From positions 62,001 to 126,000 of the forward strand of contig NZ_NPKN01000002.1 in assembly GCF_008329435.1 (NCBI RefSeq): DNA of 64,000 nucleotides, written 5' to 3'. The notes under the pieces are model-generated. The model ran no database searches, was not told where the DNA came from, and was given only the letters and a program-made list of their open reading frames with translations. The DNA is from Rhodanobacter sp. T12-5 (lineage in GTDB: Bacteria; Pseudomonadota; Gammaproteobacteria; Xanthomonadales; Rhodanobacteraceae). Both the position numbers and the translations under genes were made by a program. This document shows, piece by piece, positions 1 to 64,000 of the stretch (its first letter is position 1; every line of letters starts with the position of its first letter).

Positions 1-2
1 CC

Positions 3-2000
3 ATGAAGTCCATCGGATATGCCGCGCTCGCGGCCTGCTGCCTGTTGGCGCTGCCGCCGCCGGCACGTGCGGCCGCCAGCACACCGGCGTTCCAGCTGAC
101 CGACCTGCAGAAGATCGTGAGCCTCGGCGAGCCACGGATTTCGCCGGACGGCAAGCGCATCGCGGTGATCGTTTCCACGCCCGACTGGAAGACCGACAAG
201 AGCCAGCAGGAGCTCGACCTGGTGGACACGGCCAGCGGCATGCGCCGCGCGCTGACCTGGAAGCGCGAGGACATCTCGTCGCCGCGCTGGTCGCCCGATG
301 GAAGCCGGCTGGCCTTCATCGCCAAGGACGCACAAACCAAGCAAGGACAGTTGTACGTGATGCCGATGGATGGTGGCGATGCGCGACGCGTCACCGACAT
401 CAAGCACGGCGTGGATGCCTACAGCTGGAGCCCGGACGGCAGCCAGCTCGCGTTTGTCAGTGCGGACGAACCGGCCAATGCCAAGGCAATCAAGGCGCAT
501 GACGATGCGTTCCAGGTCACCGACAACCATTTCCTCATGCGCAAGGCGCTGACGCCATCGCATCTGTGGGTGGTGCCCAGTGCGGGCGGCACGGCGAAAC
601 GGCTGACCCAGGGCAGCTTCAGCCTGCAGACCGACCAGCAGGACGGCGCGCCCGCGCCGACGTGGAGCCGTGACGGCCGGAGCATCGCCTTCGTCCGCTT
701 CCCCGGAGCGTACTGGGGGCCGTCGTTTCATTCGGTGATCGACACGGTCGACATCGGCGGCGGCACGCCACGCGCAGTGGTGACCGACGAAGGCGCAATG
801 GACGCCAACTACGCTGCGGGCAGCGACATGCTGGCCTTCATGCGTCCGCGCGGTGGCGACCAGAACAACGGCAATGCCGTCTACGTGTCGAGCGATGGCC
901 ACAGCCGCGATGTCACCCAGGCGCTGGCGCGCAACTTCGACAGCTACGCCTGGCTGCCACGCGGCAAGGCGCTGCTGCTGGCCGGCGAGGATGGCACCCA
1001 TGCGGTGTTGTGGGTGCAACCGCTGTCCGGTGCGGCGAAGAGACTCGACCTTGGCGGGGTGGAAGCCGGTGCCGACATCAGCGTGTCCAAGACCGGCGCG
1101 CTGGCCTTCGTCGGCAGCACCGAGACTCACCCGGGCGAGCTGTACGTGATGGATTCGGTGAACGCGAAGCCGCGCCGGCTCACCAACCTCAACGCGTTTG
1201 TCGACAAGCTTGCGCTCGGCCGCACCGAATCGATCGAGTGGCAGGGTCCGGACGGTCTCCGTGAAGACGGTGTGCTGACCAGGCCGGTCGGCTACCAGCG
1301 CGGACAAAAATATCCGCTGGTGCTGGTGATCCACGGCGGCCCGGAAGCCGCGTCCACGGTGAAGTTCTCGCCCTTGCCGCAATTGCTGGCCGCGGCAGGC
1401 TTCGTGGTGTTCCAGCCGAACTACCGCGGCAGCACCAATCTTGGCGATGCGTACCAGCACGCGATCTTCCGCGATACCGGCGACGGTCCGGGCCGGGACG
1501 TGATGGCCGGCCTGGCCGCGGTGCAGAAGCTCGGCGTGGTCGACGCGCAGCGCATCGGCGTCAGCGGCTGGTCCTACGGCGGCTACATGACCACCTGGCT
1601 CACCGGTCACTATCCGCTGTGGAAGGCGGCGGTGTCCGGGGCCGCGCTGACCGACTGGGTCATGGACTACACCGTGGCGTATTACCAGACCGGCGACACC
1701 TATTTCTTCGGCGGCTCGCCGTGGTCGGCGAAGTACCGCGACATCTGGCGCGAACAGTCGCCGATCACCTATGCGCACAACGTCACCGCGCCGACCCTGA
1801 TCATGGGCGATGTGGGCGATCCCAACGTGCCGCTGGTGAACAGCTACGAGTGGTACCACGCGTTGCGCGACAGCGGCGTGCCGGTGGAGTTCTACGCGTA
1901 TCCGGTCGATACGCATTTCCCCAAGGACATCGTGCGCACCACCGACGTGTACCGCCGCTGGGTCGGCTGGATGACCGCGCACCTGAAACCCCGGTCCTGA
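3..2000 (+). CDS. Secreted S9 family prolyl oligopeptidase-like peptidase
   Basis: The 665-residue protein starts with a cleavable-looking signal peptide (residues 1-24, ending ARAAA). An N-terminal beta-propeller follows, with repeated SPDG-type strand motifs (near residues 50, 97 and 145). A C-terminal alpha/beta hydrolase domain begins near residue 420. The GWSYGG nucleophile elbow puts the catalytic Ser at residue 524, with Asp606 (GDPNVP) and His638 (DTHFP) completing the triad. This matches S9 dipeptidyl/acylaminoacyl peptidases that trim peptides in the periplasm. The gene converges on ppk1 with a 25-nt gap. Its own promoter lies outside the window. Exact substrate preference cannot be read from sequence. 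Confidence 0.93.
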   Translation: MKSIGYAALAACCLLALPPPARAAASTPAFQLTDLQKIVSLGEPRISPDGKRIAVIVSTPDWKTDKSQQELDLVDTASGMRRALTWKREDISSPRWSPDGSRLAFIAKDAQTKQGQLYVMPMDGGDARRVTDIKHGVDAYSWSPDGSQLAFVSADEPANAKAIKAHDDAFQVTDNHFLMRKALTPSHLWVVPSAGGTAKRLTQGSFSLQTDQQDGAPAPTWSRDGRSIAFVRFPGAYWGPSFHSVIDTVDIGGGTPRAVVTDEGAMDANYAAGSDMLAFMRPRGGDQNNGNAVYVSSDGHSRDVTQALARNFDSYAWLPRGKALLLAGEDGTHAVLWVQPLSGAAKRLDLGGVEAGADISVSKTGALAFVGSTETHPGELYVMDSVNAKPRRLTNLNAFVDKLALGRTESIEWQGPDGLREDGVLTRPVGYQRGQKYPLVLVIHGGPEAASTVKFSPLPQLLAAAGFVVFQPNYRGSTNLGDAYQHAIFRDTGDGPGRDVMAGLAAVQKLGVVDAQRIGVSGWSYGGYMTTWLTGHYPLWKAAVSGAALTDWVMDYTVAYYQTGDTYFFGGSPWSAKYRDIWREQSPITYAHNVTAPTLIMGDVGDPNVPLVNSYEWYHALRDSGVPVEFYAYPVDTHFPKDIVRTTDVYRRWVGWMTAHLKPRS

Positions 2001-2025
2001 AGCATCCCTGCGGCTGGCGACGGCC

Positions 2026-4221
2026 TCATTCCGGATGGCCGGTGCCGGCCCCTGCCCCGCATAATTTCTCCAGCAACTCGGCCTGGACGTTGCGCAGGGG
2101 TTCGCCCTCGGGCACGGATGGGCGCAGGTACTGGCCATCGGGCTGCAGCAGCGACGTGCTGCTGTTGTCGGTGAGGTAGAGCTCCAGCGCGCTGCGGATC
2201 CGCTGCTGCAGCTTCTTTCCCTCGATCGGGAAGGCGGTTTCGACGCGGCGATCCAGGTTGCGTTCCATCAGGTCGGCGCTGGACAGGTACAGCCGCGGAT
2301 CGCCGTCGTTGGCGAACCAGTAGGCGCGGCTGTGCTCGAGGAAGCGGCCGATGATCGAGCGCACCCGGATGTTCTCCGAAACGCCCTCGACGCCTGGGCG
2401 CAGGCAGCAGATGCCGCGCACGATCAGGTCGATCTGCACGCCGGCGATGCTGGCCTTGTATAGCGCGCGAATGATCTTCGCCTCGGTCAGCGCATTGACC
2501 TTGAAGATGATCCGCGCCGGCCGGCCGGCGGCGGCGTGCGCGGTTTCCCGCGCGATCAGTTCGAGCAGGGTCTTCTTCAGCGTGAACGGCGCATGCAGCA
2601 GCTTCTTCATGTGCAGCACCTTGCCCATGCCGGTGAGCTGGCTGAACAATTTGTGCACGTCTTCGCACAGCGCCTCGTCGGAGGTGAGCAGGCTGTAATC
2701 GGTGTACAGGCGCGCATTGCCGGTGTGGTAGTTGCCGGTGCCCAGATGCGCGTAACGCACGAGCTCGCTGCCCTCGCGGCGCTGGATCAGCATCAGCTTG
2801 GCATGGGTCTTGATGCCCACGACGCCATAGATCACCATCGCGCCGGCCTGCTGCAGGCGCGAGGCGAGCGTGAGGTTGGACTCCTCGTCGAAACGTGCGC
2901 GCAGCTCTACCACCGCGGTCACTTCCTTGCCGGAACGCGCCGCGTCGACCAGCGCATCGACGATTTCCGAATTGGCATTGGTACGGTAGAGCGTCTGCTT
3001 GATCGCCAGCACCTGCGGATCCTGCGCCGCCTGGCGCAGCAGGTCGACCACTGGCGAAAACGACTCGTACGGATGCAGCAACAGCACGTCCTGCTTGCCG
3101 ATCACCTGGAACACGTCCTCGGCATGCTTGAGCGCCTTGGGCAGCACCGGCGTGAACGGCGGGTACTGCAACTGCGGATAGCTGGCATGGCTGGCGATGC
3201 GGAACAACCGCGCCAGGTTCACCGGGCCGTTCACCTCGTACACTTCCGACTCGGCCAGGCCGAACTGCCTGAGCAGATGATCGATCAGGTCACGCGGACA
3301 GTTGTCGGCCACCTCCAGCCGCACCGCATCGCCGAAGCGACGCGAGTACAGCTCGCTGCGCAGGGCCAGCGCCAGATCCTCGACATCTTCCGGATCGAGC
3401 GTGAGATCGGCGTTGCGGGTCAGCCGGAACTGGTAACAGCCGAGCACCTGCATGCCCGGGAACAGTTCCTCCGCATGCGCATGGATGATCGAGGACAGCA
3501 GCACGTAATTGTCGCCGCCCTCGCAGATTTCCAGCGGCATCTGGATCAGCCGCGGCAGCACGCGCGGCGCCGGCACGATCGCCAGGCCGGAGTCGCGGCC
3601 GAACGCATCGACGCCGTCCAGCCGCACGATGAAGTTGAGGCTCTTGTTGACCAGCAGCGGAAACGGATGGGTCGGGTCGAGTCCGATCGGCGTCACCAGC
3701 GGCGCCACTTCCTCGCGGAAGTAGCGGCGCACCCACAGCTTCTGCTTGTGCGTCCACTGCGTGCGGCGAACGATGCGGATACCGTGCGCGACCAGTTCCG
3801 GCAGAATGCGCTCGTTGAGGATCGCGTACTGCCGTTCGATCTGCCGATGCGCGATCTCGCTGATCTCCGCCAGCGCCCGCTTCGGCGGGATGCCGTCCGG
3901 TCCGATCATCTCGTGATCCAGCGCGATCTGCCCCTTCAGCCCAGCCACGCGGATCTCGAAGAACTCGTCCATGTTGCGCGAGAAGATCAGCAGGAATTTC
4001 AACCGTTCCAGCAGCGGCGCGCGCTCGTCCAGGGCCTGGTCCAGCACGCGGATGTTGAACTGCAGCTGCGACAGTTCGCGGTGGATGTACAGCCGGTTGT
4101 CGGTGAGATCCACCGCCGCCGTCTCGGCATCATTCGCGGCCGGCGCGGAAGCACCGGCCGGCGAGGTCTCGCGGATCAGGCGACTGTTCATCGGTGCATC
4201 GGTTCCGGCAAGGGTTGTCAT
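2026..4221 (-). CDS. ppk1: Polyphosphate kinase 1
   Basis: The 731-residue protein matches PPK1, which reversibly transfers the terminal phosphate of ATP onto inorganic polyphosphate. The N domain begins near residue 42 (RLYIHRELS) and includes the [14 protein letters not shown] segment. The catalytic region has the KTHAKL motif, whose His473 is the expected phosphohistidine, and a GTGNYH motif at 494-499. The length is usual for the family. An internal Met at codon 11 (position 4191) is a possible alternative start, because neither start has a strong Shine-Dalgarno sequence. A short N-terminal extension rich in Ala precedes the conserved core. The gene stands alone between two unrelated units. 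Confidence 0.97.
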
Positions 4222-4335
4222 CCAAGATAGTGCATCATCGGTGATGACAGGATCAGCGCACCGCGGTTGCCCCGCGAGTTTGCGACAGTTTTCTGACCGC
4301 CGGATGACACGGAATTCCCGCGGCAGGCAGGTGTT

Positions 4336-5136
4336 TCATGTATCGCCTGCGCCGCGGAGCAGCCATTCATCCGCTGCCAGGTAGCGGGTGGGTGCCGCAC
4401 CGAGCACGCGCCGGAACGCCGCGGTGAAAGCGCTGGCACTGCTGTAGCCGAGATCGACTGCCACCTGGGTGATCGAGTCGCCGCCAGCCAGCCGGGTCAA
4501 TGCGGCGAGCAGGCAGGCCTGCTGGCGCCATGCGCTGAAACTCATGCCGGTTTGCTGGCGAAACAGGCGGGTGAAACTGCGCCGGCTCATGCCGGCCTTG
4601 TGCGCCATCGCGTCGATGTCGATCTCCAGCGCCGGCGCCGCGATCATCGCGCGGCACAGGCGGGCCAATCGCGGGTCGCGTGGCAGCGGCGTGTTCAACG
4701 GCAGCGCCGGCATCGCGGCGATTTCGTCCAGCAGCAACGCCATCACCCGGCCATCGCGGCCGTCCAGCGCGTACTCGGCCGGCACATCCACGGCCTCCAG
4801 CAGCAAGGCATGCAGCAGCAGCGAGACGCCGATCACCCGGCAACGCACCGGCAACGCAGTGGCGGCCTCGTTGCGCACGTAGGCGCTGCGGGTCGACACG
4901 ACGCCGCTCATGCGCACCTCGTGCGCGACACCGGCCGGAATCCACAGTGCGCGGCGCGGCGGCACCACCCAACTGCCTTCGTCGGTGATCACGGTGACCA
5001 CGCCGGTGGCGGCGTACAGCAGCTGGCCGCGTTTGTGCGCATGGCGCGGCAAGACGTAGTGCGGCGGATAGTCGTTGCCGGTGATGACGATATCGCGCGG
5101 GGTGTCTTCGTAATGGGTGACGCGGGCATTGCGCAC
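4336..5136 (-). CDS. AraC family transcriptional regulator with cupin sensor
   Basis: The 266-residue protein has an N-terminal cupin-like domain (HAHKRGQLLYA near residue 32, and WIPAGVAHEV) and a C-terminal double helix-turn-helix of the AraC type (AHKAGMSRRSFTRLF near 183, then the YSSASAFTAAFRR second helix). The only usable start in this frame is GTG. The gene is divergent from the MFS pump gene with a 126-nt spacer, so it probably controls that pump. Members of this subfamily often regulate an adjacent transporter. The ligand is unknown. Confidence 0.9.
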   Translation of the reverse strand: MRNARVTHYEDTPRDIVITGNDYPPHYVLPRHAHKRGQLLYAATGVVTVITDEGSWVVPPRRALWIPAGVAHEVRMSGVVSTRSAYVRNEAATALPVRCRVIGVSLLLHALLLEAVDVPAEYALDGRDGRVMALLLDEIAAMPALPLNTPLPRDPRLARLCRAMIAAPALEIDIDAMAHKAGMSRRSFTRLFRQQTGMSFSAWRQQACLLAALTRLAGGDSITQVAVDLGYSSASAFTAAFRRVLGAAPTRYLAADEWLLRGAGDT

Positions 5137-5262
5137 GGTGGATGGCCCGATTTCGACAGAACTTGACCCGCCGATGCATGCGGGCCGACCCCAACCACTC
5201 TAGAGTGACGCTCCCGGCGGTGCAATCCGGCCGCCTCTTTCCCTCCCATCAAGAGTTCCACC
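5137..5262. promoter_or_regulatory. Divergent promoter region, AraC regulator / MFS pump
   Basis: This is the only non-coding space between the oppositely oriented regulator and transporter genes, so both promoters and the likely AraC operator must lie here or just inside the genes. I could not identify a convincing -35/-10 pair or direct-repeat operator by eye. The call rests on arrangement. Confidence 0.4.
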
Positions 5263-6501
5263 ATGAATACCCGCGTCGACGAGGCAAGCCTGCCGCTCGA
5301 ACCGATGACGACCCCGCATTCACCCGCTCAAGGCACCGCCTACGGCGTGCTCGGCGGGATCAGCTTCGCGCACATGCTCAACGACATGATCCAGTCGCTG
5401 ATCCTCGCGATCTACCCGATCCTGAAAAGCGATTTCCACCTGAGTTTCGCCCAGGTCGGCCTGATCACGCTGACCTACCAGCTCACCGCCTCGATGCTGC
5501 AACCACTGGTGGGCACGGTCACCGACCGCCGGCCGATGCCGTATTCGCTGCCGGTCGGCATGGGCTTCACCCTGTGCGGGCTGCTGTTGCTGGCGGTCGC
5601 ACCCACCTTCCCCGTGCTGCTGCTGGCGGCCGCGCTGGTCGGCACCGGTTCGTCGATCTTCCATCCCGAATCCTCGCGGGTGGCGCGAATGGCCTCCGGC
5701 GGACGGCATGGCCTGGCGCAATCGCTGTTCCAGGTCGGCGGCAATACCGGCTCGTCGCTGGGACCGCTGCTGGCCGCGTGGATCATCGTGCCGCACGGGC
5801 GCGGCAGCGTCGCCTGGTTCTCGCTGGCGGCGCTGCTGGCGATCGTGGTGCTGTTGCAGGTCGGCCGCTGGTACAGCCATCACCACGTCAGCCGCAGCAA
5901 GTCGACCTCACGCCACCTGGCGCTCGTGTCGCTGTCGCGCAACCAGATCATCGGTGCGCTGGCGATCCTCGGCCTGCTGATCTTCTCCAAGTATTTCTAC
6001 CTGGCCAGCCTCAGCAGCTATTACACGTTCTACCTGATCCACAAGTTCGGCGTGTCGGTGCAAAGCGCGCAGGTGCACCTGTTCGTGTTCCTGTTCGCGG
6101 TGGCTGCCGGCTCGCTGATCGGCGGCCCGGTCGGCGACCGGATCGGGCGCAAGTGGGTGATCTGGGTATCGATCCTCGGCGTGGCACCGTTCACGCTGCT
6201 GTTGCCGCACGCGAACCTGATCTGGACCGGCGTGCTGACGGTGATCATCGGACTGGTGTTGTCGTCGGCATTCTCGGCGATCCTGGTCTACGCGCAGGAA
6301 CTGGTTCCCGGCCGCGTAGGCATGATCTCCGGCCTGTTCTTCGGCCTCGCCTTCGGCATGGGCGGCATCGGCGCAGCCGTGCTTGGCGGACTGGCCGACG
6401 TGCACGGTATCGAATACGTCTACCGACTGTGCGCGTACCTGCCGCTGATGGGATTGATCACGGTGTTTCTGCCGAATATCGAGAAGCGGGTTCGCGCTTG
6501 A
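5263..6501 (+). CDS. MFS transporter, fosmidomycin resistance (Fsr) type
   Basis: The 412-residue polytopic membrane protein has about 12 hydrophobic segments and a cytoplasmic hydrophilic N-terminus of about 20 residues. Fsr-type motifs are visible: GISFAHMLNDMIQSL at the start of TM1, the DRRPMPYS loop after TM2 and GDRIGRKWV in the C-terminal half. This family exports fosmidomycin and related small compounds by proton antiport. The adjacent divergent AraC gene is the probable regulator. The last 130 or so bases are repeated, in decayed form, downstream of the lemA insertion. Confidence 0.92.
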   Translation: MNTRVDEASLPLEPMTTPHSPAQGTAYGVLGGISFAHMLNDMIQSLILAIYPILKSDFHLSFAQVGLITLTYQLTASMLQPLVGTVTDRRPMPYSLPVGMGFTLCGLLLLAVAPTFPVLLLAAALVGTGSSIFHPESSRVARMASGGRHGLAQSLFQVGGNTGSSLGPLLAAWIIVPHGRGSVAWFSLAALLAIVVLLQVGRWYSHHHVSRSKSTSRHLALVSLSRNQIIGALAILGLLIFSKYFYLASLSSYYTFYLIHKFGVSVQSAQVHLFVFLFAVAAGSLIGGPVGDRIGRKWVIWVSILGVAPFTLLLPHANLIWTGVLTVIIGLVLSSAFSAILVYAQELVPGRVGMISGLFFGLAFGMGGIGAAVLGGLADVHGIEYVYRLCAYLPLMGLITVFLPNIEKRVRA

Positions 6502-6505
6502 TCGC

Positions 6506-6538
6506 TTTGTAGGAGCGCACAGGGTGCGCTCCTACAAA
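6506..6538. terminator. Perfect 15-bp hairpin after the MFS gene
   Basis: Two 15-nt arms are exact reverse complements around a 3-nt AGG loop. The outer arms are T-rich and A-rich, so the hairpin can act as a terminator in either direction. It carries the GTAGGAGCGC arm shared with other intergenic hairpins in this window, so it may also count as a REP-like repeat. Confidence 0.75.
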
Positions 6539-6543
6539 AAGAC

Positions 6544-6634
6544 TCAGCGCGCGCCGATCACCACCGGTTCCAGCTCCCACGTGACGCCAGACTTCCCGCG
6601 CACTCCTTGCATGACTTGCTGCGCCAACGCCACG
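6544..6634 (-). pseudogene. Decayed duplicate of the murB 3' end
   Basis: Read on the minus strand, this stretch translates to ALAQQVMQGV...ELEPVVIGAR followed by a stop. It aligns with the C-terminus of the intact MurB at 8829 ([10 protein letters not shown]...[10 protein letters not shown]). The similarity stops abruptly upstream, so about 30 codons of murB remain without the rest of the gene. It is the left-hand partner of the duplication flanking the lemA insertion. Confidence 0.85.
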
Positions 6635-6738
6635 GCGTTTTTCCACGACGCCACAAGAGCGGCCAGCGCTTTACCGGGGTGCCATGCCGAAGGCGCCTCG
6701 GCTATGCTTTTGGGGCCATTCATCGGGGGAGGGATCAA

Positions 6739-7311
6739 GTGGGCATCAAGGGATTCGGCTTTCTGGCGTTTTTCGCCGTCATCGCGATTTACGTCGTGGT
6801 GATCTACAACAATCTGGTGCGGTTGAAAAACAACGTTGCCAAAGCCTGGTCCAACATCGATGTGCTGCTGAAACAGCGTCACGATGAACTGCCCAACCTG
6901 GTGGAGACCTGCAAGCAATACTTGGTGTACGAGCAGCAAACGCTGGTGAAGGTTGCCGAGGCACGCAGCGCGATCTCCGTCGCCCGCCAGCACGCCGACG
7001 CCGCTGCCTTGGGGCCGGCGGAGGATCAGTTGCGTAGCGGCCTGGGCCAACTGTTCGCGGTGGCCGAAAAGTATCCTGACCTCAAGGCCAACGAGACTTT
7101 CCGCAATCTGCAGAGCCGCATCAGCGGCCTGGAGTCAGCCATTGCCGACCGGCGCGAGTTCTACAACGACACGGTAACCGAGTTGAACGTGCGCATTGAA
7201 CAGTTCCCCGACCGCTTCATCGCCAGCTTGTTTGCGTTCGGTTCTGCCACCCCGATCCGCTTCAGCCAGAGCGAGCTCAAGCAGCCCGACCTGAAGGCAC
7301 TGTTCAACTGA
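6739..7311 (+). CDS. lemA: LemA family membrane protein
   Basis: The 190-residue protein has one N-terminal membrane segment (FGFLAFFAVIAIYVVVIYNN), then the LemA signature LVRLKNNVAKAWSNIDVLLKQR and HDELPNLVETCKQY, and a long helical body ending FASLFAFG. LemA proteins are widespread, single-pass and of uncertain biochemical role. The GTG start is chosen because a GGGAGGG-type ribosome site lies about 7 nt upstream and the conserved N-terminus begins there. The longer open frame upstream runs through murB remnant sequence. A GIDE-domain gene follows after 13 nt, an arrangement that suggests a shared function. Confidence 0.93.
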   Translation: MGIKGFGFLAFFAVIAIYVVVIYNNLVRLKNNVAKAWSNIDVLLKQRHDELPNLVETCKQYLVYEQQTLVKVAEARSAISVARQHADAAALGPAEDQLRSGLGQLFAVAEKYPDLKANETFRNLQSRISGLESAIADRREFYNDTVTELNVRIEQFPDRFIASLFAFGSATPIRFSQSELKQPDLKALFN

Positions 7312-7324
7312 TGGCCCGCCCGTG

Positions 7325-8206
7325 ATGACAGGTGTCTCGACGGTTCCTCCAGGTTTCATCGCTTTCATCCTCGGCGCAGGCGCGCTTGGCAGTCTGTACT
7401 ACTGGGGACGCAAGCTGCAGCAGTTGCGGTTGATCCAGGGCACCCCGGTATCACGCTGTCGTGCCGCTGCACAGGGTTATGTCGCCTTGTCCGGCACCCA
7501 ATCGACGGTTCCCGATCATCCCCGGGTGGGGCCGATGACCGGCCAGCCGTGCACCTGGTGGAGCTATACCGTCGAGGAGTTGCGCGGTGACGACAAGCAC
7601 AAGAAGTGGGTCACGATCAGTCAGGCAACCTGCTCCCTGCCGTTCATCATCGACGACGGCACCGCTCGGGTGATGATCGTCCCGGAGGGGGCCAAGGTGA
7701 CATTCAGCAGCATGGACCGCTGGCGCGGCTACTCCGAGTGGCCAACGAAGACATCTGTCATGAACTCGATGGACGGCGATTACCGGTACACGGAAATGCG
7801 CATGTCGGAGGGCGACTCCTTGTATGCGATCGGCCAGTTTGGCAGTCATTCTGTCCACGAGGTCCCGAAGGGCACCGACGACGCCGTGTCCGCCATCCTG
7901 ACATCGTGGAAGAACGATCACGCCGCCCTGCTGGCCCGGTTCGATGCCGACAACAACGGGCAGATCGATATGGAGGAATGGGACAACGCGCGTGAAGCGG
8001 CAAGAAAACAGGCCATGCTTGGCGCCGATGCTCCCGACGTGATGAGGCCTGAGCCGATCCTCTCCTGCCCCAAGGATGGCCGACCGTTCCTGCTCTCGAC
8101 GAAGCCGGTGGAGGACATTGCCGCCGCGCTGCTCAAGCAGGTGCGATATGGATTGATGATATTCGCCGCCTGCACCGCAGGCGCGCTGTGGCTGGCAAGC
8201 AGATAA
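7325..8206 (+). CDS. GIDE-domain membrane protein with EF-hand
   Basis: The 293-residue protein has a hydrophobic N-terminal segment (residues 9-27), a region resembling the GIDE domain of MULAN-type proteins (residues about 60-190, with CTWWSYTVEE and VPEGAKVTFSS), and a C-terminal membrane segment near 270-288. Between them lies a canonical calcium-binding EF-hand loop at residues 207-218 (DADNNGQIDMEE, with all standard ligand positions filled). GIDE is found in eukaryotic mitochondrial E3 ligases, but here there is no RING finger, so no ubiquitin activity is implied. It follows lemA by 13 nt. A GTG one codon upstream is an alternative start. Confidence 0.8.
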   Translation: MTGVSTVPPGFIAFILGAGALGSLYYWGRKLQQLRLIQGTPVSRCRAAAQGYVALSGTQSTVPDHPRVGPMTGQPCTWWSYTVEELRGDDKHKKWVTISQATCSLPFIIDDGTARVMIVPEGAKVTFSSMDRWRGYSEWPTKTSVMNSMDGDYRYTEMRMSEGDSLYAIGQFGSHSVHEVPKGTDDAVSAILTSWKNDHAALLARFDADNNGQIDMEEWDNAREAARKQAMLGADAPDVMRPEPILSCPKDGRPFLLSTKPVEDIAAALLKQVRYGLMIFAACTAGALWLASR

Positions 8207-8225
8207 CAACCGATCAGCATCCCGG

Positions 8226-8363
8226 CGCATCGACACCGCCGTGCTTGGCGGCTTGGCCGACACACATGGCATCGAGTACGTCTACCAACTGTGCGCGTAC
8301 CTGCCGCTGATGGGGTTGATCACGGTGTTTCTGCCGAATATCGAGAAGCGGGTTCGCGCTTGA
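8226..8363 (+). pseudogene. Decayed duplicate of the MFS pump 3' end
   Basis: The sequence reproduces the last 130 or so bases of the pump gene (ending at 6501) with scattered substitutions. It reads TAVLGGLADTHGIEYVYQLC and continues to PNIEKRVRA plus stop, against AAVLGGLADVHGIEYVYRLC in the intact gene. There is no start or upstream coding region. It is the right-hand partner of the duplication flanking lemA-GIDE. Confidence 0.9.
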
Positions 8364-8370
8364 TGCTTTT

Positions 8371-8685
8371 GTAGGAGCGCACCCTGTGCGCGATGCTCTT
8401 GCTTGATTTGTTGTCGTGAAGCGAAGGGCTTTCACCCTCCTGCGGAGGGCGAGGTACTTCTCTTTTGCTTGTCCAAAAGAGAAGTACCCAAGAGAAAACG
8501 ACACCCCGCTTGCACGCTTTCCGGGCTTCCTGCCCGGAAAGCGCGGAAGCGGGGTGGCCTCTCTTTGGGCCACGTTTCTCTGGCCAAACAGAGAAAGGTG
8601 GCTCGGCTGCCGTAGGCAGACGAAAGCTTTTCGCTTTGAATGCCGCAGGCAAAGCAAGAGCATCGCGCACAGGGTGCGCTCCTAC
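8371..8685. repeat. Composite palindromic intergenic element with 34-bp inverted ends
   Basis: The outer 34 nt on each side (8371-8404 and 8652-8685) are exact inverted repeats. Inside are further hairpins: a 14-bp perfect stem at 8454-8467/8474-8487 and a 12-bp perfect stem at 8515-8526/8532-8543. The latter sits in a larger imperfect stem (ACCCCGCTT... with AAGCGGGGT). No ORF of note is present. The outer arms carry the same GTAGGAGCGCAC sequence as the simple hairpin at 6506. Similar GC-rich nested palindromes are common between genes in Xanthomonadales. I do not know a mobilising enzyme for it. Confidence 0.8.
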
Positions 8686-8721
8686 GAGAACAGCTACGCG
8701 ACGTAGCACCGCGGGAAGACC

Positions 8722-8790
8722 GGCGGGCGTTGCCCGCCCTACGAAAGGTGGCTCGGCCGCCGGAGGCAGGCGAAAGCTCTGCTCTGCATG
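8722..8790. repeat. Partial repeat block beside the composite element
   Basis: A 7-bp GGCGGGC hairpin (8722-8728/8732-8738) is followed by a 45-50 nt diverged direct copy of the element's internal segment at 8593-8643 (shared GAAAGGTGGCTCGG and GGCAG.CGAAAGC). It looks like a fragment of the same repeat family next to the murB stop. Confidence 0.6.
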
Positions 8791-8828
8791 CACCAGGAGC
8801 ATCAGGCGCTCCGCGCCAATACAGAGGC

Positions 8829-9878
8829 TCAGCGCGAGCCGATCACCACCGGCTCCGGTTCCAGTTGCACGCCGAACCTGGCGTGCACGCCGTGCATTAC
8901 CTGCTGCGCCAGCGCCCACAGTTGGGGGCCGGTGGCGTGGCCGTGGTTGACCAGCACCAGCGCGTGCCGGTTCGAGATGCCGGCGTCGCCTTCGCGGAAA
9001 CCCTTGAAGCCGGCGGCTTCGATCAGCCAGGCGGCAGAGAGTTTGCTGTGGCCGTCGGCCTGCGGCCACGCGGCGAGTTCGGGGTGCTCGCGCTTCAGCG
9101 CATCAGCCAGCGCAGCGTCCACGATCGGGTTCTTGAAAAAGCTGCCGGCGTTGCCGATCACCGATGGGTCGGGCAGTTTCTTCGTGCGCAGGTGCACGAC
9201 CGCTTCAGCCACGTGGAACGGTGCGGGTTTGTCCACGCCCATCCGCGCCAGTTGCTCGTTGATGCCCGCATAGTCGGTGCGCAGCGGCCGGCTGCGCGGC
9301 AGCACGAAGCGCACGGCGGTGACGATGTAGCGGCCGGGCTCGTGCTTGAACAGCGAGTCGCGATAGGCGAAGGCGCAGGTGGCATGGTCCAGCGTCGCCA
9401 CGCGGCGCTCGCGGGTATCCCAGGCTTCGACACTCTCGACGAACTCGGCCACTTCGCAGCCATAGGCGCCGATGTTCTGGATCGGCGCGGCACCCACGGT
9501 GCCGGGGATCAGGATCAGGTTTTCCAGGCCGGCGTAACCCTGGCCCAGGCTCCAGCGCACGAAGTCGTCCCAGCGCTCGCCCGCGGCCACCGCGATACGG
9601 GCGCTGTCACCGTCGCTTTCCACCTGTACGCCGCGGGTGGCCATCGCCAGCACGGTGCCATCGAAGTCGCCGGTGAACAGCATGTTGCTGCCCTCGCCCA
9701 GCACCAGCAGGCGGCTGTTGCGGATCGCCGGGAAGTCGAGCAGTTCGGGCAGTTTCGCGGCGTCGCGGATCTCCGCCAGCAGCGTCGCACGCGCGTCGAC
9801 GCGCAACGTGTTGCGCGTGGCCAGCGAGGCGTTTTCGATGAGCGTGTAACCGCCCATGTCTACCTGTTCAACCGGCAT
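8829..9878 (-). CDS. murB: UDP-N-acetylenolpyruvoylglucosamine reductase
   Basis: The 349-residue protein matches type I MurB, the flavoenzyme that reduces UDP-GlcNAc-enolpyruvate to UDP-MurNAc in peptidoglycan synthesis. Visible signatures are the FAD-binding stretch [35 protein letters not shown], and [12 protein letters not shown] carrying the Ser that protonates the intermediate. The ATG at 9878 is chosen for the GAGGA site 7 nt upstream. It overlaps the pyrD 3' end by 11 nt, suggesting translational coupling. A later Met at 9857 is possible. A decayed copy of its 3' end lies at 6544. Confidence 0.96.
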
Positions 9879-10905
9879 GGGTGTCCTCGCGCTGGCGGCG
9901 GATTTCGTTGACGCATTCGCCGACAAGTTGCGGGCCGCGATAGACCAGCCCCGAATAGACCTGTACCAGCGAAGCACCGGCGTCGAGCTTCTCGGCCGCA
10001 TCGCTGCCATCCAGGATGCCACCCACGCCGATCAGCGGGATGCGCCCCTGCAGCCGCTTGTGCATGCCGGCCAGCACCGCAGTGGAGCGCTCGAACAGCG
10101 GCTTGCCGGACAAGCCGCCGGTTTCGCCGCCATGCGGATCGTCGGCCACCGACGCGTGGTCGATGGTGGTGTTGGAGCAGATCACGCCATCGATGCCGGT
10201 GCGCAGAAGCACCTCGGCGATCGCATCGAGCTCCGCCTCGGCAAGGTCGGGCGCGATCTTCAGCAGCATCGGCTTGCGCCGCCCGTGCTGAGAGCCCAGT
10301 CGCTCCTGCGCCGCACGCAGCAGCGAAATGAATTTGTACAGCGTGGCTTCCTGCTGCAGGTCGCGCAGGCCCTGGGTGTTGGGCGACGAGATGTTCACCG
10401 TGACATAGGTGGCCAGTCCGTGGACCTTGTGCAGGCAGGCCAGGTAGTCGTTGACGGCCTTCTCGTTCGGCGTGTCCTTGTTCTTGCCGATATTGATGCC
10501 GAGCACGCCGTGGTAGCTCGACTTCCGCACGTTGCGCACCAGCGCGTCGACGCCGCCGTTGTTGAAGCCCATGCGGTTGATGATCGCCTCGTGCCGCGGC
10601 AGGCGGAACATGCGCGGCTTGTCGTTGCCCGGCTGCGGCAGCGGCGTCACCGTGCCGACCTCGATGAAGCCGAAGCCGAGCGTATCCAGCGCGTCGAGGT
10701 GCTCGGCATTCTTGTCGAGGCCGGCGGCCAGGCCGACCGGGTTCGGGAAGGTGATGCCGAATACGGTGGTCGGCAGGTCCGCCGGCGGCTTGGCGATCAA
10801 GTGGGCGAAACCGCTGCGCTGGGCCACGCCCAGCGCGTAAAGAGTGAGATGGTGCGCCTTCTCGGCGTCGAGCTGGAACAGCAGCGGGCGCAGGATGTCG
10901 TACAT
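9868..10905 (-). CDS. pyrD: Dihydroorotate dehydrogenase (quinone), class 2
   Basis: The 345-residue protein oxidises dihydroorotate to orotate in pyrimidine synthesis, passing electrons to quinone at the inner membrane. It has the class 2 N-terminal amphipathic region ([21 protein letters not shown]). FMN-domain motifs follow: [34 protein letters not shown] and [11 protein letters not shown], where Ser is the class 2 catalytic base. The C-terminal phosphate site reads GVGGI. The gene lies 3 nt after the methyltransferase and overlaps murB. Confidence 0.97.
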
Positions 10906-10908
10906 GGA

Positions 10909-11676
10909 TCAGGCCAGGTGGCCCGCGAAGATGCGGGTGTCGTAGTCGAAGCTTACCGCGCCGTTTTCGGCGCAGCTGTCAAACAGTTCGCGCAGCGCGC
11001 GCAGCATCGGCTCGTGCTGCGGATGGCCGGCCTGCGGCGCATAGGAAGACGACATCAACCTCCCGCGCAGGGCATCGAAATCGAGCTTCTGCGCGTGCTC
11101 GAAACGGCCGGCACCGCGGAAGCCGGCACCGAACCAGGTGCGCATGCGGGCATCGTCGGCGTAGCGTTCGGCCACGCTGGTGTAGTCGGTGCCGAAGCGC
11201 AGCAGCAGCGCTTCGTAGCCTTCCAGGAACGGCGTGCCGGTGAGCCGGCGCGAGTTCCACCAGATCGCCGCCAGTCCGCCGGGGCGCAGGATGCGTGCGA
11301 ACTCGCGCCGCGTCGCCTCTTCATCGAACCAGTGGAACGCTTGCGCCACGGTGACCAGGTCCACGCCGGCATCGGGCAGGTTCGTGGCATCGGCACGGCC
11401 GTCGATGGCATCGAACGCCGGATAGCTGCGCAGCCACCTTTCGGCGGCGGCGCGCATCGGTGCATTCGGCTCCACCGCGGTCACCCGATGGCCGGCGTCG
11501 AGGAACATCTTCGAGGAGATGCCGGTGCCGGCGCCCACGTCGGCCACCCGCCAGTGGCTGTCCACGTGGTGCTCGCGCTGCAGCCATGCGAGCAACGCCG
11601 GCGGGTAATCCGGCCGGTAGCGCACGTAGTCGTCGACGCGATCGCTGAAGCGTGCAGTGGAGTGCAGGTCAGCCAT
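10909..11676 (-). CDS. Class I SAM-dependent methyltransferase
   Basis: The 255-residue protein has the SAM motif VADVGAGTGISSKMFLDAG near residue 45, an acidic motif II (VTAVEPNAPM) and motif DLVTVAQAFHWFD. This pattern is typical of the UbiE/Methyltransf_11 group. The start at MADLHSTARFSDR is supported by an 8-nt overlap with the upstream SDR gene. Upstream codons are overlap-frame sequence. Substrate unknown. It sits in the middle of the SDR-methyltransferase-pyrD-murB operon. Confidence 0.87.
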   Translation of the reverse strand: MADLHSTARFSDRVDDYVRYRPDYPPALLAWLQREHHVDSHWRVADVGAGTGISSKMFLDAGHRVTAVEPNAPMRAAAERWLRSYPAFDAIDGRADATNLPDAGVDLVTVAQAFHWFDEEATRREFARILRPGGLAAIWWNSRRLTGTPFLEGYEALLLRFGTDYTSVAERYADDARMRTWFGAGFRGAGRFEHAQKLDFDALRGRLMSSSYAPQAGHPQHEPMLRALRELFDSCAENGAVSFDYDTRIFAGHLA

Positions 11677-12445
11677 GCAGCATCTGCCCGCCGTCGACGA
11701 CCAGGGTTTGCCCGGTGATCCAGCCCGCCCACGGCGAAGCGAGGAACAAGGCGGCATGTGCGATCTCTTCCGGGGTACCGAAGCGCCCGAACGGAATCTT
11801 CGCCAGGGTGGCGCGATAGAGCTCGGGCTGTTCCGCCCGGCGGCGTTCCCACAGGCCATCGGCAAACAGGATCGAACCCGGTGCGATCGCATTGACGCGG
11901 ATGCGATGTTCGGCCAGCGCCAGCGCCTGCGAAGTGGCGTACTGGCTCAGCGCGGCCTTCACCGCGGCATAGGCCGCGCCGTGGGGACGCGGGCGGAACG
12001 CGGCGATCGAACTGGTGTGCAGGATACAACCGTGCGGCGATGCCTGCAGATGCGGCAGGGCCGCGCGCGAGGCGCGCACGGCGGCCATCAGGTCGACGTT
12101 GAAACCGGCCAGCCAGCCGTCGTCGCTGTCGTCGAAACCGTAGCCGCTGGCGTTGTTGACCAGCACGTCGATGCCGCCGAGCGCTTCGGCTGCGTTGGCG
12201 ACGTAACCTTCGATGGCCGCCGGATCTGCCAGGTCGCAGCTTTGCGCATGGACAAGGCCGCCATGCGCGGCAAGCGCCTGACGAGCCTCGTCCAGCGCAG
12301 TTGCGCCGCGCGCGCAGATCGATACGGCCGCTCCGGCTTCGGCGAAACCCAGCGCGATGCTGCGGCCGATGCCGCGGCTGCCGCCGGCGACGACGACCCG
12401 GTAACCACGGAAATCGAAGGGAGCGGAAACGGTAGCGTCGCTCAT
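11669..12445 (-). CDS. SDR family oxidoreductase
   Basis: The 258-residue Rossmann-fold protein has the cofactor motif GGSRGIG near residue 23, the NNASG segment and catalytic Tyr/Lys in YAAVKAALS. It ends in the usual ASPWAGWITGQTLVVDGG region. It resembles 3-oxoacyl-ACP reductase-like SDRs, but substrate cannot be assigned. The ATG at 12445 follows the upstream stop by 7 nt. An in-frame ATG at 12469 overlaps the upstream gene and is less likely. Confidence 0.88.
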   Translation of the reverse strand: MSDATVSAPFDFRGYRVVVAGGSRGIGRSIALGFAEAGAAVSICARGATALDEARQALAAHGGLVHAQSCDLADPAAIEGYVANAAEALGGIDVLVNNASGYGFDDSDDGWLAGFNVDLMAAVRASRAALPHLQASPHGCILHTSSIAAFRPRPHGAAYAAVKAALSQYATSQALALAEHRIRVNAIAPGSILFADGLWERRRAEQPELYRATLAKIPFGRFGTPEEIAHAALFLASPWAGWITGQTLVVDGGQMLHG

Positions 12446-12452
12446 GCGTCGA

Positions 12453-12752
12453 TCAATGCCAGCCCGCAAACGCGAAACCGAAGATCAGCACCGCGATCAG
12501 CACGAAGATGCCGAGTATGCATAACGCCAGTTGCGCGTAACCGAGCACGAGGCCGGCCACCGCCATGCCGTCGCCCTCGATGCGGTTATCCGGCGCACTG
12601 CGACGGATCTCGCCGCGCGCCAGGTGGCCGCAGATGACCGCCACGATCGCGCCAATGAACGGCAATACGCACCAGCCAAGGATGCCGAACACCAGGCTGA
12701 CCACCGCCAGCGAACTGGTGGTTGCAGGACGATAGGATGGTTGATAGCTCAT
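12453..12752 (-). CDS. DUF4190-type small membrane protein
   Basis: The 99-residue protein has two strong hydrophobic segments (SLAVVSLVFGILGWCVLPF and, near the C-terminus, ALCILGIFVLIAVLIFGF). The GHLARGEIRRS loop is typical of DUF4190 proteins. Function unknown. It is the first gene of the overlapping operon that runs to murB. A GTG at 12764 is an alternative start. I prefer the ATG with GAGTGAG upstream. Confidence 0.75.
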   Translation of the reverse strand: MSYQPSYRPATTSSLAVVSLVFGILGWCVLPFIGAIVAVICGHLARGEIRRSAPDNRIEGDGMAVAGLVLGYAQLALCILGIFVLIAVLIFGFAFAGWH

Positions 12753-12840
12753 CGGGTCGCTCACTCGTCAGAAGTGGAACAGCGCCGTCATGCCACGCCC
12801 GGCGAGGGACGGCAAACCGTCCACCGCCTGGCTTTCGCGA

Positions 12841-14376
12841 TTACACCGTGAACTTGATGCCCTGCGCCAGCGGCAACGCGTCGGAGTAATTGATGGTATT
12901 GGTCTGGCGGCGCATGTAGACCTTCCATGCGTCCGAACCGGACTCGCGCCCGCCGCCGGTCTCCTTCTCGCCGCCGAATGCGCCGCCGATCTCCGCACCG
13001 GAGGTGCCGATGTTGACGTTGGCGATGCCGCAGTCCGAACCGGCCGCCGACAGGAATTGTTCGCCCGCGCGCAGGTTGTTGGTGAAGATCGACGAGGACA
13101 GGCCCTGCGGCACGTCGTTCTGCATGTCGATGGCTTCGTCCAGCGTCTTGAACGGCATCACGTAGAGGATCGGCGCGAAGGTTTCGGTCTGCACGACTTC
13201 ATGCGAGTTGGCGATGCCGGTGACGATGGTCGGCAGCACGAAGTTGCCCTTGCGGTCGGTCAGCGCCTTGCCGCCGGTGCGCACGGTGCCGCCGGCCGCC
13301 TTGGCCTTCTCGATGGCGCCCAGGTAGCCCTGCACCGCCTCCTGGCTGTTGAGCGGGCCCATCAGCGTGGTGGCCAGGGTGGGATCGCCGATCTTGCCCT
13401 CGACCTGCTGGTACGCCTTGATCAGGGTATCGACCACGCCGTCGAAGATCGACTCGTGCACGAACAGCCGGCGCGTGGTGGTGCAGCGCTGGCCGGCGGT
13501 GCCGACCGCGCCGAACACGATGCCGGGGATCGCCAGCTTCAGGTCGGCGGTTTCATCGAGGATGATCGCGTTGTTGCCGCCCAGCTCCAGCAGCGAGCGG
13601 CCCATGCGCCGCGCCACGCGCTCGCCGACCATGCGGCCGACCTTGGTGGAGCCGGTGAAGCTGATCAGCGGGATGCGCTTGTCGTCGACGAAGGCCTGCG
13701 ACAGGTCGGTACCGGCGTCGTTGAACAGGAAGAACAGGTCGGGGAAACCACCGGCCTTGAGTGCGTCGTTGCAGATCTTCATCGTCGCGATCGCCGACAG
13801 CGGCGTCTTCGGCGACGGCTTCCAGATGCAGATGTCGCCGGCGATGGTGGCCAGCATGGCATTCCAGGCCCACACCGCGACCGGGAAGTTGAACGCGCTG
13901 ATGATGCCGACCAGGCCCAGCGGGTGGTACTGGTCGTACATGCGGTGTCCCGGGCGCTCCGAGTGCATGGTGGAGCCGTACATCATGCGGCTCTGGCCTA
14001 CCGCGAAGTCGGCGATGTCGATCATCTCCTGCACTTCGCCGTCGCCCTCGGGCTTGATCTTGCCCATCTCCAGCGCGACCAGCGAGCCGAGCGCGTCCTT
14101 GTGCTTGCGCAGCGCCTCGCCGCACAGGCGCACCGCTTCGCCACGTGCCGGCGCCGGCGTCGTGCGCCACACCTTGAACGCGGCCTGCGCGCGCTGGACG
14201 ATGATGTCGTAATCGGCGGCACTGGACGCATGCACGGTGCCGAGCACTTCGCCAGTGGCCGGGTTCACCGGCTGCAGCGCGCCGGCATCGGTGGTCTTCG
14301 ACCACTCGCCCTGGCCGAGGTACGTACCGGACTGCTCGCCGGAAAGGCCGAGCGCGCTGAGGATTGCATGGGACAT
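12841..14376 (-). CDS. amaB: ALDH7-type aldehyde dehydrogenase (probable L-piperidine-6-carboxylate / aminoadipate semialdehyde dehydrogenase)
   Basis: The 511-residue protein belongs to the aldehyde dehydrogenase superfamily and resembles the ALDH7/antiquitin branch that oxidises alpha-aminoadipate semialdehyde in lysine catabolism. Key motifs are [11 protein letters not shown], the NAD-binding FTGSTKVG, the glutamate in [10 protein letters not shown], and the catalytic Cys in [12 protein letters not shown]. The C-terminal [16 protein letters not shown] is typical of this branch. The start is fixed by an AGGAGA site 5-6 nt upstream of ATG. The gene is probably monocistronic. The substrate assignment is from family resemblance only. 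Confidence 0.88.
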
Positions 14377-14535
14377 GGATGTCTCCTGGACGTGCGGTGC
14401 CTGCCGGCACCGTGAATGGAAAGCGGGCAATTGCCCATTCTAGCAGGGGCAGCGCAATCGCCCCCTTCCCCTGCACGCAGAGGGATGCGCAACGCAATCG
14501 CACCGCCGCGCGATCCATGCGAAAATCCCGGCGCT

Positions 14536-14612
<77 letters not shown>

Positions 14613-14623
14613 ATTCCCGAATG

Positions 14624-14648
14624 CGAAGGCCGGCCATGCCGGCCTTCG
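14624..14648. terminator. Hairpin downstream of tRNA-Arg
   Basis: An 11-bp perfect stem (CGAAGGCCGGC / GCCGGCCTTCG) encloses a 3-nt loop, followed by a short pyrimidine tract. It lies between the convergent tRNA and selO, so it could terminate both. Confidence 0.7.
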
Positions 14649-14659
14649 TGCTTTCCGGC

Positions 14660-16219
14660 TCATGAGCTGCACGACAGCATCGAGCAGCCGGCCTTGTGCC
14701 GCGCCCAGTCCGGCCGCTTCTGCGCAAATGCCTCGCGACCGGGTTGGTCGTCGTACGGATGGCGCATCACGTCGAGCAGTTCGGCGATGCCGCCAGCGTC
14801 GCCCTGCTCGGCCCGGTCGATGGCCTGCTGCGCCAGGTAGTTGCGCAGCACGTAGCGCGGATTGGCCTGGCGCATCTGTTCGCGGCGCCGGTCCGGCAAC
14901 AACGGATCATCGGCCAGCCGCGCGGCATAACGGGCCAGCCAGTCGTCAAGCGCAGGCGCCGCCTCGTTTCGCCTCGCCTCGTCGTAAAACGCTTCGTCGA
15001 ACGTCGTCAGCGTCGGTGCGTGCGCATCGAAGTCGACCAACGCGCGGAACCACAGCGTCATATCGATCTCGGCCTGCTGCATCAACGCATGCAGCGACTT
15101 CATCAGGGCCACGTCATCATCGCGGCATTCGGCCAGACCAAGCTTGGCGGCGGTATTGGCGCGATCGGCGGCAGCGTAGGTGGCCGCGTAACGATCCAGC
15201 CCGGCCTGCAACGGTTCCACGGTATTGAACAGCGGCGCCAGCGCACCGGCCAGGCGGCTGAGGTCCCACCACGCCACGTCCGGCTGCTGGCCGAAACGGT
15301 AGCGGCGGCGCTGCGCGTCGGTGGTATTCGGCGTCCAGTCCGGATCGTAGTTGTCGACCCAGCCGTACGGGCCGTAATCGATGGTGAGACCAAGGATCGA
15401 CATGTTGTCGGTATTCATCACGCCATGCACGAAGCCCACCCGCATCCAGTGCGCGATCATCGTGGCGGTGCGCTCGCACACCTGCGCGAACCACGCCGCG
15501 TACAACGCCTCGCCCTGCCCCGGCAGTTCGGGGAAATCGCGGCGGATGGTGAAGTCGACCAGTTGCTTCAGCAGCGCGGTATCGCCACGCGAGGCGGGCA
15601 ATTCGAAGTTGCCGAAACGGATGAACGACGGCGCGACACGACAGACGATCGCGCCGGGCTCGGGTCTGGCGTGACCGTCGTAGAACATGTCGCGCAACAC
15701 CGGCTCGCCGGTACCGACCAGGCTCAATGCCCGCGTGGTCGGCACACCCAGGTGATGCATGGCTTCGCTGCACAGGAACTCCCGTATCGACGAGCGCAGC
15801 ACGGCGCGGCCATCCGCGCCGCGCGAGTACGGCGTAAGGCCGGCGCCTTTCAACTGCAACTCCCAGCGTTCGCCGGTACCGTTGATCACCTCGCCCAACG
15901 AGATCGCGCGCCCGTCGCCGAGCTGCCCCGCCCAATGACCGAACTGATGCCCGCCGTAATTCGCCGCATAGGGCTGCATGCCGTCGAGCAAGGCATTGCC
16001 GCCGAACAACTGGGCAAACTCGGGCGTGACCGCATCCGCCTCGCTGAAACCGAGCGCTGCCGTCATTTCGGCCGAATGCGCCAACAGACGCGGCGTGGCC
16101 ACCGGCGTGGGATCCATGCGCGAATACAGCGCACCTTCGACCTGACGCAGACGTGCACCCTGCTCCGGATCGCCGGGCAAATCGCGCACGAACGCGTTGT
16201 CGAAATGAAGCTTGAACAT
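14660..16219 (-). CDS. selO: Protein adenylyltransferase SelO (YdiU/UPF0061)
   Basis: The 519-residue pseudokinase-fold protein transfers AMP from ATP to Ser/Thr/Tyr of target proteins. Visible conserved stretches are [59 protein letters not shown] and IDYGPYG. The protein ends in CSMLSCSS, with Cys where some eukaryotic homologues carry selenocysteine. The start is the [10 protein letters not shown] methionine, where family similarity begins. The longer upstream frame runs through an intergenic hairpin and is not coding. Confidence 0.94.
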
Positions 16220-16302
16220 GGGTTTCAACCGCTGGGCTGTACCGACTCGACCTTTATATCCGGGCAGGCGATGCCGCTTGCAAGAGCAAGCCCCCCATTC
16301 CT

Positions 16303-16374
16303 GTGGGAGCGACTTCAGTCGCGATGCCCTGCTTTCCGCCCACTGAAGAGCATCGCGACCGAAGTCGCTCCTAC
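16303..16374. repeat. REP-like inverted repeat
   Basis: The arms GTGGGAGCGACTTCAGTCGCGATGC and its near-complement (ending GAAGTCGCTCCTAC) flank a 22-nt loop. It belongs to the same GTAGGAGCGxxTTC family as the hairpins at 24320 and 28877 and lies in the divergent selO/DUF1415 spacer. Confidence 0.75.
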
Positions 16375-16446
16375 AACTTCCACGAGGACACCGGCGCAAA
16401 CCGCATGGCGCTATAGTCGGCGCCGCCAGCCATTCGCGAGAACCGC

Positions 16447-17034
16447 ATGAACGACGCGCCCAACAGCCTCAACGCCGATGCGCTGCCCGAAGATGCGCCC
16501 TACCTTGCCGCCACCACGCGCTGGCTGGAGCGCGCGGTGATCGGGCTCAATCTGTGCCCGTTCGCCCGCGCGCCGCACGTGCAAGGCGAGCTGCGGCTGC
16601 GGGTCAGCCATGCACGCGATACCGATGCCTTGCTCGACGACCTCTGCGGCGAACTGCAGTCGCTCAATGCGCTGACGCCGGACGAATGCGAAACCGGCCT
16701 GCTGATTCATCCATTCGTGCTCAACGATTTTCTCGACTACAACGATTTCCTCGACGTGGCCGACGCGGCGGTGCAGACGCTGGGGCTGGAAGGCGAGTGG
16801 CAGGTGGCCAGCTTCCATCCCGATTACCAATTCGCCGACAGTGCACCGGACGCGATCGAGAATTTCAGCAACCGCTCGCCCTATCCCACCCTGCATCTGC
16901 TGCGCGAATCGAGCATCGAGCGGGCGATGGACGCCATGAGCGATACCGACAGCATCTACAGGCGCAATATCGAGACATTGCAGCGACTTGGCACCGATGG
17001 TTGGAACAAGTTGTGGCGCGACGCCGACGATTGA
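16447..17034 (+). CDS. DUF1415 domain-containing protein
   Basis: The 195-residue cytoplasmic protein begins its conserved part at [20 protein letters not shown] and has the family motifs [19 protein letters not shown] and FHPDYQFAD, then [13 protein letters not shown]. The family is widespread in Proteobacteria and has no established function. A conserved Cys lies in the NLCPFA motif. It stands alone upstream of the cysteine-cluster gene. Confidence 0.88.
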
Positions 17035-17076
17035 AGCAGCGCACCTGCGTCGATCGGTTCAGGTGCGCGCCGACCG

Positions 17077-17427
17077 ATGCTGTCATGCTGGGGAGTGAAT
17101 AATCTCCCCGATCCCTACGCGGAAAGCGTCGACCCCAGCGTGCAATGCACGACTTGCGAGGCCGTGTGCTGCCGCCTCACCGTCGTGCTGATGCCGGATG
17201 ACCATGTACCGGCATGGCTGGTCGACCGTGACGAGCACGGCATGGAAATCCTGGCCAAGGGCGAGGACGGCTGGTGCGCCGCGGTAAACCCGAACACCTC
17301 CGGTTGCACAATCTACGAGGACCGCCCCGCGATTTGCCGCAAGTACGCGATGGGCAGCCCGAGTTGCCGCGACGAGCGGCACAAATGGTTCGGCGCAACC
17401 ATTCCCACTGCAGTGCACGTGCTGTAG
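17077..17427 (+). CDS. YkgJ-type cysteine cluster protein
   Basis: The 116-residue protein has the spaced cysteines of the YkgJ/Fe-S oxidoreductase family: CTTCEAVCCRL near residue 24, WCAAV and GCTIYEDRPAICRKY, then SCRDE. These probably bind zinc or an iron-sulfur cluster. Function unknown. The ATG used here gives a 6-residue longer N-terminus than a GTG at 17095, which has a GGGGA stretch too close to serve as a normal ribosome site. Confidence 0.82.
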   Translation: MLSCWGVNNLPDPYAESVDPSVQCTTCEAVCCRLTVVLMPDDHVPAWLVDRDEHGMEILAKGEDGWCAAVNPNTSGCTIYEDRPAICRKYAMGSPSCRDERHKWFGATIPTAVHVL

Positions 17428-17504
17428 CCCCACTCGAGGCAGCTCGGGCACGGCCCGCCGGATTTTCCCTTTGACGTGAGGCAGCGCGGCGGACGATGCC
17501 CGCG

Positions 17505-18206
17505 CTACGAGGCGAAGAGCAGGGCTACTTCGTCGGCACCCAACTGACGCCATTCGCCCAGTGGCAACCCACCCAATGCGAGTGCGCCGACCGAGATGCG
17601 TTGCAGCGTTTCGACGTTGTTGCCGGTCGCAGCGAACATGCGGCGCACCTGGTGGTAACGGCCTTCGGTGACGGTGAGGCGGGCGTGGCGCGGACCCAGC
17701 ACGTCGAGCCCGGCCGGTGCCAGCGGCTCCTTTTCCGACTCCAGCATCAGCGTACCGCTGGCGAACAGCTCACCCTCGTCGCCGCGCAGATCCTGCGCCA
17801 GGGTGGCCTCGTAAACTTTCGCGACCTGCGCCTTCGGCGAAATGATCCGGTGCAGCAGCGCGCCGTCGTCAGTGAACAGCAGCAGGCCGGAGGTATCGCG
17901 ATCGAGCCGGCCCACCGTCGACAGCACCGGCGAGCGCACGTTGTAGCGCGGCGGCAGCAGGTCGTAGACGACGCGGCCCGGGTCCTTGCGCGAACAGGTG
18001 ACGCCGAGCGGCTTGTTCATCATCAGCACCAGGCCGGGCGGCGGATCGAGCGGCTCGTCGTCGACGCGGATGGTTTCGTACGGCACCACATCGTCGGCGT
18101 AGAGCACCTCGCCATCGGCGTCGGTAATGCGGCCGGCACGGAACAACTGCGTCACGTCCTTGCGGCTGCCGTAGCCCAGGTTCGCGATCAACTTGACCAG
18201 TTTCAT
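17505..18206 (-). CDS. rsuA: 16S rRNA pseudouridine(516) synthase family (RsuA)
   Basis: The 233-residue protein starts with an S4 RNA-binding domain (MKLVKLIANLGYGSRKDVTQ). The catalytic core has GRLDRDTSGLLLFTDDG with the catalytic Asp, then KVYEATL and EGRYHQVRRMFAATG. These are hallmarks of the RsuA/RluB/E/F family, and the length fits RsuA. Its ATG overlaps the rsmC stop by 4 nt (ATGA), so the two rRNA-modification genes are translationally coupled. Confidence 0.9.
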   Translation of the reverse strand: MKLVKLIANLGYGSRKDVTQLFRAGRITDADGEVLYADDVVPYETIRVDDEPLDPPPGLVLMMNKPLGVTCSRKDPGRVVYDLLPPRYNVRSPVLSTVGRLDRDTSGLLLFTDDGALLHRIISPKAQVAKVYEATLAQDLRGDEGELFASGTLMLESEKEPLAPAGLDVLGPRHARLTVTEGRYHQVRRMFAATGNNVETLQRISVGALALGGLPLGEWRQLGADEVALLFAS

Positions 18207-19267
18207 GGTTTGACCCCCGCCGCTTCGATCACCTTGAACCCCTCTTGCGTCGCCAGCGTGCGCACGTCGCGGAAACGCGCGGCCAGGACCGCCTCGTACG
18301 GCAGATGCCGGTTTGCCACGATGAACAGGCGGCCATCCGGCACCAGCGCATCGGCAGCGCTGGCGATGAACGCGCGGCCCAGTTCCGGCAGGTCGGCACG
18401 GCCCTGGTGAAACGGCGGGTTGCTGACGATCACGTCGTATCGCCGCGGCAGGCCGCGAGTGACATCGTGCCAGTGCACCGCCACCTCGCAGGCACGGTCG
18501 CGCTGCGCCCGCGCCAGGTTGATCCTCGCCGGCTCCAGCGCCCGTGACTCGGCCTCGTACAGATCGATCGCGCCGACGTTCGGGCAACGTGCGATGACCC
18601 GGCTGGCGAGATAACCGTAGCCGGCACCGAGATCCGCCGCACGTCCGTGCAGATCCGTCGGCAGATGCGCGGCCAGCAATGCCGACGCGCGATCGATGCG
18701 ATCCCACGCGAACAGGCCGGGACGGCTGACGTAACCGTCGACGATGGTGCGCGGCGCATCCAGCGCCAGCCATTCGGCCAGCAGGCTCCGATCGATGTCG
18801 GCCAGCTCCGGCGTGCTCCAGAACACCCGGCATTTGTGTTTGGAAAGATGCTCCACGGCACCGGCAAGTTTCGCCAGATCCGCCTCTCCCGATTTCGCGC
18901 CCTCGGCATTCGGCATCGCCGCCAGCACGGTGCCGCTTGGCGCCGTGTGCGACAACGCACGAGCAAACAGCGCCCGCGCCTCGTCACGCTGGCGCGGCGG
19001 CAGGATCAGCACCAGCGGAAAGCGCTCATCGTCGCCCGGTTCGCCCACATGCAGGCCGTTGCGAGCCAGCTCGTCGGCGAACGGCATGAAACCCTGTTCG
19101 CACAACCACCCCGGCTGCGCCATCTCGCGCAGCCGCACGCCCGCGCGGGCGCGCAGGAACAACGCACGGCCATCTGCCGGCAGTGACAGGCGCGCCGATT
19201 CGAATGGCATGAACAGTGCGGCCAGCGCCGTATCCGGCGCGGCCGCGAAAAATCCGGCAGCAGTCAC
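18203..19267 (-). CDS. rsmC: RsmC-like 16S rRNA (guanine-N2) methyltransferase
   Basis: The 354-residue protein has an N-terminal domain related to the methyltransferase fold but lacking clear motifs. The C-terminal methyltransferase domain carries SAM motif GRAADLGAGYGYLASRVI near residue 212 and the N6/N2 methyltransferase catalytic motif SNPPFHQGR. This two-domain architecture is typical of RsmC, which methylates G1207 of 16S rRNA. It is upstream of and coupled to rsuA. Confidence 0.88.
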   Translation of the reverse strand: MTAAGFFAAAPDTALAALFMPFESARLSLPADGRALFLRARAGVRLREMAQPGWLCEQGFMPFADELARNGLHVGEPGDDERFPLVLILPPRQRDEARALFARALSHTAPSGTVLAAMPNAEGAKSGEADLAKLAGAVEHLSKHKCRVFWSTPELADIDRSLLAEWLALDAPRTIVDGYVSRPGLFAWDRIDRASALLAAHLPTDLHGRAADLGAGYGYLASRVIARCPNVGAIDLYEAESRALEPARINLARAQRDRACEVAVHWHDVTRGLPRRYDVIVSNPPFHQGRADLPELGRAFIASAADALVPDGRLFIVANRHLPYEAVLAARFRDVRTLATQEGFKVIEAAGVKP

Positions 19268-19337
19268 GTCAGGTCAGGTCTTCGATCGTGGGACGATGGC
19301 GGCATTGTACGTGGCTGCCGGCGGACTCGGAGCCTGG

Positions 19338-19366
19338 GAAGAAAACCACTTCCTGTGGTTTTCTTC
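19338..19366. terminator. Terminator-like hairpin between the OPT and rsmC genes
   Basis: A 12-bp perfect stem (GAAGAAAACCAC / GTGGTTTTCTTC) with a 5-nt loop lies in the 284-nt spacer downstream of the OPT gene. The T-rich arm supports termination of that transcript. I see no gene in the rest of the spacer. Confidence 0.65.
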
Positions 19367-19551
19367 TATCGCGGATCCTGCGCAGAGATCGCGCGTGGAT
19401 CTTTGCATCCATGGTTGCCCTTCAGCGTGTCCGGGCCGGGCTTGTCGATCTCGCCGATCCTGCCCGGCAATTCCTTGCGCTATTGCAGCCCATCCAGCAT
19501 GGGGGGAGTCATTCCGTTGTCGTGGCGACCGGGCAAATCCGCGTCGATCGT

Positions 19552-21555
19552 TCACGCCGCGGCTGGCGTGCGCCCCAACCGCGCCACCCAGCGATACAAC
19601 ACCACGTTGACCGCGACGAAAGCGATGCCGCCGATCCAGATCGCGGCGGTGCCGAAGCCGTCGCCGACCAGCGCCAGCGGTGTGGCCTTGCCGGAGAACA
19701 CCACGATCGCCGCGATGATCACGCCGATGATGCTTTCGCCCACGATCATGCCCGAGGCCAACAACACGCCCAGTTGCTTGGTCGCCTCCGGTTTGGCGCC
19801 GCGCTCGGCCCGTTTGTCGAAGTACCAGCCGACGATGGCACCGACCACGATCATCAACGTGGTCGAGGTCGGCAGATAGATGCCCAGGCCCACTGCCAGC
19901 GGCGGCAGTGCCGCGGATTTGGCGAAGCGTCCGAGCAGCGCGTCCAGCACGATCAGGGCCACGCCGATGGCGCCACCGAGAATGATCAGGCTCCAGTCGA
20001 TATTGCCCTGGATCACGCCCTGCGCCAGCGCCGAAATCAGGCCGGCCTGCGGTGCCGCCAGCGCCCGCGCCGGATCGACGCCGGGCATGCCGGCAAAGCC
20101 GTAAGCCTTGTTCAGCAGGTCCAGCACCGGCGGGATCACCGCCGCGCCCACCAGCACGCCGACCACCAGCGCCACTTGCTGCTTCCACGGGGTGGCGTCG
20201 ACCAGCTGGCCGGTCTTCAGGTCCTGCAGGTTGTTGTTGGCGATGGTGGCCACCGCGAAAACCACCGAAGTGGCGAACAGTGCAAACGCCACCAAGCCCT
20301 TGCCCGCATCGCCAGCCACTTGCGACTGCACGCCGGCCACCAGCAGCAACAACGCGGCGATGATCACCACCAGGATGCCCACGCCCGACAACGGGCTGTT
20401 GGACGAACCGATCAGGCCGGCCATGTAGCCGCACACTGCCGAGACCAGGAAGCCCATCACCACCACGAACAACAGGCCGCCGATCACCAGCAACCACAGG
20501 TGATCGCCCAACCCGGTGGTAATGCTGAAGTTGCCGAGCAGCCAGCCGATCGGAAGCAGGCAGAGCAGGCTGATCAGGCCGACGATGCCGATCGGCATGT
20601 CGTGCTCGGTACGCGGCAGCGCACCGCCCTGCCCGGCCTTGCGTGCCTTGGACGAAGCCATCGCCGAACTGAGTCCGCCGATCACCGGCTTGACCAGCTT
20701 GGCCAGCGTCCAGATCGCCGCCACGCCGATCGTGCCGGCGCCGAGGAATCGCACCTTGGTGCTCCACGCCGCCTGCGCCAGATCGGCCGCGGCGCCCGTG
20801 GCGGCAGCGAGCATGGTGTAGTGCGGAACGGCCCAGCCCCACGCGATCAGCGCGCCGAGCAGCATCGCCAGGCCGACCCACAGGCCGACCAGGTGACCGA
20901 CGGCCAGCAAGGCGAACGACAGACTGAAGTCGTAGCCGCTGGCACCACCCCGATCGCCGACGTGGAAGTATTGCGACACGCTGGAGGCGAATACCCTGGT
21001 GGCGACCACTACCGCAAATACCGCCGACACGACGGTGCCTGCCGCCACCGCCAGCAGGCCGCTCCTGCTGCTTTCTTCCGACGCCGCGGCGGCATCGTCG
21101 CCACCGCCGACCTTGAGCACTTCGGCGCAGGCCACGCCTTCGGGATACGGCAGGTCGGAGTCGGTCACCAGCGCACGGCGCAGCGGGATCGTATACATCA
21201 CGCCGAGGATGCCGCCGGTGGCGCAGATGCCGAACGTCTCCCAGAACGGAAAGCCGTTCCACCAGCCGACCATCACCAGGCCCGGCAGCACGAAGATGAT
21301 CGCCGACAACGTGCCGGCCGACGAGGCGACCGTCTGCACGATGTTGTTTTCCTGCATCGTGGAGTTCTTGAAGCCCCGCAGGATCGCCATCGAAATCACC
21401 GCCGCCGGGATCGAGGTGGCAAAGGTCAGGCCGGCCTTGAGGCCGAAGAACACGTTGGCGGCGGTGAACACCAGCGTGATCACGATGCCGATGATCAGGC
21501 CGCGTACGGTCAACTCGGTGCGCGGTGTGGCGCTGGACATGGGTTGTGCATTCAC
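19552..21555 (-). CDS. OPT family oligopeptide/metal-chelate transporter
   Basis: The 667-residue polytopic protein has about 14-16 hydrophobic segments. OPT family landmarks are ELTVRGLIIGIVITLVFTAAN, VFFGLKAG near the N-terminus, QENNIVQTVASSAGTLS, and LPYPEGVACAEVLK. OPT proteins import oligopeptides or siderophore-like metal chelates using the proton gradient. The bacterial branch is poorly characterised. The gene stands alone. With several exported peptidases in the window, peptide uptake is plausible, but this is inference. Confidence 0.9.
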   Translation of the reverse strand: MNAQPMSSATPRTELTVRGLIIGIVITLVFTAANVFFGLKAGLTFATSIPAAVISMAILRGFKNSTMQENNIVQTVASSAGTLSAIIFVLPGLVMVGWWNGFPFWETFGICATGGILGVMYTIPLRRALVTDSDLPYPEGVACAEVLKVGGGDDAAAASEESSRSGLLAVAAGTVVSAVFAVVVATRVFASSVSQYFHVGDRGGASGYDFSLSFALLAVGHLVGLWVGLAMLLGALIAWGWAVPHYTMLAAATGAAADLAQAAWSTKVRFLGAGTIGVAAIWTLAKLVKPVIGGLSSAMASSKARKAGQGGALPRTEHDMPIGIVGLISLLCLLPIGWLLGNFSITTGLGDHLWLLVIGGLLFVVVMGFLVSAVCGYMAGLIGSSNSPLSGVGILVVIIAALLLLVAGVQSQVAGDAGKGLVAFALFATSVVFAVATIANNNLQDLKTGQLVDATPWKQQVALVVGVLVGAAVIPPVLDLLNKAYGFAGMPGVDPARALAAPQAGLISALAQGVIQGNIDWSLIILGGAIGVALIVLDALLGRFAKSAALPPLAVGLGIYLPTSTTLMIVVGAIVGWYFDKRAERGAKPEATKQLGVLLASGMIVGESIIGVIIAAIVVFSGKATPLALVGDGFGTAAIWIGGIAFVAVNVVLYRWVARLGRTPAAA

Positions 21556-21650
21556 GAATGGTTCTCCCCGGGGCGGATGCTGCCGGGGAAGATAGCGTGG
21601 AATGGCCGCGTGTGGTTATTCCGCAGCGCCGAAACCGCGGCCGGCCCCGC

Positions 21651-22529
21651 TCACAAGACCCGCCGGCTCTCGAATCGCCGCGGCTGCCCGGACAGCGGGT
21701 CGATGAAAGCCAACCCTTGCGCCAGCAGTTTCAACGGCCGCCGGTAGTCATCGGCGGCCTGCTCGGCCAACTCCGGATACAACCCGTCGCCGACGATCGG
21801 TGCGCCGAGCGCAGCCATGTGCAGGCGCAATTGATGCTTCTTTCCGGTCAATGGAAACAACGCGTAACGCCAGTAATCCCCGCCACGCTCGATCGGCTCG
21901 ATCCGCGTCTCGCTGTTCGCCGTGCCGTCGCTCTCGCGCATGCGAAAGAACGGCTCACCCGCCACGATGCGCGAGCGGCGCTGCAGCGGAAACGCCAGCG
22001 CGGGCAGGTCCGGCGCCAGCGCCTCGTAACGCTTGTCGATCCGACGCTCGCGAAACAGCGCCTGATAGGCGGCGCGACTGCTCCGGGACGCCGAAAACAG
22101 CACCAGCCCGGCCGTGGCGCGATCGATCCGGTGCAGCGGCACCAGCTCGGGGTTGTCCAGGCGCCGGATCAACCGTCGCAGCAGGGTCTGCTCGACAAAG
22201 CCGCCTGCCGGCATCACCGGCAGGAAGTGCGGCTTGTCCGCCACCACCAGGTGCTCGTCGACATGCAGCACGGTTTCGATGAACGGAATCGGCGGCTCGT
22301 CCGCCACCTCGCGGTAGTAGTGGATGCGCAACCCTGCCCGGTACGGCGTTTGTGGCGTGATCGCGATGCCGTGCCCGTCCAGCACACGCCCGCGCGCGAT
22401 GCGGTCCAGCCATTGGTCGCGATCTATGGCGACGAACCGGTCGCACAGCGCGTCGACCACCGTGGCCCATGCACCGCTCGGCAGGTGCACGGTGCTGGCT
22501 CGCGAGTCGCGGGTGAAAGGCGCAGTCAT
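21651..22529 (-). CDS. RluA family pseudouridine synthase
   Basis: The 292-residue protein has the RluA-family catalytic motif HRIDRATAGLVLFSAS with its Asp, preceded by LVVADKPHFLPVMPAGG and followed by KRYEALAP. The C-terminal GKKHQLRLHMAALGAPIVGD is the usual RLHQIR-type segment. There is no N-terminal S4 domain. The ATG start at MTAPFTRDS is preferred over a GTG three codons upstream. The RNA target is unknown. It is divergent from yaeQ. Confidence 0.9.
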   Translation of the reverse strand: MTAPFTRDSRASTVHLPSGAWATVVDALCDRFVAIDRDQWLDRIARGRVLDGHGIAITPQTPYRAGLRIHYYREVADEPPIPFIETVLHVDEHLVVADKPHFLPVMPAGGFVEQTLLRRLIRRLDNPELVPLHRIDRATAGLVLFSASRSSRAAYQALFRERRIDKRYEALAPDLPALAFPLQRRSRIVAGEPFFRMRESDGTANSETRIEPIERGGDYWRYALFPLTGKKHQLRLHMAALGAPIVGDGLYPELAEQAADDYRRPLKLLAQGLAFIDPLSGQPRRFESRRVL

Positions 22530-22634
22530 GATCGCCACAGTCTAGCCAGACGGGCGATGCCCTTCCGATTCCCAAACGCGCCCCACCATGGCGGCGCGTA
22601 CAATGGTCGGCTTGTTGTCTCAAGGCACACCCCC

Positions 22635-23192
22635 ATGGCACTCAACTCCACCATCTACAAAGTCGAACTGCAGATCAGCGACATGGATCGGCATTACTAC
22701 GCCACCCATGCGCTGACCCTGGCAAGGCACCCGTCCGAGACCGAGGAACGGCTGATGGTGCGCCTGCTTGCGTTCGCGCTGTATGCCGACGAGCGGCTGG
22801 AGTTCGGCAAGGGCATCAGCGACGAGGACGAGCCGGCGCTGTGGCGCAAGGCGTACACCGACGAGGTCGAGCTGTGGATCGAGGTCGGCCAGCCCGACGA
22901 GACGCGCATCCGCAAGGCCTGCGGCCGGTCGCGCCAGGTGGTGGTGATCAGCTACGGCGGCAACGCCGCGGAGATCTGGTGGAACAAGGTCGGCGCCGCA
23001 CTCGGCCGCAACAAAAACCTCACCGTGCTGGACATCCCTGCCGGCACCGTGGCCGAACTGGTCGCGCTGCTGCAGCGTGGCATGCGGCTGCAGTGCCTGA
23101 TCCAGGACGGCCAGCTGCAGGTGATGAACGATGCCTCCGCGGTCGCCGTCGATCCCCTCCGGCGCATGGCACCCGCCGAAACAGTGAACTGA
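22635..23192 (+). CDS. yaeQ: YaeQ family protein
   Basis: The 185-residue protein matches YaeQ across its length: MALNSTIYKVELQISDMDRHYY, LARHPSETEERLMVRLLAFAL, GISDEDEPALW and GQPDETRIRKA. The fold is PD-(D/E)XK nuclease-like. The biochemical role is not settled, though it has been linked to suppressing loss of RfaH. The start is the conserved methionine. Upstream in-frame codons lie opposite the RluA-type gene. A cation transporter gene follows after 12 nt and may be co-transcribed. Confidence 0.92.
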   Translation: MALNSTIYKVELQISDMDRHYYATHALTLARHPSETEERLMVRLLAFALYADERLEFGKGISDEDEPALWRKAYTDEVELWIEVGQPDETRIRKACGRSRQVVVISYGGNAAEIWWNKVGAALGRNKNLTVLDIPAGTVAELVALLQRGMRLQCLIQDGQLQVMNDASAVAVDPLRRMAPAETVN

Positions 23193-23204
23193 GCGGGCCT
23201 GCCG

Positions 23205-23804
23205 ATGACCACGCATGACACCGCACTGCGTCGCGTCGTGGGTATCGTGGCCCTGCTCAACCTGGGCTACTTCGGCGTCGAATTCGCAGTGGCGCTGGCG
23301 ATCGGCTCGGTCTCGCTGTTTGCCGACAGCGTCGATTTTCTGGAAGACGCCTCGGTGAATCTGCTGATCCTGCTCGCACTCGGCTGGAGCCTGAAGGCTC
23401 GATCGCGCGTGGGCATGGGACTTGCCGGCATTCTGCTGGTACCCGCGTTAGCCACGCTGTGGGCGTTGTGGAGCAAGTTTCAGCTGCCCGCGCCGCCGGC
23501 ACCACTGGCGCTGACCGCCACCGGCTTCGGTGCGATGCTCGTCAATTTCGGCTGCGCGATGCTGCTGATGCGCTACCGCCACCACCGCGGCAGCCTGACT
23601 CGGGCTGCGTTCCTGTCCGCGCGCAACGACGTCTTCGCGAATATCGCCATCGTGATCGCCGGCGCAGCCACCGCGATGACGCACGCGGTCTGGCCCGACA
23701 TGGTCGTCGGTGCGGGCATCATGCTGATCAACGCCGATGCGGCGCGCGAGGTCTGGCGGGCAGCGCGCAGCGAGCGCCGGGAAGCGACCGACCCGCGTGC
23801 CTGA
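23205..23804 (+). CDS. Cation diffusion facilitator-like transporter (short)
   Basis: The 199-residue protein has five or six hydrophobic segments and the CDF-type TM2 motif SLFADSVDFLEDASVN, with the Asp pair expected to bind metal. A second partial motif is SARNDVFANIAIV in TM5. It ends shortly after the last membrane segment, so it lacks the cytoplasmic C-terminal domain of full CDF zinc/iron exporters. Short members of this kind are annotated as cation transporters. The metal is unknown. Confidence 0.8.
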   Translation: MTTHDTALRRVVGIVALLNLGYFGVEFAVALAIGSVSLFADSVDFLEDASVNLLILLALGWSLKARSRVGMGLAGILLVPALATLWALWSKFQLPAPPAPLALTATGFGAMLVNFGCAMLLMRYRHHRGSLTRAAFLSARNDVFANIAIVIAGAATAMTHAVWPDMVVGAGIMLINADAAREVWRAARSERREATDPRA

Positions 23805-23878
23805 GCGGCATCCATCGGGACGCCGTGCCCCGTTTGCCGGATAATCGCCGCTTCGTCCACGTTCCGATGGAGTTGCTC

Positions 23879-24310
23879 ATGCGCTGGTTGCTACCCTTGC
23901 TCGCCGTGTTCGCCCTCGCCGCCTGCACCGCGGCACCACAAGCCCATGCCAGCGGCAAGGTGGACAAGCTCACCGTGATCGACCGGAAGGTCGGCACCGG
24001 AGCCGAGGCGAAGGCCGGCATGGACGTGCTGGTGCACTACACCGGCTGGCTTTACGACGAAAACGCGAAGGACAAGCACGGTGCGCAGTTCGACAGCTCG
24101 CGCGGCGGCGCACCGTTCAATTTCACGCTTGGTGCCGGCAGGGTGATCGAAGGCTGGGACCAAGGTGTGGCCGGCATGCGCGTCGGCGGCAAGCGTACCT
24201 TGTTGATTCCCGCTGAACTCGGCTATGGCGCGAACGGTGCCGGCGGCGACATCCCGCCGAACGCGTCGCTCGTATTCGATGTCGAACTGATCGACGTCAG
24301 CGCACCTTGA
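23879..24310 (+). CDS. Lipoprotein FKBP-type peptidyl-prolyl isomerase
   Basis: The 143-residue protein begins with a lipoprotein signal (MRWLLPLLAVFALAAC, lipobox LAAC with Cys16 as acylation site). A single FKBP domain follows: VLVHYTGWLYDE, FDSSRGGAPFNFTLG, VIEGWDQGVAGMRVGGKRTLLIP and GYG with IPPNASLVFDVELID. It would accelerate proline isomerisation during folding in the periplasm. The start is chosen because GGAG lies 7 nt upstream of this ATG. A MELL start four codons earlier is possible. Confidence 0.92.
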   Translation: MRWLLPLLAVFALAACTAAPQAHASGKVDKLTVIDRKVGTGAEAKAGMDVLVHYTGWLYDENAKDKHGAQFDSSRGGAPFNFTLGAGRVIEGWDQGVAGMRVGGKRTLLIPAELGYGANGAGGDIPPNASLVFDVELIDVSAP

Positions 24311-24319
24311 TGCTCTCCC

Positions 24320-24377
24320 TGTGGGAGCGGCTTCAGCCGCGACACTCTCTGCCGTCGCGGCTGAAGCCGCTCCCACA
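24320..24377. terminator. REP-like 24-bp hairpin after the FKBP gene
   Basis: A perfect 24-bp stem (TGTGGGAGCGGCTTCAGCCG... and its complement) has a 10-nt loop. It lies 9 nt after the FKBP stop and is convergent with the RIO kinase gene, so it can end both transcripts. It also belongs to the GTGGGAGCGGCTTCAGCC repeat family common in this lineage. Confidence 0.75.
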
Positions 24378-24406
24378 AGCGCGATCCACAGCGGCGACCG
24401 ATCCGC

Positions 24407-25264
24407 TCAGTCTTCCTGCGCCGCTGCCTCGCGCCCCTGCTGGCGGATGATCGCCTCCTCGCGCGCATCGATGATCGACTGCATCACGCTGTCGACGTCG
24501 GCGATGCTTTCGTCGAACTCGAAGTGGCCGGTGAGCTCGCTGTCCGGATGCAATTCGCCCAGCTCGTACAGCGCCCACATCTCCTCGCCGTAGTAGGTAT
24601 CGAGCAGTTCCGGCGCAAAGCGCGACAGGCTGATGGTGATGTTGCCCACATCACGCCGCAGCATCGCGCGCGCCGCGTTGTTGCCGGACGCGCTGACCGC
24701 CTGCGGCAGGTCGATGATCACCGGGCCTTCCGGCCCCACCAGCACGTTGTACTCGGACAGGTCGCCGTGGATCAGCCCCACGCACAGCATCCGCGCCACT
24801 TGCTGCATCAGGAAGCGGTGGTATTCGCGCGCGGTGTCCGCCGACAGTTCCACCTCACCGAGCCGCGGTGCGGAATGGCCGTCCGCGTCGGTGACGAGTT
24901 CCATCACCAGCACACCGTTGAAATAACCATACGGCTTCGGCACTCGCACGCCGGCCGCGGTGAGCTGGTACAGCGCGTCGACCTCGGCATTCTTCCAGGC
25001 GGCCTCGGCCTCCTTGCGGCCGAACTTGGTCGCCTTGCCCATCGCGCGCATCTGCCGGCTGCCACGCACCTTGCGCCCTTCCTGATATTGCACGCGCGCC
25101 TGGAAACTGCGCTGGGCCATGTCCTTGTAGACCTTGGCGCAACGGATGTCCTCGCCCGATCGGACGACGTAGACGGAGGCTTCCTTGCCGCTCTTCAGCG
25201 GTCGCAAGACCTGATCGATCACGCCCTCTTCGATCAGATCCTGCAGGCCCTTGGGTGTTTTCAT
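24407..25264 (-). CDS. RIO family serine/threonine kinase
   Basis: The 285-residue protein has the RIO kinase layout. It contains the ATP loop region LKSGKEASVYVVR with Lys in CAKVYK, the catalytic loop GLIHGDLSEYNVLV and metal-binding Asp in VIIDLPQAV. It ends in an acidic and Gln-rich tail. RIO kinases act in ribosome maturation in archaea and eukaryotes. Bacterial members are less understood. The start is the MKTPKGLQDLI methionine. A further in-frame ATG at 25303 would add 13 residues. Confidence 0.9.
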   Translation of the reverse strand: MKTPKGLQDLIEEGVIDQVLRPLKSGKEASVYVVRSGEDIRCAKVYKDMAQRSFQARVQYQEGRKVRGSRQMRAMGKATKFGRKEAEAAWKNAEVDALYQLTAAGVRVPKPYGYFNGVLVMELVTDADGHSAPRLGEVELSADTAREYHRFLMQQVARMLCVGLIHGDLSEYNVLVGPEGPVIIDLPQAVSASGNNAARAMLRRDVGNITISLSRFAPELLDTYYGEEMWALYELGELHPDSELTGHFEFDESIADVDSVMQSIIDAREEAIIRQQGREAAAQED

Positions 25265-25422
25265 GCGTGGGAAAGCTTCGGCGATTCGTGGAATAACGCC
25301 CATTATGGCCGATCGGCAGGCCTGCCTGTGTTCTTTGCGGCCAGCGCGTCCCTCCTGCGCGCAAGGCTGCACGCCGGCCGGAGCTCGCGATTCACGCCGC
25401 AGTGGCCCAACGGCTGGCGGGG

Positions 25423-27636
25423 TCAGCGGCGCAGCAGCACGTCGTCGAGCGGTCGCGGCAACGCGAAGTGGTAGCCCTGCCCCCAGTCCACCTGCAACTC
25501 GCGCAGCGCCTGGGCGGTCTCGGCATCCTCCACGTATTCGGCCACGGTCTCCGCCTTGAACGCGCGCGCCACCATGACCGTGGCACGCACCATCGCCAGG
25601 TCCCGCGGCGAACGCGTCATGTCGCGGACGAAACTGCCGTCGATCTTGATCACGTCCACCGGGATCTGCTTCAACCGCTCGAACGACTGGAAACCGACGC
25701 CGAAATCATCGATCGATATCTGGCAGCCTCGCTCGTGCAACCCGGCGAACAACGCAGCCGACTCCTCGGCGTGTGTGATCGCCGCTGTTTCAGTGACCTC
25801 GAAACACAATTGCCGCGGCGACAGCGCGAAGCGATCGAGCAGCGCCAGCAGCTCCTGCGCGAACATGCGCGAAGCCAGCGATTGGCCGCCGATGTTGATG
25901 GACAGGCGGCCCAGCAACGGCAGCCGGGGCCGATGTTCGCGCAACCACCGATCCAGTTGCCGCACCACGGCCAGGTCCAGCTCGGCCATGCGTCGGTCGG
26001 CCTGCAATTCGCCGAGAAACTGACCGGGCAACATCAGTTCGCCCTGCTCGTCGCGCAGGCGGCACAGGATTTCGCCGGAGACGGATTCGTGCGCGACCCG
26101 TGAGGACAGCGGCTCGAACGGCTGAAAATGCAGCTCGATTTCGCCGGCGCGGATTCGCGACAGCACGGTGGAGGAGAGCTGCAGCGCGCGTTGGCGATCC
26201 ACCTGCGGAGCGACGCCGGCAAGCATGCCCGCTCGCTGCAGGCGCATTTCACCACGCTGGCGCGCCTCGATCGCCGCATCGGAGGCGCGCAGCATGCGCG
26301 CGTCCAGCGTCTCTTCGTGCATCTCCGCGCCGGCAACGCCCAGATAGGGCAGCAGGCGCAGCCGGCGATCCATCCAGACGAACTCGCTCTCGTGCAGGCG
26401 CTGCAGCACGTACTCCCACTGCGCCGCCAGGTCCTCCTGCGGCGCGCTCGGCACCAGCACCATCTGGCCAGTGCCGATATGATAGGTGTCGGCCAGATCG
26501 GCCAGTTGCGTTGCCACCCAGCGCGGCAGTTCGGCCTGCGCACGCAAGCCCAGGCCGGTGGAAATCTTCTCCACCCGATCGAGCAGCAGGAAGCCGAGCG
26601 GCGGCAGGCCATCCACCTCGCAGCGGCGCCGCAACGCGGCGACGTTCGACAGCCCGGTCAACGGTTCGACCAGGCTGGCGCGCTCGTGCCGACGCAAGGC
26701 TGCCTCGCGCTCGCGGCTGTACATCAACAGCAACAGCACCAGCAGCTCCAGCATCATGCATTCGATCGCGATGCGCAGCAGTCCGGCCAGATCGGTCAGG
26801 TTGGCAGAGGTACCGGCATGGCGGGCCAGCGCCGTGGCGAAGAAAAACTCCACCAGGACCAGCAGCGGCATGCCCCAGCGCAGGCCGGCGCGCAAGGTCG
26901 CCCAGATCAGCGCCGCGGTCACCAGCAGGCGGTTGTTGAGCAGGACCTGCAACAGCGCATCCACGTCGAACCCGGCCCGCGCGGCCAGCTGCAGTGCGAC
27001 CATCGGCAGCAATACGCCCACGCCCAGCAATCGCCACGGCAGCGCCTCGCGCCACCAAGCCACGTCCGGCCATCGACCTCGCCCGCGGGTACCCAGCACG
27101 ATCATCGGCAACCCGATGATCAAGACGCCGAAAAATTCGGCAAACAGGACCTGTACCGCGTCACTGCTCATCGTGGCCATGCTGGCGTGCGGATCGAGCC
27201 ACCGGCTGAACACCCAGTTCGTCAGCGTAAGCAACAACGGCAACGCGACCATGCCGAACAACACGAAACGTGGCATGTCGGCCACGCCGAACCGCCAGTC
27301 CGGATCCTTGCCGCTACGCAACCAGCGCGCGCCGGAACGAAGCGCGGCATACATCACCACGGACCAGCCAAGCCCCATCAAATCGATCAACGGAGCGTGC
27401 CGGCGGACACCGACCGCGATCAGCCAGACGATCAGTGCAGCCAGCGTAACCGCCAGCAAAGGCAGCCGGTCGCGATACAGCACCGCCACCGCGAACATGA
27501 ATCCGATATGCAGGTGCGCCAGCGACGCCTCGATGCTGACCCCGAAAAACCCCGCCTGGTACGGCACGCTCACGCCATACAGCGCCGCACAAGTCAGCGC
27601 CAGCATTGCACTGCGCACCCAACGGGCGCATTCCAT
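25423..27636 (-). CDS. Membrane-bound GGDEF/EAL protein with degenerate GGDEF
   Basis: The 737-residue protein has about eight membrane segments in residues 1-310, then a GGDEF-like domain beginning at LVEPLTGLSNVAALRRR but with no GGDEF signature, so it probably does not make cyclic di-GMP. The C-terminal EAL domain (from about residue 475) has EIL in place of EAL but keeps the catalytic Glu. It also keeps Asn in SINIGG, Glu in FEVTET, IDDFGVGF, IKIDGSFV and GQGYHFALP, so phosphodiesterase activity remains plausible. A GGAGG ribosome site sits 7 nt before ATG. The gene stands alone. Confidence 0.88.
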   Translation of the reverse strand: MECARWVRSAMLALTCAALYGVSVPYQAGFFGVSIEASLAHLHIGFMFAVAVLYRDRLPLLAVTLAALIVWLIAVGVRRHAPLIDLMGLGWSVVMYAALRSGARWLRSGKDPDWRFGVADMPRFVLFGMVALPLLLTLTNWVFSRWLDPHASMATMSSDAVQVLFAEFFGVLIIGLPMIVLGTRGRGRWPDVAWWREALPWRLLGVGVLLPMVALQLAARAGFDVDALLQVLLNNRLLVTAALIWATLRAGLRWGMPLLVLVEFFFATALARHAGTSANLTDLAGLLRIAIECMMLELLVLLLLMYSREREAALRRHERASLVEPLTGLSNVAALRRRCEVDGLPPLGFLLLDRVEKISTGLGLRAQAELPRWVATQLADLADTYHIGTGQMVLVPSAPQEDLAAQWEYVLQRLHESEFVWMDRRLRLLPYLGVAGAEMHEETLDARMLRASDAAIEARQRGEMRLQRAGMLAGVAPQVDRQRALQLSSTVLSRIRAGEIELHFQPFEPLSSRVAHESVSGEILCRLRDEQGELMLPGQFLGELQADRRMAELDLAVVRQLDRWLREHRPRLPLLGRLSINIGGQSLASRMFAQELLALLDRFALSPRQLCFEVTETAAITHAEESAALFAGLHERGCQISIDDFGVGFQSFERLKQIPVDVIKIDGSFVRDMTRSPRDLAMVRATVMVARAFKAETVAEYVEDAETAQALRELQVDWGQGYHFALPRPLDDVLLRR

Positions 27637-27796
27637 CCGTCACCTCCGTCCACACCGCAAGTCGAACGACGACAAGGTCGGCAAGATCATGGGTGAGCTC
27701 GCGCCCGCGCAGAAGCCCCGCATCCCCTTGCAACCGGCATGTGGAGCTTAGCGGCAGACCGGCGCACAACTGAAATCCGGCGACGTGCCGGAGGCC

Positions 27797-28804
27797 TCAG
27801 GGATGTTCCGAACGGGCCGCCATGTCCTGATGCACCGCCGCGGCGATCTCGAACGACCGCCGTCGCGCCACATGATCGAACACGTTGGCGGTGATCAACA
27901 GTTCGTCCGGGCGGTGGCGCGCGACGAACGCCTCGATGCCGTTGCGGACGGTGTCGGCGGCGCCGACCACGGCGCAGGCCAGCGCGCGCTCCACCCCCAG
28001 CTTTTCGACCGGCGTCCAGAACGATTCGATGTCGTCGATCGGTGGCGGGATCAGCCCCGGCATGCCGCGGCGCAACTTGATGAAGCTTTGCTGCTGGGTG
28101 GTGAACAGCCGCCTCGCCTCGGCATCGCTGTCGGCGGCGACCACGTTCAGGCCCAGCATCGCGTACGGCTGCGACAAGCGCGCGGACGGTCGGAAGTCGC
28201 GGCGATACAGTGCCAGCGCTTCGTCCATGGCATCCGGCGCGAAGTGCGAGGCGAACGCAAACGGCAGGCCGAGCTGGGCCGAAAGCTTGGCGCTGAACAG
28301 GCTCGAACCGAGCAGCCACACTGGCACATCGATACCGGCACCCGGCACTGCACGTACCTGTTGGCCGGGTTTGGCCGGCTCGAAGTAGCCGAGCAGTTCC
28401 AGCACGTCATGCGGAAAGGCGTCGGCGCTGTCGAAATAACGACGCAGGGCTTTCGCGGTGGCCTGGTCGGTGCCGGGTGCACGGCCCAGCCCGAGATCGA
28501 TCCGCCCCGGATACAACGAGGCCAGCGTGCCGAACTGTTCGGCCACCTGCAGCGGCGCGTGGTTCGGCAGCATGATGCCGCCGGCTCCGACGCGGATCGT
28601 CGAAGTGCCGCCGGCCACGTATCCGATCAGCACCGCGGTCGCCGCGCTGGCGATGCCCGGCATGTTGTGGTGCTCGGCCAGCCAGTAGCGCCGGTAGCCC
28701 GATTGCTCGGCAAGTCGGGCCAGATCCAGCGTGTTGCGGAACGCCTGCCCGGCATCGCTGCCTTCAGTGACCGGGGCCAGGTCGAGGACGGAGAAGGGAA
28801 TCAT
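27797..28804 (-). CDS. LLM class flavin-dependent oxidoreductase
   Basis: The 335-residue protein matches the bacterial luciferase-like monooxygenase family (YhbW-like): [74 protein letters not shown]. It should bind FMN supplied by a reductase. Substrate unknown. The start carries the conserved N-terminal strand. It is divergent from the pseudouridine synthase-like gene. Confidence 0.92.
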
Positions 28805-28876
28805 GTCGGACTCTCACCAGGACGGAAGCTGACGATCTGGGGGCTGTCGCGCCGATTGCCACGGTGGTGGGCACTT

Positions 28877-28950
28877 CTGTGGGGCGGCTTCGGCCACGAT
28901 GCCTCTCCGGTTCGCGCGGCGGGAGCGATCGCGCCTGAAGTCGCTCCTGC
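28877..28950. repeat. Degenerate REP-like inverted repeat
   Basis: An imperfect pair of arms (GTGGGGCGGCTTCGGCCACGATGC and a distal GGGAGCGATCGCGCCTGAAGTCGCTCCTGC) resembles the repeat family at 16303 and 24320 but with several mismatches. It lies between two divergent genes. Confidence 0.55.
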
Positions 28951-28989
28951 TGTGCCTACAATGGTCGTTCCTCACTGCATGGCATCTCG

Positions 28990-29712
28990 ATGACAGATCC
29001 GGTCCGCCTCGCCAAACGCGTCGTCGCGCTGGCCCAATGCTCGCGCCGCGAGGCCGAGCAATACATCGAGGGCGGCTGGGTGCGGGTGGACGGAGAAGTG
29101 GTCGAAGAACCGCAGTTCATGGTCGACACGCAGACCGTCGAACTCGATCCTCACGCCCGGCTGATCCCCACCGAACCGGCCACCCTGGTGCTGCACAAGC
29201 CGGTCGGTTACGACGCCGGCAACGGTGCGAACCCGGCCAGCGCGCTGGTCACCCCGCAAACGCGCTCGCCCGACGATGCCTCCGGCGTGCGCCCGCTGAA
29301 ACGCCACCTGCAGCGACTGACCTCGCCGTTGCCGCTGCCAGCCACCGCCAGCGGGCTGCTGATATTCACCCAGGACTGGCGCGTCACGCGCAAGCTTACC
29401 GAGGACATCGACCGGGTCGAACAGGAGTTCGTGGTCGACGTCGGCGGCGAGCTGATCCCGAACGGGCTGGCCCTGCTCAACCATGGCCTGCGCTTCAACA
29501 ATTATGCGATGCCGCCGATCAAGGTCAGCTGGCAGAGCGAGCAGCGGCTGCGCTTCGCGTTCAAGGTGCTGCAACCGACCCAGATCGAGCCGATGTGCCG
29601 AGCGGTGGGCCTCACGGTGCTGGCCATGAAGCGCCTGCGCGTGGGTCGCATCCCGCTGGCGAAACTTCCGCCCGGGCAATGGCGTTATCTGGCGCCCGGC
29701 GAACGCATCTGA
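28990..29712 (+). CDS. S4-domain pseudouridine synthase-like protein lacking the catalytic Asp
   Basis: The 240-residue protein has an N-terminal S4 RNA-binding domain (VRLAKRVVALAQCSRREAEQYI) and a C-terminal domain clearly related to RluB/E/F-type synthases (LVLHKPVGYDAG, SGLLIFTQDW, QEFVVDVGGEL, VLAMKRLRVGRIPL). The usual GRLDxxxxG catalytic segment is replaced by LPLPATASG, so the position of the catalytic Asp is Pro117 by alignment with RsuA in this same window. It may bind RNA without modifying it. The rest of the fold looks intact, which argues against a decaying gene. Confidence 0.85.
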   Translation: MTDPVRLAKRVVALAQCSRREAEQYIEGGWVRVDGEVVEEPQFMVDTQTVELDPHARLIPTEPATLVLHKPVGYDAGNGANPASALVTPQTRSPDDASGVRPLKRHLQRLTSPLPLPATASGLLIFTQDWRVTRKLTEDIDRVEQEFVVDVGGELIPNGLALLNHGLRFNNYAMPPIKVSWQSEQRLRFAFKVLQPTQIEPMCRAVGLTVLAMKRLRVGRIPLAKLPPGQWRYLAPGERI

Positions 29713-29839
29713 AAAACCGGCCGCATGTCGCCGCGCCAAACCGTTCGTGGCCGTCAACCATTCCGCCCAACCGCCATCGGAACCGCTTAGACTTCACTGC
29801 GCGTCACCTGTCAACGCATCCACCACATCGGAGATCAGC

Positions 29840-29941
29840 ATGAGCAAGGGCATGGATTCAAAGAAGAGCGAAAAGAAGAAGCCGGCCAAGACCATGAAGG
29901 AGAAGAAGGCCGCCAAGCAGGAAAAGAAGAAGAACAAGTAA
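29840..29941 (+). CDS. Lysine-rich 33-residue microprotein
   Basis: The ORF encodes MSKGMDSKKSEKKK... ending KKKNK, with 15 lysines out of 33 residues and no aromatic or Cys residues. A GGAGA ribosome site lies 6 nt upstream of ATG, which supports translation. It is too basic to fold on its own and probably binds nucleic acid or ribosomes. No family function is known to me. It lies between the S4-domain protein and the HDOD gene. Confidence 0.75.
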   Translation: MSKGMDSKKSEKKKPAKTMKEKKAAKQEKKKNK

Positions 29942-30146
29942 CCCGCCTTGGCGATGGCATCCGCGCACCGGCAAGCACTGCTCTCCCGCCGAAACGGCGG
30001 GAGGAGTCCGTTGCGCTCGCTTGCGCACAGGCAGATCAAGGCATGGCGTTCCTGCGATGAGCGGCAGCACGCCTCAATGATTCCGGCCCGCTGCCGATAA
30101 CGGACGGATACCCGGACCTGGCTCGAAAAAATGAGGGAAATACCGT

Positions 30147-31190
30147 ATGGCGAGCATGTGGCAGCGCATTTTTGGCGGCGGCCGGAAAACGGTTGCACCT
30201 CGCGCGCAGCCTCGTGCCACCGCCATGCCCGCGCCTGCACCCGCGCCGCGCATCGCCGCGGCAGTCCGACCGACCATGCCGAGAACGCAGATCGAGGATC
30301 GGTTCCAGCGCTTCGTGCTCGACCTGCCCGACGCTGACATCGACGGTCCCACCACGTCCGAACAGGCCACCCTCAAACGACTGGAGCTGCTCAGTACCCG
30401 TTTCGACATGCGCAGCCTGCCGCGGCTGCCGAGCGTGCTGCCGCAGTTGCTGCGCACCCTCAAGAGCGAGGATGCCGCCGGTGGCCAGCTGGCCAAGCTC
30501 GTGGGCCGCGATCCGCTGATGGTCGGCGAGGTGATGCGGGTCACCAGCAGCGTCTATTACCGTTCGGCCCAGCCGATCACCAGCTTGCAGCAGGCGGTCG
30601 TGCTGCTCGGCCAGGACGGCCTGCGCCAGGTGCTGACCCAGCACGTGATGAAACCGATCCTGCAGGCCAACGCCGGCGCGCTCGGCCACGCCGCCGGCGT
30701 GCGCCTGTGGGATCACGCCGAACGCTGCGCGCACGCCTGCGCGTGGCTGGGCAAGAACAGCGGCTGCGACAGCTTCGAGGCCTACCTGGCGGGCATCATC
30801 TGCCGTACCGGTACCGGCGCGGTGGTACGCCTGCTGGATCAACTGATCGCCGACGTCAGCGTGCCGCTTTCGCCCGGCTTCCTGGACAGCTGCGCGCGAC
30901 TCGCCGGGCGACTGTCATTGCAGGCCGCGCAACACTGGGAACTGCCGGCGCGGGTGATCGAGGCGATGGCCGATGGGCAAGACCCGGCCAGCCCGCCCAC
31001 GACGGCACTGGGCAAGGCGCTGTCCGCGGCCGACCTGCTGGCGATGGCGCAACTGCTGGCCGAGCACGACCGGGTTGCTGCCGACCTCGACCTCAGCCAG
31101 GGCGACGGCGACCCGTTCGCCCCTGCACTGCTGACCCGCTGCCAGCAGGATCTGCGCCGTCATTTCACGCAGGCAAAGACCACCGGCTGA
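30147..31190 (+). CDS. HDOD domain-containing protein
   Basis: The 347-residue protein has an Ala/Pro-rich N-terminal linker (residues 15-45) and then an HDOD domain. The domain includes SLPRLPSVLPQLLRTL, LVGRDPLMVGEVMRVTSSVYYR, ITSLQQAVVLLGQDGLRQVL and LWDHAERCAHACAWL. HDOD proteins are HD-related signalling modules that lack phosphohydrolase residues and often work with cyclic-di-GMP or chemotaxis proteins. GAGGG lies 7-8 nt upstream of ATG. Confidence 0.88.
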   Translation: MASMWQRIFGGGRKTVAPRAQPRATAMPAPAPAPRIAAAVRPTMPRTQIEDRFQRFVLDLPDADIDGPTTSEQATLKRLELLSTRFDMRSLPRLPSVLPQLLRTLKSEDAAGGQLAKLVGRDPLMVGEVMRVTSSVYYRSAQPITSLQQAVVLLGQDGLRQVLTQHVMKPILQANAGALGHAAGVRLWDHAERCAHACAWLGKNSGCDSFEAYLAGIICRTGTGAVVRLLDQLIADVSVPLSPGFLDSCARLAGRLSLQAAQHWELPARVIEAMADGQDPASPPTTALGKALSAADLLAMAQLLAEHDRVAADLDLSQGDGDPFAPALLTRCQQDLRRHFTQAKTTG

Positions 31191-31192
31191 TC

Positions 31193-31400
31193 AAGAATCG
31201 GATCGGCTGCCGTCGCGCGGTGCCAGCGGCTAACAGCTCATCGGCAGTCGCACGCCGATCCGCCAGCATGTAGGCGATCAGGCAACCGGCGGCACAGAAA
31301 TAGAACAACGGCTCGAGTGCCGTCCAGCGGGGGGGGAATGTCCAGCATCACCCGGGGCACCACCGCCGGCACCGCAATGCCAACGCTGATCCGACCATGC
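31193..31400 (-). pseudogene. Possible frameshifted membrane protein remnant
   Basis: On the minus strand, VPAVVPRVMLDIPP is followed, after a run of eight identical bases (31329-31336), by a different frame reading WTALEPLFYFCAAG, then CLIAYMLADRR. This looks like one hydrophobic protein split by a slip in the homopolymer. No clear start or ribosome site is visible and I do not recognise the family. It could be chance. Confidence 0.3.
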
Positions 31401-31447
31401 CCGCGCGTGCGGTGCACCGCACGCGGCTCCATGCGCGTGCCGACAGG

Positions 31448-31473
31448 GCGGAAGGCGCGCGTGCGCCTTCCGC
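31448..31473. terminator. GC-rich hairpin downstream of the PHP metallohydrolase gene
   Basis: An 11-bp perfect stem (GCGGAAGGCGC / GCGCCTTCCGC) with a 4-nt loop lies 6 nt after the stop of the minus-strand gene. No T-run follows, so termination strength is uncertain. Confidence 0.6.
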
Positions 31474-31479
31474 GCCTGC

Positions 31480-34203
31480 TCATTGCACGGTGACGGCGAC
31501 GTCGTCCAGCACGAACGAGGTTTGCTGCATGCCGTCCTCCACACCGACGAAATTGACCTGCAGGGTCTGCCCCTTGTACCCGTTCAGGCTGAACGTGTGG
31601 TGCTGGTAGCCGGTGGCCGCATCCTGGTTGGAGAAGGTCGCCAAGGTCAGCACCTTGCCGGTCGAGGTGATCACCTGCACCTGCAGCGTGTCATACGCTG
31701 TGGTGGTCGGCTCGTCGGTGTCGACGTGCATGAAAAAGTCCAGCGTCGCCGTCGACACCCCGGCTGGAATGCTGATCTTCTGCCGCACGTAATCGGTGTG
31801 CGTTGCGCCATAACCATCGAGCCACGCCTTCCAGCTGCCCGCATGGGCCGGCTCGCTGCTGCTGTTGGTGATCACGCCGCTGGTCCGGGTCCAGCCGGTG
31901 TCGCCACTTTCGAAATTGGCATTGGTGATCAGCTGGGTGCTGCCACCGCCACTGCTGTTGGACACGCTGAAGCTGACCGGGCTGCTGCTGCCGATATTGC
32001 CGGCCGCGTCGTACGCCTTGGCGACCAGCGCGTGCGTGCCGTTGGCGAGCGTGGTGGAGTCGAGCGTGGCGCTGTACGGAGAGCTGCTGTCGGTGGCCTT
32101 CAGCGCGCCATCCACCTGAAACTCCACCCGACTGACCCCGACATTGTCGCTGGCACTCGCGCTGAAGGTGATGCTGCCACTGCTGCCGCTCTCACCGGCA
32201 GTCACCGTCGGCGCGGTGGTATCGCCAGCGGTGCCGTTGGCCACGTTGAAATTGACCGCGCTGCTGCTGCCTACATTGCCGGCCGCGTCGTAGGCCCTGG
32301 CAACCAGCGAGTGCGCGCCATCGGCAAGTGTGGTCGAGTCAAGCGTGGCGCTGTATGGCGAACTGCTGTCGCTGCCCTGCAAGTTGCCATCCACGTAGAA
32401 CTCCACCCGGGTCACCCCGACGTTGTCGCTGGCGCTGGCGCCGAAGGTGATGGTGCCGCTGCTGCCGCTTTCGCTGGCGCTTGCCGTCGGCGCGATGGTG
32501 TCGCCACCACCTCCCGAGCCTTCGGTCACCCACACCGGCGCCGACCACAGCCGCAGGCCATTGGCCTGGGTGATCTTGGCGTAGTAGAAGTGCTCGCCGG
32601 TGGCGGGCGTGACGGTGGTGGTCGCGGTTTCGGACAAGCTTGCGACCGTGCCGTTGCTGCCCGGCACGCCCTCGAATACCTGCACCCGCTGGGCGCTCTG
32701 GCCGGACGTGCTGGCGTAGTCGACGGTGAGCGTCAGCGCACCGCTGTTGCTGAAGCGCTCACCCATCAGGTGACCGTTCGCGGTCAGCACGATTTGTGCG
32801 GTCTTGTCTTCGGTGGCGAACACGCGGCGCGCGCGCAGGGCGTCGAGAAAACTGTTCAGGCTCAACGCTGTGCCGCTCGGAATCAGCACGCCGGTGCGGT
32901 TGGTGAAGCTGGCACCCCAGTTCGCGCAATGGTTGTCCTGATCCGAACTCGGCGCGACGTGGTAACCGCGTTCGAGGATGGTGTTGAAAGCGGCCTCGTA
33001 ATTCGGCCGGCTGGTTTCCGATTCGGTGGTGTTGACCGAGAAGGCCGAGCTGTTAAGCACCTCGGCCAGCACCATCACCGCATCGCCGTCCGCGGTATAG
33101 CCGAAGCTGGTGCCGTCGACCGTGAACTGGCCGCTCTGCGCCGGGTGGTTGAACTGGCCGATCCAGCCCTTGCCGCGCATCAGCGTGTACAACGAAGCGT
33201 AGTCGCCCTTGGCGATCTCGTAGTCGCCGATCAACTGGCCGGCACTGTTCTTCTCCCACTCGATCAGGCCGTCGGCGTTGAAGATGTTCATGTGCCCGCC
33301 GTTGCTGATCACGCCCCACTCCTGGCCGTAGATCGACAGGAAATCCGGGTGCGCGGCACGGAACGTGGCCGCCGCCTGCAGACCGGAGGCGAACAGGTTG
33401 TGCGCGGTGGCCGGATTGGCCGACGCATTGGTGCCGGTGGACCCGTCGAACATGTGGTTGTGTTCGGACGTCATCAGCATGTCCAGCCCGCGGTTCATCG
33501 CGTACTGGTAGGCATCGGTCGGGCCGTAGGGGCTGCTCTGCGGTGCCTGCTCGCCGTGGCAGGTAGCGAGCTCGCCGCCACCGTCGCTGTGGTTGGTCTG
33601 ACTGTGCAGGTCGCCGTACCAGATCGTGTACGGCAGCCCGCCGGCACCGACCGAGAGTGCGTGCACCCCGCCATGCTGCGGCAATGCGCTGAATGCCGGC
33701 ATGGCCGTGGCCGCCACTTTGCCGACCTGGATGTCATAACGCTGCTCCTCGACATGCGTCGGCGCCAGCCGCGTGGCGAGTGCCAGTGCATGGGCAGGCA
33801 TGCCAGTGCCGATCCGGCGGGCATTGTCGTCATCGAGCGGGATCGCACGCAGACGCACCGTGTAGTAACCCGCGGGCAGCGGGCGCCGGTGACTGTCCAG
33901 ACCGTCCCAGCGAACGCTCGCCGTGGCCTTGCGCACATGCATCACCGTGCTGCCATTCCATTCGCGCAGCAGCTGGCCGCTGCGATCGAGCAACGAAACC
34001 TGCCATGCCACCGGCGTCCCCACGGCCGCGCCGGGATATTCGAAATGCATCACGATGGATCGCGCTGCATCAGCCTGGAACGGCACCTGCAGGGCCGCGT
34101 CAAACTCTTGATGGTCCGGCAGCGCTGGCGCAGCCAGCGTCGGCAAACAGAGCACCCATCCCGCGAACACGAGGCTGCGGGTCACCATTTTTTTCAATCG
34201 CAT
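31480..34203 (-). CDS. Secreted PHP-domain (CehA/McbA-type) metallohydrolase with tandem Ig-like domains
   Basis: The 907-residue protein has a signal peptide (to about residue 25) and an N-terminal beta region. A PHP-type metallohydrolase domain starts near residue 200, with metal motifs YGDLHSQTNHSDGG, TSEHNHM, GQFNHP and SSDQDNH. Two near-identical Ig-like repeats of about 95 residues follow (each with ASDNVGV.RVEF and DSTTLA.G.H.LVA.AYDAAGN). A C-terminal jelly-roll-like domain comes last (NANFESGDTGWTRTSG). The layout suggests an extracellular hydrolase with adhesion or carbohydrate-binding modules. The substrate is unknown. AAGGA lies 8 nt upstream of ATG. Confidence 0.85.
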   Translation of the reverse strand: MRLKKMVTRSLVFAGWVLCLPTLAAPALPDHQEFDAALQVPFQADAARSIVMHFEYPGAAVGTPVAWQVSLLDRSGQLLREWNGSTVMHVRKATASVRWDGLDSHRRPLPAGYYTVRLRAIPLDDDNARRIGTGMPAHALALATRLAPTHVEEQRYDIQVGKVAATAMPAFSALPQHGGVHALSVGAGGLPYTIWYGDLHSQTNHSDGGGELATCHGEQAPQSSPYGPTDAYQYAMNRGLDMLMTSEHNHMFDGSTGTNASANPATAHNLFASGLQAAATFRAAHPDFLSIYGQEWGVISNGGHMNIFNADGLIEWEKNSAGQLIGDYEIAKGDYASLYTLMRGKGWIGQFNHPAQSGQFTVDGTSFGYTADGDAVMVLAEVLNSSAFSVNTTESETSRPNYEAAFNTILERGYHVAPSSDQDNHCANWGASFTNRTGVLIPSGTALSLNSFLDALRARRVFATEDKTAQIVLTANGHLMGERFSNSGALTLTVDYASTSGQSAQRVQVFEGVPGSNGTVASLSETATTTVTPATGEHFYYAKITQANGLRLWSAPVWVTEGSGGGGDTIAPTASASESGSSGTITFGASASDNVGVTRVEFYVDGNLQGSDSSSPYSATLDSTTLADGAHSLVARAYDAAGNVGSSSAVNFNVANGTAGDTTAPTVTAGESGSSGSITFSASASDNVGVSRVEFQVDGALKATDSSSPYSATLDSTTLANGTHALVAKAYDAAGNIGSSSPVSFSVSNSSGGGSTQLITNANFESGDTGWTRTSGVITNSSSEPAHAGSWKAWLDGYGATHTDYVRQKISIPAGVSTATLDFFMHVDTDEPTTTAYDTLQVQVITSTGKVLTLATFSNQDAATGYQHHTFSLNGYKGQTLQVNFVGVEDGMQQTSFVLDDVAVTVQ

Positions 34204-34390
34204 CGCCAGATCCTTACGCGTTGTCGAGAATTCCCCTGGCGGGCTTTATATGCGACCGGCGATGGCAGCGGTATGACCAAAAGTCGTAGGCGCGATCGCA
34301 GGATCTTGCACATCGCGACCATCGAACACGTTCCGGCGCGGCGGAACATCCTGCGCACTGGCCGGGCGGCAGCGGACCCTCGCCGCAAGC

Positions 34391-35159
34391 TCAGTCGTCC
34401 GAGCGAAACACCAGACTGCAGCAAGTCACCGCGCCTTCGGCCTTCTGCAACTCGGAGACGTCGACGGAGCTGACCTGGAATCCCGCATCGAGCAGCCGCT
34501 GCCGCGTGCGCGGAAAGCTGGCCGGCATCACCAGCGCGTCGCCGACACGCAGCACGTTCGCGGCGTGCGGTTCGGCGGGATCGACCTCGATCACGCGGAA
34601 ATCGTTGAATCGCCCGCGATCGACCCACGCCGGCTGCAGCAGCAAGGTATCGCCGGCAAGTTGGGTCACCGCCGATTTCAGATGCAGGCAGCCATGGGTC
34701 GGCACGCCCTGCACGGTGTATCCCCGGCCAGCCAGCAGGGCACGCAATTGGGCGATGCCGTCGGCGTTGCTGCGCGAGGACTGGCCCACGTAGAGCATGC
34801 GGCCGGCCAGCAGCACGTCGCCGCCATCGATCGTGCCCGGCGCCTCGATCGCCAGAAGCTTGCGATAGCCGCCAAGCAACGCACCGACGCTCGCCACTTC
34901 GTCGCGACGGGATGGCGCCGGGGCGGGTCAGTATCGCGACGTCATCCAGCACGATCGCCACGTCCTCGACGAAGACGGAGTCCGCAAGATGCGGTTCGGC
35001 CGGCAGCGTCAGTACGCGGCAACCCAGCGCTTCCAGCACCCGCCGGTAAGCATCGTGCTGCGCGCACGCACGCGGCACATCGATGGCCACGCGCTCGACG
35101 TACGACAACTCGCAGGCACCGAGCGCGGGGCTGACTTCACGGGTGACGGCCATCCACAT
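34391..35159 (-). pseudogene. Dimethylarginine dimethylaminohydrolase (DDAH), frameshifted
   Basis: The 5' part encodes MWMAVTREVSPALGACELSY to LADSVFVEDVAIVLDDVAILTRPGA. The 3' part, in another frame, continues PSRRDEVASVGALLGGYRKL through IDGGDVLLAG, THGCLHLKSAV and the C-terminal catalytic Cys region AVTCCSLVF. Together they form a full-length DDAH, which hydrolyses N-methylated arginines to citrulline. The break lies near 34910-34919 and behaves as a 2-nt deletion (or 1-nt insertion) relative to the expected PGAPSRR. Both halves are otherwise well preserved, so this is a recent mutation or a sequence error. GGAGAG precedes the ATG. Confidence 0.85.
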
Positions 35160-35185
35160 GGTTGCTCTCCAAGGCTGAAGTGTCC

Positions 35186-35341
35186 TCACCGGTGCCGGGC
35201 TTGCCACGCCGCCAGTTCCGCCTGATAGCGTTCCAGCGCCTCCTCGTAGATGTCGTACACGCAACGCACGCAACCTTCGCCGCAGCAATCGGCAGCGTCC
35301 GGTTCAGGCGGACGCCGTGGCGGTGGATCGGGATCAGGCAT
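35186..35341 (-). CDS. Oxidoreductase-like domain small protein
   Basis: The 51-residue protein begins with a Pro-rich segment (MPDPDPPPRRPPEPDAADCC) and carries the cysteine motif CCGEGCVRCVYDIYEEALERY, which matches the oxidoreductase-like (OXLD1) domain. The four close cysteines may bind metal. No function is established in bacteria. It lies 26 nt upstream of the DDAH gene on the same strand. Confidence 0.8.
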   Translation of the reverse strand: MPDPDPPPRRPPEPDAADCCGEGCVRCVYDIYEEALERYQAELAAWQARHR

Positions 35342-35416
35342 GAGGGAATCGGTCGGGTTCACGGGCTGGTGTTCCGCATGACTTCGCGCGTGCGGCCGAT
35401 TGCGTCGCGGCCCAAG

Positions 35417-35445
35417 CCGGTCGCGTGATGGATGCACGCGACCGG
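35417..35445. terminator. Hairpin downstream of the exported methyltransferase gene
   Basis: An 11-bp perfect stem (CCGGTCGCGTG / CACGCGACCGG) with a 7-nt loop lies 14 nt past the stop of the minus-strand gene. It separates that gene from the small Cys-rich gene. Confidence 0.65.
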
Positions 35446-35459
35446 TGAGGCTCCGCGCG

Positions 35460-36233
35460 TTATTTCGCGGGCTTGCGGAAGCGGTAGATGAACTGGTCGG
35501 TATGGCCGCGTATCGACTTGTCGAACACCTTGGCCTCGTGCGAATCGTCCGGATTGCGCAGTGCGTTGTTCTCGCCGTCGAAGACAAAGCCGGCAGCCTC
35601 CACTTCCTTCCTGACCGCCGCCGGATCGATGCGGTGCAGCGTATCGGTATCGGCAAAACCTGAGCCGGCCGGGGCGACGTGGTCGATCACGACGAACAGG
35701 CCGCCGGGCTTGAGCGCGTCATAGACCTGCTTGTCGAAGCTGGCCATATCCACCGGCCCCATGAACGAATCGTGATAATCGTGATAATTCTGCGCGGTGA
35801 ATACCAGATCCACCGGCGCCGGCACGCTCAAGTGCGCACCAGGCTGCTGCAGCACGCTGACGTTGGCGTAATGCGGCGTGGCGGCCAACTTCTGCCAGTT
35901 CGCGAGGCTTTTCGCCGAATACTTGGCCATTTCCGCCGGCCAGACCGTATAGACGTGGCCTTGCGGACCCACGATGGCACTGAAGACGCGCGTCCAGTAA
36001 CCGCTGCCGGGCACCAGCTCCAGCACGCTCTGGCCCGGTTTGACGTCGGCGAACATCATCACCGCGGCGATCTTGCGGTGGGCATCGTCGGATTTGTCCG
36101 CCTGCCGGGCCGGGTCGTCGATCGCCTTCTGCACCGCGGCGGTGATCGCGCCGCTGTGCAGGTTCGCAACCTGGGCCGACGCAGCAGCAGGCAGGGCAAA
36201 GGCAATCAGTACAGCAAGAACAGTCGGGCGCAT
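35460..36233 (-). CDS. Methyltransferase-like protein with signal peptide
   Basis: The 257-residue protein has a clear cleavable signal (MRPTVLAVLIAFALPAAASAQ) and then a class I methyltransferase fold: motif I reads SVLELVPGSGYWTRVFSAIVG near residue 69, with DLVFTAQNYHDYHD and ALKPGGLFVVIDHVA following. SAM is not expected in the periplasm, so export of an active enzyme is puzzling. Similar exported methyltransferase-like proteins are known by annotation only. A GGAGAG site precedes the ATG. Confidence 0.82.
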   Translation of the reverse strand: MRPTVLAVLIAFALPAAASAQVANLHSGAITAAVQKAIDDPARQADKSDDAHRKIAAVMMFADVKPGQSVLELVPGSGYWTRVFSAIVGPQGHVYTVWPAEMAKYSAKSLANWQKLAATPHYANVSVLQQPGAHLSVPAPVDLVFTAQNYHDYHDSFMGPVDMASFDKQVYDALKPGGLFVVIDHVAPAGSGFADTDTLHRIDPAAVRKEVEAAGFVFDGENNALRNPDDSHEAKVFDKSIRGHTDQFIYRFRKPAK

Positions 36234-36398
36234 GACGTCTCTCCGCAGCGATCAGGGAACAACGATTGTGCTCCCGAACCGGCCGCCCCGTCTCGTGCCC
36301 TCGCGCTCGACGCTGCCGTGCCATTGGTCAGGCGACAGCCGGGGCCCGTGCTGGTAAAACTGCCGATGCCAGTACAAGGCACCACGGGAGGACATCGC

Positions 36399-37742
36399 AT
36401 GTCGGCACTACGCACCGGAATCATGTTCAGTTGCGCGCTGTTTTTCTGCGTGCCCGCCGCCAGCCTGGCGCAGTCGTGGAGGTCGCGCCAGATCGAGGCC
36501 TCGCGCAAATCCGAAAAAATCATGCACGAGGCGGACAAGCACAAGGGTCTGCTGGCGCAGTACCAAGTCATGCGCTACGCCTACGCCAATGACAAGGACC
36601 CCGCCTTCCGGCTGATCTTCGGTCAGTACCTTAGCTGGTACCAGACGTTCATCGGCGACTACCCGGATGCGGCGTTGAGCTTTTCGATCAAGCAGCCGCT
36701 GGAGAAGGACGATCGCCCTTCGCCGCTGTCCGATCCCGAATACAGCGCCCGCCCCGCGCTGGAGGCGATTCCGGAACTGGCGAAGAAATACCAGTTGGTC
36801 TACCTCAACGAAGCGCACAACATCCCGCTCACCCGCACGCTCACCGTGCAGTTGCTGAGCAAGCTGCGGCAGGAGGGCTTCAGCTATTTCGCCGTCGAAA
36901 CGATCTACCAGACCGACAGGAAATTGCAGTCGCGCGGTTATCCCACGGCGGACAGCGGTTTCTACACCGCCGAACCGATCAGCGCCGAAATGGTACGCAC
37001 CGCCCTCAAGCTCGGCTTCAAGGTGATCGGTTACGAGGCGCTCTCCGACGCGACCGGCGACGCCCGCGAAGCGGAACAGGCACGCAACATCTATGAACAC
37101 ATATTCCAGCACGACCCGCGTGCTCGGGTGGTGGTCGAAGCCGGTTACGCGCACATCCAGAAGTCTGGCGAATTCCTCGGCGGCTCCTCGATGGCCGAGC
37201 ATCTGTACAAGTTGTCGGGCATCGACGGGCTGAGCGTGGAGCAGACCGTGCTCGTGCCGCATCAGGTCAAGGAAGACAACCATCCCTATTACGACGCCAT
37301 CGTGGAGAAGCTGCAGCCGCAGGTGCCGATCGTGTTCGAGAACAAGGCCGGCAAGCCATGGGCATTGCGCGCGGGCTACGATGTCAATGTGGTTTTCCCA
37401 GCGCAGCAGATGCGTCGCGGACGTCCCACCTGGCTCAGTCTCGGTGGCTTGCGCCACCCATATTTCATCAGCGGCGATCGCTGCGAAGAGCATTACCCGT
37501 GCCTGATCGAGGCGCGCTATGCCGACGAAGGCAAGGACGCGATCCCGGCCGATCGCATGGCGCTCGACCCGGTGCCGCTGATGGCCACCCTCAATGACCG
37601 CGTCCGCCAGGGCCAGGGAGCGCCCGTCAGCGAGCTCTACCTGCGCCCCGGCAAATACGATCTGACCATCAGTGCCGAGGATGGCAGCCCGATTTACCGG
37701 CAGACCATCTCGGTGCCGGAAAAGGCCGACGACACCCCGTAG
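36399..37742 (+). CDS. Exported protein of EreA/ChaN-like fold, function unknown
   Basis: The 447-residue protein has a signal peptide (MSALRTGIMFSCALFFCVPAASLA). The motif YLNEAHN at 135-141 and a later FAVETIY resemble the conserved Glu-His segments of the EreA/ChaN/Tiki superfamily of putative metalloenzymes or haem-binding proteins. A VEAGYAHIQKSGEF segment may supply a further His. The C-terminal region (YLRPGKYDLTISAEDG) looks like a beta domain. GGGAGG lies 7 nt before ATG. I cannot assign a substrate. Confidence 0.65.
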   Translation: MSALRTGIMFSCALFFCVPAASLAQSWRSRQIEASRKSEKIMHEADKHKGLLAQYQVMRYAYANDKDPAFRLIFGQYLSWYQTFIGDYPDAALSFSIKQPLEKDDRPSPLSDPEYSARPALEAIPELAKKYQLVYLNEAHNIPLTRTLTVQLLSKLRQEGFSYFAVETIYQTDRKLQSRGYPTADSGFYTAEPISAEMVRTALKLGFKVIGYEALSDATGDAREAEQARNIYEHIFQHDPRARVVVEAGYAHIQKSGEFLGGSSMAEHLYKLSGIDGLSVEQTVLVPHQVKEDNHPYYDAIVEKLQPQVPIVFENKAGKPWALRAGYDVNVVFPAQQMRRGRPTWLSLGGLRHPYFISGDRCEEHYPCLIEARYADEGKDAIPADRMALDPVPLMATLNDRVRQGQGAPVSELYLRPGKYDLTISAEDGSPIYRQTISVPEKADDTP

Positions 37743-37951
37743 CCGTCCAGACATGCGGATGCCGCCATGAGACTTGAGTCATCAAGGACAGAACCGGGAC
37801 CCCGGCAGGAAGTGCAGGCATGACTAACGTCCTACGCATTCTGCGTGGCGCACGCGTATAACCAAAGAGTTGTTGCCGTGAAATCCCCCTGCATGGGTAT
37901 GGGCCCCGTGCTGCGATTCGAATGACGATCCCCGACCAGTGGAGTACGCGC

Positions 37952-40264
37952 ATGACTCGAATGAAGATCCGCCCGTTGCTGATGGGCGCCTGCCTGCTGG
38001 CGACGTTTGCCGCCGCCGCCACCACCGCCAACAATGCGGACGACCACGGCAACGGTGCCATGCTCGGTTTCGATGCGGACGGTGCCACCGCCCAGCGCAG
38101 CCTGGAGCAGCGTTTCGACGCGCAGTTGGATCCGGCCGACCAGCGCAGCTGGCTCAAGCAGATGTCATCGCAGCCCAACCAGGTCGGCGCTCCGCACGAC
38201 AAAGCCAACGCCGAGTTCATGCTGGCCAAGTTCCGCGAATGGGGCTGGGATGCGCATATCGAAACCTTCAACGTGCTCTATCCCACGCCGAAGAAGGTTG
38301 CGCTGGAACTGCTGGGACCGAAGCCCTACACGGCCGTGCTCAGCGAGCCGGCCGTTGCCGGGGACAGCACCTCCGACATCCGCGCCAATGCACTGCCACC
38401 CTATAACGTTTACGGCGGCGATGGCGATGTCACCGCCGAGCTGGTCTACGTCAACCAGGGCATGCCGGATGACTACAAGGAACTCGCCCGGCGCGGCATC
38501 GACGTGCGCGGCAAGATCGTCATCACGCGCTATGGCGGCGGCTGGCGCGGCCTCAAGCCGAAACTCGCACAGGAACACGGCGCCGTCGGCTGCCTGATCT
38601 ATTCCGACCCGCATGACGACGGTTACGCCCGCGGCGATGTCTATCCGCAAGGCGGCTGGCGTCCGGCACAAGGCGTGCAGCGCGGCTCCGTCGCCGACAT
38701 GCAGGTCTATCCCGGCGACCCGCTGACCCCCGGTGTAGGGTCCACCGCCCATGCGAAGCGGCTGGCGCTGAAGGACGCGAAAACCGTACTGAAGATCCCG
38801 GTACTGCCGATTTCCTACGCCGACGTGACCCCGTTGCTGCAGGCGCTGGGCGGGCCGGTGGCTCCGGCTGGCTGGCGCGGTTCATTGCCGTTGACCTATC
38901 ACGTCGGACCAAGCACGGCCAAGGCGCACATCACCGTGCAGTCCACCTGGGGCCAGAAGCCGGTCTATGACGTGATCGCCGTGCTCAAGGGTTCCAGCGC
39001 GCCGGACCAATGGATCGTGCGTGGCAACCACCATGACGGCTGGATGTTTGGTGCATGGGATCCGCTCGCCGGCAACGTCGCGCTGATGGCCGAGGCCAAG
39101 GCCATCGGTGGTCTGGTCAAGCAGGGCTGGCGGCCGCAGCGCACCCTCGTCTACGCCAGCTGGGACGGCGAGGAGCCGGGCCTGCTCGGTTCCACCGAAT
39201 GGGCCGAGACACATGCCGCGGAACTGCAGAAGAAAGCGGTGCTGTACGTCAACTCCGACACCAACGGCCGTGGCTTCCTCGGCGCCGGCGGCAGCCATTC
39301 GCTGCAGCACCTGGTCAACCAGGTGGCGGGCGGCGTGACCGACCCGGAAACCCACGTCAGCGTGCTCGAACGCCTGCGTGCGCACATGCTGGTGGATGGC
39401 TCCGCCAAGGACGCCAAACCCGAGGCCAGGGCGATCGCCAAGCTGGCGGCAGCCGGCGGCGACGTGCCGATCGAAGCGCTGGGTTCCGGTTCCGACTACA
39501 GCGCATTCCTTGAGCACCTCGGCATCGCCTCGCTCGATCTCGGCTTCGGCGGCGAAGACGACAACGGTGGCATTTACCACTCGCGCTACGACTCGTTCGA
39601 CCACTACGTGCGTTTCGGCGATCCCGACTTCGCCTACGGCGTGGCGTTGGCAAAGGTTGCCGGCCACATCGTGCTGCGCACTGCCGATGCCAACGTGCTG
39701 CCACTGCGCTTCGGCGACTTCAGCGACACGCTCGATCGCTACGTCGGCGAGCTGCACAAACTCGTCGACGACACCCGCAAGGCCACCGAACAACAGCATC
39801 AGCTGTTCGATCACCACGCCTTCGCGCTGGATGCCGATCCGACCCGGCCGGTAGGGCCACCAGCACGCGACTCCGACATGCCGAAGATCGACCTCGCACC
39901 GCTCGACCAGGCCGCGAAACAATTGAAGCAAAGCGCGCAGGCTTACCAGACGGCCTACGACAAACGCGTAGCCGCCGGCTTCAACCTGCCCAACGCGCAA
40001 CGGCAGCAACTGAACCATCTGATCGGCAGCATGGAACAGGCACTGACCGATCCGGCCGGCCTGCCCGGCCGCGCCTGGTTCAAGCACTTCATCTACGCAC
40101 CCGGCATGCTCACCGGCTACGGCGTCAAGACCGTGCCCGGCGTGCGCGAAGCACTCGAAGCCCGCCGCTGGAATGAGGCCGACCACTACGCCGTCGTCAC
40201 CGCCAAGGTGCTCGACCGCTACCGCGCGCAACTGGACCGGTTGACGGCATTGCTGGAAAAATAA
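37952..40264 (+). CDS. Secreted M28 family peptidase, glutamate carboxypeptidase II-like
   Basis: The 770-residue protein has a signal peptide (about residues 1-25), a protease-associated (PA) insert (VYVNQGMPDDYKEL to YSDPHDDGYARGD) and the two-zinc M28 site. The zinc ligands are GNHHDGW, Asp in WDPLAGN, the Glu pair in WDGEEPGLLGS, Asp in VNSDTN and His in IYHSRYDSF. A C-terminal dimerisation-like helical region follows (residues about 600-770). This matches PSMA/GCPII-type carboxypeptidases that remove C-terminal residues from peptides. GGAG lies 7 nt upstream of the chosen ATG. An upstream in-frame ATG at 37922 has no such site. Confidence 0.93.
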   Translation: MTRMKIRPLLMGACLLATFAAAATTANNADDHGNGAMLGFDADGATAQRSLEQRFDAQLDPADQRSWLKQMSSQPNQVGAPHDKANAEFMLAKFREWGWDAHIETFNVLYPTPKKVALELLGPKPYTAVLSEPAVAGDSTSDIRANALPPYNVYGGDGDVTAELVYVNQGMPDDYKELARRGIDVRGKIVITRYGGGWRGLKPKLAQEHGAVGCLIYSDPHDDGYARGDVYPQGGWRPAQGVQRGSVADMQVYPGDPLTPGVGSTAHAKRLALKDAKTVLKIPVLPISYADVTPLLQALGGPVAPAGWRGSLPLTYHVGPSTAKAHITVQSTWGQKPVYDVIAVLKGSSAPDQWIVRGNHHDGWMFGAWDPLAGNVALMAEAKAIGGLVKQGWRPQRTLVYASWDGEEPGLLGSTEWAETHAAELQKKAVLYVNSDTNGRGFLGAGGSHSLQHLVNQVAGGVTDPETHVSVLERLRAHMLVDGSAKDAKPEARAIAKLAAAGGDVPIEALGSGSDYSAFLEHLGIASLDLGFGGEDDNGGIYHSRYDSFDHYVRFGDPDFAYGVALAKVAGHIVLRTADANVLPLRFGDFSDTLDRYVGELHKLVDDTRKATEQQHQLFDHHAFALDADPTRPVGPPARDSDMPKIDLAPLDQAAKQLKQSAQAYQTAYDKRVAAGFNLPNAQRQQLNHLIGSMEQALTDPAGLPGRAWFKHFIYAPGMLTGYGVKTVPGVREALEARRWNEADHYAVVTAKVLDRYRAQLDRLTALLEK

Positions 40265-40287
40265 CTGCCGCCGTCATGGCTGGAGCA

Positions 40288-40318
40288 CAGGGCGGCGCAT
40301 GCAACGTGCGCCGCCCTG
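40288..40318. terminator. Hairpin after the M28 peptidase gene
   Basis: A 12-bp perfect stem (CAGGGCGGCGCA / TGCGCCGCCCTG) with a 7-nt loop lies 24 nt after the stop codon and is followed by TT. It separates the M28 gene from the tandem S9 genes. Confidence 0.7.
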
Positions 40319-40479
40319 TTCAGTGATTCGCCGGGGAGCCCAAGCGCTCCTGTATTTCGGGTCGGGGCAAACTCGTGGCTCGGTGCAGCGCACCTTCGAG
40401 TGACCGGAACCGCTAAACTAATGGCGGGGGGCAACCGTGTCGACACCGGTCGCCTGGATCATCCAAGGGGAACAAAGCC

Positions 40480-42471
40480 ATGGTTTTGCGACACGGGATC
40501 GTTGCGTTGGGGTTGCTGTTTTTTTCCATCGTGCTGCAGGCGCAGCCGGTATCGTTCGCCGACCTGGCGAAACATGCCGAATACAAGGATGCGAAGATTT
40601 CACCGGACGGTGAGTATCTGGCGGCCACGGCCGTGGTGAAGGGACAGACGGTGCTGGCCTTGATCCACCTGGCGGACAGGAAGATCAAGGTGATCAGCCC
40701 GCGCGAGGACGACGACATCATCGACTTCTGGTGGGCGGCGCCGACACGCGTGGTGTACAACGTCGGACTGCGCCGGGGCGGTTTCGACAAGCCATTGTTC
40801 ACCGGCGAGCTGTTTGCGGTCGACGCGGACGGCAGCAACCCGGACATGCTCTACGGTTTTCGCAAGACCGGCATGAGTACCGGCTCGCATATCCAGCACG
40901 CGACGGCCGAGCGCGGCACCGGACGCTTCATAGCAGCTATCCCGGACGACCCGCACCACATGCTGGTGTCGGTCAGCAGTTGGGATGCTGCAGGCTACGA
41001 GCGCGAGCTGCCGGTCGCCTACCGCATGGATGTGCGCACGGGCGACAAGATCAGGATGATGACGGCACCGATGCGCGGCGCGACTTTCGTCGCCGACCAT
41101 CACGGGCATATCCGATTTGCCGCGGCAGCGGCCGACGACGGCAGCGTCAAGGTATACGAGCATCCCGTCGATGGCGATGGCTGGCAGCTGTTGCCCAAGC
41201 TCAGCAATGATCGCTCGACACCGATCGCTTTCAACAAGGATGACAGCGCCGCGTATTTCAGGTGCCCTGCGGAACCCGGCTTTGGCATCTGCCGTTGGGA
41301 TCCGGCAAAGCACACGCTGGCACCGCTCTGGGGCAATGCCACGGTCGAGCCGGACGGCCTGCTGCAGGGGCTGGCCGAGGACAGCATCATTGGCGTGAGC
41401 TTCATGGATGGTCGCGCCGGACTGGCGTTGTTCGACAACCAGTCCGCCGATGCCCAGGCACTGATGTTGCTGATGAAGCAGTTTCCCGGAGAGAGCGTGC
41501 AGTTCGTGTCCGGCACCCGCGATGGCCGCCTCAGCGTGGTGCTGGTTGATGCCGACGCGGATCCCGGCGCGTTCTACCTGTTCGACCCCAAGGCGAAGAA
41601 GCTGACCCAGCTGCTATCGCGCGCCTCGTGGATCAACCCAGAGCAGATGGCGATCAAGGAGCCCTTCGAATTTGCCGCGCGTGACGGTTTGAAACTGCAG
41701 GGCTACGTGAGCTACCCGCCCGGGCAGGAAAACGCGAAACACCTGCCCATGGTGGTCTTCGTCCATGGCGGTCCACGATCCCACGACCGCTGGGAATACG
41801 ATCCCTATGTGCAAGCCATGGCGACCCGGGGCTACGCCGTGCTGCAGGTGAATTTCCGCGGCTCCGATGGCCGCGGCTACGACTTCGCACGCGCCAGCGA
41901 GCATGAGTGGGGCGGCAAGATGCAGGACGACGTCACCGATGCCACCCGCTGGGCGATTGCCCAGGGCATCGCCGACCCGAAGCGGCTCTGCATCTTCGGC
42001 GGCAGCTATGGCGGTTACGCCGCGCTCGAAGGTGCCGTGAAGGAGCCCGATCTGTATAGGTGCGCCATCGGTTATGTCGGCGTCTACGACCTGAACATGC
42101 TGTTCGAACTGGGTGGCACGCAGGACTCGAGTTTCGGCGACGCATTCCTCAAGCGCGAGTTTGTCCATGACAAGGCGGCGCTGGCCAAACGCTCCCCCGT
42201 CAACCAGTTGGACGCGTTGAAGGCCAAGGTGATGCTGGTCGTCGGCGGCAAGGACACCACGGTGCGGCCGATGCAGGGACTGGCCCTGCATCAGGCCCTG
42301 CTCGACCGGCATATCGCCCACGAGTGGATGCTCGATCCCGGCGAAGCGCACGGCTTCTACGACGAAGCCAACACCGCCGAGCTGTACACGAAACTGGTGC
42401 AGTTCCTGTACAGCAACATCGGCCCGGGCGTGGTCGGCGCGGCGGCCCCTGCTGCCGCTCCCGCCCATTGA
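40480..42471 (+). CDS. Secreted S9 family peptidase (first tandem copy)
   Basis: The 663-residue protein has a signal peptide (about residues 1-21, ending LQAQ). A beta-propeller region starts at FADLAKHAEYKDAKISPDGEY. A C-terminal alpha/beta hydrolase domain contains VVFVHGGPRSHD, the nucleophile elbow FGGSYGGYA (catalytic Ser509), the Asp in VVGGKDTTV and His in GEAHGFYDE. It resembles acylaminoacyl peptidases. It is a close paralogue of the next gene, with about 120 nt between them. Confidence 0.92.
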   Translation: MVLRHGIVALGLLFFSIVLQAQPVSFADLAKHAEYKDAKISPDGEYLAATAVVKGQTVLALIHLADRKIKVISPREDDDIIDFWWAAPTRVVYNVGLRRGGFDKPLFTGELFAVDADGSNPDMLYGFRKTGMSTGSHIQHATAERGTGRFIAAIPDDPHHMLVSVSSWDAAGYERELPVAYRMDVRTGDKIRMMTAPMRGATFVADHHGHIRFAAAAADDGSVKVYEHPVDGDGWQLLPKLSNDRSTPIAFNKDDSAAYFRCPAEPGFGICRWDPAKHTLAPLWGNATVEPDGLLQGLAEDSIIGVSFMDGRAGLALFDNQSADAQALMLLMKQFPGESVQFVSGTRDGRLSVVLVDADADPGAFYLFDPKAKKLTQLLSRASWINPEQMAIKEPFEFAARDGLKLQGYVSYPPGQENAKHLPMVVFVHGGPRSHDRWEYDPYVQAMATRGYAVLQVNFRGSDGRGYDFARASEHEWGGKMQDDVTDATRWAIAQGIADPKRLCIFGGSYGGYAALEGAVKEPDLYRCAIGYVGVYDLNMLFELGGTQDSSFGDAFLKREFVHDKAALAKRSPVNQLDALKAKVMLVVGGKDTTVRPMQGLALHQALLDRHIAHEWMLDPGEAHGFYDEANTAELYTKLVQFLYSNIGPGVVGAAAPAAAPAH

Positions 42472-42590
42472 ACCCGCACTGACGCACATGGGGCGATCCA
42501 TGGACGGGTCGCCTTTTGCCGTCGCCACGGGACGCATGGCGTGGCCCCTGTGCCAGGCACATACTTTTTTCACGACAAGGGGCCCGGAAG

Positions 42591-44570
42591 ATGGAATTTC
42601 GACGCTGCGTCGTTGCGCTGCTCATGTTGTTGCTGGCCGCCGCGCTGCATGCACAACCGGTGTTGTTCACCGACTTGGCGAAACACTCCGAACACGGCAC
42701 CGTGAAGATATCTCCCGATGGTTCCTATCTGGCCACCACCAACGTGGTGAAGGGACAGGCTGTGCTGGCCCTGATCAGGCTGTCCGACAAAACCGAAAGC
42801 ACGGTGCGCCCGCGTGACGGAAACGACGTCGTCAACTACTGGTGGGCATCGCCTGGCCGTGTGCTGTACACGGTAGGTCTGCGCGACAGTCAGTTCGAAG
42901 AACCCTACTCCCTCGGCGAGTTGTTTGCGGTCGACGTGGACGGTGGTCACCCGAAAATGCTTTATGGGTTTCGCAAGGCTAATACCGCGGCACCCGACCG
43001 CGGCTGGGCGACATTCATCGGCGGCATCGCGAACGACCCCGTGCATGTCCTGGTCGAAATCACCCCATGGGAAAAGCAGTATCCCCACAACCTGCTTCCG
43101 ATCGTTTATCGCATGGACGTGCGCGACGGCAGAAAAGAGGAAGTCGTCGCAGCTCCCATGGAGGATGCCAGCTTTGTCGCCGATCACCAGGGCAGGATCC
43201 GCTTCGCCTATGCCGAAGACGCCGATGAGCGGATGCAGGTCTCCGTGCTCCAGGCCGATGGCAAGAGTTGGCTATCGCTGCCGAAGATCAGCGCGCAACG
43301 AGCCTACCCGTTGGGCTTCAACGCCGATGACAGCGTCGCGTACTTCGATTGTCCGCAGGCGCCCGGTGTATCGGGTATCTGCAGCTGGGATGCGAAGACC
43401 CATGGCTTGACGCCGATATGGACCCATCCGGAAGTCGAAGCCGACGGCCTGCTGCGGGGCTTGGCGAGAGACAGCATCATCGGGATCAGCTTTACCGATG
43501 GTCGTCCGGCCGTCGCACTGCTCGACAACCAGTCCACCGACGCGAAAGCCCTGATGCTTTTGATGAAGCAGTTTCCCGGTGAAAGCGTGCGCTTCGTTTC
43601 AGGCACCCGCGACGGCCGCCTCAGCATCGTGCTGGTCGAAGCCGACACCGATCCTGGCTCGTTCTACCTCTTCGATCATCGCGCGCACAAGCTGACCTTG
43701 TTGCTGTCACGCGCGCCCTGGATCGACCCCACGAAAATGGCCAGCAAGCAGCCGTTCGAATTCGCGGCGCGCGATGGGCTCAAGTTGCGGGGCTACATCA
43801 GTTTTCCTCCCGACCGGCAAGACGGCAAGAACCTTCCGATGGTGGTATTCGTGCACGGCGGTCCCTATGGCATCAGCGACGACTGGGACTACGACCCCGA
43901 CGTGCAGGCCATGACCACGCGCGGCTACATGGTGCTGCAGGTGAATTTCCGCGGGTCGGGCGGGCGCGGCCGTGATTTCACGCACGCCGGCTGGCTGCAA
44001 TGGGGCGGCAAGATGCAGGATGACGTTACCGACGCCACCCACTGGGCTGTGACCCGGGGTTTGGCCGACCCCCAACGCATCTGCATCTTCGGTGCAAGCT
44101 ATGGTGGCTACGCAGCGCTCGAAGGGGCGGTAAAGGAACCAGGCCTCTACAAATGCGCGATCGGCTACGCCGGCATCTACGACCTGAAGCTGATGTTCAA
44201 ACGTGGCGACATCCCACAGTCCAAGTCAGGCAAAAACTATCTCAAGCAAGTGCTGGGCGAAGATATGAACCTGCTGGCGCAACACTCACCGGTCAACCAG
44301 CTGGATGCACTGAAGGCCAGGGTCATGTTGATTGTGGGCGGCGACGATACCCGCGCACCGCCGAAGCACTCGCTGGAACTTCGCCAGGCGCTGCGAAAAC
44401 ATCAGATGGATCCGGTATGGCTTTTCAAGCCTCACGAAGGTCATGGTTTCCGGCAAGAAGCCAACAACGTCGAGCTGTATACCCAACTGATGCAATTCCT
44501 CGGCGCCACCATTGGCCCTGGTATGCCCAGCGTGGGCGGTGGCACGGCGACTAAGGCTGCCGCGCATTGA
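42591..44570 (+). CDS. Secreted S9 family peptidase (second tandem copy)
   Basis: The 659-residue protein has a signal peptide (MEFRRCVVALLMLLLAAALHAQ) and the same layout as its upstream neighbour: propeller then hydrolase with FGASYGGYA (Ser503), VGGDDTRA and HEGHGFRQE. Long stretches match the first copy (FTDLAKH, KISPDG, MKQFPGESV, SGTRDGRLS), showing a tandem duplication followed by divergence. Upstream in-frame codons before this ATG lack a signal and are not used. An 8-nt AAGGGGCC region lies about 10 nt before the start. Confidence 0.92.
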   Translation: MEFRRCVVALLMLLLAAALHAQPVLFTDLAKHSEHGTVKISPDGSYLATTNVVKGQAVLALIRLSDKTESTVRPRDGNDVVNYWWASPGRVLYTVGLRDSQFEEPYSLGELFAVDVDGGHPKMLYGFRKANTAAPDRGWATFIGGIANDPVHVLVEITPWEKQYPHNLLPIVYRMDVRDGRKEEVVAAPMEDASFVADHQGRIRFAYAEDADERMQVSVLQADGKSWLSLPKISAQRAYPLGFNADDSVAYFDCPQAPGVSGICSWDAKTHGLTPIWTHPEVEADGLLRGLARDSIIGISFTDGRPAVALLDNQSTDAKALMLLMKQFPGESVRFVSGTRDGRLSIVLVEADTDPGSFYLFDHRAHKLTLLLSRAPWIDPTKMASKQPFEFAARDGLKLRGYISFPPDRQDGKNLPMVVFVHGGPYGISDDWDYDPDVQAMTTRGYMVLQVNFRGSGGRGRDFTHAGWLQWGGKMQDDVTDATHWAVTRGLADPQRICIFGASYGGYAALEGAVKEPGLYKCAIGYAGIYDLKLMFKRGDIPQSKSGKNYLKQVLGEDMNLLAQHSPVNQLDALKARVMLIVGGDDTRAPPKHSLELRQALRKHQMDPVWLFKPHEGHGFRQEANNVELYTQLMQFLGATIGPGMPSVGGGTATKAAAH

Positions 44571-44679
44571 GGCGAGCCAGCAGGGCCGTTCCCCTACCCA
44601 ACTGATGGGCTACGCGCTGGCGCTGGTGATCTGGCAGAGTATCCAATCTGCCGTCTCGCCGACTCAGGGGAATCTCGTC

Positions 44680-47436
44680 ATGCGCGTGTCCATCCGGTTT
44701 TCGATCGCCACCCTGCTGGTGCTCGCCAGCTTCGCCACGTACGCGGCGACAGAACCTGACAGTGCCAAGCCCTACGCGCGCGATCCGGCGCAGCCGGTCG
44801 ACCGGGGCTATACCGACCAGATCCTGAAATTCACCACCGATCCGTCGTTCAACTCGCCGCTGACCGACTACCTGCCCGCCTCGGCCAGCGTGCCCACGCC
44901 GGAGAAAGTGCTCGGCCATATCGCCGGCGCGCCGGATTACCTGCCCTATTCGGCTGACGTCTACCGTTATTTCCGTGCGCTGGCGGCAGCCAGTCCGCGG
45001 GTGAAGGTGTTCTCGATCGGCAAGACCGAGGAAGGCCGCGAGATGATCGCCGTGGCGGTCGCCGACGAAAGCCTGCTGGCCGACCTCGATGCGAACAAGG
45101 CGCGCCTGGCCAAACTGGCCGATCCGCGCAGCATCCACATGGACGATGCGACGGCCGACCGGCTGATCGCGCAGACCACGCCGGTCTACTACATCACCGG
45201 CACCATCCACTCCACCGAGACCGGTGCGCCGACTGCGCTGATGGAACTGGCCTACCGGCTCGCGGTGGACAACGCGCCGTACATCAAGCACATCCGCTCG
45301 CACGTGATCACCTTGATCACGCCTGTGGTCGAAGTCGATGGCCGCGACCGCCAGGTCGACCGCTACAACTGGCACAAGGCGCACCCGGGCGAGAACTATC
45401 CGCGGCTGCTGTACTGGGGCCATTACGTCGCGCACGACAATAATCGCGACGCGATGGCGATGACGCTGAACCTCACCCGCAACGTGGCGAACACCTATGT
45501 CGGCTGGCATGCGCAGGTGCTGCACGACCTGCACGAATCGGTGCCGTTCCTGTACGACAACACCGTCGGCGATGGCCCGTACAACGCGTGGATCGATCCG
45601 ATCCTCACCGGCGAATGGCAGCAACTGGGCTGGGACAACGTGCAGCAGCTGACCAAGCTGGGCATGCCCGGCGTGTTCACCCATGGCGACTTCGACACCT
45701 GGAGCCCGGGCTACCTGATGTTCATCGCCGCCATGCACAACGGCATCAGCCGGCTGTATGAAACCTTCGGCAACGACGGCGCCGACACCGTCCAGCGCAT
45801 CCTCGATCCGAGCGAATACCAGCGCACCTGGTACAAGCCAAACCCGCCACTGCCGACCGTATTGTGGTCGCAGCGCGACAACAACAACTACGAGCAGACC
45901 GGCCTGCTCACTGCGCTGAATTATTTCTCCGACAACGGCCAGCTGTTCCTCAAGAACTTCTATCTCAAGGGCAAGCGCTCGATCGAGAAGCCCCAGGAAG
46001 CCGGCCCCGCCGCCTATGTGTTCCCGGCCGACGACAGGCGCAGTGGTTCTCGCGCGCAACTGCTGCAGATCATGCAATTCCAGCATGCCGAGGTCAGCCG
46101 CCTCACCGCGCCAGTCACGGTGAAGCTGCCGGCGACCAAGGGCGCCGACGGCAAGGCCGGCAAGGCCACCACGCGCACGTTCGCCACCGGCAGCTACGTG
46201 GTACGCATGGACCAGCCGTACTCGCGCATCGCCGACGCCCTGCTCGATCGCCAGTACTGGTCGCCGAAGGATCCGCAGCAGCATCCCTACGACGACACCG
46301 CCTGGTCGATGGGCGACCTGTTCGATGTCGAAGTCGTGCGGGTGACCGACAACGCGATCCTCAAGGCACCAATGAGCCTGGTCAGCGAACCTGTCACCGT
46401 GCCGCAGGGCCTGGCCGCGGTCGACATGCCGCGCGCGAAGCTGCCGCGCATCGCGCTGATGCACACCTGGCTGGGTACCCAGACCGAAGGCTGGTGGCGG
46501 ATGGCGCTGGACAAGCTGCACGTGCCGTACGACTACATCAGCACCCAGGACGTGGCGAAGGACGGCAATCTGCGCGCGAAATACGACGTGATCCTGTTCG
46601 GCCCGGTCGGTGGTGCCAACACGAAGCAGATCGTCGACGGTCTGCCGATGTGGGGCAACCCGATGCCGTGGAAGACCACGGCGTTGACGCCGAACCTCGG
46701 ACACATCGACGCCACCGACGACGTCCGTCCCGGGCTCGGCGAAAGTGGCGTCGCCCACCTCAAGCAGTTCGTGCACGGCGGCGGCCTGCTGATCACCTCC
46801 GAGGACACCGCGAAGTTCGCCATCGACGAAGGCCTCGCCCCGGGCGTGTTCGTCACTCCCAGCGACAAGCTGAAGGTCGTCGGCAGCGTGCTGCAGGCGC
46901 AGTTCGTCGATCGCCGCAGCCCGATCGCCGCCGGCTACGTCCGCGACGACCTGGCCCTGTACAGCGCCGAGGGCCAGTCATTCACCATTTCCAACCTCAT
47001 CGTCGGCGATCGCGGCCTGCCCAACGCGAAGGATTTCCAGCGCTCCACCGGCCGCGGCGGCCCGAACGACAGGGACACCCCCGAAGGACGCGCTTCCGTC
47101 GACGCACCGGCGCTGCCCGAAGCCAAGCCGTGGCAGGCGCTGCCGCTGAACGCGGAGCAGTCGCGCAACAATCCGTGGGTGATCCCGGCCGACCAACGCC
47201 CGCAGGTGATCCTGCGCTACGCCGATGCCAAGCACCTGCTGATCGCCGGCCTGCTCGACCATGGCGACGAAATGGCCGAACGTGCGGCGGTGGTCTACGC
47301 CCGCTACGGCAAGGGCCACGTATTGCTGTTCGCCAGCAACCCGATCTGGCGCGGCGAAACCATCGGCAGCTATCCGCTGGTGTTCAACGCGATCGTGAAC
47401 TTCGACAAGCTGGATGCGCCGGCGGCCAGGCACTGA
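44680..47436 (+). CDS. Secreted M14 family zinc carboxypeptidase
   Basis: The 918-residue protein has a signal peptide (MRVSIRFSIATLLVLASFATYAA) and an M14 peptidase domain (residues about 70-370). The domain includes the zinc motif GTIHSTETGAP (His and Glu), VEVDGRDRQVDRYNW and a DLHESVPFL segment that may supply the third His. The long C-terminal part includes a glutamine-amidotransferase-like fold (DVILFGPVGG, HGGGLLITSEDTAKFA, GHVLLFASNPIWRGE). This large architecture is common in Xanthomonadales and Bacteroidetes. AGGGG lies 9 nt upstream of the chosen ATG. A longer frame from 44512 overlaps the S9 gene. Confidence 0.88.
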   Translation: MRVSIRFSIATLLVLASFATYAATEPDSAKPYARDPAQPVDRGYTDQILKFTTDPSFNSPLTDYLPASASVPTPEKVLGHIAGAPDYLPYSADVYRYFRALAAASPRVKVFSIGKTEEGREMIAVAVADESLLADLDANKARLAKLADPRSIHMDDATADRLIAQTTPVYYITGTIHSTETGAPTALMELAYRLAVDNAPYIKHIRSHVITLITPVVEVDGRDRQVDRYNWHKAHPGENYPRLLYWGHYVAHDNNRDAMAMTLNLTRNVANTYVGWHAQVLHDLHESVPFLYDNTVGDGPYNAWIDPILTGEWQQLGWDNVQQLTKLGMPGVFTHGDFDTWSPGYLMFIAAMHNGISRLYETFGNDGADTVQRILDPSEYQRTWYKPNPPLPTVLWSQRDNNNYEQTGLLTALNYFSDNGQLFLKNFYLKGKRSIEKPQEAGPAAYVFPADDRRSGSRAQLLQIMQFQHAEVSRLTAPVTVKLPATKGADGKAGKATTRTFATGSYVVRMDQPYSRIADALLDRQYWSPKDPQQHPYDDTAWSMGDLFDVEVVRVTDNAILKAPMSLVSEPVTVPQGLAAVDMPRAKLPRIALMHTWLGTQTEGWWRMALDKLHVPYDYISTQDVAKDGNLRAKYDVILFGPVGGANTKQIVDGLPMWGNPMPWKTTALTPNLGHIDATDDVRPGLGESGVAHLKQFVHGGGLLITSEDTAKFAIDEGLAPGVFVTPSDKLKVVGSVLQAQFVDRRSPIAAGYVRDDLALYSAEGQSFTISNLIVGDRGLPNAKDFQRSTGRGGPNDRDTPEGRASVDAPALPEAKPWQALPLNAEQSRNNPWVIPADQRPQVILRYADAKHLLIAGLLDHGDEMAERAAVVYARYGKGHVLLFASNPIWRGETIGSYPLVFNAIVNFDKLDAPAARH

Positions 47437-47475
47437 GCCTCCCGCACCCAGACCTTGTTGTCTGTTGTGGGAGGG

Positions 47476-48261
47476 TTATTCCCGGGTTCGGTCAGTGACC
47501 GAACCCGGTTTCGACGGGAACGCCTCCATCAGCGGCCGGATCAAATCCAGCGGCAACGGGAACACGATGGTCGACGACTTGCCGTTGTTGGACATGTCGG
47601 CCAGCGTCTGCAGGTAGCGCAGCTGCAACGCCTGCGGCTGCTGCGAAAGCATCGCCGCGGCATCGCGCAACTTCTCGGCAGCCTGCATCTCGCCCTCGGC
47701 GTGGATCACCTTGGCGCGGCGTTCGCGTTCCGCCTCGGCCTGGCGGGCGATCGCCCGCACCATCGTTTCGTTGAGGTCGACATCCTTGATCTCGACGTTG
47801 GCGACCTTGATGCCCCACGGGTCAGTCGCCTCGTCCAGGATCGTCTGCAGCGTGTGGTTGATCGAATCGCGCTGCGACAGGATCTCGTCCAGCTCGTGCT
47901 GGCCCAGCACCGAGCGCAGCCGCGTCTGCGCCAACTGGCTGGTGGCCTGCAGGAAATTCTCCACCTGCAGCACGGATTTGTCGGGTTCCACCACACGAAA
48001 GTAGACCACCGCGTTCACCCGCACCGACACGTTGTCGCGCGAGATCACATCCTGCGGCGGCACGTCCATCACGGTCACCCGCAGGTCGACCCGGATCATC
48101 CGCTGCACCGCGGGAACCAGCAGCACCAGCCCTGGTCCCTTGGTCCCGGTATAACGACCCAGCGTCAGCACCACGCCGCGCTGATACTCCGGCAGGATCT
48201 TCACCGCGGAGAACAGCAGCAGCACGCCAAGGATGACCAATACACCGATAAATCCGAACAT
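47476..48261 (-). CDS. Slipin (stomatin-like SPFH protein)
   Basis: The 261-residue protein has an N-terminal membrane segment ([23 protein letters not shown]) and an SPFH/band-7 domain: [64 protein letters not shown] helical C-terminus begins [20 protein letters not shown]. It matches bacterial slipins that form a membrane scaffold and partner with an NfeD protease. The nfeD gene lies 162 nt upstream on the same strand. GGGAGAA precedes the ATG. Upstream in-frame codons are not conserved. Confidence 0.92.
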
Positions 48262-48423
48262 GACATTCTCCCGTTGACCGACTACGAAGCCGCTTTCGCC
48301 GCTCCACCACATCACTCATCTGCACATCCGGATGCAGGGAGTGCGTTGTCCGCCACTTTTGCTTCGCTGCTTCGCATCAACGCAAAAAAAGCAGAAGGCG
48401 GCGAACGGTGCACGCCCTACAAA

Positions 48424-49812
48424 TCACAGAGGCTCGACCCACAGCAGCAGACCCTGCCGGCGCACGATGCGCACCGATGCTCCGGCGGGCAGCGCGGTGT
48501 CGCAGCGCACGCGCCAGCGTTCGCCGCGCACCATCATCCAGCCTTCGCCATCGGCATCCAGCGGTTGCAGCAGTGTGCCGATGTCGCCGAACATCTCTGC
48601 GTCGCCGGTAACCTGTTGCGCACGACGCGAACGCCATACCAGCCACACGATCACGCCAAGCAGGATCGCCGCGCACAGCGCGATGCCGGCGATGACGCCT
48701 AGATTGACGCCGTAGCCGGGCACGCCGGTATTCATCAGCATCACCGAACCGACCACGAACGAAACCACCCCGCCGACACCCAGCGCCCCCACGCTGGGAT
48801 TGACCGCCTCGGCCACCAGCAGGCCGATACCCAGCGCCATCAACGCCAGCCCGGCGTAATTCACCGGCAACAGTTGCAGCGCGTACAAACCCACCAGCAG
48901 GCAGATGCCGCCGACGATGCCCGGCAGCATCGCGCCGGGATGCAGCGCTTCCAGCAGCAGCCCGAAGATGCCGGCGAGCAACAGCAGGTAGGCGATGGTG
49001 GGGTTGGTGATGATCGCCAGGAAACGGGTGCGTGCGCCCGGCGTGTAGTCGCGCACGGATGCACCCTTGAGCCGCAGCGTGACGCTGCGATCGCCTACCT
49101 GTACCTGCCGGCCATCGGCCTTCGCCAGCAGGTCGGAAATATCCGTCGCCACGAAATCGATCACGTGCTGCTGCGCCGCTTCGCTGGCAGTCAGCGTGGC
49201 CGCGCCACGCACCGCCTGCTCGGCCCACGCCGCGTTGCGTCCGCGCAATTGGGCCAGCGAGCGGATGTAGGCAATCGAATCGTTCAATACCTTGCGCGAC
49301 TCGGCATCGTCGCCTGCCGCAAACGGATTCGTCCCCGCCGAACCGGACGTTGCCGGCGTGTCATCGGGTTTCGGCATCGGCGTGACACCGCCCAGCTTCA
49401 CCGGCGTCGCCGCGCCCAGGTGCGTGCCCGGCGCCATCGCGGCGATCTGCCCTGCATACAGGATATACGTGCCGGCCGAGGCGGCCCGCGCGCCGCCCGG
49501 TGCGACGTACACCAGCACCGGCACTTTGCACGCCAGCATGCTGGCGATGATCTGGCGCATCGATTCGGACAAGCCGCCCGGCGTGTCCAGCCGCAGCACG
49601 ATCGCCACCGCGCCGTCGGCCACGGCGCGCTTCGACGCATCGTCGAAATACTCCGCGGCCGCCGGACCGATCGGGCCATCCAGCGCGATCTGCGCCACCG
49701 TCGTGGTGGTCGGCACGCATGCAGACGCTGGAGTGACGTTGGCGACGGCCGCAGCACGCGTCGATACCGCGTAGAACATCACCAACCATCCGAACCACAG
49801 CCAGCGTGCCAT
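48424..49812 (-). CDS. Long-form NfeD membrane serine protease
   Basis: The 462-residue protein has a signal segment and an N-terminal ClpP-class protease domain (IALDGPIGPAAAEYF, LRLDTPGGLSESM, and ARAASAGTYI with the probable catalytic Ser). A block of five or so membrane helices follows (about residues 265-385), then a C-terminal OB-fold NfeD domain (GDIGTLLQPLDADGEGWMMVRGERW). Such long NfeD proteins cleave slipin C-termini in the well-known archaeal pair. GGGAGG lies about 7 nt before the ATG. A GTG one codon upstream is also possible. Confidence 0.92.
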   Translation of the reverse strand: MARWLWFGWLVMFYAVSTRAAAVANVTPASACVPTTTTVAQIALDGPIGPAAAEYFDDASKRAVADGAVAIVLRLDTPGGLSESMRQIIASMLACKVPVLVYVAPGGARAASAGTYILYAGQIAAMAPGTHLGAATPVKLGGVTPMPKPDDTPATSGSAGTNPFAAGDDAESRKVLNDSIAYIRSLAQLRGRNAAWAEQAVRGAATLTASEAAQQHVIDFVATDISDLLAKADGRQVQVGDRSVTLRLKGASVRDYTPGARTRFLAIITNPTIAYLLLLAGIFGLLLEALHPGAMLPGIVGGICLLVGLYALQLLPVNYAGLALMALGIGLLVAEAVNPSVGALGVGGVVSFVVGSVMLMNTGVPGYGVNLGVIAGIALCAAILLGVIVWLVWRSRRAQQVTGDAEMFGDIGTLLQPLDADGEGWMMVRGERWRVRCDTALPAGASVRIVRRQGLLLWVEPL

Positions 49813-49904
49813 CACCCACCTCCCGACGGATCAGGGTCGATGGAAGGACTGTAGCGCGAACCGGGTGAGTGAAAGGTTGGCGACGGGGTGGCCCCTCCGA
49901 AAGC

Positions 49905-51605
49905 CTACTTTCCCGCCGCTGCAACCGGCTTCATCATCGCCTCGCGCTTTGCCCGGAACGGGCTGTCGGCATACCACGTCGGCCAGACGCCGGCGTGGCT
50001 CAGGTGCTGGCCCAGTTCGTAGATCGCCTGGGTGTCTTCGAGGATGCCGCTGAGATCCCAGTTCGGATTGAACACGTCGTTCGGCGTGTGATAGCGGTGT
50101 GCGGTGTAATCGGCCGCGGCCTTTTCACCGGCGGCCTTGCCACCAACCAGCAGGTCCAGGCCCGAGCTGGGCAACATCGCCGGCACGCCCGCCTTGGCGA
50201 AGTTGAAATGATCGGAACGGAAATAGAAGCCGTTCTCCGGCGTGGTCTCCGGCGAGATCACCCGGCCCTGCTTCTTCAGCACGCCGGCCAGCAGATCCTC
50301 CAGCTCGGACTGACCCTTGCCGATCACCGTCATGTCGTGAGCGCGACCGATGATCGGCAGCGCATCGACGGCGATATCGGCCACCGTATGGTCCAGCGGA
50401 AACACCGGCCTGGCCGCGTAGTACTGCGAGCCCAGCAGGCCAGATTCCTCCAGCGTCGGCATGAAGAACAGCACGCTGCGCTCCGGTGGCTGTTCCTGAT
50501 GGGCGAATGCATCGGCGATCTCCAGCAGCATGCTCAGGCCGGTGCCGTTGTCGATCGCGCCGCTGTAGACCTTGTGCCCCTTGCGCGACGGATCGGTGCC
50601 CAGGTGATCCCAGTGCGCGGTATAGACAACCACTTCATCGGGCTTGGCGCTGCCCTTGACCATCGCCACCACGTTCTTCGACTCGATATGCCCGATCTTG
50701 CTGTGCAAGGTCATCGAGGCCGTCGCGTCCAGCGGCACCGGCTTGAAACCCGGCTTCGCTGCTGCTTTTTCGAGCTGGTTGAAGTCGAACCCGGCGGCGG
50801 CGAACAGCCGAGTGGCGGCATCGCGCGTGAGCCAGCCGGCCACCGGCAGGCGCGGCGCCGGATCGACGCTGGCCGGCAGGCTCAGTTGCGGGCCGTGGCT
50901 GCCGTTCCTCAGCACCGACCATGGATAGCCGGCCGCCGCGTCGCTGGTATGCACGATGAAACAGGCGCGCGCGCCCTGCAGTGCGGCCTCGGCCCATTTG
51001 TACGGCCAGCGGCCGTAATAGGTCATCGCGCGGCCGTTGAACAGTTTCGGATCGAGCGTGGCGAAACCCGGGTCGTTGACCAGCACGATCACCGTCTTGC
51101 CCTTCACGTCGACGTTCCGGTAATCGTTCCAGTGCCAGTTCGGCGCATCGGCACCGTAGCCGAGGAACACCACCGGCGAATCCTTCAGCGCGACCGTGGC
51201 CTTCGCCTGCAGCGTCTGCGCCACCATGTCGGTGCGGTAGGCCAGGCTGACCTGTTTGCCGTGCGTCGAAATATCCAGCGTCACCCCGGTGTTCAGCAAC
51301 TCGGCCGAATCCGCCGGAACGGCCTGGAACCACGAACCGTGATTGCCCGGTTGCAGTCCCATCCGCTTGAACTGTTCGACCAGCCAGTCGGTGGTGCGCT
51401 GCGCACCCACCGTGCCGGGCTGGCGGCCGCCGAAGGCGTCGGAGCTGAGGGTCTTGTCGAACTGCGCGAAATCGGCGGTATTGATCTGCGGCGCGAGGGC
51501 GACGGTCGATGCCGGCGGATCAGCCGGAGCGGCCGGTGTGGCCGCGTGCAGCGGAGACATGGCCATGCCCATGGCGATCAGTAGAACGGATGTCGCTGTG
51601 CGCAT
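49905..51605 (-). CDS. Secreted M28 family aminopeptidase with PA domain
   Basis: The 566-residue protein has a signal peptide (MRTATSVLLIAMGMAMSPLHA) and a PA insert (residues about 125-275). The M28 zinc ligands are TAHWDHLG, GAIDNGTG (Asp), LEESGLLGSQYY (Glu pair), Asp in the VDALPII stretch, and His in HRYHTPND. It should remove N-terminal residues from peptides in the periplasm. The start at MRTATSV follows AGGA. The upstream open frame overlaps non-coding sequence. Confidence 0.92.
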   Translation of the reverse strand: MRTATSVLLIAMGMAMSPLHAATPAAPADPPASTVALAPQINTADFAQFDKTLSSDAFGGRQPGTVGAQRTTDWLVEQFKRMGLQPGNHGSWFQAVPADSAELLNTGVTLDISTHGKQVSLAYRTDMVAQTLQAKATVALKDSPVVFLGYGADAPNWHWNDYRNVDVKGKTVIVLVNDPGFATLDPKLFNGRAMTYYGRWPYKWAEAALQGARACFIVHTSDAAAGYPWSVLRNGSHGPQLSLPASVDPAPRLPVAGWLTRDAATRLFAAAGFDFNQLEKAAAKPGFKPVPLDATASMTLHSKIGHIESKNVVAMVKGSAKPDEVVVYTAHWDHLGTDPSRKGHKVYSGAIDNGTGLSMLLEIADAFAHQEQPPERSVLFFMPTLEESGLLGSQYYAARPVFPLDHTVADIAVDALPIIGRAHDMTVIGKGQSELEDLLAGVLKKQGRVISPETTPENGFYFRSDHFNFAKAGVPAMLPSSGLDLLVGGKAAGEKAAADYTAHRYHTPNDVFNPNWDLSGILEDTQAIYELGQHLSHAGVWPTWYADSPFRAKREAMMKPVAAAGK

Positions 51606-51764
51606 CGGAGAGTTCCTGGTCTGCGGTATAAGCGACCTTTTTAACGCGACCATCCCTGGCTGTCCATGCAACGGACGATCAAACCTGCTCGATCAGGCCG
51701 GAATCGTTGGTCCCGCGCACCGCGCCATTGCAGTAAATTGGACAGCTCCAGCCCGAGCATGCCC

Positions 51765-52220
51765 ATGCCAAAGATCGACATCTCCCGCGTTCCCGAACAG
51801 CAAGGTTCCGGCTATCCCGCCCCATTCTCGCAACCAGTCAGCGCGCGCGTCCGGCAGGCGCTGGGCAATGCTGGCGGCCTCACCGACTTCGGCGTCAACC
51901 TGATGCATCTGCCGCCGGGCGCATGGTCGAGCCAGCGCCACTGGCACACGCGCGAGGACGAATTCGTCTACGTGCTGGACGGCGAGCTGAGCCTGGTCAC
52001 CGACAACGGCGAACAACTGCTGAAAGCCGGCGACTGCGCCGCGTTTCCGAAGAACACCCCCGATGCCCACCACCTGATCAACCGTGGCACGGCAGTGGCC
52101 ATCTACCTGGACATAGGCAGCCGCCACGCCGACGACACCTGTCACTACGCCGACATCGACCTGCATCTGCAACGCGACGCCGATGGCTACACGCACAAGG
52201 ACGGCACGCCGTATCCGTGA
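51765..52220 (+). CDS. Cupin domain protein
   Basis: The 151-residue single-domain cupin has the metal-binding motif WSSQRHWHTREDEFVYVLDGE (His-X-His-Glu pattern) and a second motif with His in DAHHLINRG. It is cytoplasmic by lack of a signal. The start at MPKIDISRVPEQ is where family similarity begins. MPM at 51759 is an alternative. Ligand and reaction unknown. It converges on the TPR-GGDEF gene with 16 nt between. Confidence 0.82.
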   Translation: MPKIDISRVPEQQGSGYPAPFSQPVSARVRQALGNAGGLTDFGVNLMHLPPGAWSSQRHWHTREDEFVYVLDGELSLVTDNGEQLLKAGDCAAFPKNTPDAHHLINRGTAVAIYLDIGSRHADDTCHYADIDLHLQRDADGYTHKDGTPYP

Positions 52221-52236
52221 GAGCCTGCAGGTACAC

Positions 52237-54006
52237 CTAGACCGTACGCAGCGTGGGCTGGCTGATGTCCCACACGCTGACCCGATTGCGACCCTCGCGC
52301 TTGGCGCGGTACAACGCGTCGTCGGCGTGGATCAGCAACTGACGCAGGTCGTAGCCGGACTGGCCGGTCATCGATACGCCGAAACTGGCGGAGATCGGGA
52401 TCCCGGGAGCGTCCTCGCCGGTGGCGGCGGTCGCGATCGCAATGCGGATCTGCTCGGTGCGGGCAACCACCTGCGCCAGCGTGCATTCCGGCAACAGGAT
52501 GCCGAACTCCTCACCACCGAGGCGACCGAAGATGTCGGTCGAACGCAGATGCGCCTGACACGCCTCGACCGCGCGCCGCAGCACGCGATCGCCCACGGCA
52601 TGGCCATGGGTGTCGTTGACGATCTTGAAATGGTCCAGGTCGACCAGCACCAGGCAGGCGTCGCGTGACGATTTCCTGCAGTACTGCAGTTGCAACTCCG
52701 CCTCGCTGACGAAATGCTGCCGGTTGAAGATACCGGTGAGGCCGTCACGCCGCGCCAGTTTCATGAAGCGCAGTTGCGAGCGCTTGATGCGGTAGGCCCA
52801 GAAGGCGATGAAGGCCAGCACCATCAGCAGGACGACGATGTATAGGCGGCTCGTTTCCTCGGCCTTTTTACCCAGATCCTGCTGTAAGGTGAGTATCTGG
52901 TTCTGCTTGCTCAGCGTTTCGATCTGCAGCTTCTTCGCCAGCACTTGCTGCTTGACGGTCTGATAGGCGAGCGCCTTCGCGCTGATATCGTTCAGATAAC
53001 CCTTGTCCGCCGCCATATATCTTTCGTGGTACGCCAGAGCAGCTTCCATATCGCCTTGTTTCTGTGCGACCAAATAGAGCAAATGAAACGCGGTGCTTAA
53101 TGGCTCAGTGTATTCATTCTTGACGCTGCTATCGATGGCGGCGAGAGCGAATTTATGCGTACGCGCGATGTCACCCTGTTGCCAGTACGCTTGCGCCAAC
53201 AATGCATCAAATTCCGAAATAAGCAGTGGATACCTGGTGCGTTGAGCGTCCTCATAATTTTCTTTTAACAACTTGATGGCAGCTACCTGCCGATCATGCC
53301 GTACGTCCACATTCGCAGCATAAAAACGAATTAAATTGCTGAATACAGGCTCATTCGCCTTCACGCACGCATTAATGCCATCCTGATAAGATTCGTCATC
53401 GGCCTGGAGCTTAGAACTACGGTAGCTTGCTTCAATCTTAAGATATTTACCTTTGCAGTCACCTGCGATGCCATGACTCTCTTCCAGGAACCTGTTGGCA
53501 TAATCCACAGCAAGATCATATTGCCCAGCCTCAGAATATAAAAAAGAAGCAACGCCAAGGCTCTGCGCCCGAGCGTCTTTATCAGTAATCGACGGCAACT
53601 GATCAAGTAATTGACTCAGTCGTTTGAAAGCTTCCTCATAATGCCGACCGAAGACCAGAATGTTTACGGCGGTAACGTTAGCACGGAATCGCAACGTGGG
53701 CTCACTTGATTGGCTGATTACTTCATCCAAAAGCGGAATAGCCGCTTCATACTCACCCGTATAGCCTAGCTGGTAAGCGCTGAGGTAACGCAGATAAAAC
53801 TGCTGCTCCTGAGACAGCTTCATTGTTCCATCGTTTAGCCGCTTAATCAGCGCGGCGAACTTAGCATGATTGGAGGTCTTTATGCTGTCGGCCATCCTCA
53901 GCAGTCGCGATGGGTCATCTGAAGATGAAATGGGCACGACAGCAAAGCCCGCGCCCACCAGAAGAGACATGAGACCAGCAAAAAGCATGTAACGCAGTGC
54001 GTTCAA
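52237..54006 (-). CDS. TPR-GGDEF membrane diguanylate cyclase (borosin operon)
   Basis: The 589-residue protein has an N-terminal signal/anchor (MNALRYMLFAGLMSLLVGAGFA), about 330 residues of TPR-like helices, and a coiled-coil stretch (VKQQVLAKKLQIETLSKQNQ). A membrane helix near residues 405-425 is followed by a complete GGDEF domain. The active-site motif GGEEF is at 497-501 and an inhibitory RxxD site at 488-491, so it should make cyclic di-GMP under product inhibition. The TPR part is predicted periplasmic. It begins 9 nt after the intact precursor gene, so the two are very likely co-translated. Its 5' half is markedly more AT-rich than neighbouring genes. Confidence 0.92.
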   Translation of the reverse strand: MNALRYMLFAGLMSLLVGAGFAVVPISSSDDPSRLLRMADSIKTSNHAKFAALIKRLNDGTMKLSQEQQFYLRYLSAYQLGYTGEYEAAIPLLDEVISQSSEPTLRFRANVTAVNILVFGRHYEEAFKRLSQLLDQLPSITDKDARAQSLGVASFLYSEAGQYDLAVDYANRFLEESHGIAGDCKGKYLKIEASYRSSKLQADDESYQDGINACVKANEPVFSNLIRFYAANVDVRHDRQVAAIKLLKENYEDAQRTRYPLLISEFDALLAQAYWQQGDIARTHKFALAAIDSSVKNEYTEPLSTAFHLLYLVAQKQGDMEAALAYHERYMAADKGYLNDISAKALAYQTVKQQVLAKKLQIETLSKQNQILTLQQDLGKKAEETSRLYIVVLLMVLAFIAFWAYRIKRSQLRFMKLARRDGLTGIFNRQHFVSEAELQLQYCRKSSRDACLVLVDLDHFKIVNDTHGHAVGDRVLRRAVEACQAHLRSTDIFGRLGGEEFGILLPECTLAQVVARTEQIRIAIATAATGEDAPGIPISASFGVSMTGQSGYDLRQLLIHADDALYRAKREGRNRVSVWDISQPTLRTV

Positions 54007-54015
54007 GCTGAAAAT

Positions 54016-54312
54016 CTAATAGCCGGCACGGGCGATAGCGAGTGACGCATCATGCATGGAAATTTCCTCGTCGCCCTGGGCCGGGCTCTCTTCGCTTTCC
54101 TCTTCTCCTTCTTTGACCGGAAACATTGCACAGCAGAATGATGCCTGACCAAGCAATACTTGCAGCTGCGATTGATCCTCGGAAAAAATCGCCTCCCGAA
54201 GTTCCGAGTTCACCTGCTCACCCAACAGCGCAAGTTCCAACTCACTATCCGATGTGTCGCGCAAACGCGCGTCCTGACCGATCCTTTCAAGAAAATTGAT
54301 CACATTCGACAT
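54016..54312 (-). CDS. Borosin-type precursor peptide, intact copy
   Basis: The 98-residue protein has an N-terminal helical leader (MSNVINFLERIGQDARLRDT, residues 1-55). It resembles the borosin-binding domain of the split-borosin precursor SonA, notably the F..LGQDAQL segment and the LxxLxG end. A short putative core follows (about residues 56-67, QASFCCAMFPVK), then an acidic tail (68-85). AGGGGAA sits 5-6 nt before the ATG. It is the last precursor before the TPR-GGDEF gene. The role as methyltransferase substrate is inferred from sequence resemblance and operon position. It was not tested. Confidence 0.75.
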   Translation of the reverse strand: MSNVINFLERIGQDARLRDTSDSELELALLGEQVNSELREAIFSEDQSQLQVLLGQASFCCAMFPVKEGEEESEESPAQGDEEISMHDASLAIARAGY

Positions 54313-54396
54313 GGAATTCCCCTGCTAATTGCCTTGATGTTTAGTAACGGTCAATGGACGTTGCCCCATGCCTGACGCAAAATCCTCCTCATGAAA

Positions 54397-54429
54397 CGTC
54401 AGCGCAGGAAGCAGTTTCTTGCGCTGACG
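54397..54429 (-). terminator. Hairpin downstream of precursor copy C
   Basis: Ten-base arms CGTCAGCGCA / TGCGCTGACG enclose a 13-nt loop and, on the minus strand, are followed by TTTCAT. The same hairpin, diverged, follows copy B. It may attenuate transcription between precursor units. Confidence 0.6.
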
Positions 54430-54440
54430 CTGGTCAGATC

Positions 54441-54517
54441 TCAGGCACACTGCTCAAGATGGGCCTCGCTTTCACGCTCATCGCTGTCGTCACATAAAAA
54501 TGCAGCTAACCGTGCAT
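54441..54517 (-). pseudogene. Internally deleted third precursor copy
   Basis: An AGGAGG ribosome site and ATG are followed after three codons by a stop. The downstream sequence matches the 3' end of copy B (CDDSDERESE, ending HLEQCA plus stop against CDDNDERESE, ending DLKQCA). About three quarters of the coding region has been lost, leaving the start signals fused to the core and tail. The flanking upstream block matches that of the intact copy. Confidence 0.75.
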
Positions 54518-54591
54518 GAAATCCTCCTGATAACTGCTTTAATGTTTATTGGCAGTCGACCAATCCTTAACTACAAAACCCTTCCCTAAAA

Positions 54592-54625
54592 CGTCAGTGC
54601 AAGAAAATTAATTCTTGCGCTGACG
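54592..54625 (-). terminator. Hairpin downstream of precursor copy B
   Basis: Fourteen-base arms (CGTCAGTGCAAGAA / TTCTTGCGCTGACG, one G-T pair) have a 6-nt AT-only loop. On the minus strand it begins 12 nt past the copy B stop. It is homologous to the hairpin at 54397. Confidence 0.65.
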
Positions 54626-54636
54626 TCAGCCGGGTT

Positions 54637-54880
54637 TCAGGCACACTGCTTAAGATCAGTTTCGCTTTCACGCTCATCGTTGTCGTCACAAAAAAACACG
54701 CAACTAACAGTGCTCCCACCCAGCAGAGCTTCCAACTTCTCTTGATCTTTTGCGATGATCGCAGCTTGCACCTCAGGATCAATCTGAGTGTTCACAAGCG
54801 CTAGCTGCACTTCGCCCTGCGAAATGGCGAAGTTGTGCGTCCCGGCCCATCCTTTCAATAAACGCGATCACATTCGACAT
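54637..54880 (-). pseudogene. Second borosin-type precursor copy, frameshifted
   Basis: The reading frame starts MSNVIAFIERMGRDAQLRH, nearly the same as the intact copy. The homologous continuation (ISQGEVQLALVNTQIDPEVQ, then AAIIAKDQEKLEALLGG and core-like STVSCVFFCDD) is in another frame. The break lies near the LRH codons, about 54825. Without it the protein would be about 80 residues, close to SonA length. It lies 23 nt after the GNAT stop. A sequence error is possible, because the rest is well kept. Confidence 0.8.
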
Positions 54881-54903
54881 CCGTATTTTCCCGACAATTG
54901 GTT

Positions 54904-55464
54904 TCAGTTGGTGGTTTGATTCACGTACCACGACGATCGATGCACCGACCCGACACGTTTGGAAAGTACTCCTTTTTCTTGCGCTCCATCCGCGCAAGGC
55001 ATGAAGCCCACGCGGGTATTCAGTCGCAGCATCACGGAATGCTGCGCGGGAAACCGCAAATATATCTCTTGGACGGACGACACGGCAAAAATCCTGTTCA
55101 TCAATGCTGGGAGCGCCTCACTCCCAATCCCCCGCGAACGCGCTTCGCTCTTCAATACTATGCCCACTTCCACTCGCCGCGTATCGGCATCAAATGTCGA
55201 CGTACCGCAGATGCCCAAGCCCTTCTTCTCCGCCTTTTCCTCGATCACCATGAAGCGCGACGCCAGCGTCGGTTCGTGCTGCAGAGCCACGACTTTCCTG
55301 AAACTGTTAGCAGCCTTTTCCGTCGAAAACGGCGGCGCGATGAAACGCATGGTTTCCGGGTCGGTATAGAGGTCGTGATACAGCGCTTCGTCGTCGGCGT
55401 TCAAAGGCCGCAGGCGCAACCTTTCGGTCTCCAGCGCGAGCAGCGACGGATCGAACACATTCAC
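54904..55464 (-). CDS. GNAT family N-acetyltransferase (RimJ/RimL type)
   Basis: The 186-residue protein has the RimJ/RimL-type opening LLALETERLRLRPLNADDEALYHDL and the acetyl-CoA motif KSEARSRGIGSEALPALMNRIF near residue 112, then LNTRVGFM. The GTG start overlaps the methyltransferase stop by 4 nt (GTGA), which shows close coupling with the borosin-type enzyme. It may acetylate the modified peptide or act elsewhere. There is no direct evidence for either. The precursor genes follow after 23 nt. Confidence 0.85.
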   Translation of the reverse strand: MNVFDPSLLALETERLRLRPLNADDEALYHDLYTDPETMRFIAPPFSTEKAANSFRKVVALQHEPTLASRFMVIEEKAEKKGLGICGTSTFDADTRRVEVGIVLKSEARSRGIGSEALPALMNRIFAVSSVQEIYLRFPAQHSVMLRLNTRVGFMPCADGAQEKGVLSKRVGSVHRSSWYVNQTTN

Positions 55465-56279
55465 TCGGCGACAGCCTTGGCTGCCACTGCACGGTCCAGC
55501 GCGGCCAGCCTCGCGTGGATTTCAGGATCGGGTTGCATTGCGCGCGCGGGCGGGAGCACCACGGTGTCGGCCATGCCGATGTCGGCGTGCGGCAGTTCGC
55601 GCAGGGTCATCCGCTCGATCCGCGGTTGCTGGATCGGCAGCGTGGTGGTGCGATAGATGATGGCTTCGTGGTCCAGCGGGTAGTCGCGCGCCAGTACGTC
55701 GACCAGTACCTGCCGGTATGCCGCACCGGTGCTGAAGCGCGCCAGCGACTGGTCGCCGGCCAGGCCTACCTGCCACAGCACCAGGTAGGCGGTGGGATCG
55801 ATACGGCGCTGGTACAGCATCAGCTGGCTAGCCTCGAAATGCAGGCAGCCATAGGTGCCCGGATCGATGCCAAGGTCCGCGTAGAGGCAGTCCTCGGCAG
55901 AGATGCCCGGTTCCATGTGCGCGCGGTAACCCTCGCTGCGGGCGACCGCGATGGCCTTGTGCGGTGCCCAGGCGAATACGCCAGGATGCCCGTAGAGCGC
56001 AGCGCAAACCTGCCTGCCCGCGCGTACTTCAGTCAGCATGGCATCGACCATCTGATGGTAGGTCTGCATGCGCGACTTGCCTTCGCGGTAGTACGGCTGC
56101 AGGCTGCGCACGTCGGCGTTCATCTGTTTCAGCCACAGCTCGACGACGCCGTCGGAAACGCCCGCGAACACCACGTCTGCCTGCTCGATATAACTGCGCG
56201 CCAGCGGCCCGATGTGCGAGCCCAGGGTCATGCCGATGCCTACGCAGACCAGGCTGCCGTTGGATTGGGTTGCGTCCAT
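55461..56279 (-). CDS. Borosin-type peptide backbone alpha-N-methyltransferase (SonM/OphMA-like)
   Basis: The 272-residue protein has the tetrapyrrole-methylase fold: GSLVCVGIGMTLGSHI at the N-terminus, LYGHPGVFAWAPHKAI at 95-110 and PGISAEDCLYADLGIDP at 124-140, then YGCLHFEAS and VLWQVG. These stretches match the borosin enzymes OphMA and SonM rather than cobalamin or sirohaem methylases. The catalytic Tyr-Arg-Tyr set of that family aligns with Tyr63/64, Arg70 and Tyr74 (YYREGKSRMQTY). There is no C-terminal core peptide, so this is the split type acting on a separate precursor. It is the first gene of the operon; the next (GNAT) overlaps by 4 nt. Confidence 0.85.
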   Translation of the reverse strand: MDATQSNGSLVCVGIGMTLGSHIGPLARSYIEQADVVFAGVSDGVVELWLKQMNADVRSLQPYYREGKSRMQTYHQMVDAMLTEVRAGRQVCAALYGHPGVFAWAPHKAIAVARSEGYRAHMEPGISAEDCLYADLGIDPGTYGCLHFEASQLMLYQRRIDPTAYLVLWQVGLAGDQSLARFSTGAAYRQVLVDVLARDYPLDHEAIIYRTTTLPIQQPRIERMTLRELPHADIGMADTVVLPPARAMQPDPEIHARLAALDRAVAAKAVAE

Positions 56280-56478
56280 GTATCTGCCCGATGATCTTGG
56301 TTGGTTAGTGAGCGGAGCTTGTCGCAGCGTGCGTCGTCGCCCGAACAGTGTCCGGACGCGCGCATTACATGGTGCTGAAACCCCGCCTTATACCGTGGCC
56401 CCGGTCTTTGCCCCGCCACGACTTGTGCAAGTTAGCGGGCTTGGCCTCGTCATGGCAAGCGCCGCGGGTACCTGCCGG

Positions 56479-57096
56479 TCAATCTGCCAGCGACCATCGC
56501 CCGAGGATCTGGTAGCCACCCTGGCCGACCACGCTGTGCACCAGCACGAATTCAGCGACCCTCCATGCCAGCGGTTCAATCGCCAACGGCTGCAGCATCG
56601 TGCCATGGCTGTAGGCCAGGGTGACGTGCGGAGTGAAGCTGCGTTCGCGCGGCGCACCCTGCCCGGCCAGCACCAGCGCTTGGCCAAGCGCGTGCCACAG
56701 CTGTTGCATCGGTACCGGAACCTCGTCGCTGCGCAGCACGCATGGCGGCTCGCGGCCGCGGAAGCTGTCAACGCGGTCCAGGCTCCAGTCGAATGGGGCG
56801 GCGCGTACCTGCGCGGCGGCAGCGATGGCCCCGTCCACCATGTCTGGCCGCAGCGCAGCGTGGTCACCGAGAAACTTCAGCGTGGCGTGGTAGCGCGACG
56901 GATGGATCCAGCGGGCGCGCAGGCGGGGGCGCGAGACTCTCAGTCCCTCGGCCACGGCGGTCAGCTCCGCTCGCGTAGCCTCGTCGGGCATCAGCGCGAA
57001 AAACAACCGATGCACTTCGGTGGAAGCGATGCCGCCGCCGAGCAGGTCGAGCTGGCGGCTTTCGGGGAGGGTTTGTCGGATGGCCATGAGCTTCAT
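56479..57096 (-). CDS. thpR: RNA 2',3'-cyclic phosphodiesterase (2'-5' RNA ligase family)
   Basis: The 205-residue protein has the two HxT motifs of the 2H phosphoesterase family: YHATLKFLGD near residue 73 and FTPHVTLAYS near 155. It begins its conserved part at RLFFALMPDEATR. ThpR hydrolyses 2',3'-cyclic phosphates in RNA. Neither of two nearby ATG codons (57096 and 57087) has a clear ribosome site, so the start is uncertain by three residues. Confidence 0.88.
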   Translation of the reverse strand: MKLMAIRQTLPESRQLDLLGGGIASTEVHRLFFALMPDEATRAELTAVAEGLRVSRPRLRARWIHPSRYHATLKFLGDHAALRPDMVDGAIAAAAQVRAAPFDWSLDRVDSFRGREPPCVLRSDEVPVPMQQLWHALGQALVLAGQGAPRERSFTPHVTLAYSHGTMLQPLAIEPLAWRVAEFVLVHSVVGQGGYQILGRWSLAD

Positions 57097-57247
57097 GTAA
57101 CACGCATGCGGCGGGGTTGTGCAAGCGTGGCTGCACTGGCCATGCACTTCGATTTCGCCGGCTGGCGCGGGCTAGGTTCAGAGGTATGAAAACCGACCGC
57201 AGGACCCGGATGCCGCAGTGCGCCATTGCCACCGCTGGTTCAACCCG

Positions 57248-59014
57248 TCAGGCAGATTCCGGACGATTCGCCACCCTGACCCGGTTGCGGCCTTCGCGCT
57301 TGGCCTGGTACAGCGCCTCGTCGGCGTGGATCAGCAGTTGGCGCAGCTCATAGCCGGAACGAGTGGTGACGGTCACACCGAAGCTGGCGGAAATCGGAAT
57401 GCCCGGAGCGTCCTCGCCGGTCGCAGCGGTAGTGATCGCCTCGCGGATCTGCTCGGCGCGCGCGACGGCCTGCTCCAGCGTGCACTCGGGCAACAGGATG
57501 CCGAACTCCTCGCCCCCGAGGCGACCGAAGATATCGGTCGAGCGCAGATGCTCCTGGCACGCCTCGACCGCGCGTCGCAACACGCGATCACCCACGGCGT
57601 GGCCGTGGGTGTCGTTGACGATCTTGAAATGGTCCAGGTCGATCAGCACCAGGCAGGCACCGTGCGATGATCTCCGGCAGTGCTGCAGCAGCAACTCGGC
57701 CTCCTTGACGAAATGCTGCCGGTTGAAAATGCCGGTGAGGCCATCGCGTCGGGCCAGCTTCATGAAGCGCAGTTGCGAACGCTTGATCTTGTAGGTCCAG
57801 AAGGCAATCGACGCCAGCACCAGCATCAGCAGGACGATATGCAGCCGGCTGGTTTCCACAGCTTTCTCGTTGAGCTCTTGCTGCAACGTGAGGATCTGGT
57901 TCTGCTTGTTCAGCGTGTCTATCTGCTGCTTTTTCGCCAGCACCTGCTGCCTGGCTATCTGATAGGCGAGCGCCTTGGCGCTGAGTCGACTCATGTAGCC
58001 ATCGTGGGCAGCGACATATTTTTCGAGATTGGCCAACGCACCATGGCGGTCGCCTGCTTTCTTGTCGACTTCGTAAAGCACTTGATAGGCGTTGGCCGTC
58101 GACTCCGCGTACGGCCTGTTGGCATTGTTGGCCACGGCGCGGTTGGCAAATTTCGCTGCGGACGCAAGGTCATTGCGCTTCCAGTAAGCCATGGCGAGCG
58201 TGGCCTCGAACTCGGAAATCAGGGGCGGATAGCCTGCTTCCAGAACCTTGGGGTAACTCGCTTGCAGCACACGGATGGCCGACTCAAGGTGGCCCTGTCG
58301 CATGTCGAAACTCGCCAGCAAGTGCTGAAAGCCGAGAGAAAACAGCGTGTCGCCTGCCTTTTTGCATGCTTCCGTGCCATCGCGGAACTGATCGACGGGA
58401 AGCTGCGCACTGCCGCTTTCAAACAGCGCATTGGACTTGTAGAGCCAGCCCCTGCATGCACTTGGGGCGTCAGTGCTTTCCTTGATCATCTGATCGGCAT
58501 AACGAACGGCCGTATCGTATTGGCCAGCCTCCGTGTACAACTGTGCCGCGACACCGAGCCCCTGGATGCGAACGTCGTGCCCCTTCATTTGCGGCAGTTG
58601 GGCCAGCAACGGATTCAACCTGGCAAAAGCTTCTTCATAGCGGGATTCGCCCACCAAAATATCGATCACGTTGGCGCTGGCGCGAAACGCCAGGACAGGA
58701 TCCGCCGTTTGACCGGCGATCTCTTTCAACGCCGGCAGGGCGGCGGCGAAGTTGCCCGCAAAGGCGACCTGCCGGGCCATAAGGTAACGTCGATGCAGTT
58801 TCTGTTGCGGTGAAAGCTTCATCGCAACCTCGTCGAGCCGACGCATGAGCTCGTTGAGCTCGTCGTGATCGATCGGTTTGACGCTTTCAGCTTGTCTCAG
58901 CAACTGCGCAGGATCGTTGGATACGGGCGCAGTAGAAGCCACCGCGCCCGCAATGAATAAAAGCAGAAGCGCGCCGCCTGGGAACACTGACCTGCATCTG
59001 TTCGCCCGCTGCAT
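57248..59014 (-). CDS. TPR-GGDEF membrane diguanylate cyclase, second copy
   Basis: The 588-residue protein has the same layout as the gene at 52237: N-terminal anchor, TPR-like region, coiled coil (QQVLAKKQQIDTLNKQNQIL), membrane helix and complete GGDEF domain. GGEEF is at 500-504 and the inhibitory RSTD site at 491-494. The catalytic half is close to identical to the first copy, while the TPR half is clearly diverged. A short borosin-leader-like ORF ends 55 nt upstream. It should make cyclic di-GMP in response to a periplasmic signal. Confidence 0.92.
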   Translation of the reverse strand: MQRANRCRSVFPGGALLLLFIAGAVASTAPVSNDPAQLLRQAESVKPIDHDELNELMRRLDEVAMKLSPQQKLHRRYLMARQVAFAGNFAAALPALKEIAGQTADPVLAFRASANVIDILVGESRYEEAFARLNPLLAQLPQMKGHDVRIQGLGVAAQLYTEAGQYDTAVRYADQMIKESTDAPSACRGWLYKSNALFESGSAQLPVDQFRDGTEACKKAGDTLFSLGFQHLLASFDMRQGHLESAIRVLQASYPKVLEAGYPPLISEFEATLAMAYWKRNDLASAAKFANRAVANNANRPYAESTANAYQVLYEVDKKAGDRHGALANLEKYVAAHDGYMSRLSAKALAYQIARQQVLAKKQQIDTLNKQNQILTLQQELNEKAVETSRLHIVLLMLVLASIAFWTYKIKRSQLRFMKLARRDGLTGIFNRQHFVKEAELLLQHCRRSSHGACLVLIDLDHFKIVNDTHGHAVGDRVLRRAVEACQEHLRSTDIFGRLGGEEFGILLPECTLEQAVARAEQIREAITTAATGEDAPGIPISASFGVTVTTRSGYELRQLLIHADEALYQAKREGRNRVRVANRPESA

Positions 59015-59069
59015 TAGATAGCCAGTGGTTGAGGGCGCGGAAACGAAAGTCGTGATGCCTGTTCTTCAA

Positions 59070-59174
59070 TCACCATCCCTGCTCTTGTCTTCGGCGCGTC
59101 AGCGCCTCCGGATCAGCATGACGCCACTGCGCGTCCTGGCCGAGACCTTCAAGAAAATCGATCACGTCGAGCAT
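59070..59174 (-). CDS. Short borosin-leader-like ORF
   Basis: The 34-residue ORF reads MLDVIDFLEGLGQDAQWRHA and then DPEALTRRRQEQGW. Its first 19 residues match the leader of the precursor at 54016 (V.I.FLE..GQDA..R), and GLGQDAQ matches SonA. An AGGAGA ribosome site lies 7-8 nt upstream of the ATG. The ORF lacks the second half of the leader and any core, so it is either a truncated precursor or a reduced binding peptide. It is followed by the second TPR-GGDEF gene, as in the borosin operon. Confidence 0.65.
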   Translation of the reverse strand: MLDVIDFLEGLGQDAQWRHADPEALTRRRQEQGW

Positions 59175-59758
59175 CGCTCATCTCCTGACCGTCGATAATG
59201 TCGATATTCCTGTCGGACCGTTACCTTCGCGCGATTCTCTCACAAACTCCCACACTGGCTCTTGCTTCTTGAGGGCCCAAACGGAGGCGGGCAGCACCTT
59301 GCCTTGAAGGCCTGTGCCGGGCTGACCCCAACTCCCCACTCAGACGCATTAGCCGACATCGCGAACAGCATCCGACACAGCTCTGTCCGGCGCATCCAGC
59401 CTCATCCCCATTTCGTGATCCACCGGCAAGTCGATCGACTGGCCCGAACTCTTGCAGCCGCCCAGCGCGCGAAGTGCCGGCCATGCCGTGCCGCGATCCA
59501 GGCCGCCTCCCCTGCCGTGCATCCCGCCCGGCCGCAGTATTTGCGCCGTAAGCCGCTGGGTTACAGGCGGCGCAACTTGCGGTGGGTTATGCATCATGCG
59601 CGCGCCGCATCCTCGGGAAGGCCAGCTTGCCATCGATAGGCGCGAGCCCCTGCAGACGGGCCATCGGCAGCAATCGACGTTGGCGACGACAGACGGCAGA
59701 GCTGGCGGGCTCCGCGACAGGCGCTGGCCGCGCCGGGTCGTTTTGTAACGGCCCGTCC
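59175..59758. other. Intergenic region without a recognised gene
   Basis: In 584 nt between the short leader-like ORF and the HD-GYP gene, I find no ORF with a credible ribosome site and family resemblance, no tRNA and no strong hairpin. The region is GC-rich with several small unrelated open frames. It presumably holds the promoter of the leader-TPR-GGDEF unit at its left end. Confidence 0.5.
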
Positions 59759-60874
59759 TCAACCAATCGCATCGGACCCCCACAGCGCCTCCATGCTTAC
59801 CGACAGCTCGAACTCGTCGAGGTCGACGACTTCGGCCACCGAGTGGGCCAGATCGTCGCCACGGCGGCGGATGGGGATGTTGATGCGCAGGCCGTCGTGG
59901 GTGGTGATCGAGGCGACCTTCGGCGTGTGGCCGTTCGCGCCGCGGTGGGTAACCACGGCGATGCTGCCGTTGCGCAGGCGCACGCCGGTGCCGGGCGGAT
60001 AGACGCCGAGCGTCTTGATGAACAGCGCGGTGATGTCCCGCGCCACCGCCATGCCCTCGTTGAGGAACAGCCAGCGCAGCGCGACGTTCGGGGTCATGGC
60101 CGGGCGGTAATGGCGATGGGATACGCGCGCGCAATAGACGTCGGCCAGTACCAGCAGCTGGGTCGGCAAGCTCAGCGCCTCGACCGTCTTGCCGGCCGGA
60201 TAGCCGCTGCCGTCGGGACGCTCGTGATGATCCAGCACGATCTCCAGCCACAGCTGATCGCTTACGCCGTATTCGCGCAGGATCGCGACGCCTTGTTCGC
60301 AGTGGCCGCGCACCGCCTGGCGCTGCTGCTCGTCCAGCAGTCCGTCGAGGGAGTGCAGCTTTTTCTGCAGCTCGTACATGCCGATGTTCATGGTCAGCGC
60401 AGCCGCCACCATGGCGGCCAGCTCGGTGGTCGTCAGCTTCATCGCGATGCCGATGATGTTGCACACGATGGCGGCGTTGACCGCGTGGCGAATCGTGTAG
60501 CTCCCGTCACGGCGCATCAGTACGGTGGCCAGCGCCAGGTCCGGGTTGGCCTTGCACGCGCGCTGCAGCATGCCGACGATGCGCAGCACGTCAGCGGAAA
60601 AGTCGGCCGGCGATCGGTTCGTGTGCAACGTGGTCAGGTGCTGGCGTGCCGCCAGCACCAGCCCCAGCGGCGACAGTTTCGCGGGTTCGTCCGTTGTATC
60701 CGCAGCGGGCGGCCCCTTCGCTTCCAGCGCGTTTTGCGTCAGCCGCTCAAGTTGCGTGGCGGTGGCGATGACATGGCCTTCCCGCAGCAACAGCTTGCCC
60801 TTGCCGTCATAGGCGTCGCAGGGCAGCGGCTGGCCCAGCTTGAGTTCGGACGGATGGATGCTGCGTCTGGTCAC
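59759..60874 (-). CDS. HD-GYP-type protein with degenerate HD motif
   Basis: The protein (about 371 residues from the GTG at 60874, or 379 from a GTG at 60898) has an N-terminal segment like DUF3391 and an HD-GYP domain. HD-GYP motifs RHAVNAAIVCNIIG and DHHERPDGSGYPAG are present. The central LHDIGK motif is replaced by LTMNIGM, so the HD pair is Met-Asn (residues 170-171 in the longer form). Phosphodiesterase activity on cyclic di-GMP is therefore doubtful. No strong ribosome site distinguishes the two GTG starts. Confidence 0.85.
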   Translation of the reverse strand: MTRRSIHPSELKLGQPLPCDAYDGKGKLLLREGHVIATATQLERLTQNALEAKGPPAADTTDEPAKLSPLGLVLAARQHLTTLHTNRSPADFSADVLRIVGMLQRACKANPDLALATVLMRRDGSYTIRHAVNAAIVCNIIGIAMKLTTTELAAMVAAALTMNIGMYELQKKLHSLDGLLDEQQRQAVRGHCEQGVAILREYGVSDQLWLEIVLDHHERPDGSGYPAGKTVEALSLPTQLLVLADVYCARVSHRHYRPAMTPNVALRWLFLNEGMAVARDITALFIKTLGVYPPGTGVRLRNGSIAVVTHRGANGHTPKVASITTHDGLRINIPIRRRGDDLAHSVAEVVDLDEFELSVSMEALWGSDAIG

Positions 60875-61127
60875 GTCAGCCCCGGCCGGCGGGTGCACGA
60901 AGCTGCGCCAGCCAGCGTGTTGGTTGCTGCTTCATGATGTGACCCCTTCCGCGCTGCGTCCCCGCGCAGCGACCCGGCAGGCTGGCGATCCTGCACATGA
61001 CTGATCGGCCGATCCGGCCAAAACTTTAGCGCCAACGCCGGTGCTGGCGCCGCGCCGGATGGGCGCGTTTTCGCCGTCGTCATTGGCGCTAGACTGACCC
61101 GAATGTGTTCACCCCAAGAGGTTGGAG

Positions 61128-61787
61128 ATGCGCCTGTATCGCCTTGTGCTCGCCGGGTTCGGCTTGGCCTTCTGGCTGCCGGCCATGGCCGCGGTGCTGA
61201 ATGTGCAGGTACTTGACGATCACGGCAAACCGATCGGCGATGCAGTGGTCAGCATGGTCGCGAGTGCGGCGACAGCTGGCGATCCCCCTGCCTTGCCGGT
61301 CGCGCAGACGAAGATCATCGATCAGCGTCGGGAGACGTTCCTGCCCTATGTCGAAATCTTCCGCCCCGGCGATCGCGTGGTGTTCCGCAACAGCGACACT
61401 ACCCGCCACCACGTGTATTCGTTCTCGCCGACGCGCAGTTTCGAGATGGTGGTGCGGCCCGGCCGAAGTACCGCGCCCCTGCTGCTCGACCGCGCCGGCA
61501 TCGTCGCGGTCGGCTGCAATATCCACGACCACATGCGCAACTGGCTGTTCGTCTCCAGCGCACCGTGGCTGGCGATCACCGACGCCGCCGGCCAGGTTCG
61601 CTTCGACGCCATGCCCGTCGGCAAGTACACCGTGACGGTGTGGCATCCGCAGCTGAGCCCGCGGCAGCCGCCGGTCGAGCGTCAGCTCGACGTCCCCGCC
61701 GACCGCGCCGACATGAAACTGCCGGTGACACTCTCGCTGCTGCCGGACCCGCGCATGCCGATGGATCACAACCGCATGCAGTACTGA
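61128..61787 (+). CDS. Periplasmic cupredoxin-like protein
   Basis: The 219-residue protein has a signal peptide (MRLYRLVLAGFGLAFWLPAMA) and a beta-rich domain with type I copper-like ligands: His in FRNSDTTRHHVYSF, and Cys, His and Met in VGCNIHDHM. Such proteins are often annotated as methylamine utilisation proteins and are found beside sensor GGDEF-EAL genes. The next gene starts 16 nt later. GAGG lies 6 nt before the ATG. The pairing suggests it supplies a periplasmic signal to that protein, which is inference. Confidence 0.78.
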   Translation: MRLYRLVLAGFGLAFWLPAMAAVLNVQVLDDHGKPIGDAVVSMVASAATAGDPPALPVAQTKIIDQRRETFLPYVEIFRPGDRVVFRNSDTTRHHVYSFSPTRSFEMVVRPGRSTAPLLLDRAGIVAVGCNIHDHMRNWLFVSSAPWLAITDAAGQVRFDAMPVGKYTVTVWHPQLSPRQPPVERQLDVPADRADMKLPVTLSLLPDPRMPMDHNRMQY

Positions 61788-61803
61788 TCCGCTGGAGCCA
61801 CGC

Positions 61804-64000
61804 ATGGGTTTTCGCGTTCGACTCGTCGCTTTCCTGGTCGCCATCCTGGTGATCGTGCAGGGGCTGACCTGGCTGCTCGTGTTCGAAGTCACCCGGCACG
61901 AGTCGATCAAGGTAGGCGAGCGCCAGCTTGCGTCGGCCGCCGAGGTTTTCGTCAACCAGCTGGACGACATCTCGTTGCGCATCGCCAACAGCGTGCAGGT
62001 GCTGGCGCTGGATTACGCGCTGCGCGAGTCGATCGCCGAGCATGACCGCGCCACGGTGCTGTCGGCGCTGCGCAACCACGGCCGCCGGGTCGGCGCGGCG
62101 CGCATGCTGCTGATGGATCTCGACGGCCACATCAGCGCCGACACCGGCAGCGCCGATCCGGACGGCAGGCCCACCGGCAACCATGCCTTGTTTCCGTTTC
62201 CGGAATTGCTCAACGGCGTGCTGGAGCATCCGGTCGCCGCCGTGGTGGCGATGGACGGTCATGCGTACTGGATGGTGGTGGTCACGGTGAATGCGCCGCA
62301 GCCACTGGCGCTGATCGCTGCCGGCATTCCGATCGACGACCATCTGCTGGCGAACATGCAGCGGCTGTCCACGCTGCCGAAGAACATCGAGCTGATCGCC
62401 TCGACCGATCGCGGGCCATGGAAAGTGGTGGCTCGGGGCGACCGCCACGTGCCGCTCAGCGCGCCGTTGTTGCGCGACGGCAAGGCGCTGCCCGCAGCGC
62501 CGGTGCTGGTGAAAGTGGGCGGCCGCGAATACGTGGCGCTGGCGCGCCCGTTCGGACGCTCGCCGGGCAACGTGGCCATGGCAGTGGTGATCGGCTATTC
62601 GCTGGACGAGGCGCTGGGGCCGTTCCGCTCGGTCACCGCGACCTGGCTGCTGCTGGTGCTGCTCGGTCTGGCCGTCGGCGCGGTGGGTGCGTGGCTGATC
62701 GCGCGCGGCGTGGCGCGGCCGCTGGAGGAGCTGGCGGACACTGCGGCACGCATCGCCAGCGGCGACTACACGCCGCCGCCGCCGCGTCGCCGCCACGATG
62801 AGCTGGCGCGCCTGGCCGATGCCTTCACGCGCATGCTCGGCGCGATCCGCGAGCGCGAGGAACGCATCCGCTTCCAGGCCGAACACGACGCCATCACCGG
62901 TACGCCGAACCGGGTCGCCGCCGAAGCGATCGTGCAGCGCGACCTGGCGACGACGGCGCGCCATTCCGGCGCGCTGCTGATGATCGGACTGGCCCGATTG
63001 CCCGACATCGTCAAGACCATGGGACACACGATCAGCGACCACCTGATGCACGACGCCAGCGTGCAGCTGCAAACGCTGGCGCCTGGCCAGCTGGTCGCCT
63101 GCGCGACCGACAGCCAGCTGCTGCTGTGGCTGCCCGGCGCAGGCCGCAGCGAAGCGATCACGCTGGCGTTTCGCGTGCGCGATGCGCTGGGCCGGCCGTG
63201 GCGCGAGGCCGAGCTGTCGATCGACGCTGCACCGGCGATCGGCATCGCGCTGCACCCGCAACACGGCGCGGACGCCAGCGCGTTGCTGCAGCACGCCGAA
63301 GTGGCGCTGTTCGCGGCGCTCGGCCATGAGGATCCGGTGTCATTCTACGAACCGGCCACCGATCCGCACCGCCCGGCACGGCTGGCCTTGATGGGCGAAC
63401 TGCGCCAGGCGCTGGACGGCGACCAGCTGAGCATTGCCTACCAGCCGCGGCTGGACATCGCGATGGACCGGATCGAAGGGGTCGAAGGGCTGGTGCGCTG
63501 GAACCATCCGCTGCACGGGCCGATGGGTCCGGACGAGTTCGTGCCGCTGGCGGAGAAGACCGGCAACATCCGCCATCTCACCCGCTGGGTGCTGGCCAGC
63601 GGCATCGCGCAGCTGCGCCAATGGATGGACGAGGGCCGCGAGCTGCGGCTGGCGCTCAACCTGTCGGCGCGCGATCTCGATGACGCCGACCTGCCACGGC
63701 GGGTGGCCGCGCTGCTGGGCGCACACGGCGTGCCGGCACGGCGCCTGGTGCTGGAGGTGACCGAAAGCGCGGTGATGGCCGAGCCGGACGCCGCGCTGAA
63801 AGTCTTGCAACGGCTGGCCGCCCAGGACATCGACATCGCCATCGACGATTTCGGTGTCGGCCAGTCCTCGCTGGCCTACCTGCGGCGACTGCCGGTGCGC
63901 GAGCTGAAGATCGACAAATCCTTCGTCGCCCGGCTTGGCGAGGACAGGGAGGATCAGGCGATCGTGCGCGCGATCGTCGACCTCGGTCACCGGCTCGGCT
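61804..64000 (+). CDS. Sensor GGDEF-EAL protein (3' end beyond window)
   Basis: At least 732 residues are present, with no stop before the window end. An N-terminal membrane helix and a periplasmic sensor domain (residues about 30-280) precede a second helix, a HAMP domain (ARPLEELADTAARIASGDY), a GGDEF-like domain and an EAL domain. The GGDEF signature is replaced by ATDSQLLL, so cyclase activity is unlikely. The EAL domain reads EGL but keeps the catalytic Glu, and has NLSARDL, LEVTES, IDDFGVGQSSL and LKIDKSF, so phosphodiesterase activity is plausible. GGAG lies 7 nt before ATG. It is co-oriented with the cupredoxin-like gene. Confidence 0.9.
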   Translation, partial: MGFRVRLVAFLVAILVIVQGLTWLLVFEVTRHESIKVGERQLASAAEVFVNQLDDISLRIANSVQVLALDYALRESIAEHDRATVLSALRNHGRRVGAARMLLMDLDGHISADTGSADPDGRPTGNHALFPFPELLNGVLEHPVAAVVAMDGHAYWMVVVTVNAPQPLALIAAGIPIDDHLLANMQRLSTLPKNIELIASTDRGPWKVVARGDRHVPLSAPLLRDGKALPAAPVLVKVGGREYVALARPFGRSPGNVAMAVVIGYSLDEALGPFRSVTATWLLLVLLGLAVGAVGAWLIARGVARPLEELADTAARIASGDYTPPPPRRRHDELARLADAFTRMLGAIREREERIRFQAEHDAITGTPNRVAAEAIVQRDLATTARHSGALLMIGLARLPDIVKTMGHTISDHLMHDASVQLQTLAPGQLVACATDSQLLLWLPGAGRSEAITLAFRVRDALGRPWREAELSIDAAPAIGIALHPQHGADASALLQHAEVALFAALGHEDPVSFYEPATDPHRPARLALMGELRQALDGDQLSIAYQPRLDIAMDRIEGVEGLVRWNHPLHGPMGPDEFVPLAEKTGNIRHLTRWVLASGIAQLRQWMDEGRELRLALNLSARDLDDADLPRRVAALLGAHGVPARRLVLEVTESAVMAEPDAALKVLQRLAAQDIDIAIDDFGVGQSSLAYLRRLPVRELKIDKSFVARLGEDREDQAIVRAIVDLGHRLG

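Follow-up and report, generated by a model that had tools for sequence, protein, structure and literature searches.

A split-borosin gene pair conserved with a TPR-GGDEF sensor cyclase in Rhodanobacter sp. T12-5 and related bacteria, and its probable role in signalling

Results and Discussion

A 64,000-nucleotide stretch of the genome of Rhodanobacter sp. T12-5 (contig NZ_NPKN01000002.1, positions 62,001 to 126,000, hereafter the window) carries a borosin methyltransferase (MT), a separate precursor peptide and a TPR-GGDEF sensor, which on comparison of gene content form a conserved cassette. The borosin peptide is probably a signal detected by the adjoining sensor, because related bacteria keep this trio together, sometimes with another sensor output.

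A type IV (split) borosin pair

Split borosins are already known, and the SonM/SonA pair of Shewanella oneidensis MR-1 has been solved. The MT gene of the window (55461-56279, minus strand) encodes a 272-aa homologue of SonM. In phmmer and Pfam searches, the protein matched SonM (7ltc_A) at E 1.2e-78, OphMA-type enzymes of the PDB at about 1e-53 to 1e-48, and the Pfam TP_methylase family at 4.6e-18. Alignment with SonM gave 129 identical residues out of 252 (51%), and the four active-site residues Y58, R67, Y71 and Y93 of SonM are all retained, as Y64, R70, Y74 and Y96. These catalytic residues are each present in 154-155 of 157 MT ORFs, a set in which several genomes are entered twice. The sequence-only reading of this DNA, which had called the protein a borosin methyltransferase, is thus borne out by the search, in which cobalamin and sirohaem homologues were not the best matches. 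Identity as a sirohaem or cobalamin methylase was rejected, since the single cobalamin-type PDB match reached just 7e-3 and every NCBIfam match fell well under its cut-off.

The intact precursor (54016-54312, minus strand, 98 aa) is of the SonA type, with a leader (binding domain) at about residues 1-53, a core at about 57-65 (ASFCCAMFP) and an acidic tail. All seven of its PDB matches are SonA chains (E 0.02-0.1), the alignments listed being gapless from residue 1, and a 46-row precursor profile matched SonA at 9e-5, in agreement with the earlier suggestion of a SonA-like leader. AlphaFold2 placed helices at residues 2-13, 15-18, 22-31, 36-43 and 47-53 and no structure beyond (mean pLDDT 68.8), so that the leader of about 53 residues is, on this model, the five-helix borosin-binding domain. 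The available text of PMC8429565 describes the SonA-type leader as a folded five-helix domain and gives L63 and I65 as the methylated residues of SonA. In the SonA register, the window precursor has M63, F64 and P65, and SFCCAMFP, which sits at the positions methylated in SonA, is the predicted N-methylation segment. Taken together, the sequence comparisons identify the MT and this precursor as a type IV (split) borosin pair, encoded as separate, adjacent proteins.

The one intact and two broken small-protein genes reported earlier were all located on the minus strand. The first broken precursor (~54637-54880) is frameshifted: by tblastn, its similarity to the intact precursor is split between two frames (residues 1-18 and 21-74), both of which are also matched by the leader HMM. 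The other (54441-54515) is a decayed third-precursor remnant with core and tail only and, by local alignment, a degraded duplicate of the 3' end of the first.

The sensor cyclases

Sensor cyclase A (52237-54006, minus strand) combines TPR with a GGDEF domain (Pfam 3e-41), and begins 9 nt past the precursor stop codon if its TTG start is correct (there is also an ATG 18 nt into the ORF). Hydropathy indicates a hydrophobic segment at the N-terminus (residues 8-26) and a transmembrane segment (389-407), between which the predicted periplasmic TPR domain contains Cys184 and Cys214; AlphaFold2 modelled the TPR half at pLDDT 94.5. Judged by its GG(D/E)EF active site (GGEEF at 497), the protein is a predicted diguanylate cyclase, and its RxxD I-site reads RSTD.

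A paralogous sensor diguanylate cyclase, B (57248-59014, minus strand, 588 aa; Pfam GGDEF 3.1e-44), is 58% identical to A, with cysteines at 187 and 217. The sequence-only reading had overlooked both this TPR-GGDEF paralogue and the leader-only precursor remnant that precedes it (59070-59174, minus strand; 34 codons, from sequence and translation). A third cyclase paralogue lies elsewhere in the genome, and for both B and the third the cyclase gene is open and the preceding precursor broken. One module of the genome therefore looks intact, namely the 54016 precursor with cyclase A.

The placement of the TPR domain in the periplasm is predicted from hydropathy only. A hydrophobic segment precedes the GGDEF domain in all 84 named sensors and in 18 of 19 order-level ones, and an N-terminal segment was found in 63/84 and 11/19, respectively; the 21 named sensors that fall below the threshold used count against periplasmic placement. 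Two sensor cysteines are invariant over 86 alignment rows, which fits a periplasmic site.

Conservation of the cassette

At 78 of the 80 named loci, the MT gene is followed on its own strand by a TPR-GGDEF gene, and in the two others (L093 and L110) the stretch ends at a contig edge. An ORF/HMM count found GGDEF downstream of 76 of 82 MT ORFs, all six misses having less than 2.5 kb of downstream sequence. The gap between precursor and GGDEF gene has a median of 9 nt and is at most 60 nt in 128 of 137 pairs, with longest-ORF starts and several genomes entered twice. Many of the loci in these counts are related and not independent. Moreover, in a set of 295 genomes from the same order as a Shewanella-type locus with 93% MT identity to SonM, the sensor half (query without GGDEF) was found in 48 genomes, all of them among the 71 that bear the MT. 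Given these frequencies, we rejected coincidence as an explanation of the GGDEF neighbour; with 28 GGDEF matches in the Rhodanobacter genome, the chance of adjacency at one locus is, arithmetically, about 1.4%. Among 60 relatives, MT and sensor occurred in the identical 45 genomes once two weak sensor matches (2e-5 and 6e-5) were dropped.

At the Shewanella-type locus, the TPR-GGDEF gene directly follows the precursor. By gene content, then, the GGDEF pairing is near-universal in this MT clade, includes a SonM/SonA-like locus and is no local oddity. The association of a diguanylate cyclase with a type IV split borosin, first noted from the window alone, is consequently real, but the accompanying view that it was undescribed finds no support, the Figure 1 legend of PMC11395268 already naming GGDEF among the domains of published borosin architectures.

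Some cyclases stand apart. TPR cyclases occur away from the MT in the Rhodanobacter genome itself (C8:94358) and at L182, L183 and L186-L188, where 6.5-kb stretches gave no MT or precursor match and the MT lies elsewhere in the genome, so the cyclase can be retained without an adjoining peptide gene. Among class-level distant MTs, seven of ten loci (L174-L180) had no leader-HMM match and no GGDEF within 4 kb, and no TPR sensor was recognised by eye beside L174-L179, which speaks against the pairing as a universal rule.

Exchange of the sensor output

In a hand-chosen sample of 40 order-level loci, 25 have GGDEF, 10 a histidine kinase, three a TPR protein without output domain and two (L215 and L227, where no TPR sensor was found) neither. 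A TPR protein adjoins the MT in 37 of them; the 25 include one fragment (L199, a 42-aa GGDEF ORF without sensor-profile match). The kinase occupies the slot of the GGDEF protein, and L219 shows a fusion of the sensor domain of the GGDEF proteins (E 2e-65) with a kinase, in which the cysteine pair keeps its spacing of 30. Most kinase loci have a small precursor-like ORF, chosen by eye, directly upstream of the sensor; the leader HMM matched none of these ORFs at most kinase loci, and by eye none was seen at L213 and L221. At L209, the precursor/cyclase pair and the MT are divergently oriented, and the GGDEF counted there on the MT strand is a different protein.

Proposed signalling mechanism and its alternatives

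We lean towards the reading that the co-encoded TPR sensor, with its exchangeable output, has the N-methylated core as its ligand, the whole being a peptide-signal/receptor cassette. Given the homology to SonM/SonA, the MT would bind the five-helix leader and methylate backbone amides of the hydrophobic core just ahead of the conserved proline. The leader and acidic tail would then be cut off and the N-methylated core would exit the cytoplasm; N-methylation itself may confer protease resistance and membrane permeability. Of the window genes that lie from the MT to the sensor, none codes for a protease or an exporter. The hydropathy scan of the precursor gave no hydrophobic export-like segment (19-residue maximum 1.15), which makes this release step the gap in the scheme. 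Outside the cytoplasm, the peptide would bind the predicted periplasmic TPR domain of the cyclase encoded directly downstream and alter its activity, thereby coupling the extracytoplasmic peptide level to cyclic-di-GMP.

The pairing of sensors with precursors was compared in 10 multi-module loci, leaving out cyclase B of the window and with an N-terminal extension (longer ORF start) on some precursors. Sensor identity correlated with that of the sensor's own precursor core and tail (r 0.604; mean 0.534 with partners swapped within a locus), a value reached by 1 of 1000 shuffles, and such a correlation is also expected if precursor and sensor were simply duplicated together. The 23 of 71 MT genomes without a sensor match at the search threshold count against the ligand reading.

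Instead, the sensor could detect another cue (surface, nutrient or envelope stress), the shared operon co-inducing the peptide with cyclic-di-GMP or kinase signalling while the borosin has a separate role, such as antimicrobial activity or metal binding. We consider this unlikely. Shared transcription alone could explain the tight precursor-sensor spacing, and the TPR cyclases without MT and precursor, like the genomic paralogue that retains its cyclase next to a decayed precursor, fit such a role. However, it is the sensor half itself, not the output, that is restricted to MT-bearing genomes (48/48 in the 295-genome set), most kinase loci, although their output is exchanged, keep the small precursor-like ORF immediately upstream of the sensor, and sensor and adjoining precursor core co-vary. 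Furthermore, the window has no transporter or immunity gene between MT and sensor.

It is improbable, in our view, that the whole (methylated) precursor serves as a small regulatory subunit docking on the sensor, with methylation reporting SAM status. Such a role would suit a leader that is a folded domain (AlphaFold2; available text of PMC8429565), the net acidic tail retained in 67 of 85 named precursors, and the absence of a protease gene from the MT-sensor interval of the window. Nevertheless, the TPR domain is predicted to be periplasmic, whereas the precursor shows no export-like segment and has to meet the SAM-using MT first. Incidental linkage in one conserved chromosome region, suggested by the synteny of LigT, NfeD and M28 genes near many loci of close relatives, is very improbable, given that the trio persists in differing gene orders (L200, L208, L211 and L230) and in other families, that a TPR protein so often adjoins the MT in the chosen order-level loci and that the sensor half is found solely in MT-bearing genomes of the 295.

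Beyond the ligand reading for this cassette, a wider proposal, on which we find the balance even, is that the split borosins of Gammaproteobacteria are ligands of a family of signalling systems, between cells or within one strain's own cells, that has as yet no name. It would be defined by an N-methylated ribosomal peptide, no dedicated protease or exporter, a periplasmic TPR receptor and an interchangeable output (diguanylate cyclase, histidine kinase or none), with one MT serving several peptide/receptor pairs in multi-module operons. If true, Gram-negative bacteria would signal with peptides of unusual chemistry, tied to the biofilm messenger cyclic-di-GMP, and receptor and peptide would have been identified together.

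Comparison with known systems

In a Foldseek search with the sensor TPR domain, the Rap/NprR peptide-pheromone receptors make up 15 of the 50 rows listed (TM 0.45-0.62, E 6e-5 to 5e-4), and the top rows are eukaryotic LGN, which is protein-binding, TPR folds being generic. The TPR superhelix of RRNPP receptors (Rap, NprR) is thus among the nearest PDB folds listed, though ranked below LGN, and in RRNPP systems the receptor gene likewise adjoins the peptide gene. These receptors are cytoplasmic and Gram-positive, bind unmodified peptides and are defined by an HTH or a phosphatase/Spo0F-binding part. The window sensor falls outside this definition, as its TPR domain is predicted to be periplasmic and is connected through a transmembrane segment to GGDEF (a kinase at some loci), and its peptide is expected to be backbone-methylated.

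The window resembles SonM/SonA (available text of PMC8429565) in its separate MT and precursor, MT identity, active-site residues and five-helix leader. It differs in its Cys/Phe-rich core, the acidic tail past the conserved proline, the additional GNAT gene and the two TPR-GGDEF paralogues; the words acetyltransferase, diguanylate and GGDEF do not appear in the main text of that paper. In Vibrio vulnificus, the TPR domain of the TPR-GGDEF cyclase RcbB represses its own cyclase and a partner protein relieves this (available text of PMC12282931). The proposed control of the window cyclase by its TPR domain through an operon partner would thus have a precedent in RcbA/RcbB, but there the partner is a second TPR protein, and the words methyltransferase and borosin are absent from that paper. 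In the literature searched, outside which some likely key papers fall, we found no text tying borosins to sensors and no later paper giving a function of split-borosin peptides.

Accessory genes

The GNAT-family acetyltransferase gene (54904-55464, minus strand; Pfam Acetyltransf_3 1.2e-20) overlaps the MT gene by 4 nt, as the coordinates of both confirm. By tblastn, GNAT relatives are present at just 20 of 80 named MT loci, and we therefore rejected GNAT as a core member; by this distribution it is a recurring accessory gene outside the core cassette. A candidate role is acetylation of the Lys that follows the core proline, but some loci with a GNAT gene, such as L152 and L165, have no such Lys. 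Finally, the M28 peptidase (49905-51671; Pfam 6.6e-43), a candidate processing enzyme, also lies near many loci of the close relatives in which it was sought.

Gene organization and identity of the module

The genes lie on the minus strand in the order claimed by the sequence-only reading: the SonM-type borosin alpha-N-methyltransferase (MT; 55461-56279), first in transcription order, is directly followed by a GNAT gene (54904-55464). After it come two broken precursors, the first frameshifted and the second a decayed remnant, then an intact one of 98 aa (54016-54312), and last a TPR-GGDEF gene (cyclase A, 52237-54006), which opens with a TTG start 9 nt past the stop of the intact precursor. 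Upstream of the MT are a LigT gene and a paralogous TPR-GGDEF gene (cyclase B, 57248-59014, minus strand), the latter preceded by a leader-only precursor remnant of 34 codons.

A third sensor relative is found in this genome (3.98 Mb, 19 contigs) at C8:94358, with no MT nearby. In the region extracted around it (L181, C8:91500-97500; about 2490-2766 and 2826-4631), the TPR-GGDEF paralogue is preceded by debris that reads as the remains of a different (type B) precursor; here, the MT and precursor seem to have been lost and the cyclase retained. The Rhodanobacter strain looks to have only one complete module.

The MT had been called borosin-type, and the comparisons bear this out: it matches SonM at E 1.2e-78 (129 of 252 aligned residues identical), with fungal enzymes of the OphMA type following at E values of about 1e-53 to 1e-48. 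Moreover, the four SonM residues whose mutation costs activity or cofactor binding (PMC8429565) are kept in this enzyme and in 154-155 of 157 MT ORFs. Its most similar named counterpart is from Rhodanobacter. Split borosins, with their MT and leader, have already been published.

The proposed SonA-like leader was likewise recovered. SonA was the sole PDB match of the intact precursor in a single-sequence search (7/7, E 0.02-0.1), and a 46-row precursor profile retrieved seven SonA rows at 9e-5 to 5e-4, plus two non-SonA rows (0.045 and 0.99). In the AlphaFold2 model (mean pLDDT 68.8), five helices fall between residues 2 and 53 and the rest is of low confidence; this predicted leader resembles the SonA binding domain, residues 1-53 (PMC8429565). 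Across the 46 precursors the leader is conserved and the core varies, with a proline directly after the short core (P65) in 90% or more; of 85 named precursors, 67 have a net acidic tail. Four loci carry another kind of precursor, whose core region lies around PQISQAP and whose tail is GHEEDEP-like; in L071, L075 and L129 it is paired with an MT and sensor clade of its own, and L184 has an MT fragment only.

Conservation of the MT-precursor-sensor cassette

A downstream same-strand TPR-GGDEF gene was observed in 78 of the 80 named loci retained out of 547 relatives, the other two stopping at a contig edge. In the relatives' set (40 loci), which shares several genomes with the named set, it stands downstream of 40 of 41 MT ORFs, the sole miss being a contig end. 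The order of genome G404, which contains a 93% SonM relative, gave an MT match in 71 of 295 genomes, one of them only at 2e-4; in L191, whose MT is 93% identical to SonM, the gene order is MT, precursor, TPR-GGDEF.

Forty loci of this order were chosen by hand, the first 20 leaning to best-scoring matches and the next 20 to weaker ones. Their outputs were GGDEF in 25 (including L199, with a 42-aa ORF only, and L209, divergent from the MT), histidine kinase in 10 (L205, L212, L213, L216, L218, L219, L220, L221, L222 and L226) and a TPR protein without output domain in three (L201, L224 and L225); neither GGDEF, kinase nor TPR sensor was recognised in the other two (L215 and L227). A TPR protein occurs in 37 of the 40, 35 detected with the sensor profile and two (L205 and L212) through Pfam. 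At L209 (5886-9590), MT and GNAT (Pfam) share one strand, and a precursor-like ORF and the TPR-GGDEF gene lie divergently on the other.

At the class level, GGDEF was found in two of 10 loci and a TPR hybrid kinase in one (L173); seven had no GGDEF within 4 kb and no leader match. At L176 (7928-8815) and L177 (4535-5767), distant borosin-like MTs precede a gene for a major-facilitator transporter (Pfam MFS_1), with no TPR sensor seen. A phylum-wide draw gave MT matches in 24 of 398 genomes, nine of the 26 matches being weak (E 9e-7 to 7e-4). Among four of these loci inspected, TPR-GGDEF stands beside the MT in three; the fourth, L231 from another class, is without it. L231 holds a 1174-aa ORF (2840-6364, minus strand) in which a borosin-type MT domain close to the N-terminus is joined by a long further region with an acidic end. 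The cassette is also carried by L140, from a record titled Candidatus Eremiobacteraeota, whose MT groups with that of Dyella acidisoli; this is probably a misassigned contig.

A GNAT plus GGDEF pairing with a borosin had been taken, as far as known, as undescribed; for GGDEF this is not supported. The legend to Figure 1 of PMC11395268 includes GGDEF, the sole occurrence of the word in that paper, and the main text of PMC8429565 does not contain it. Priority for the GGDEF link probably belongs to earlier borosin papers. On kinase neighbours of borosins or a receptor reading, a literature search that missed the likeliest papers on neighbours found nothing.

Architecture of the sensor

Cyclases A and B both have hydrophobic segments at the N-terminus and before GGDEF, together with GGEEF and an RxxD I-site. 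The 86 GGDEF ORFs of named loci comprise 84 with GGEEF, one with GGDEF and one with neither, and the I-site is present in 69 of 85. At the chosen threshold, the second hydrophobic segment occurs in 84/84 named sensors and the first in 63/84; the order-level counts are 18/19 and 11/19. Two cysteines are invariant across 86 aligned sensor rows; in cyclase A they are Cys184 and Cys214, which would suit a periplasmic disulfide.

The TPR half has a confident predicted fold (pLDDT 94.5), matched in the PDB first by LGN and then, at lower rank, by the Rap and NprR pheromone receptors (15 among the best 50 matches listed). As far as fold evidence reaches, this half would be a peptide- or protein-binding TPR superhelix.

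The sensor goes with the peptide and not with the output domain

Searched without GGDEF, the sensor half matched 47 of 60 relatives (36 of one genus) at E 1e-3; minus two weak matches (2.4e-5 and 6.1e-5), these are the same 45 genomes that hold the MT. Outside the main genus (24 relatives), both occur in the same 10 genomes. At E 1e-8, 48 genomes of the 295-genome set matched the sensor half, all within the 71 with an MT, and the remaining 23 of those 71 gave no match at this threshold.

Output domains have been exchanged beside this sensor. In L219, the sensor domain is joined to a histidine kinase (HisKA) in an ORF cut off by the contig end; it scores E 2e-65 against the profile of the cyclase sensors and shares their cysteine spacing of 30. 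Both TPR-only proteins of L201 retain the cysteine pair. On a 77-row tree of the MTs, five changes suffice for the GGDEF label vs 20.5 in shuffles, and one supported 20-row clade without GGDEF holds all kinase loci but L219, plus loci with neither. The kinase and TPR-only sensors of this other MT clade match the sensor profile weakly (E 2e-9 to 0.95, L212 not being listed), and the cysteine pair at spacing 30 was not found in them; thus, judged by sequence, they may represent a separate recruitment.

We also compared sensors with their adjacent precursors in 78 modules, ten named loci having two. Sensor identity correlated at r 0.604 with that of core plus tail, at 0.741 with that of the leader and at 0.787 with that of the whole precursor; swapping partners within loci gave mean r of 0.534, 0.702 and 0.730, and the real value was reached by 1, 12 and 7 swaps per 1000, respectively. 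Co-copying explains this correlation as well as ligand matching does.

Proposed mechanism and neighbouring genes

By homology, the MT would methylate the precursor core. The core would then be released and reach the periplasm; inspection of the window's genes that separate MT from sensor showed none for either step. There it would probably bind the TPR domain and set cyclase activity, TPR control of a cyclase having a precedent in V. vulnificus RcbB (PMC12282931).

Two other genes lie nearby. An HD_5 protein (59759-60898, minus strand; Pfam 1.2e-19), within 1 kb of cyclase B on its upstream side, is possibly a cyclic-di-GMP phosphodiesterase, and a HAMP-GGDEF-EAL protein (61804-64000, plus strand), another cyclic-di-GMP gene, runs off the window end.
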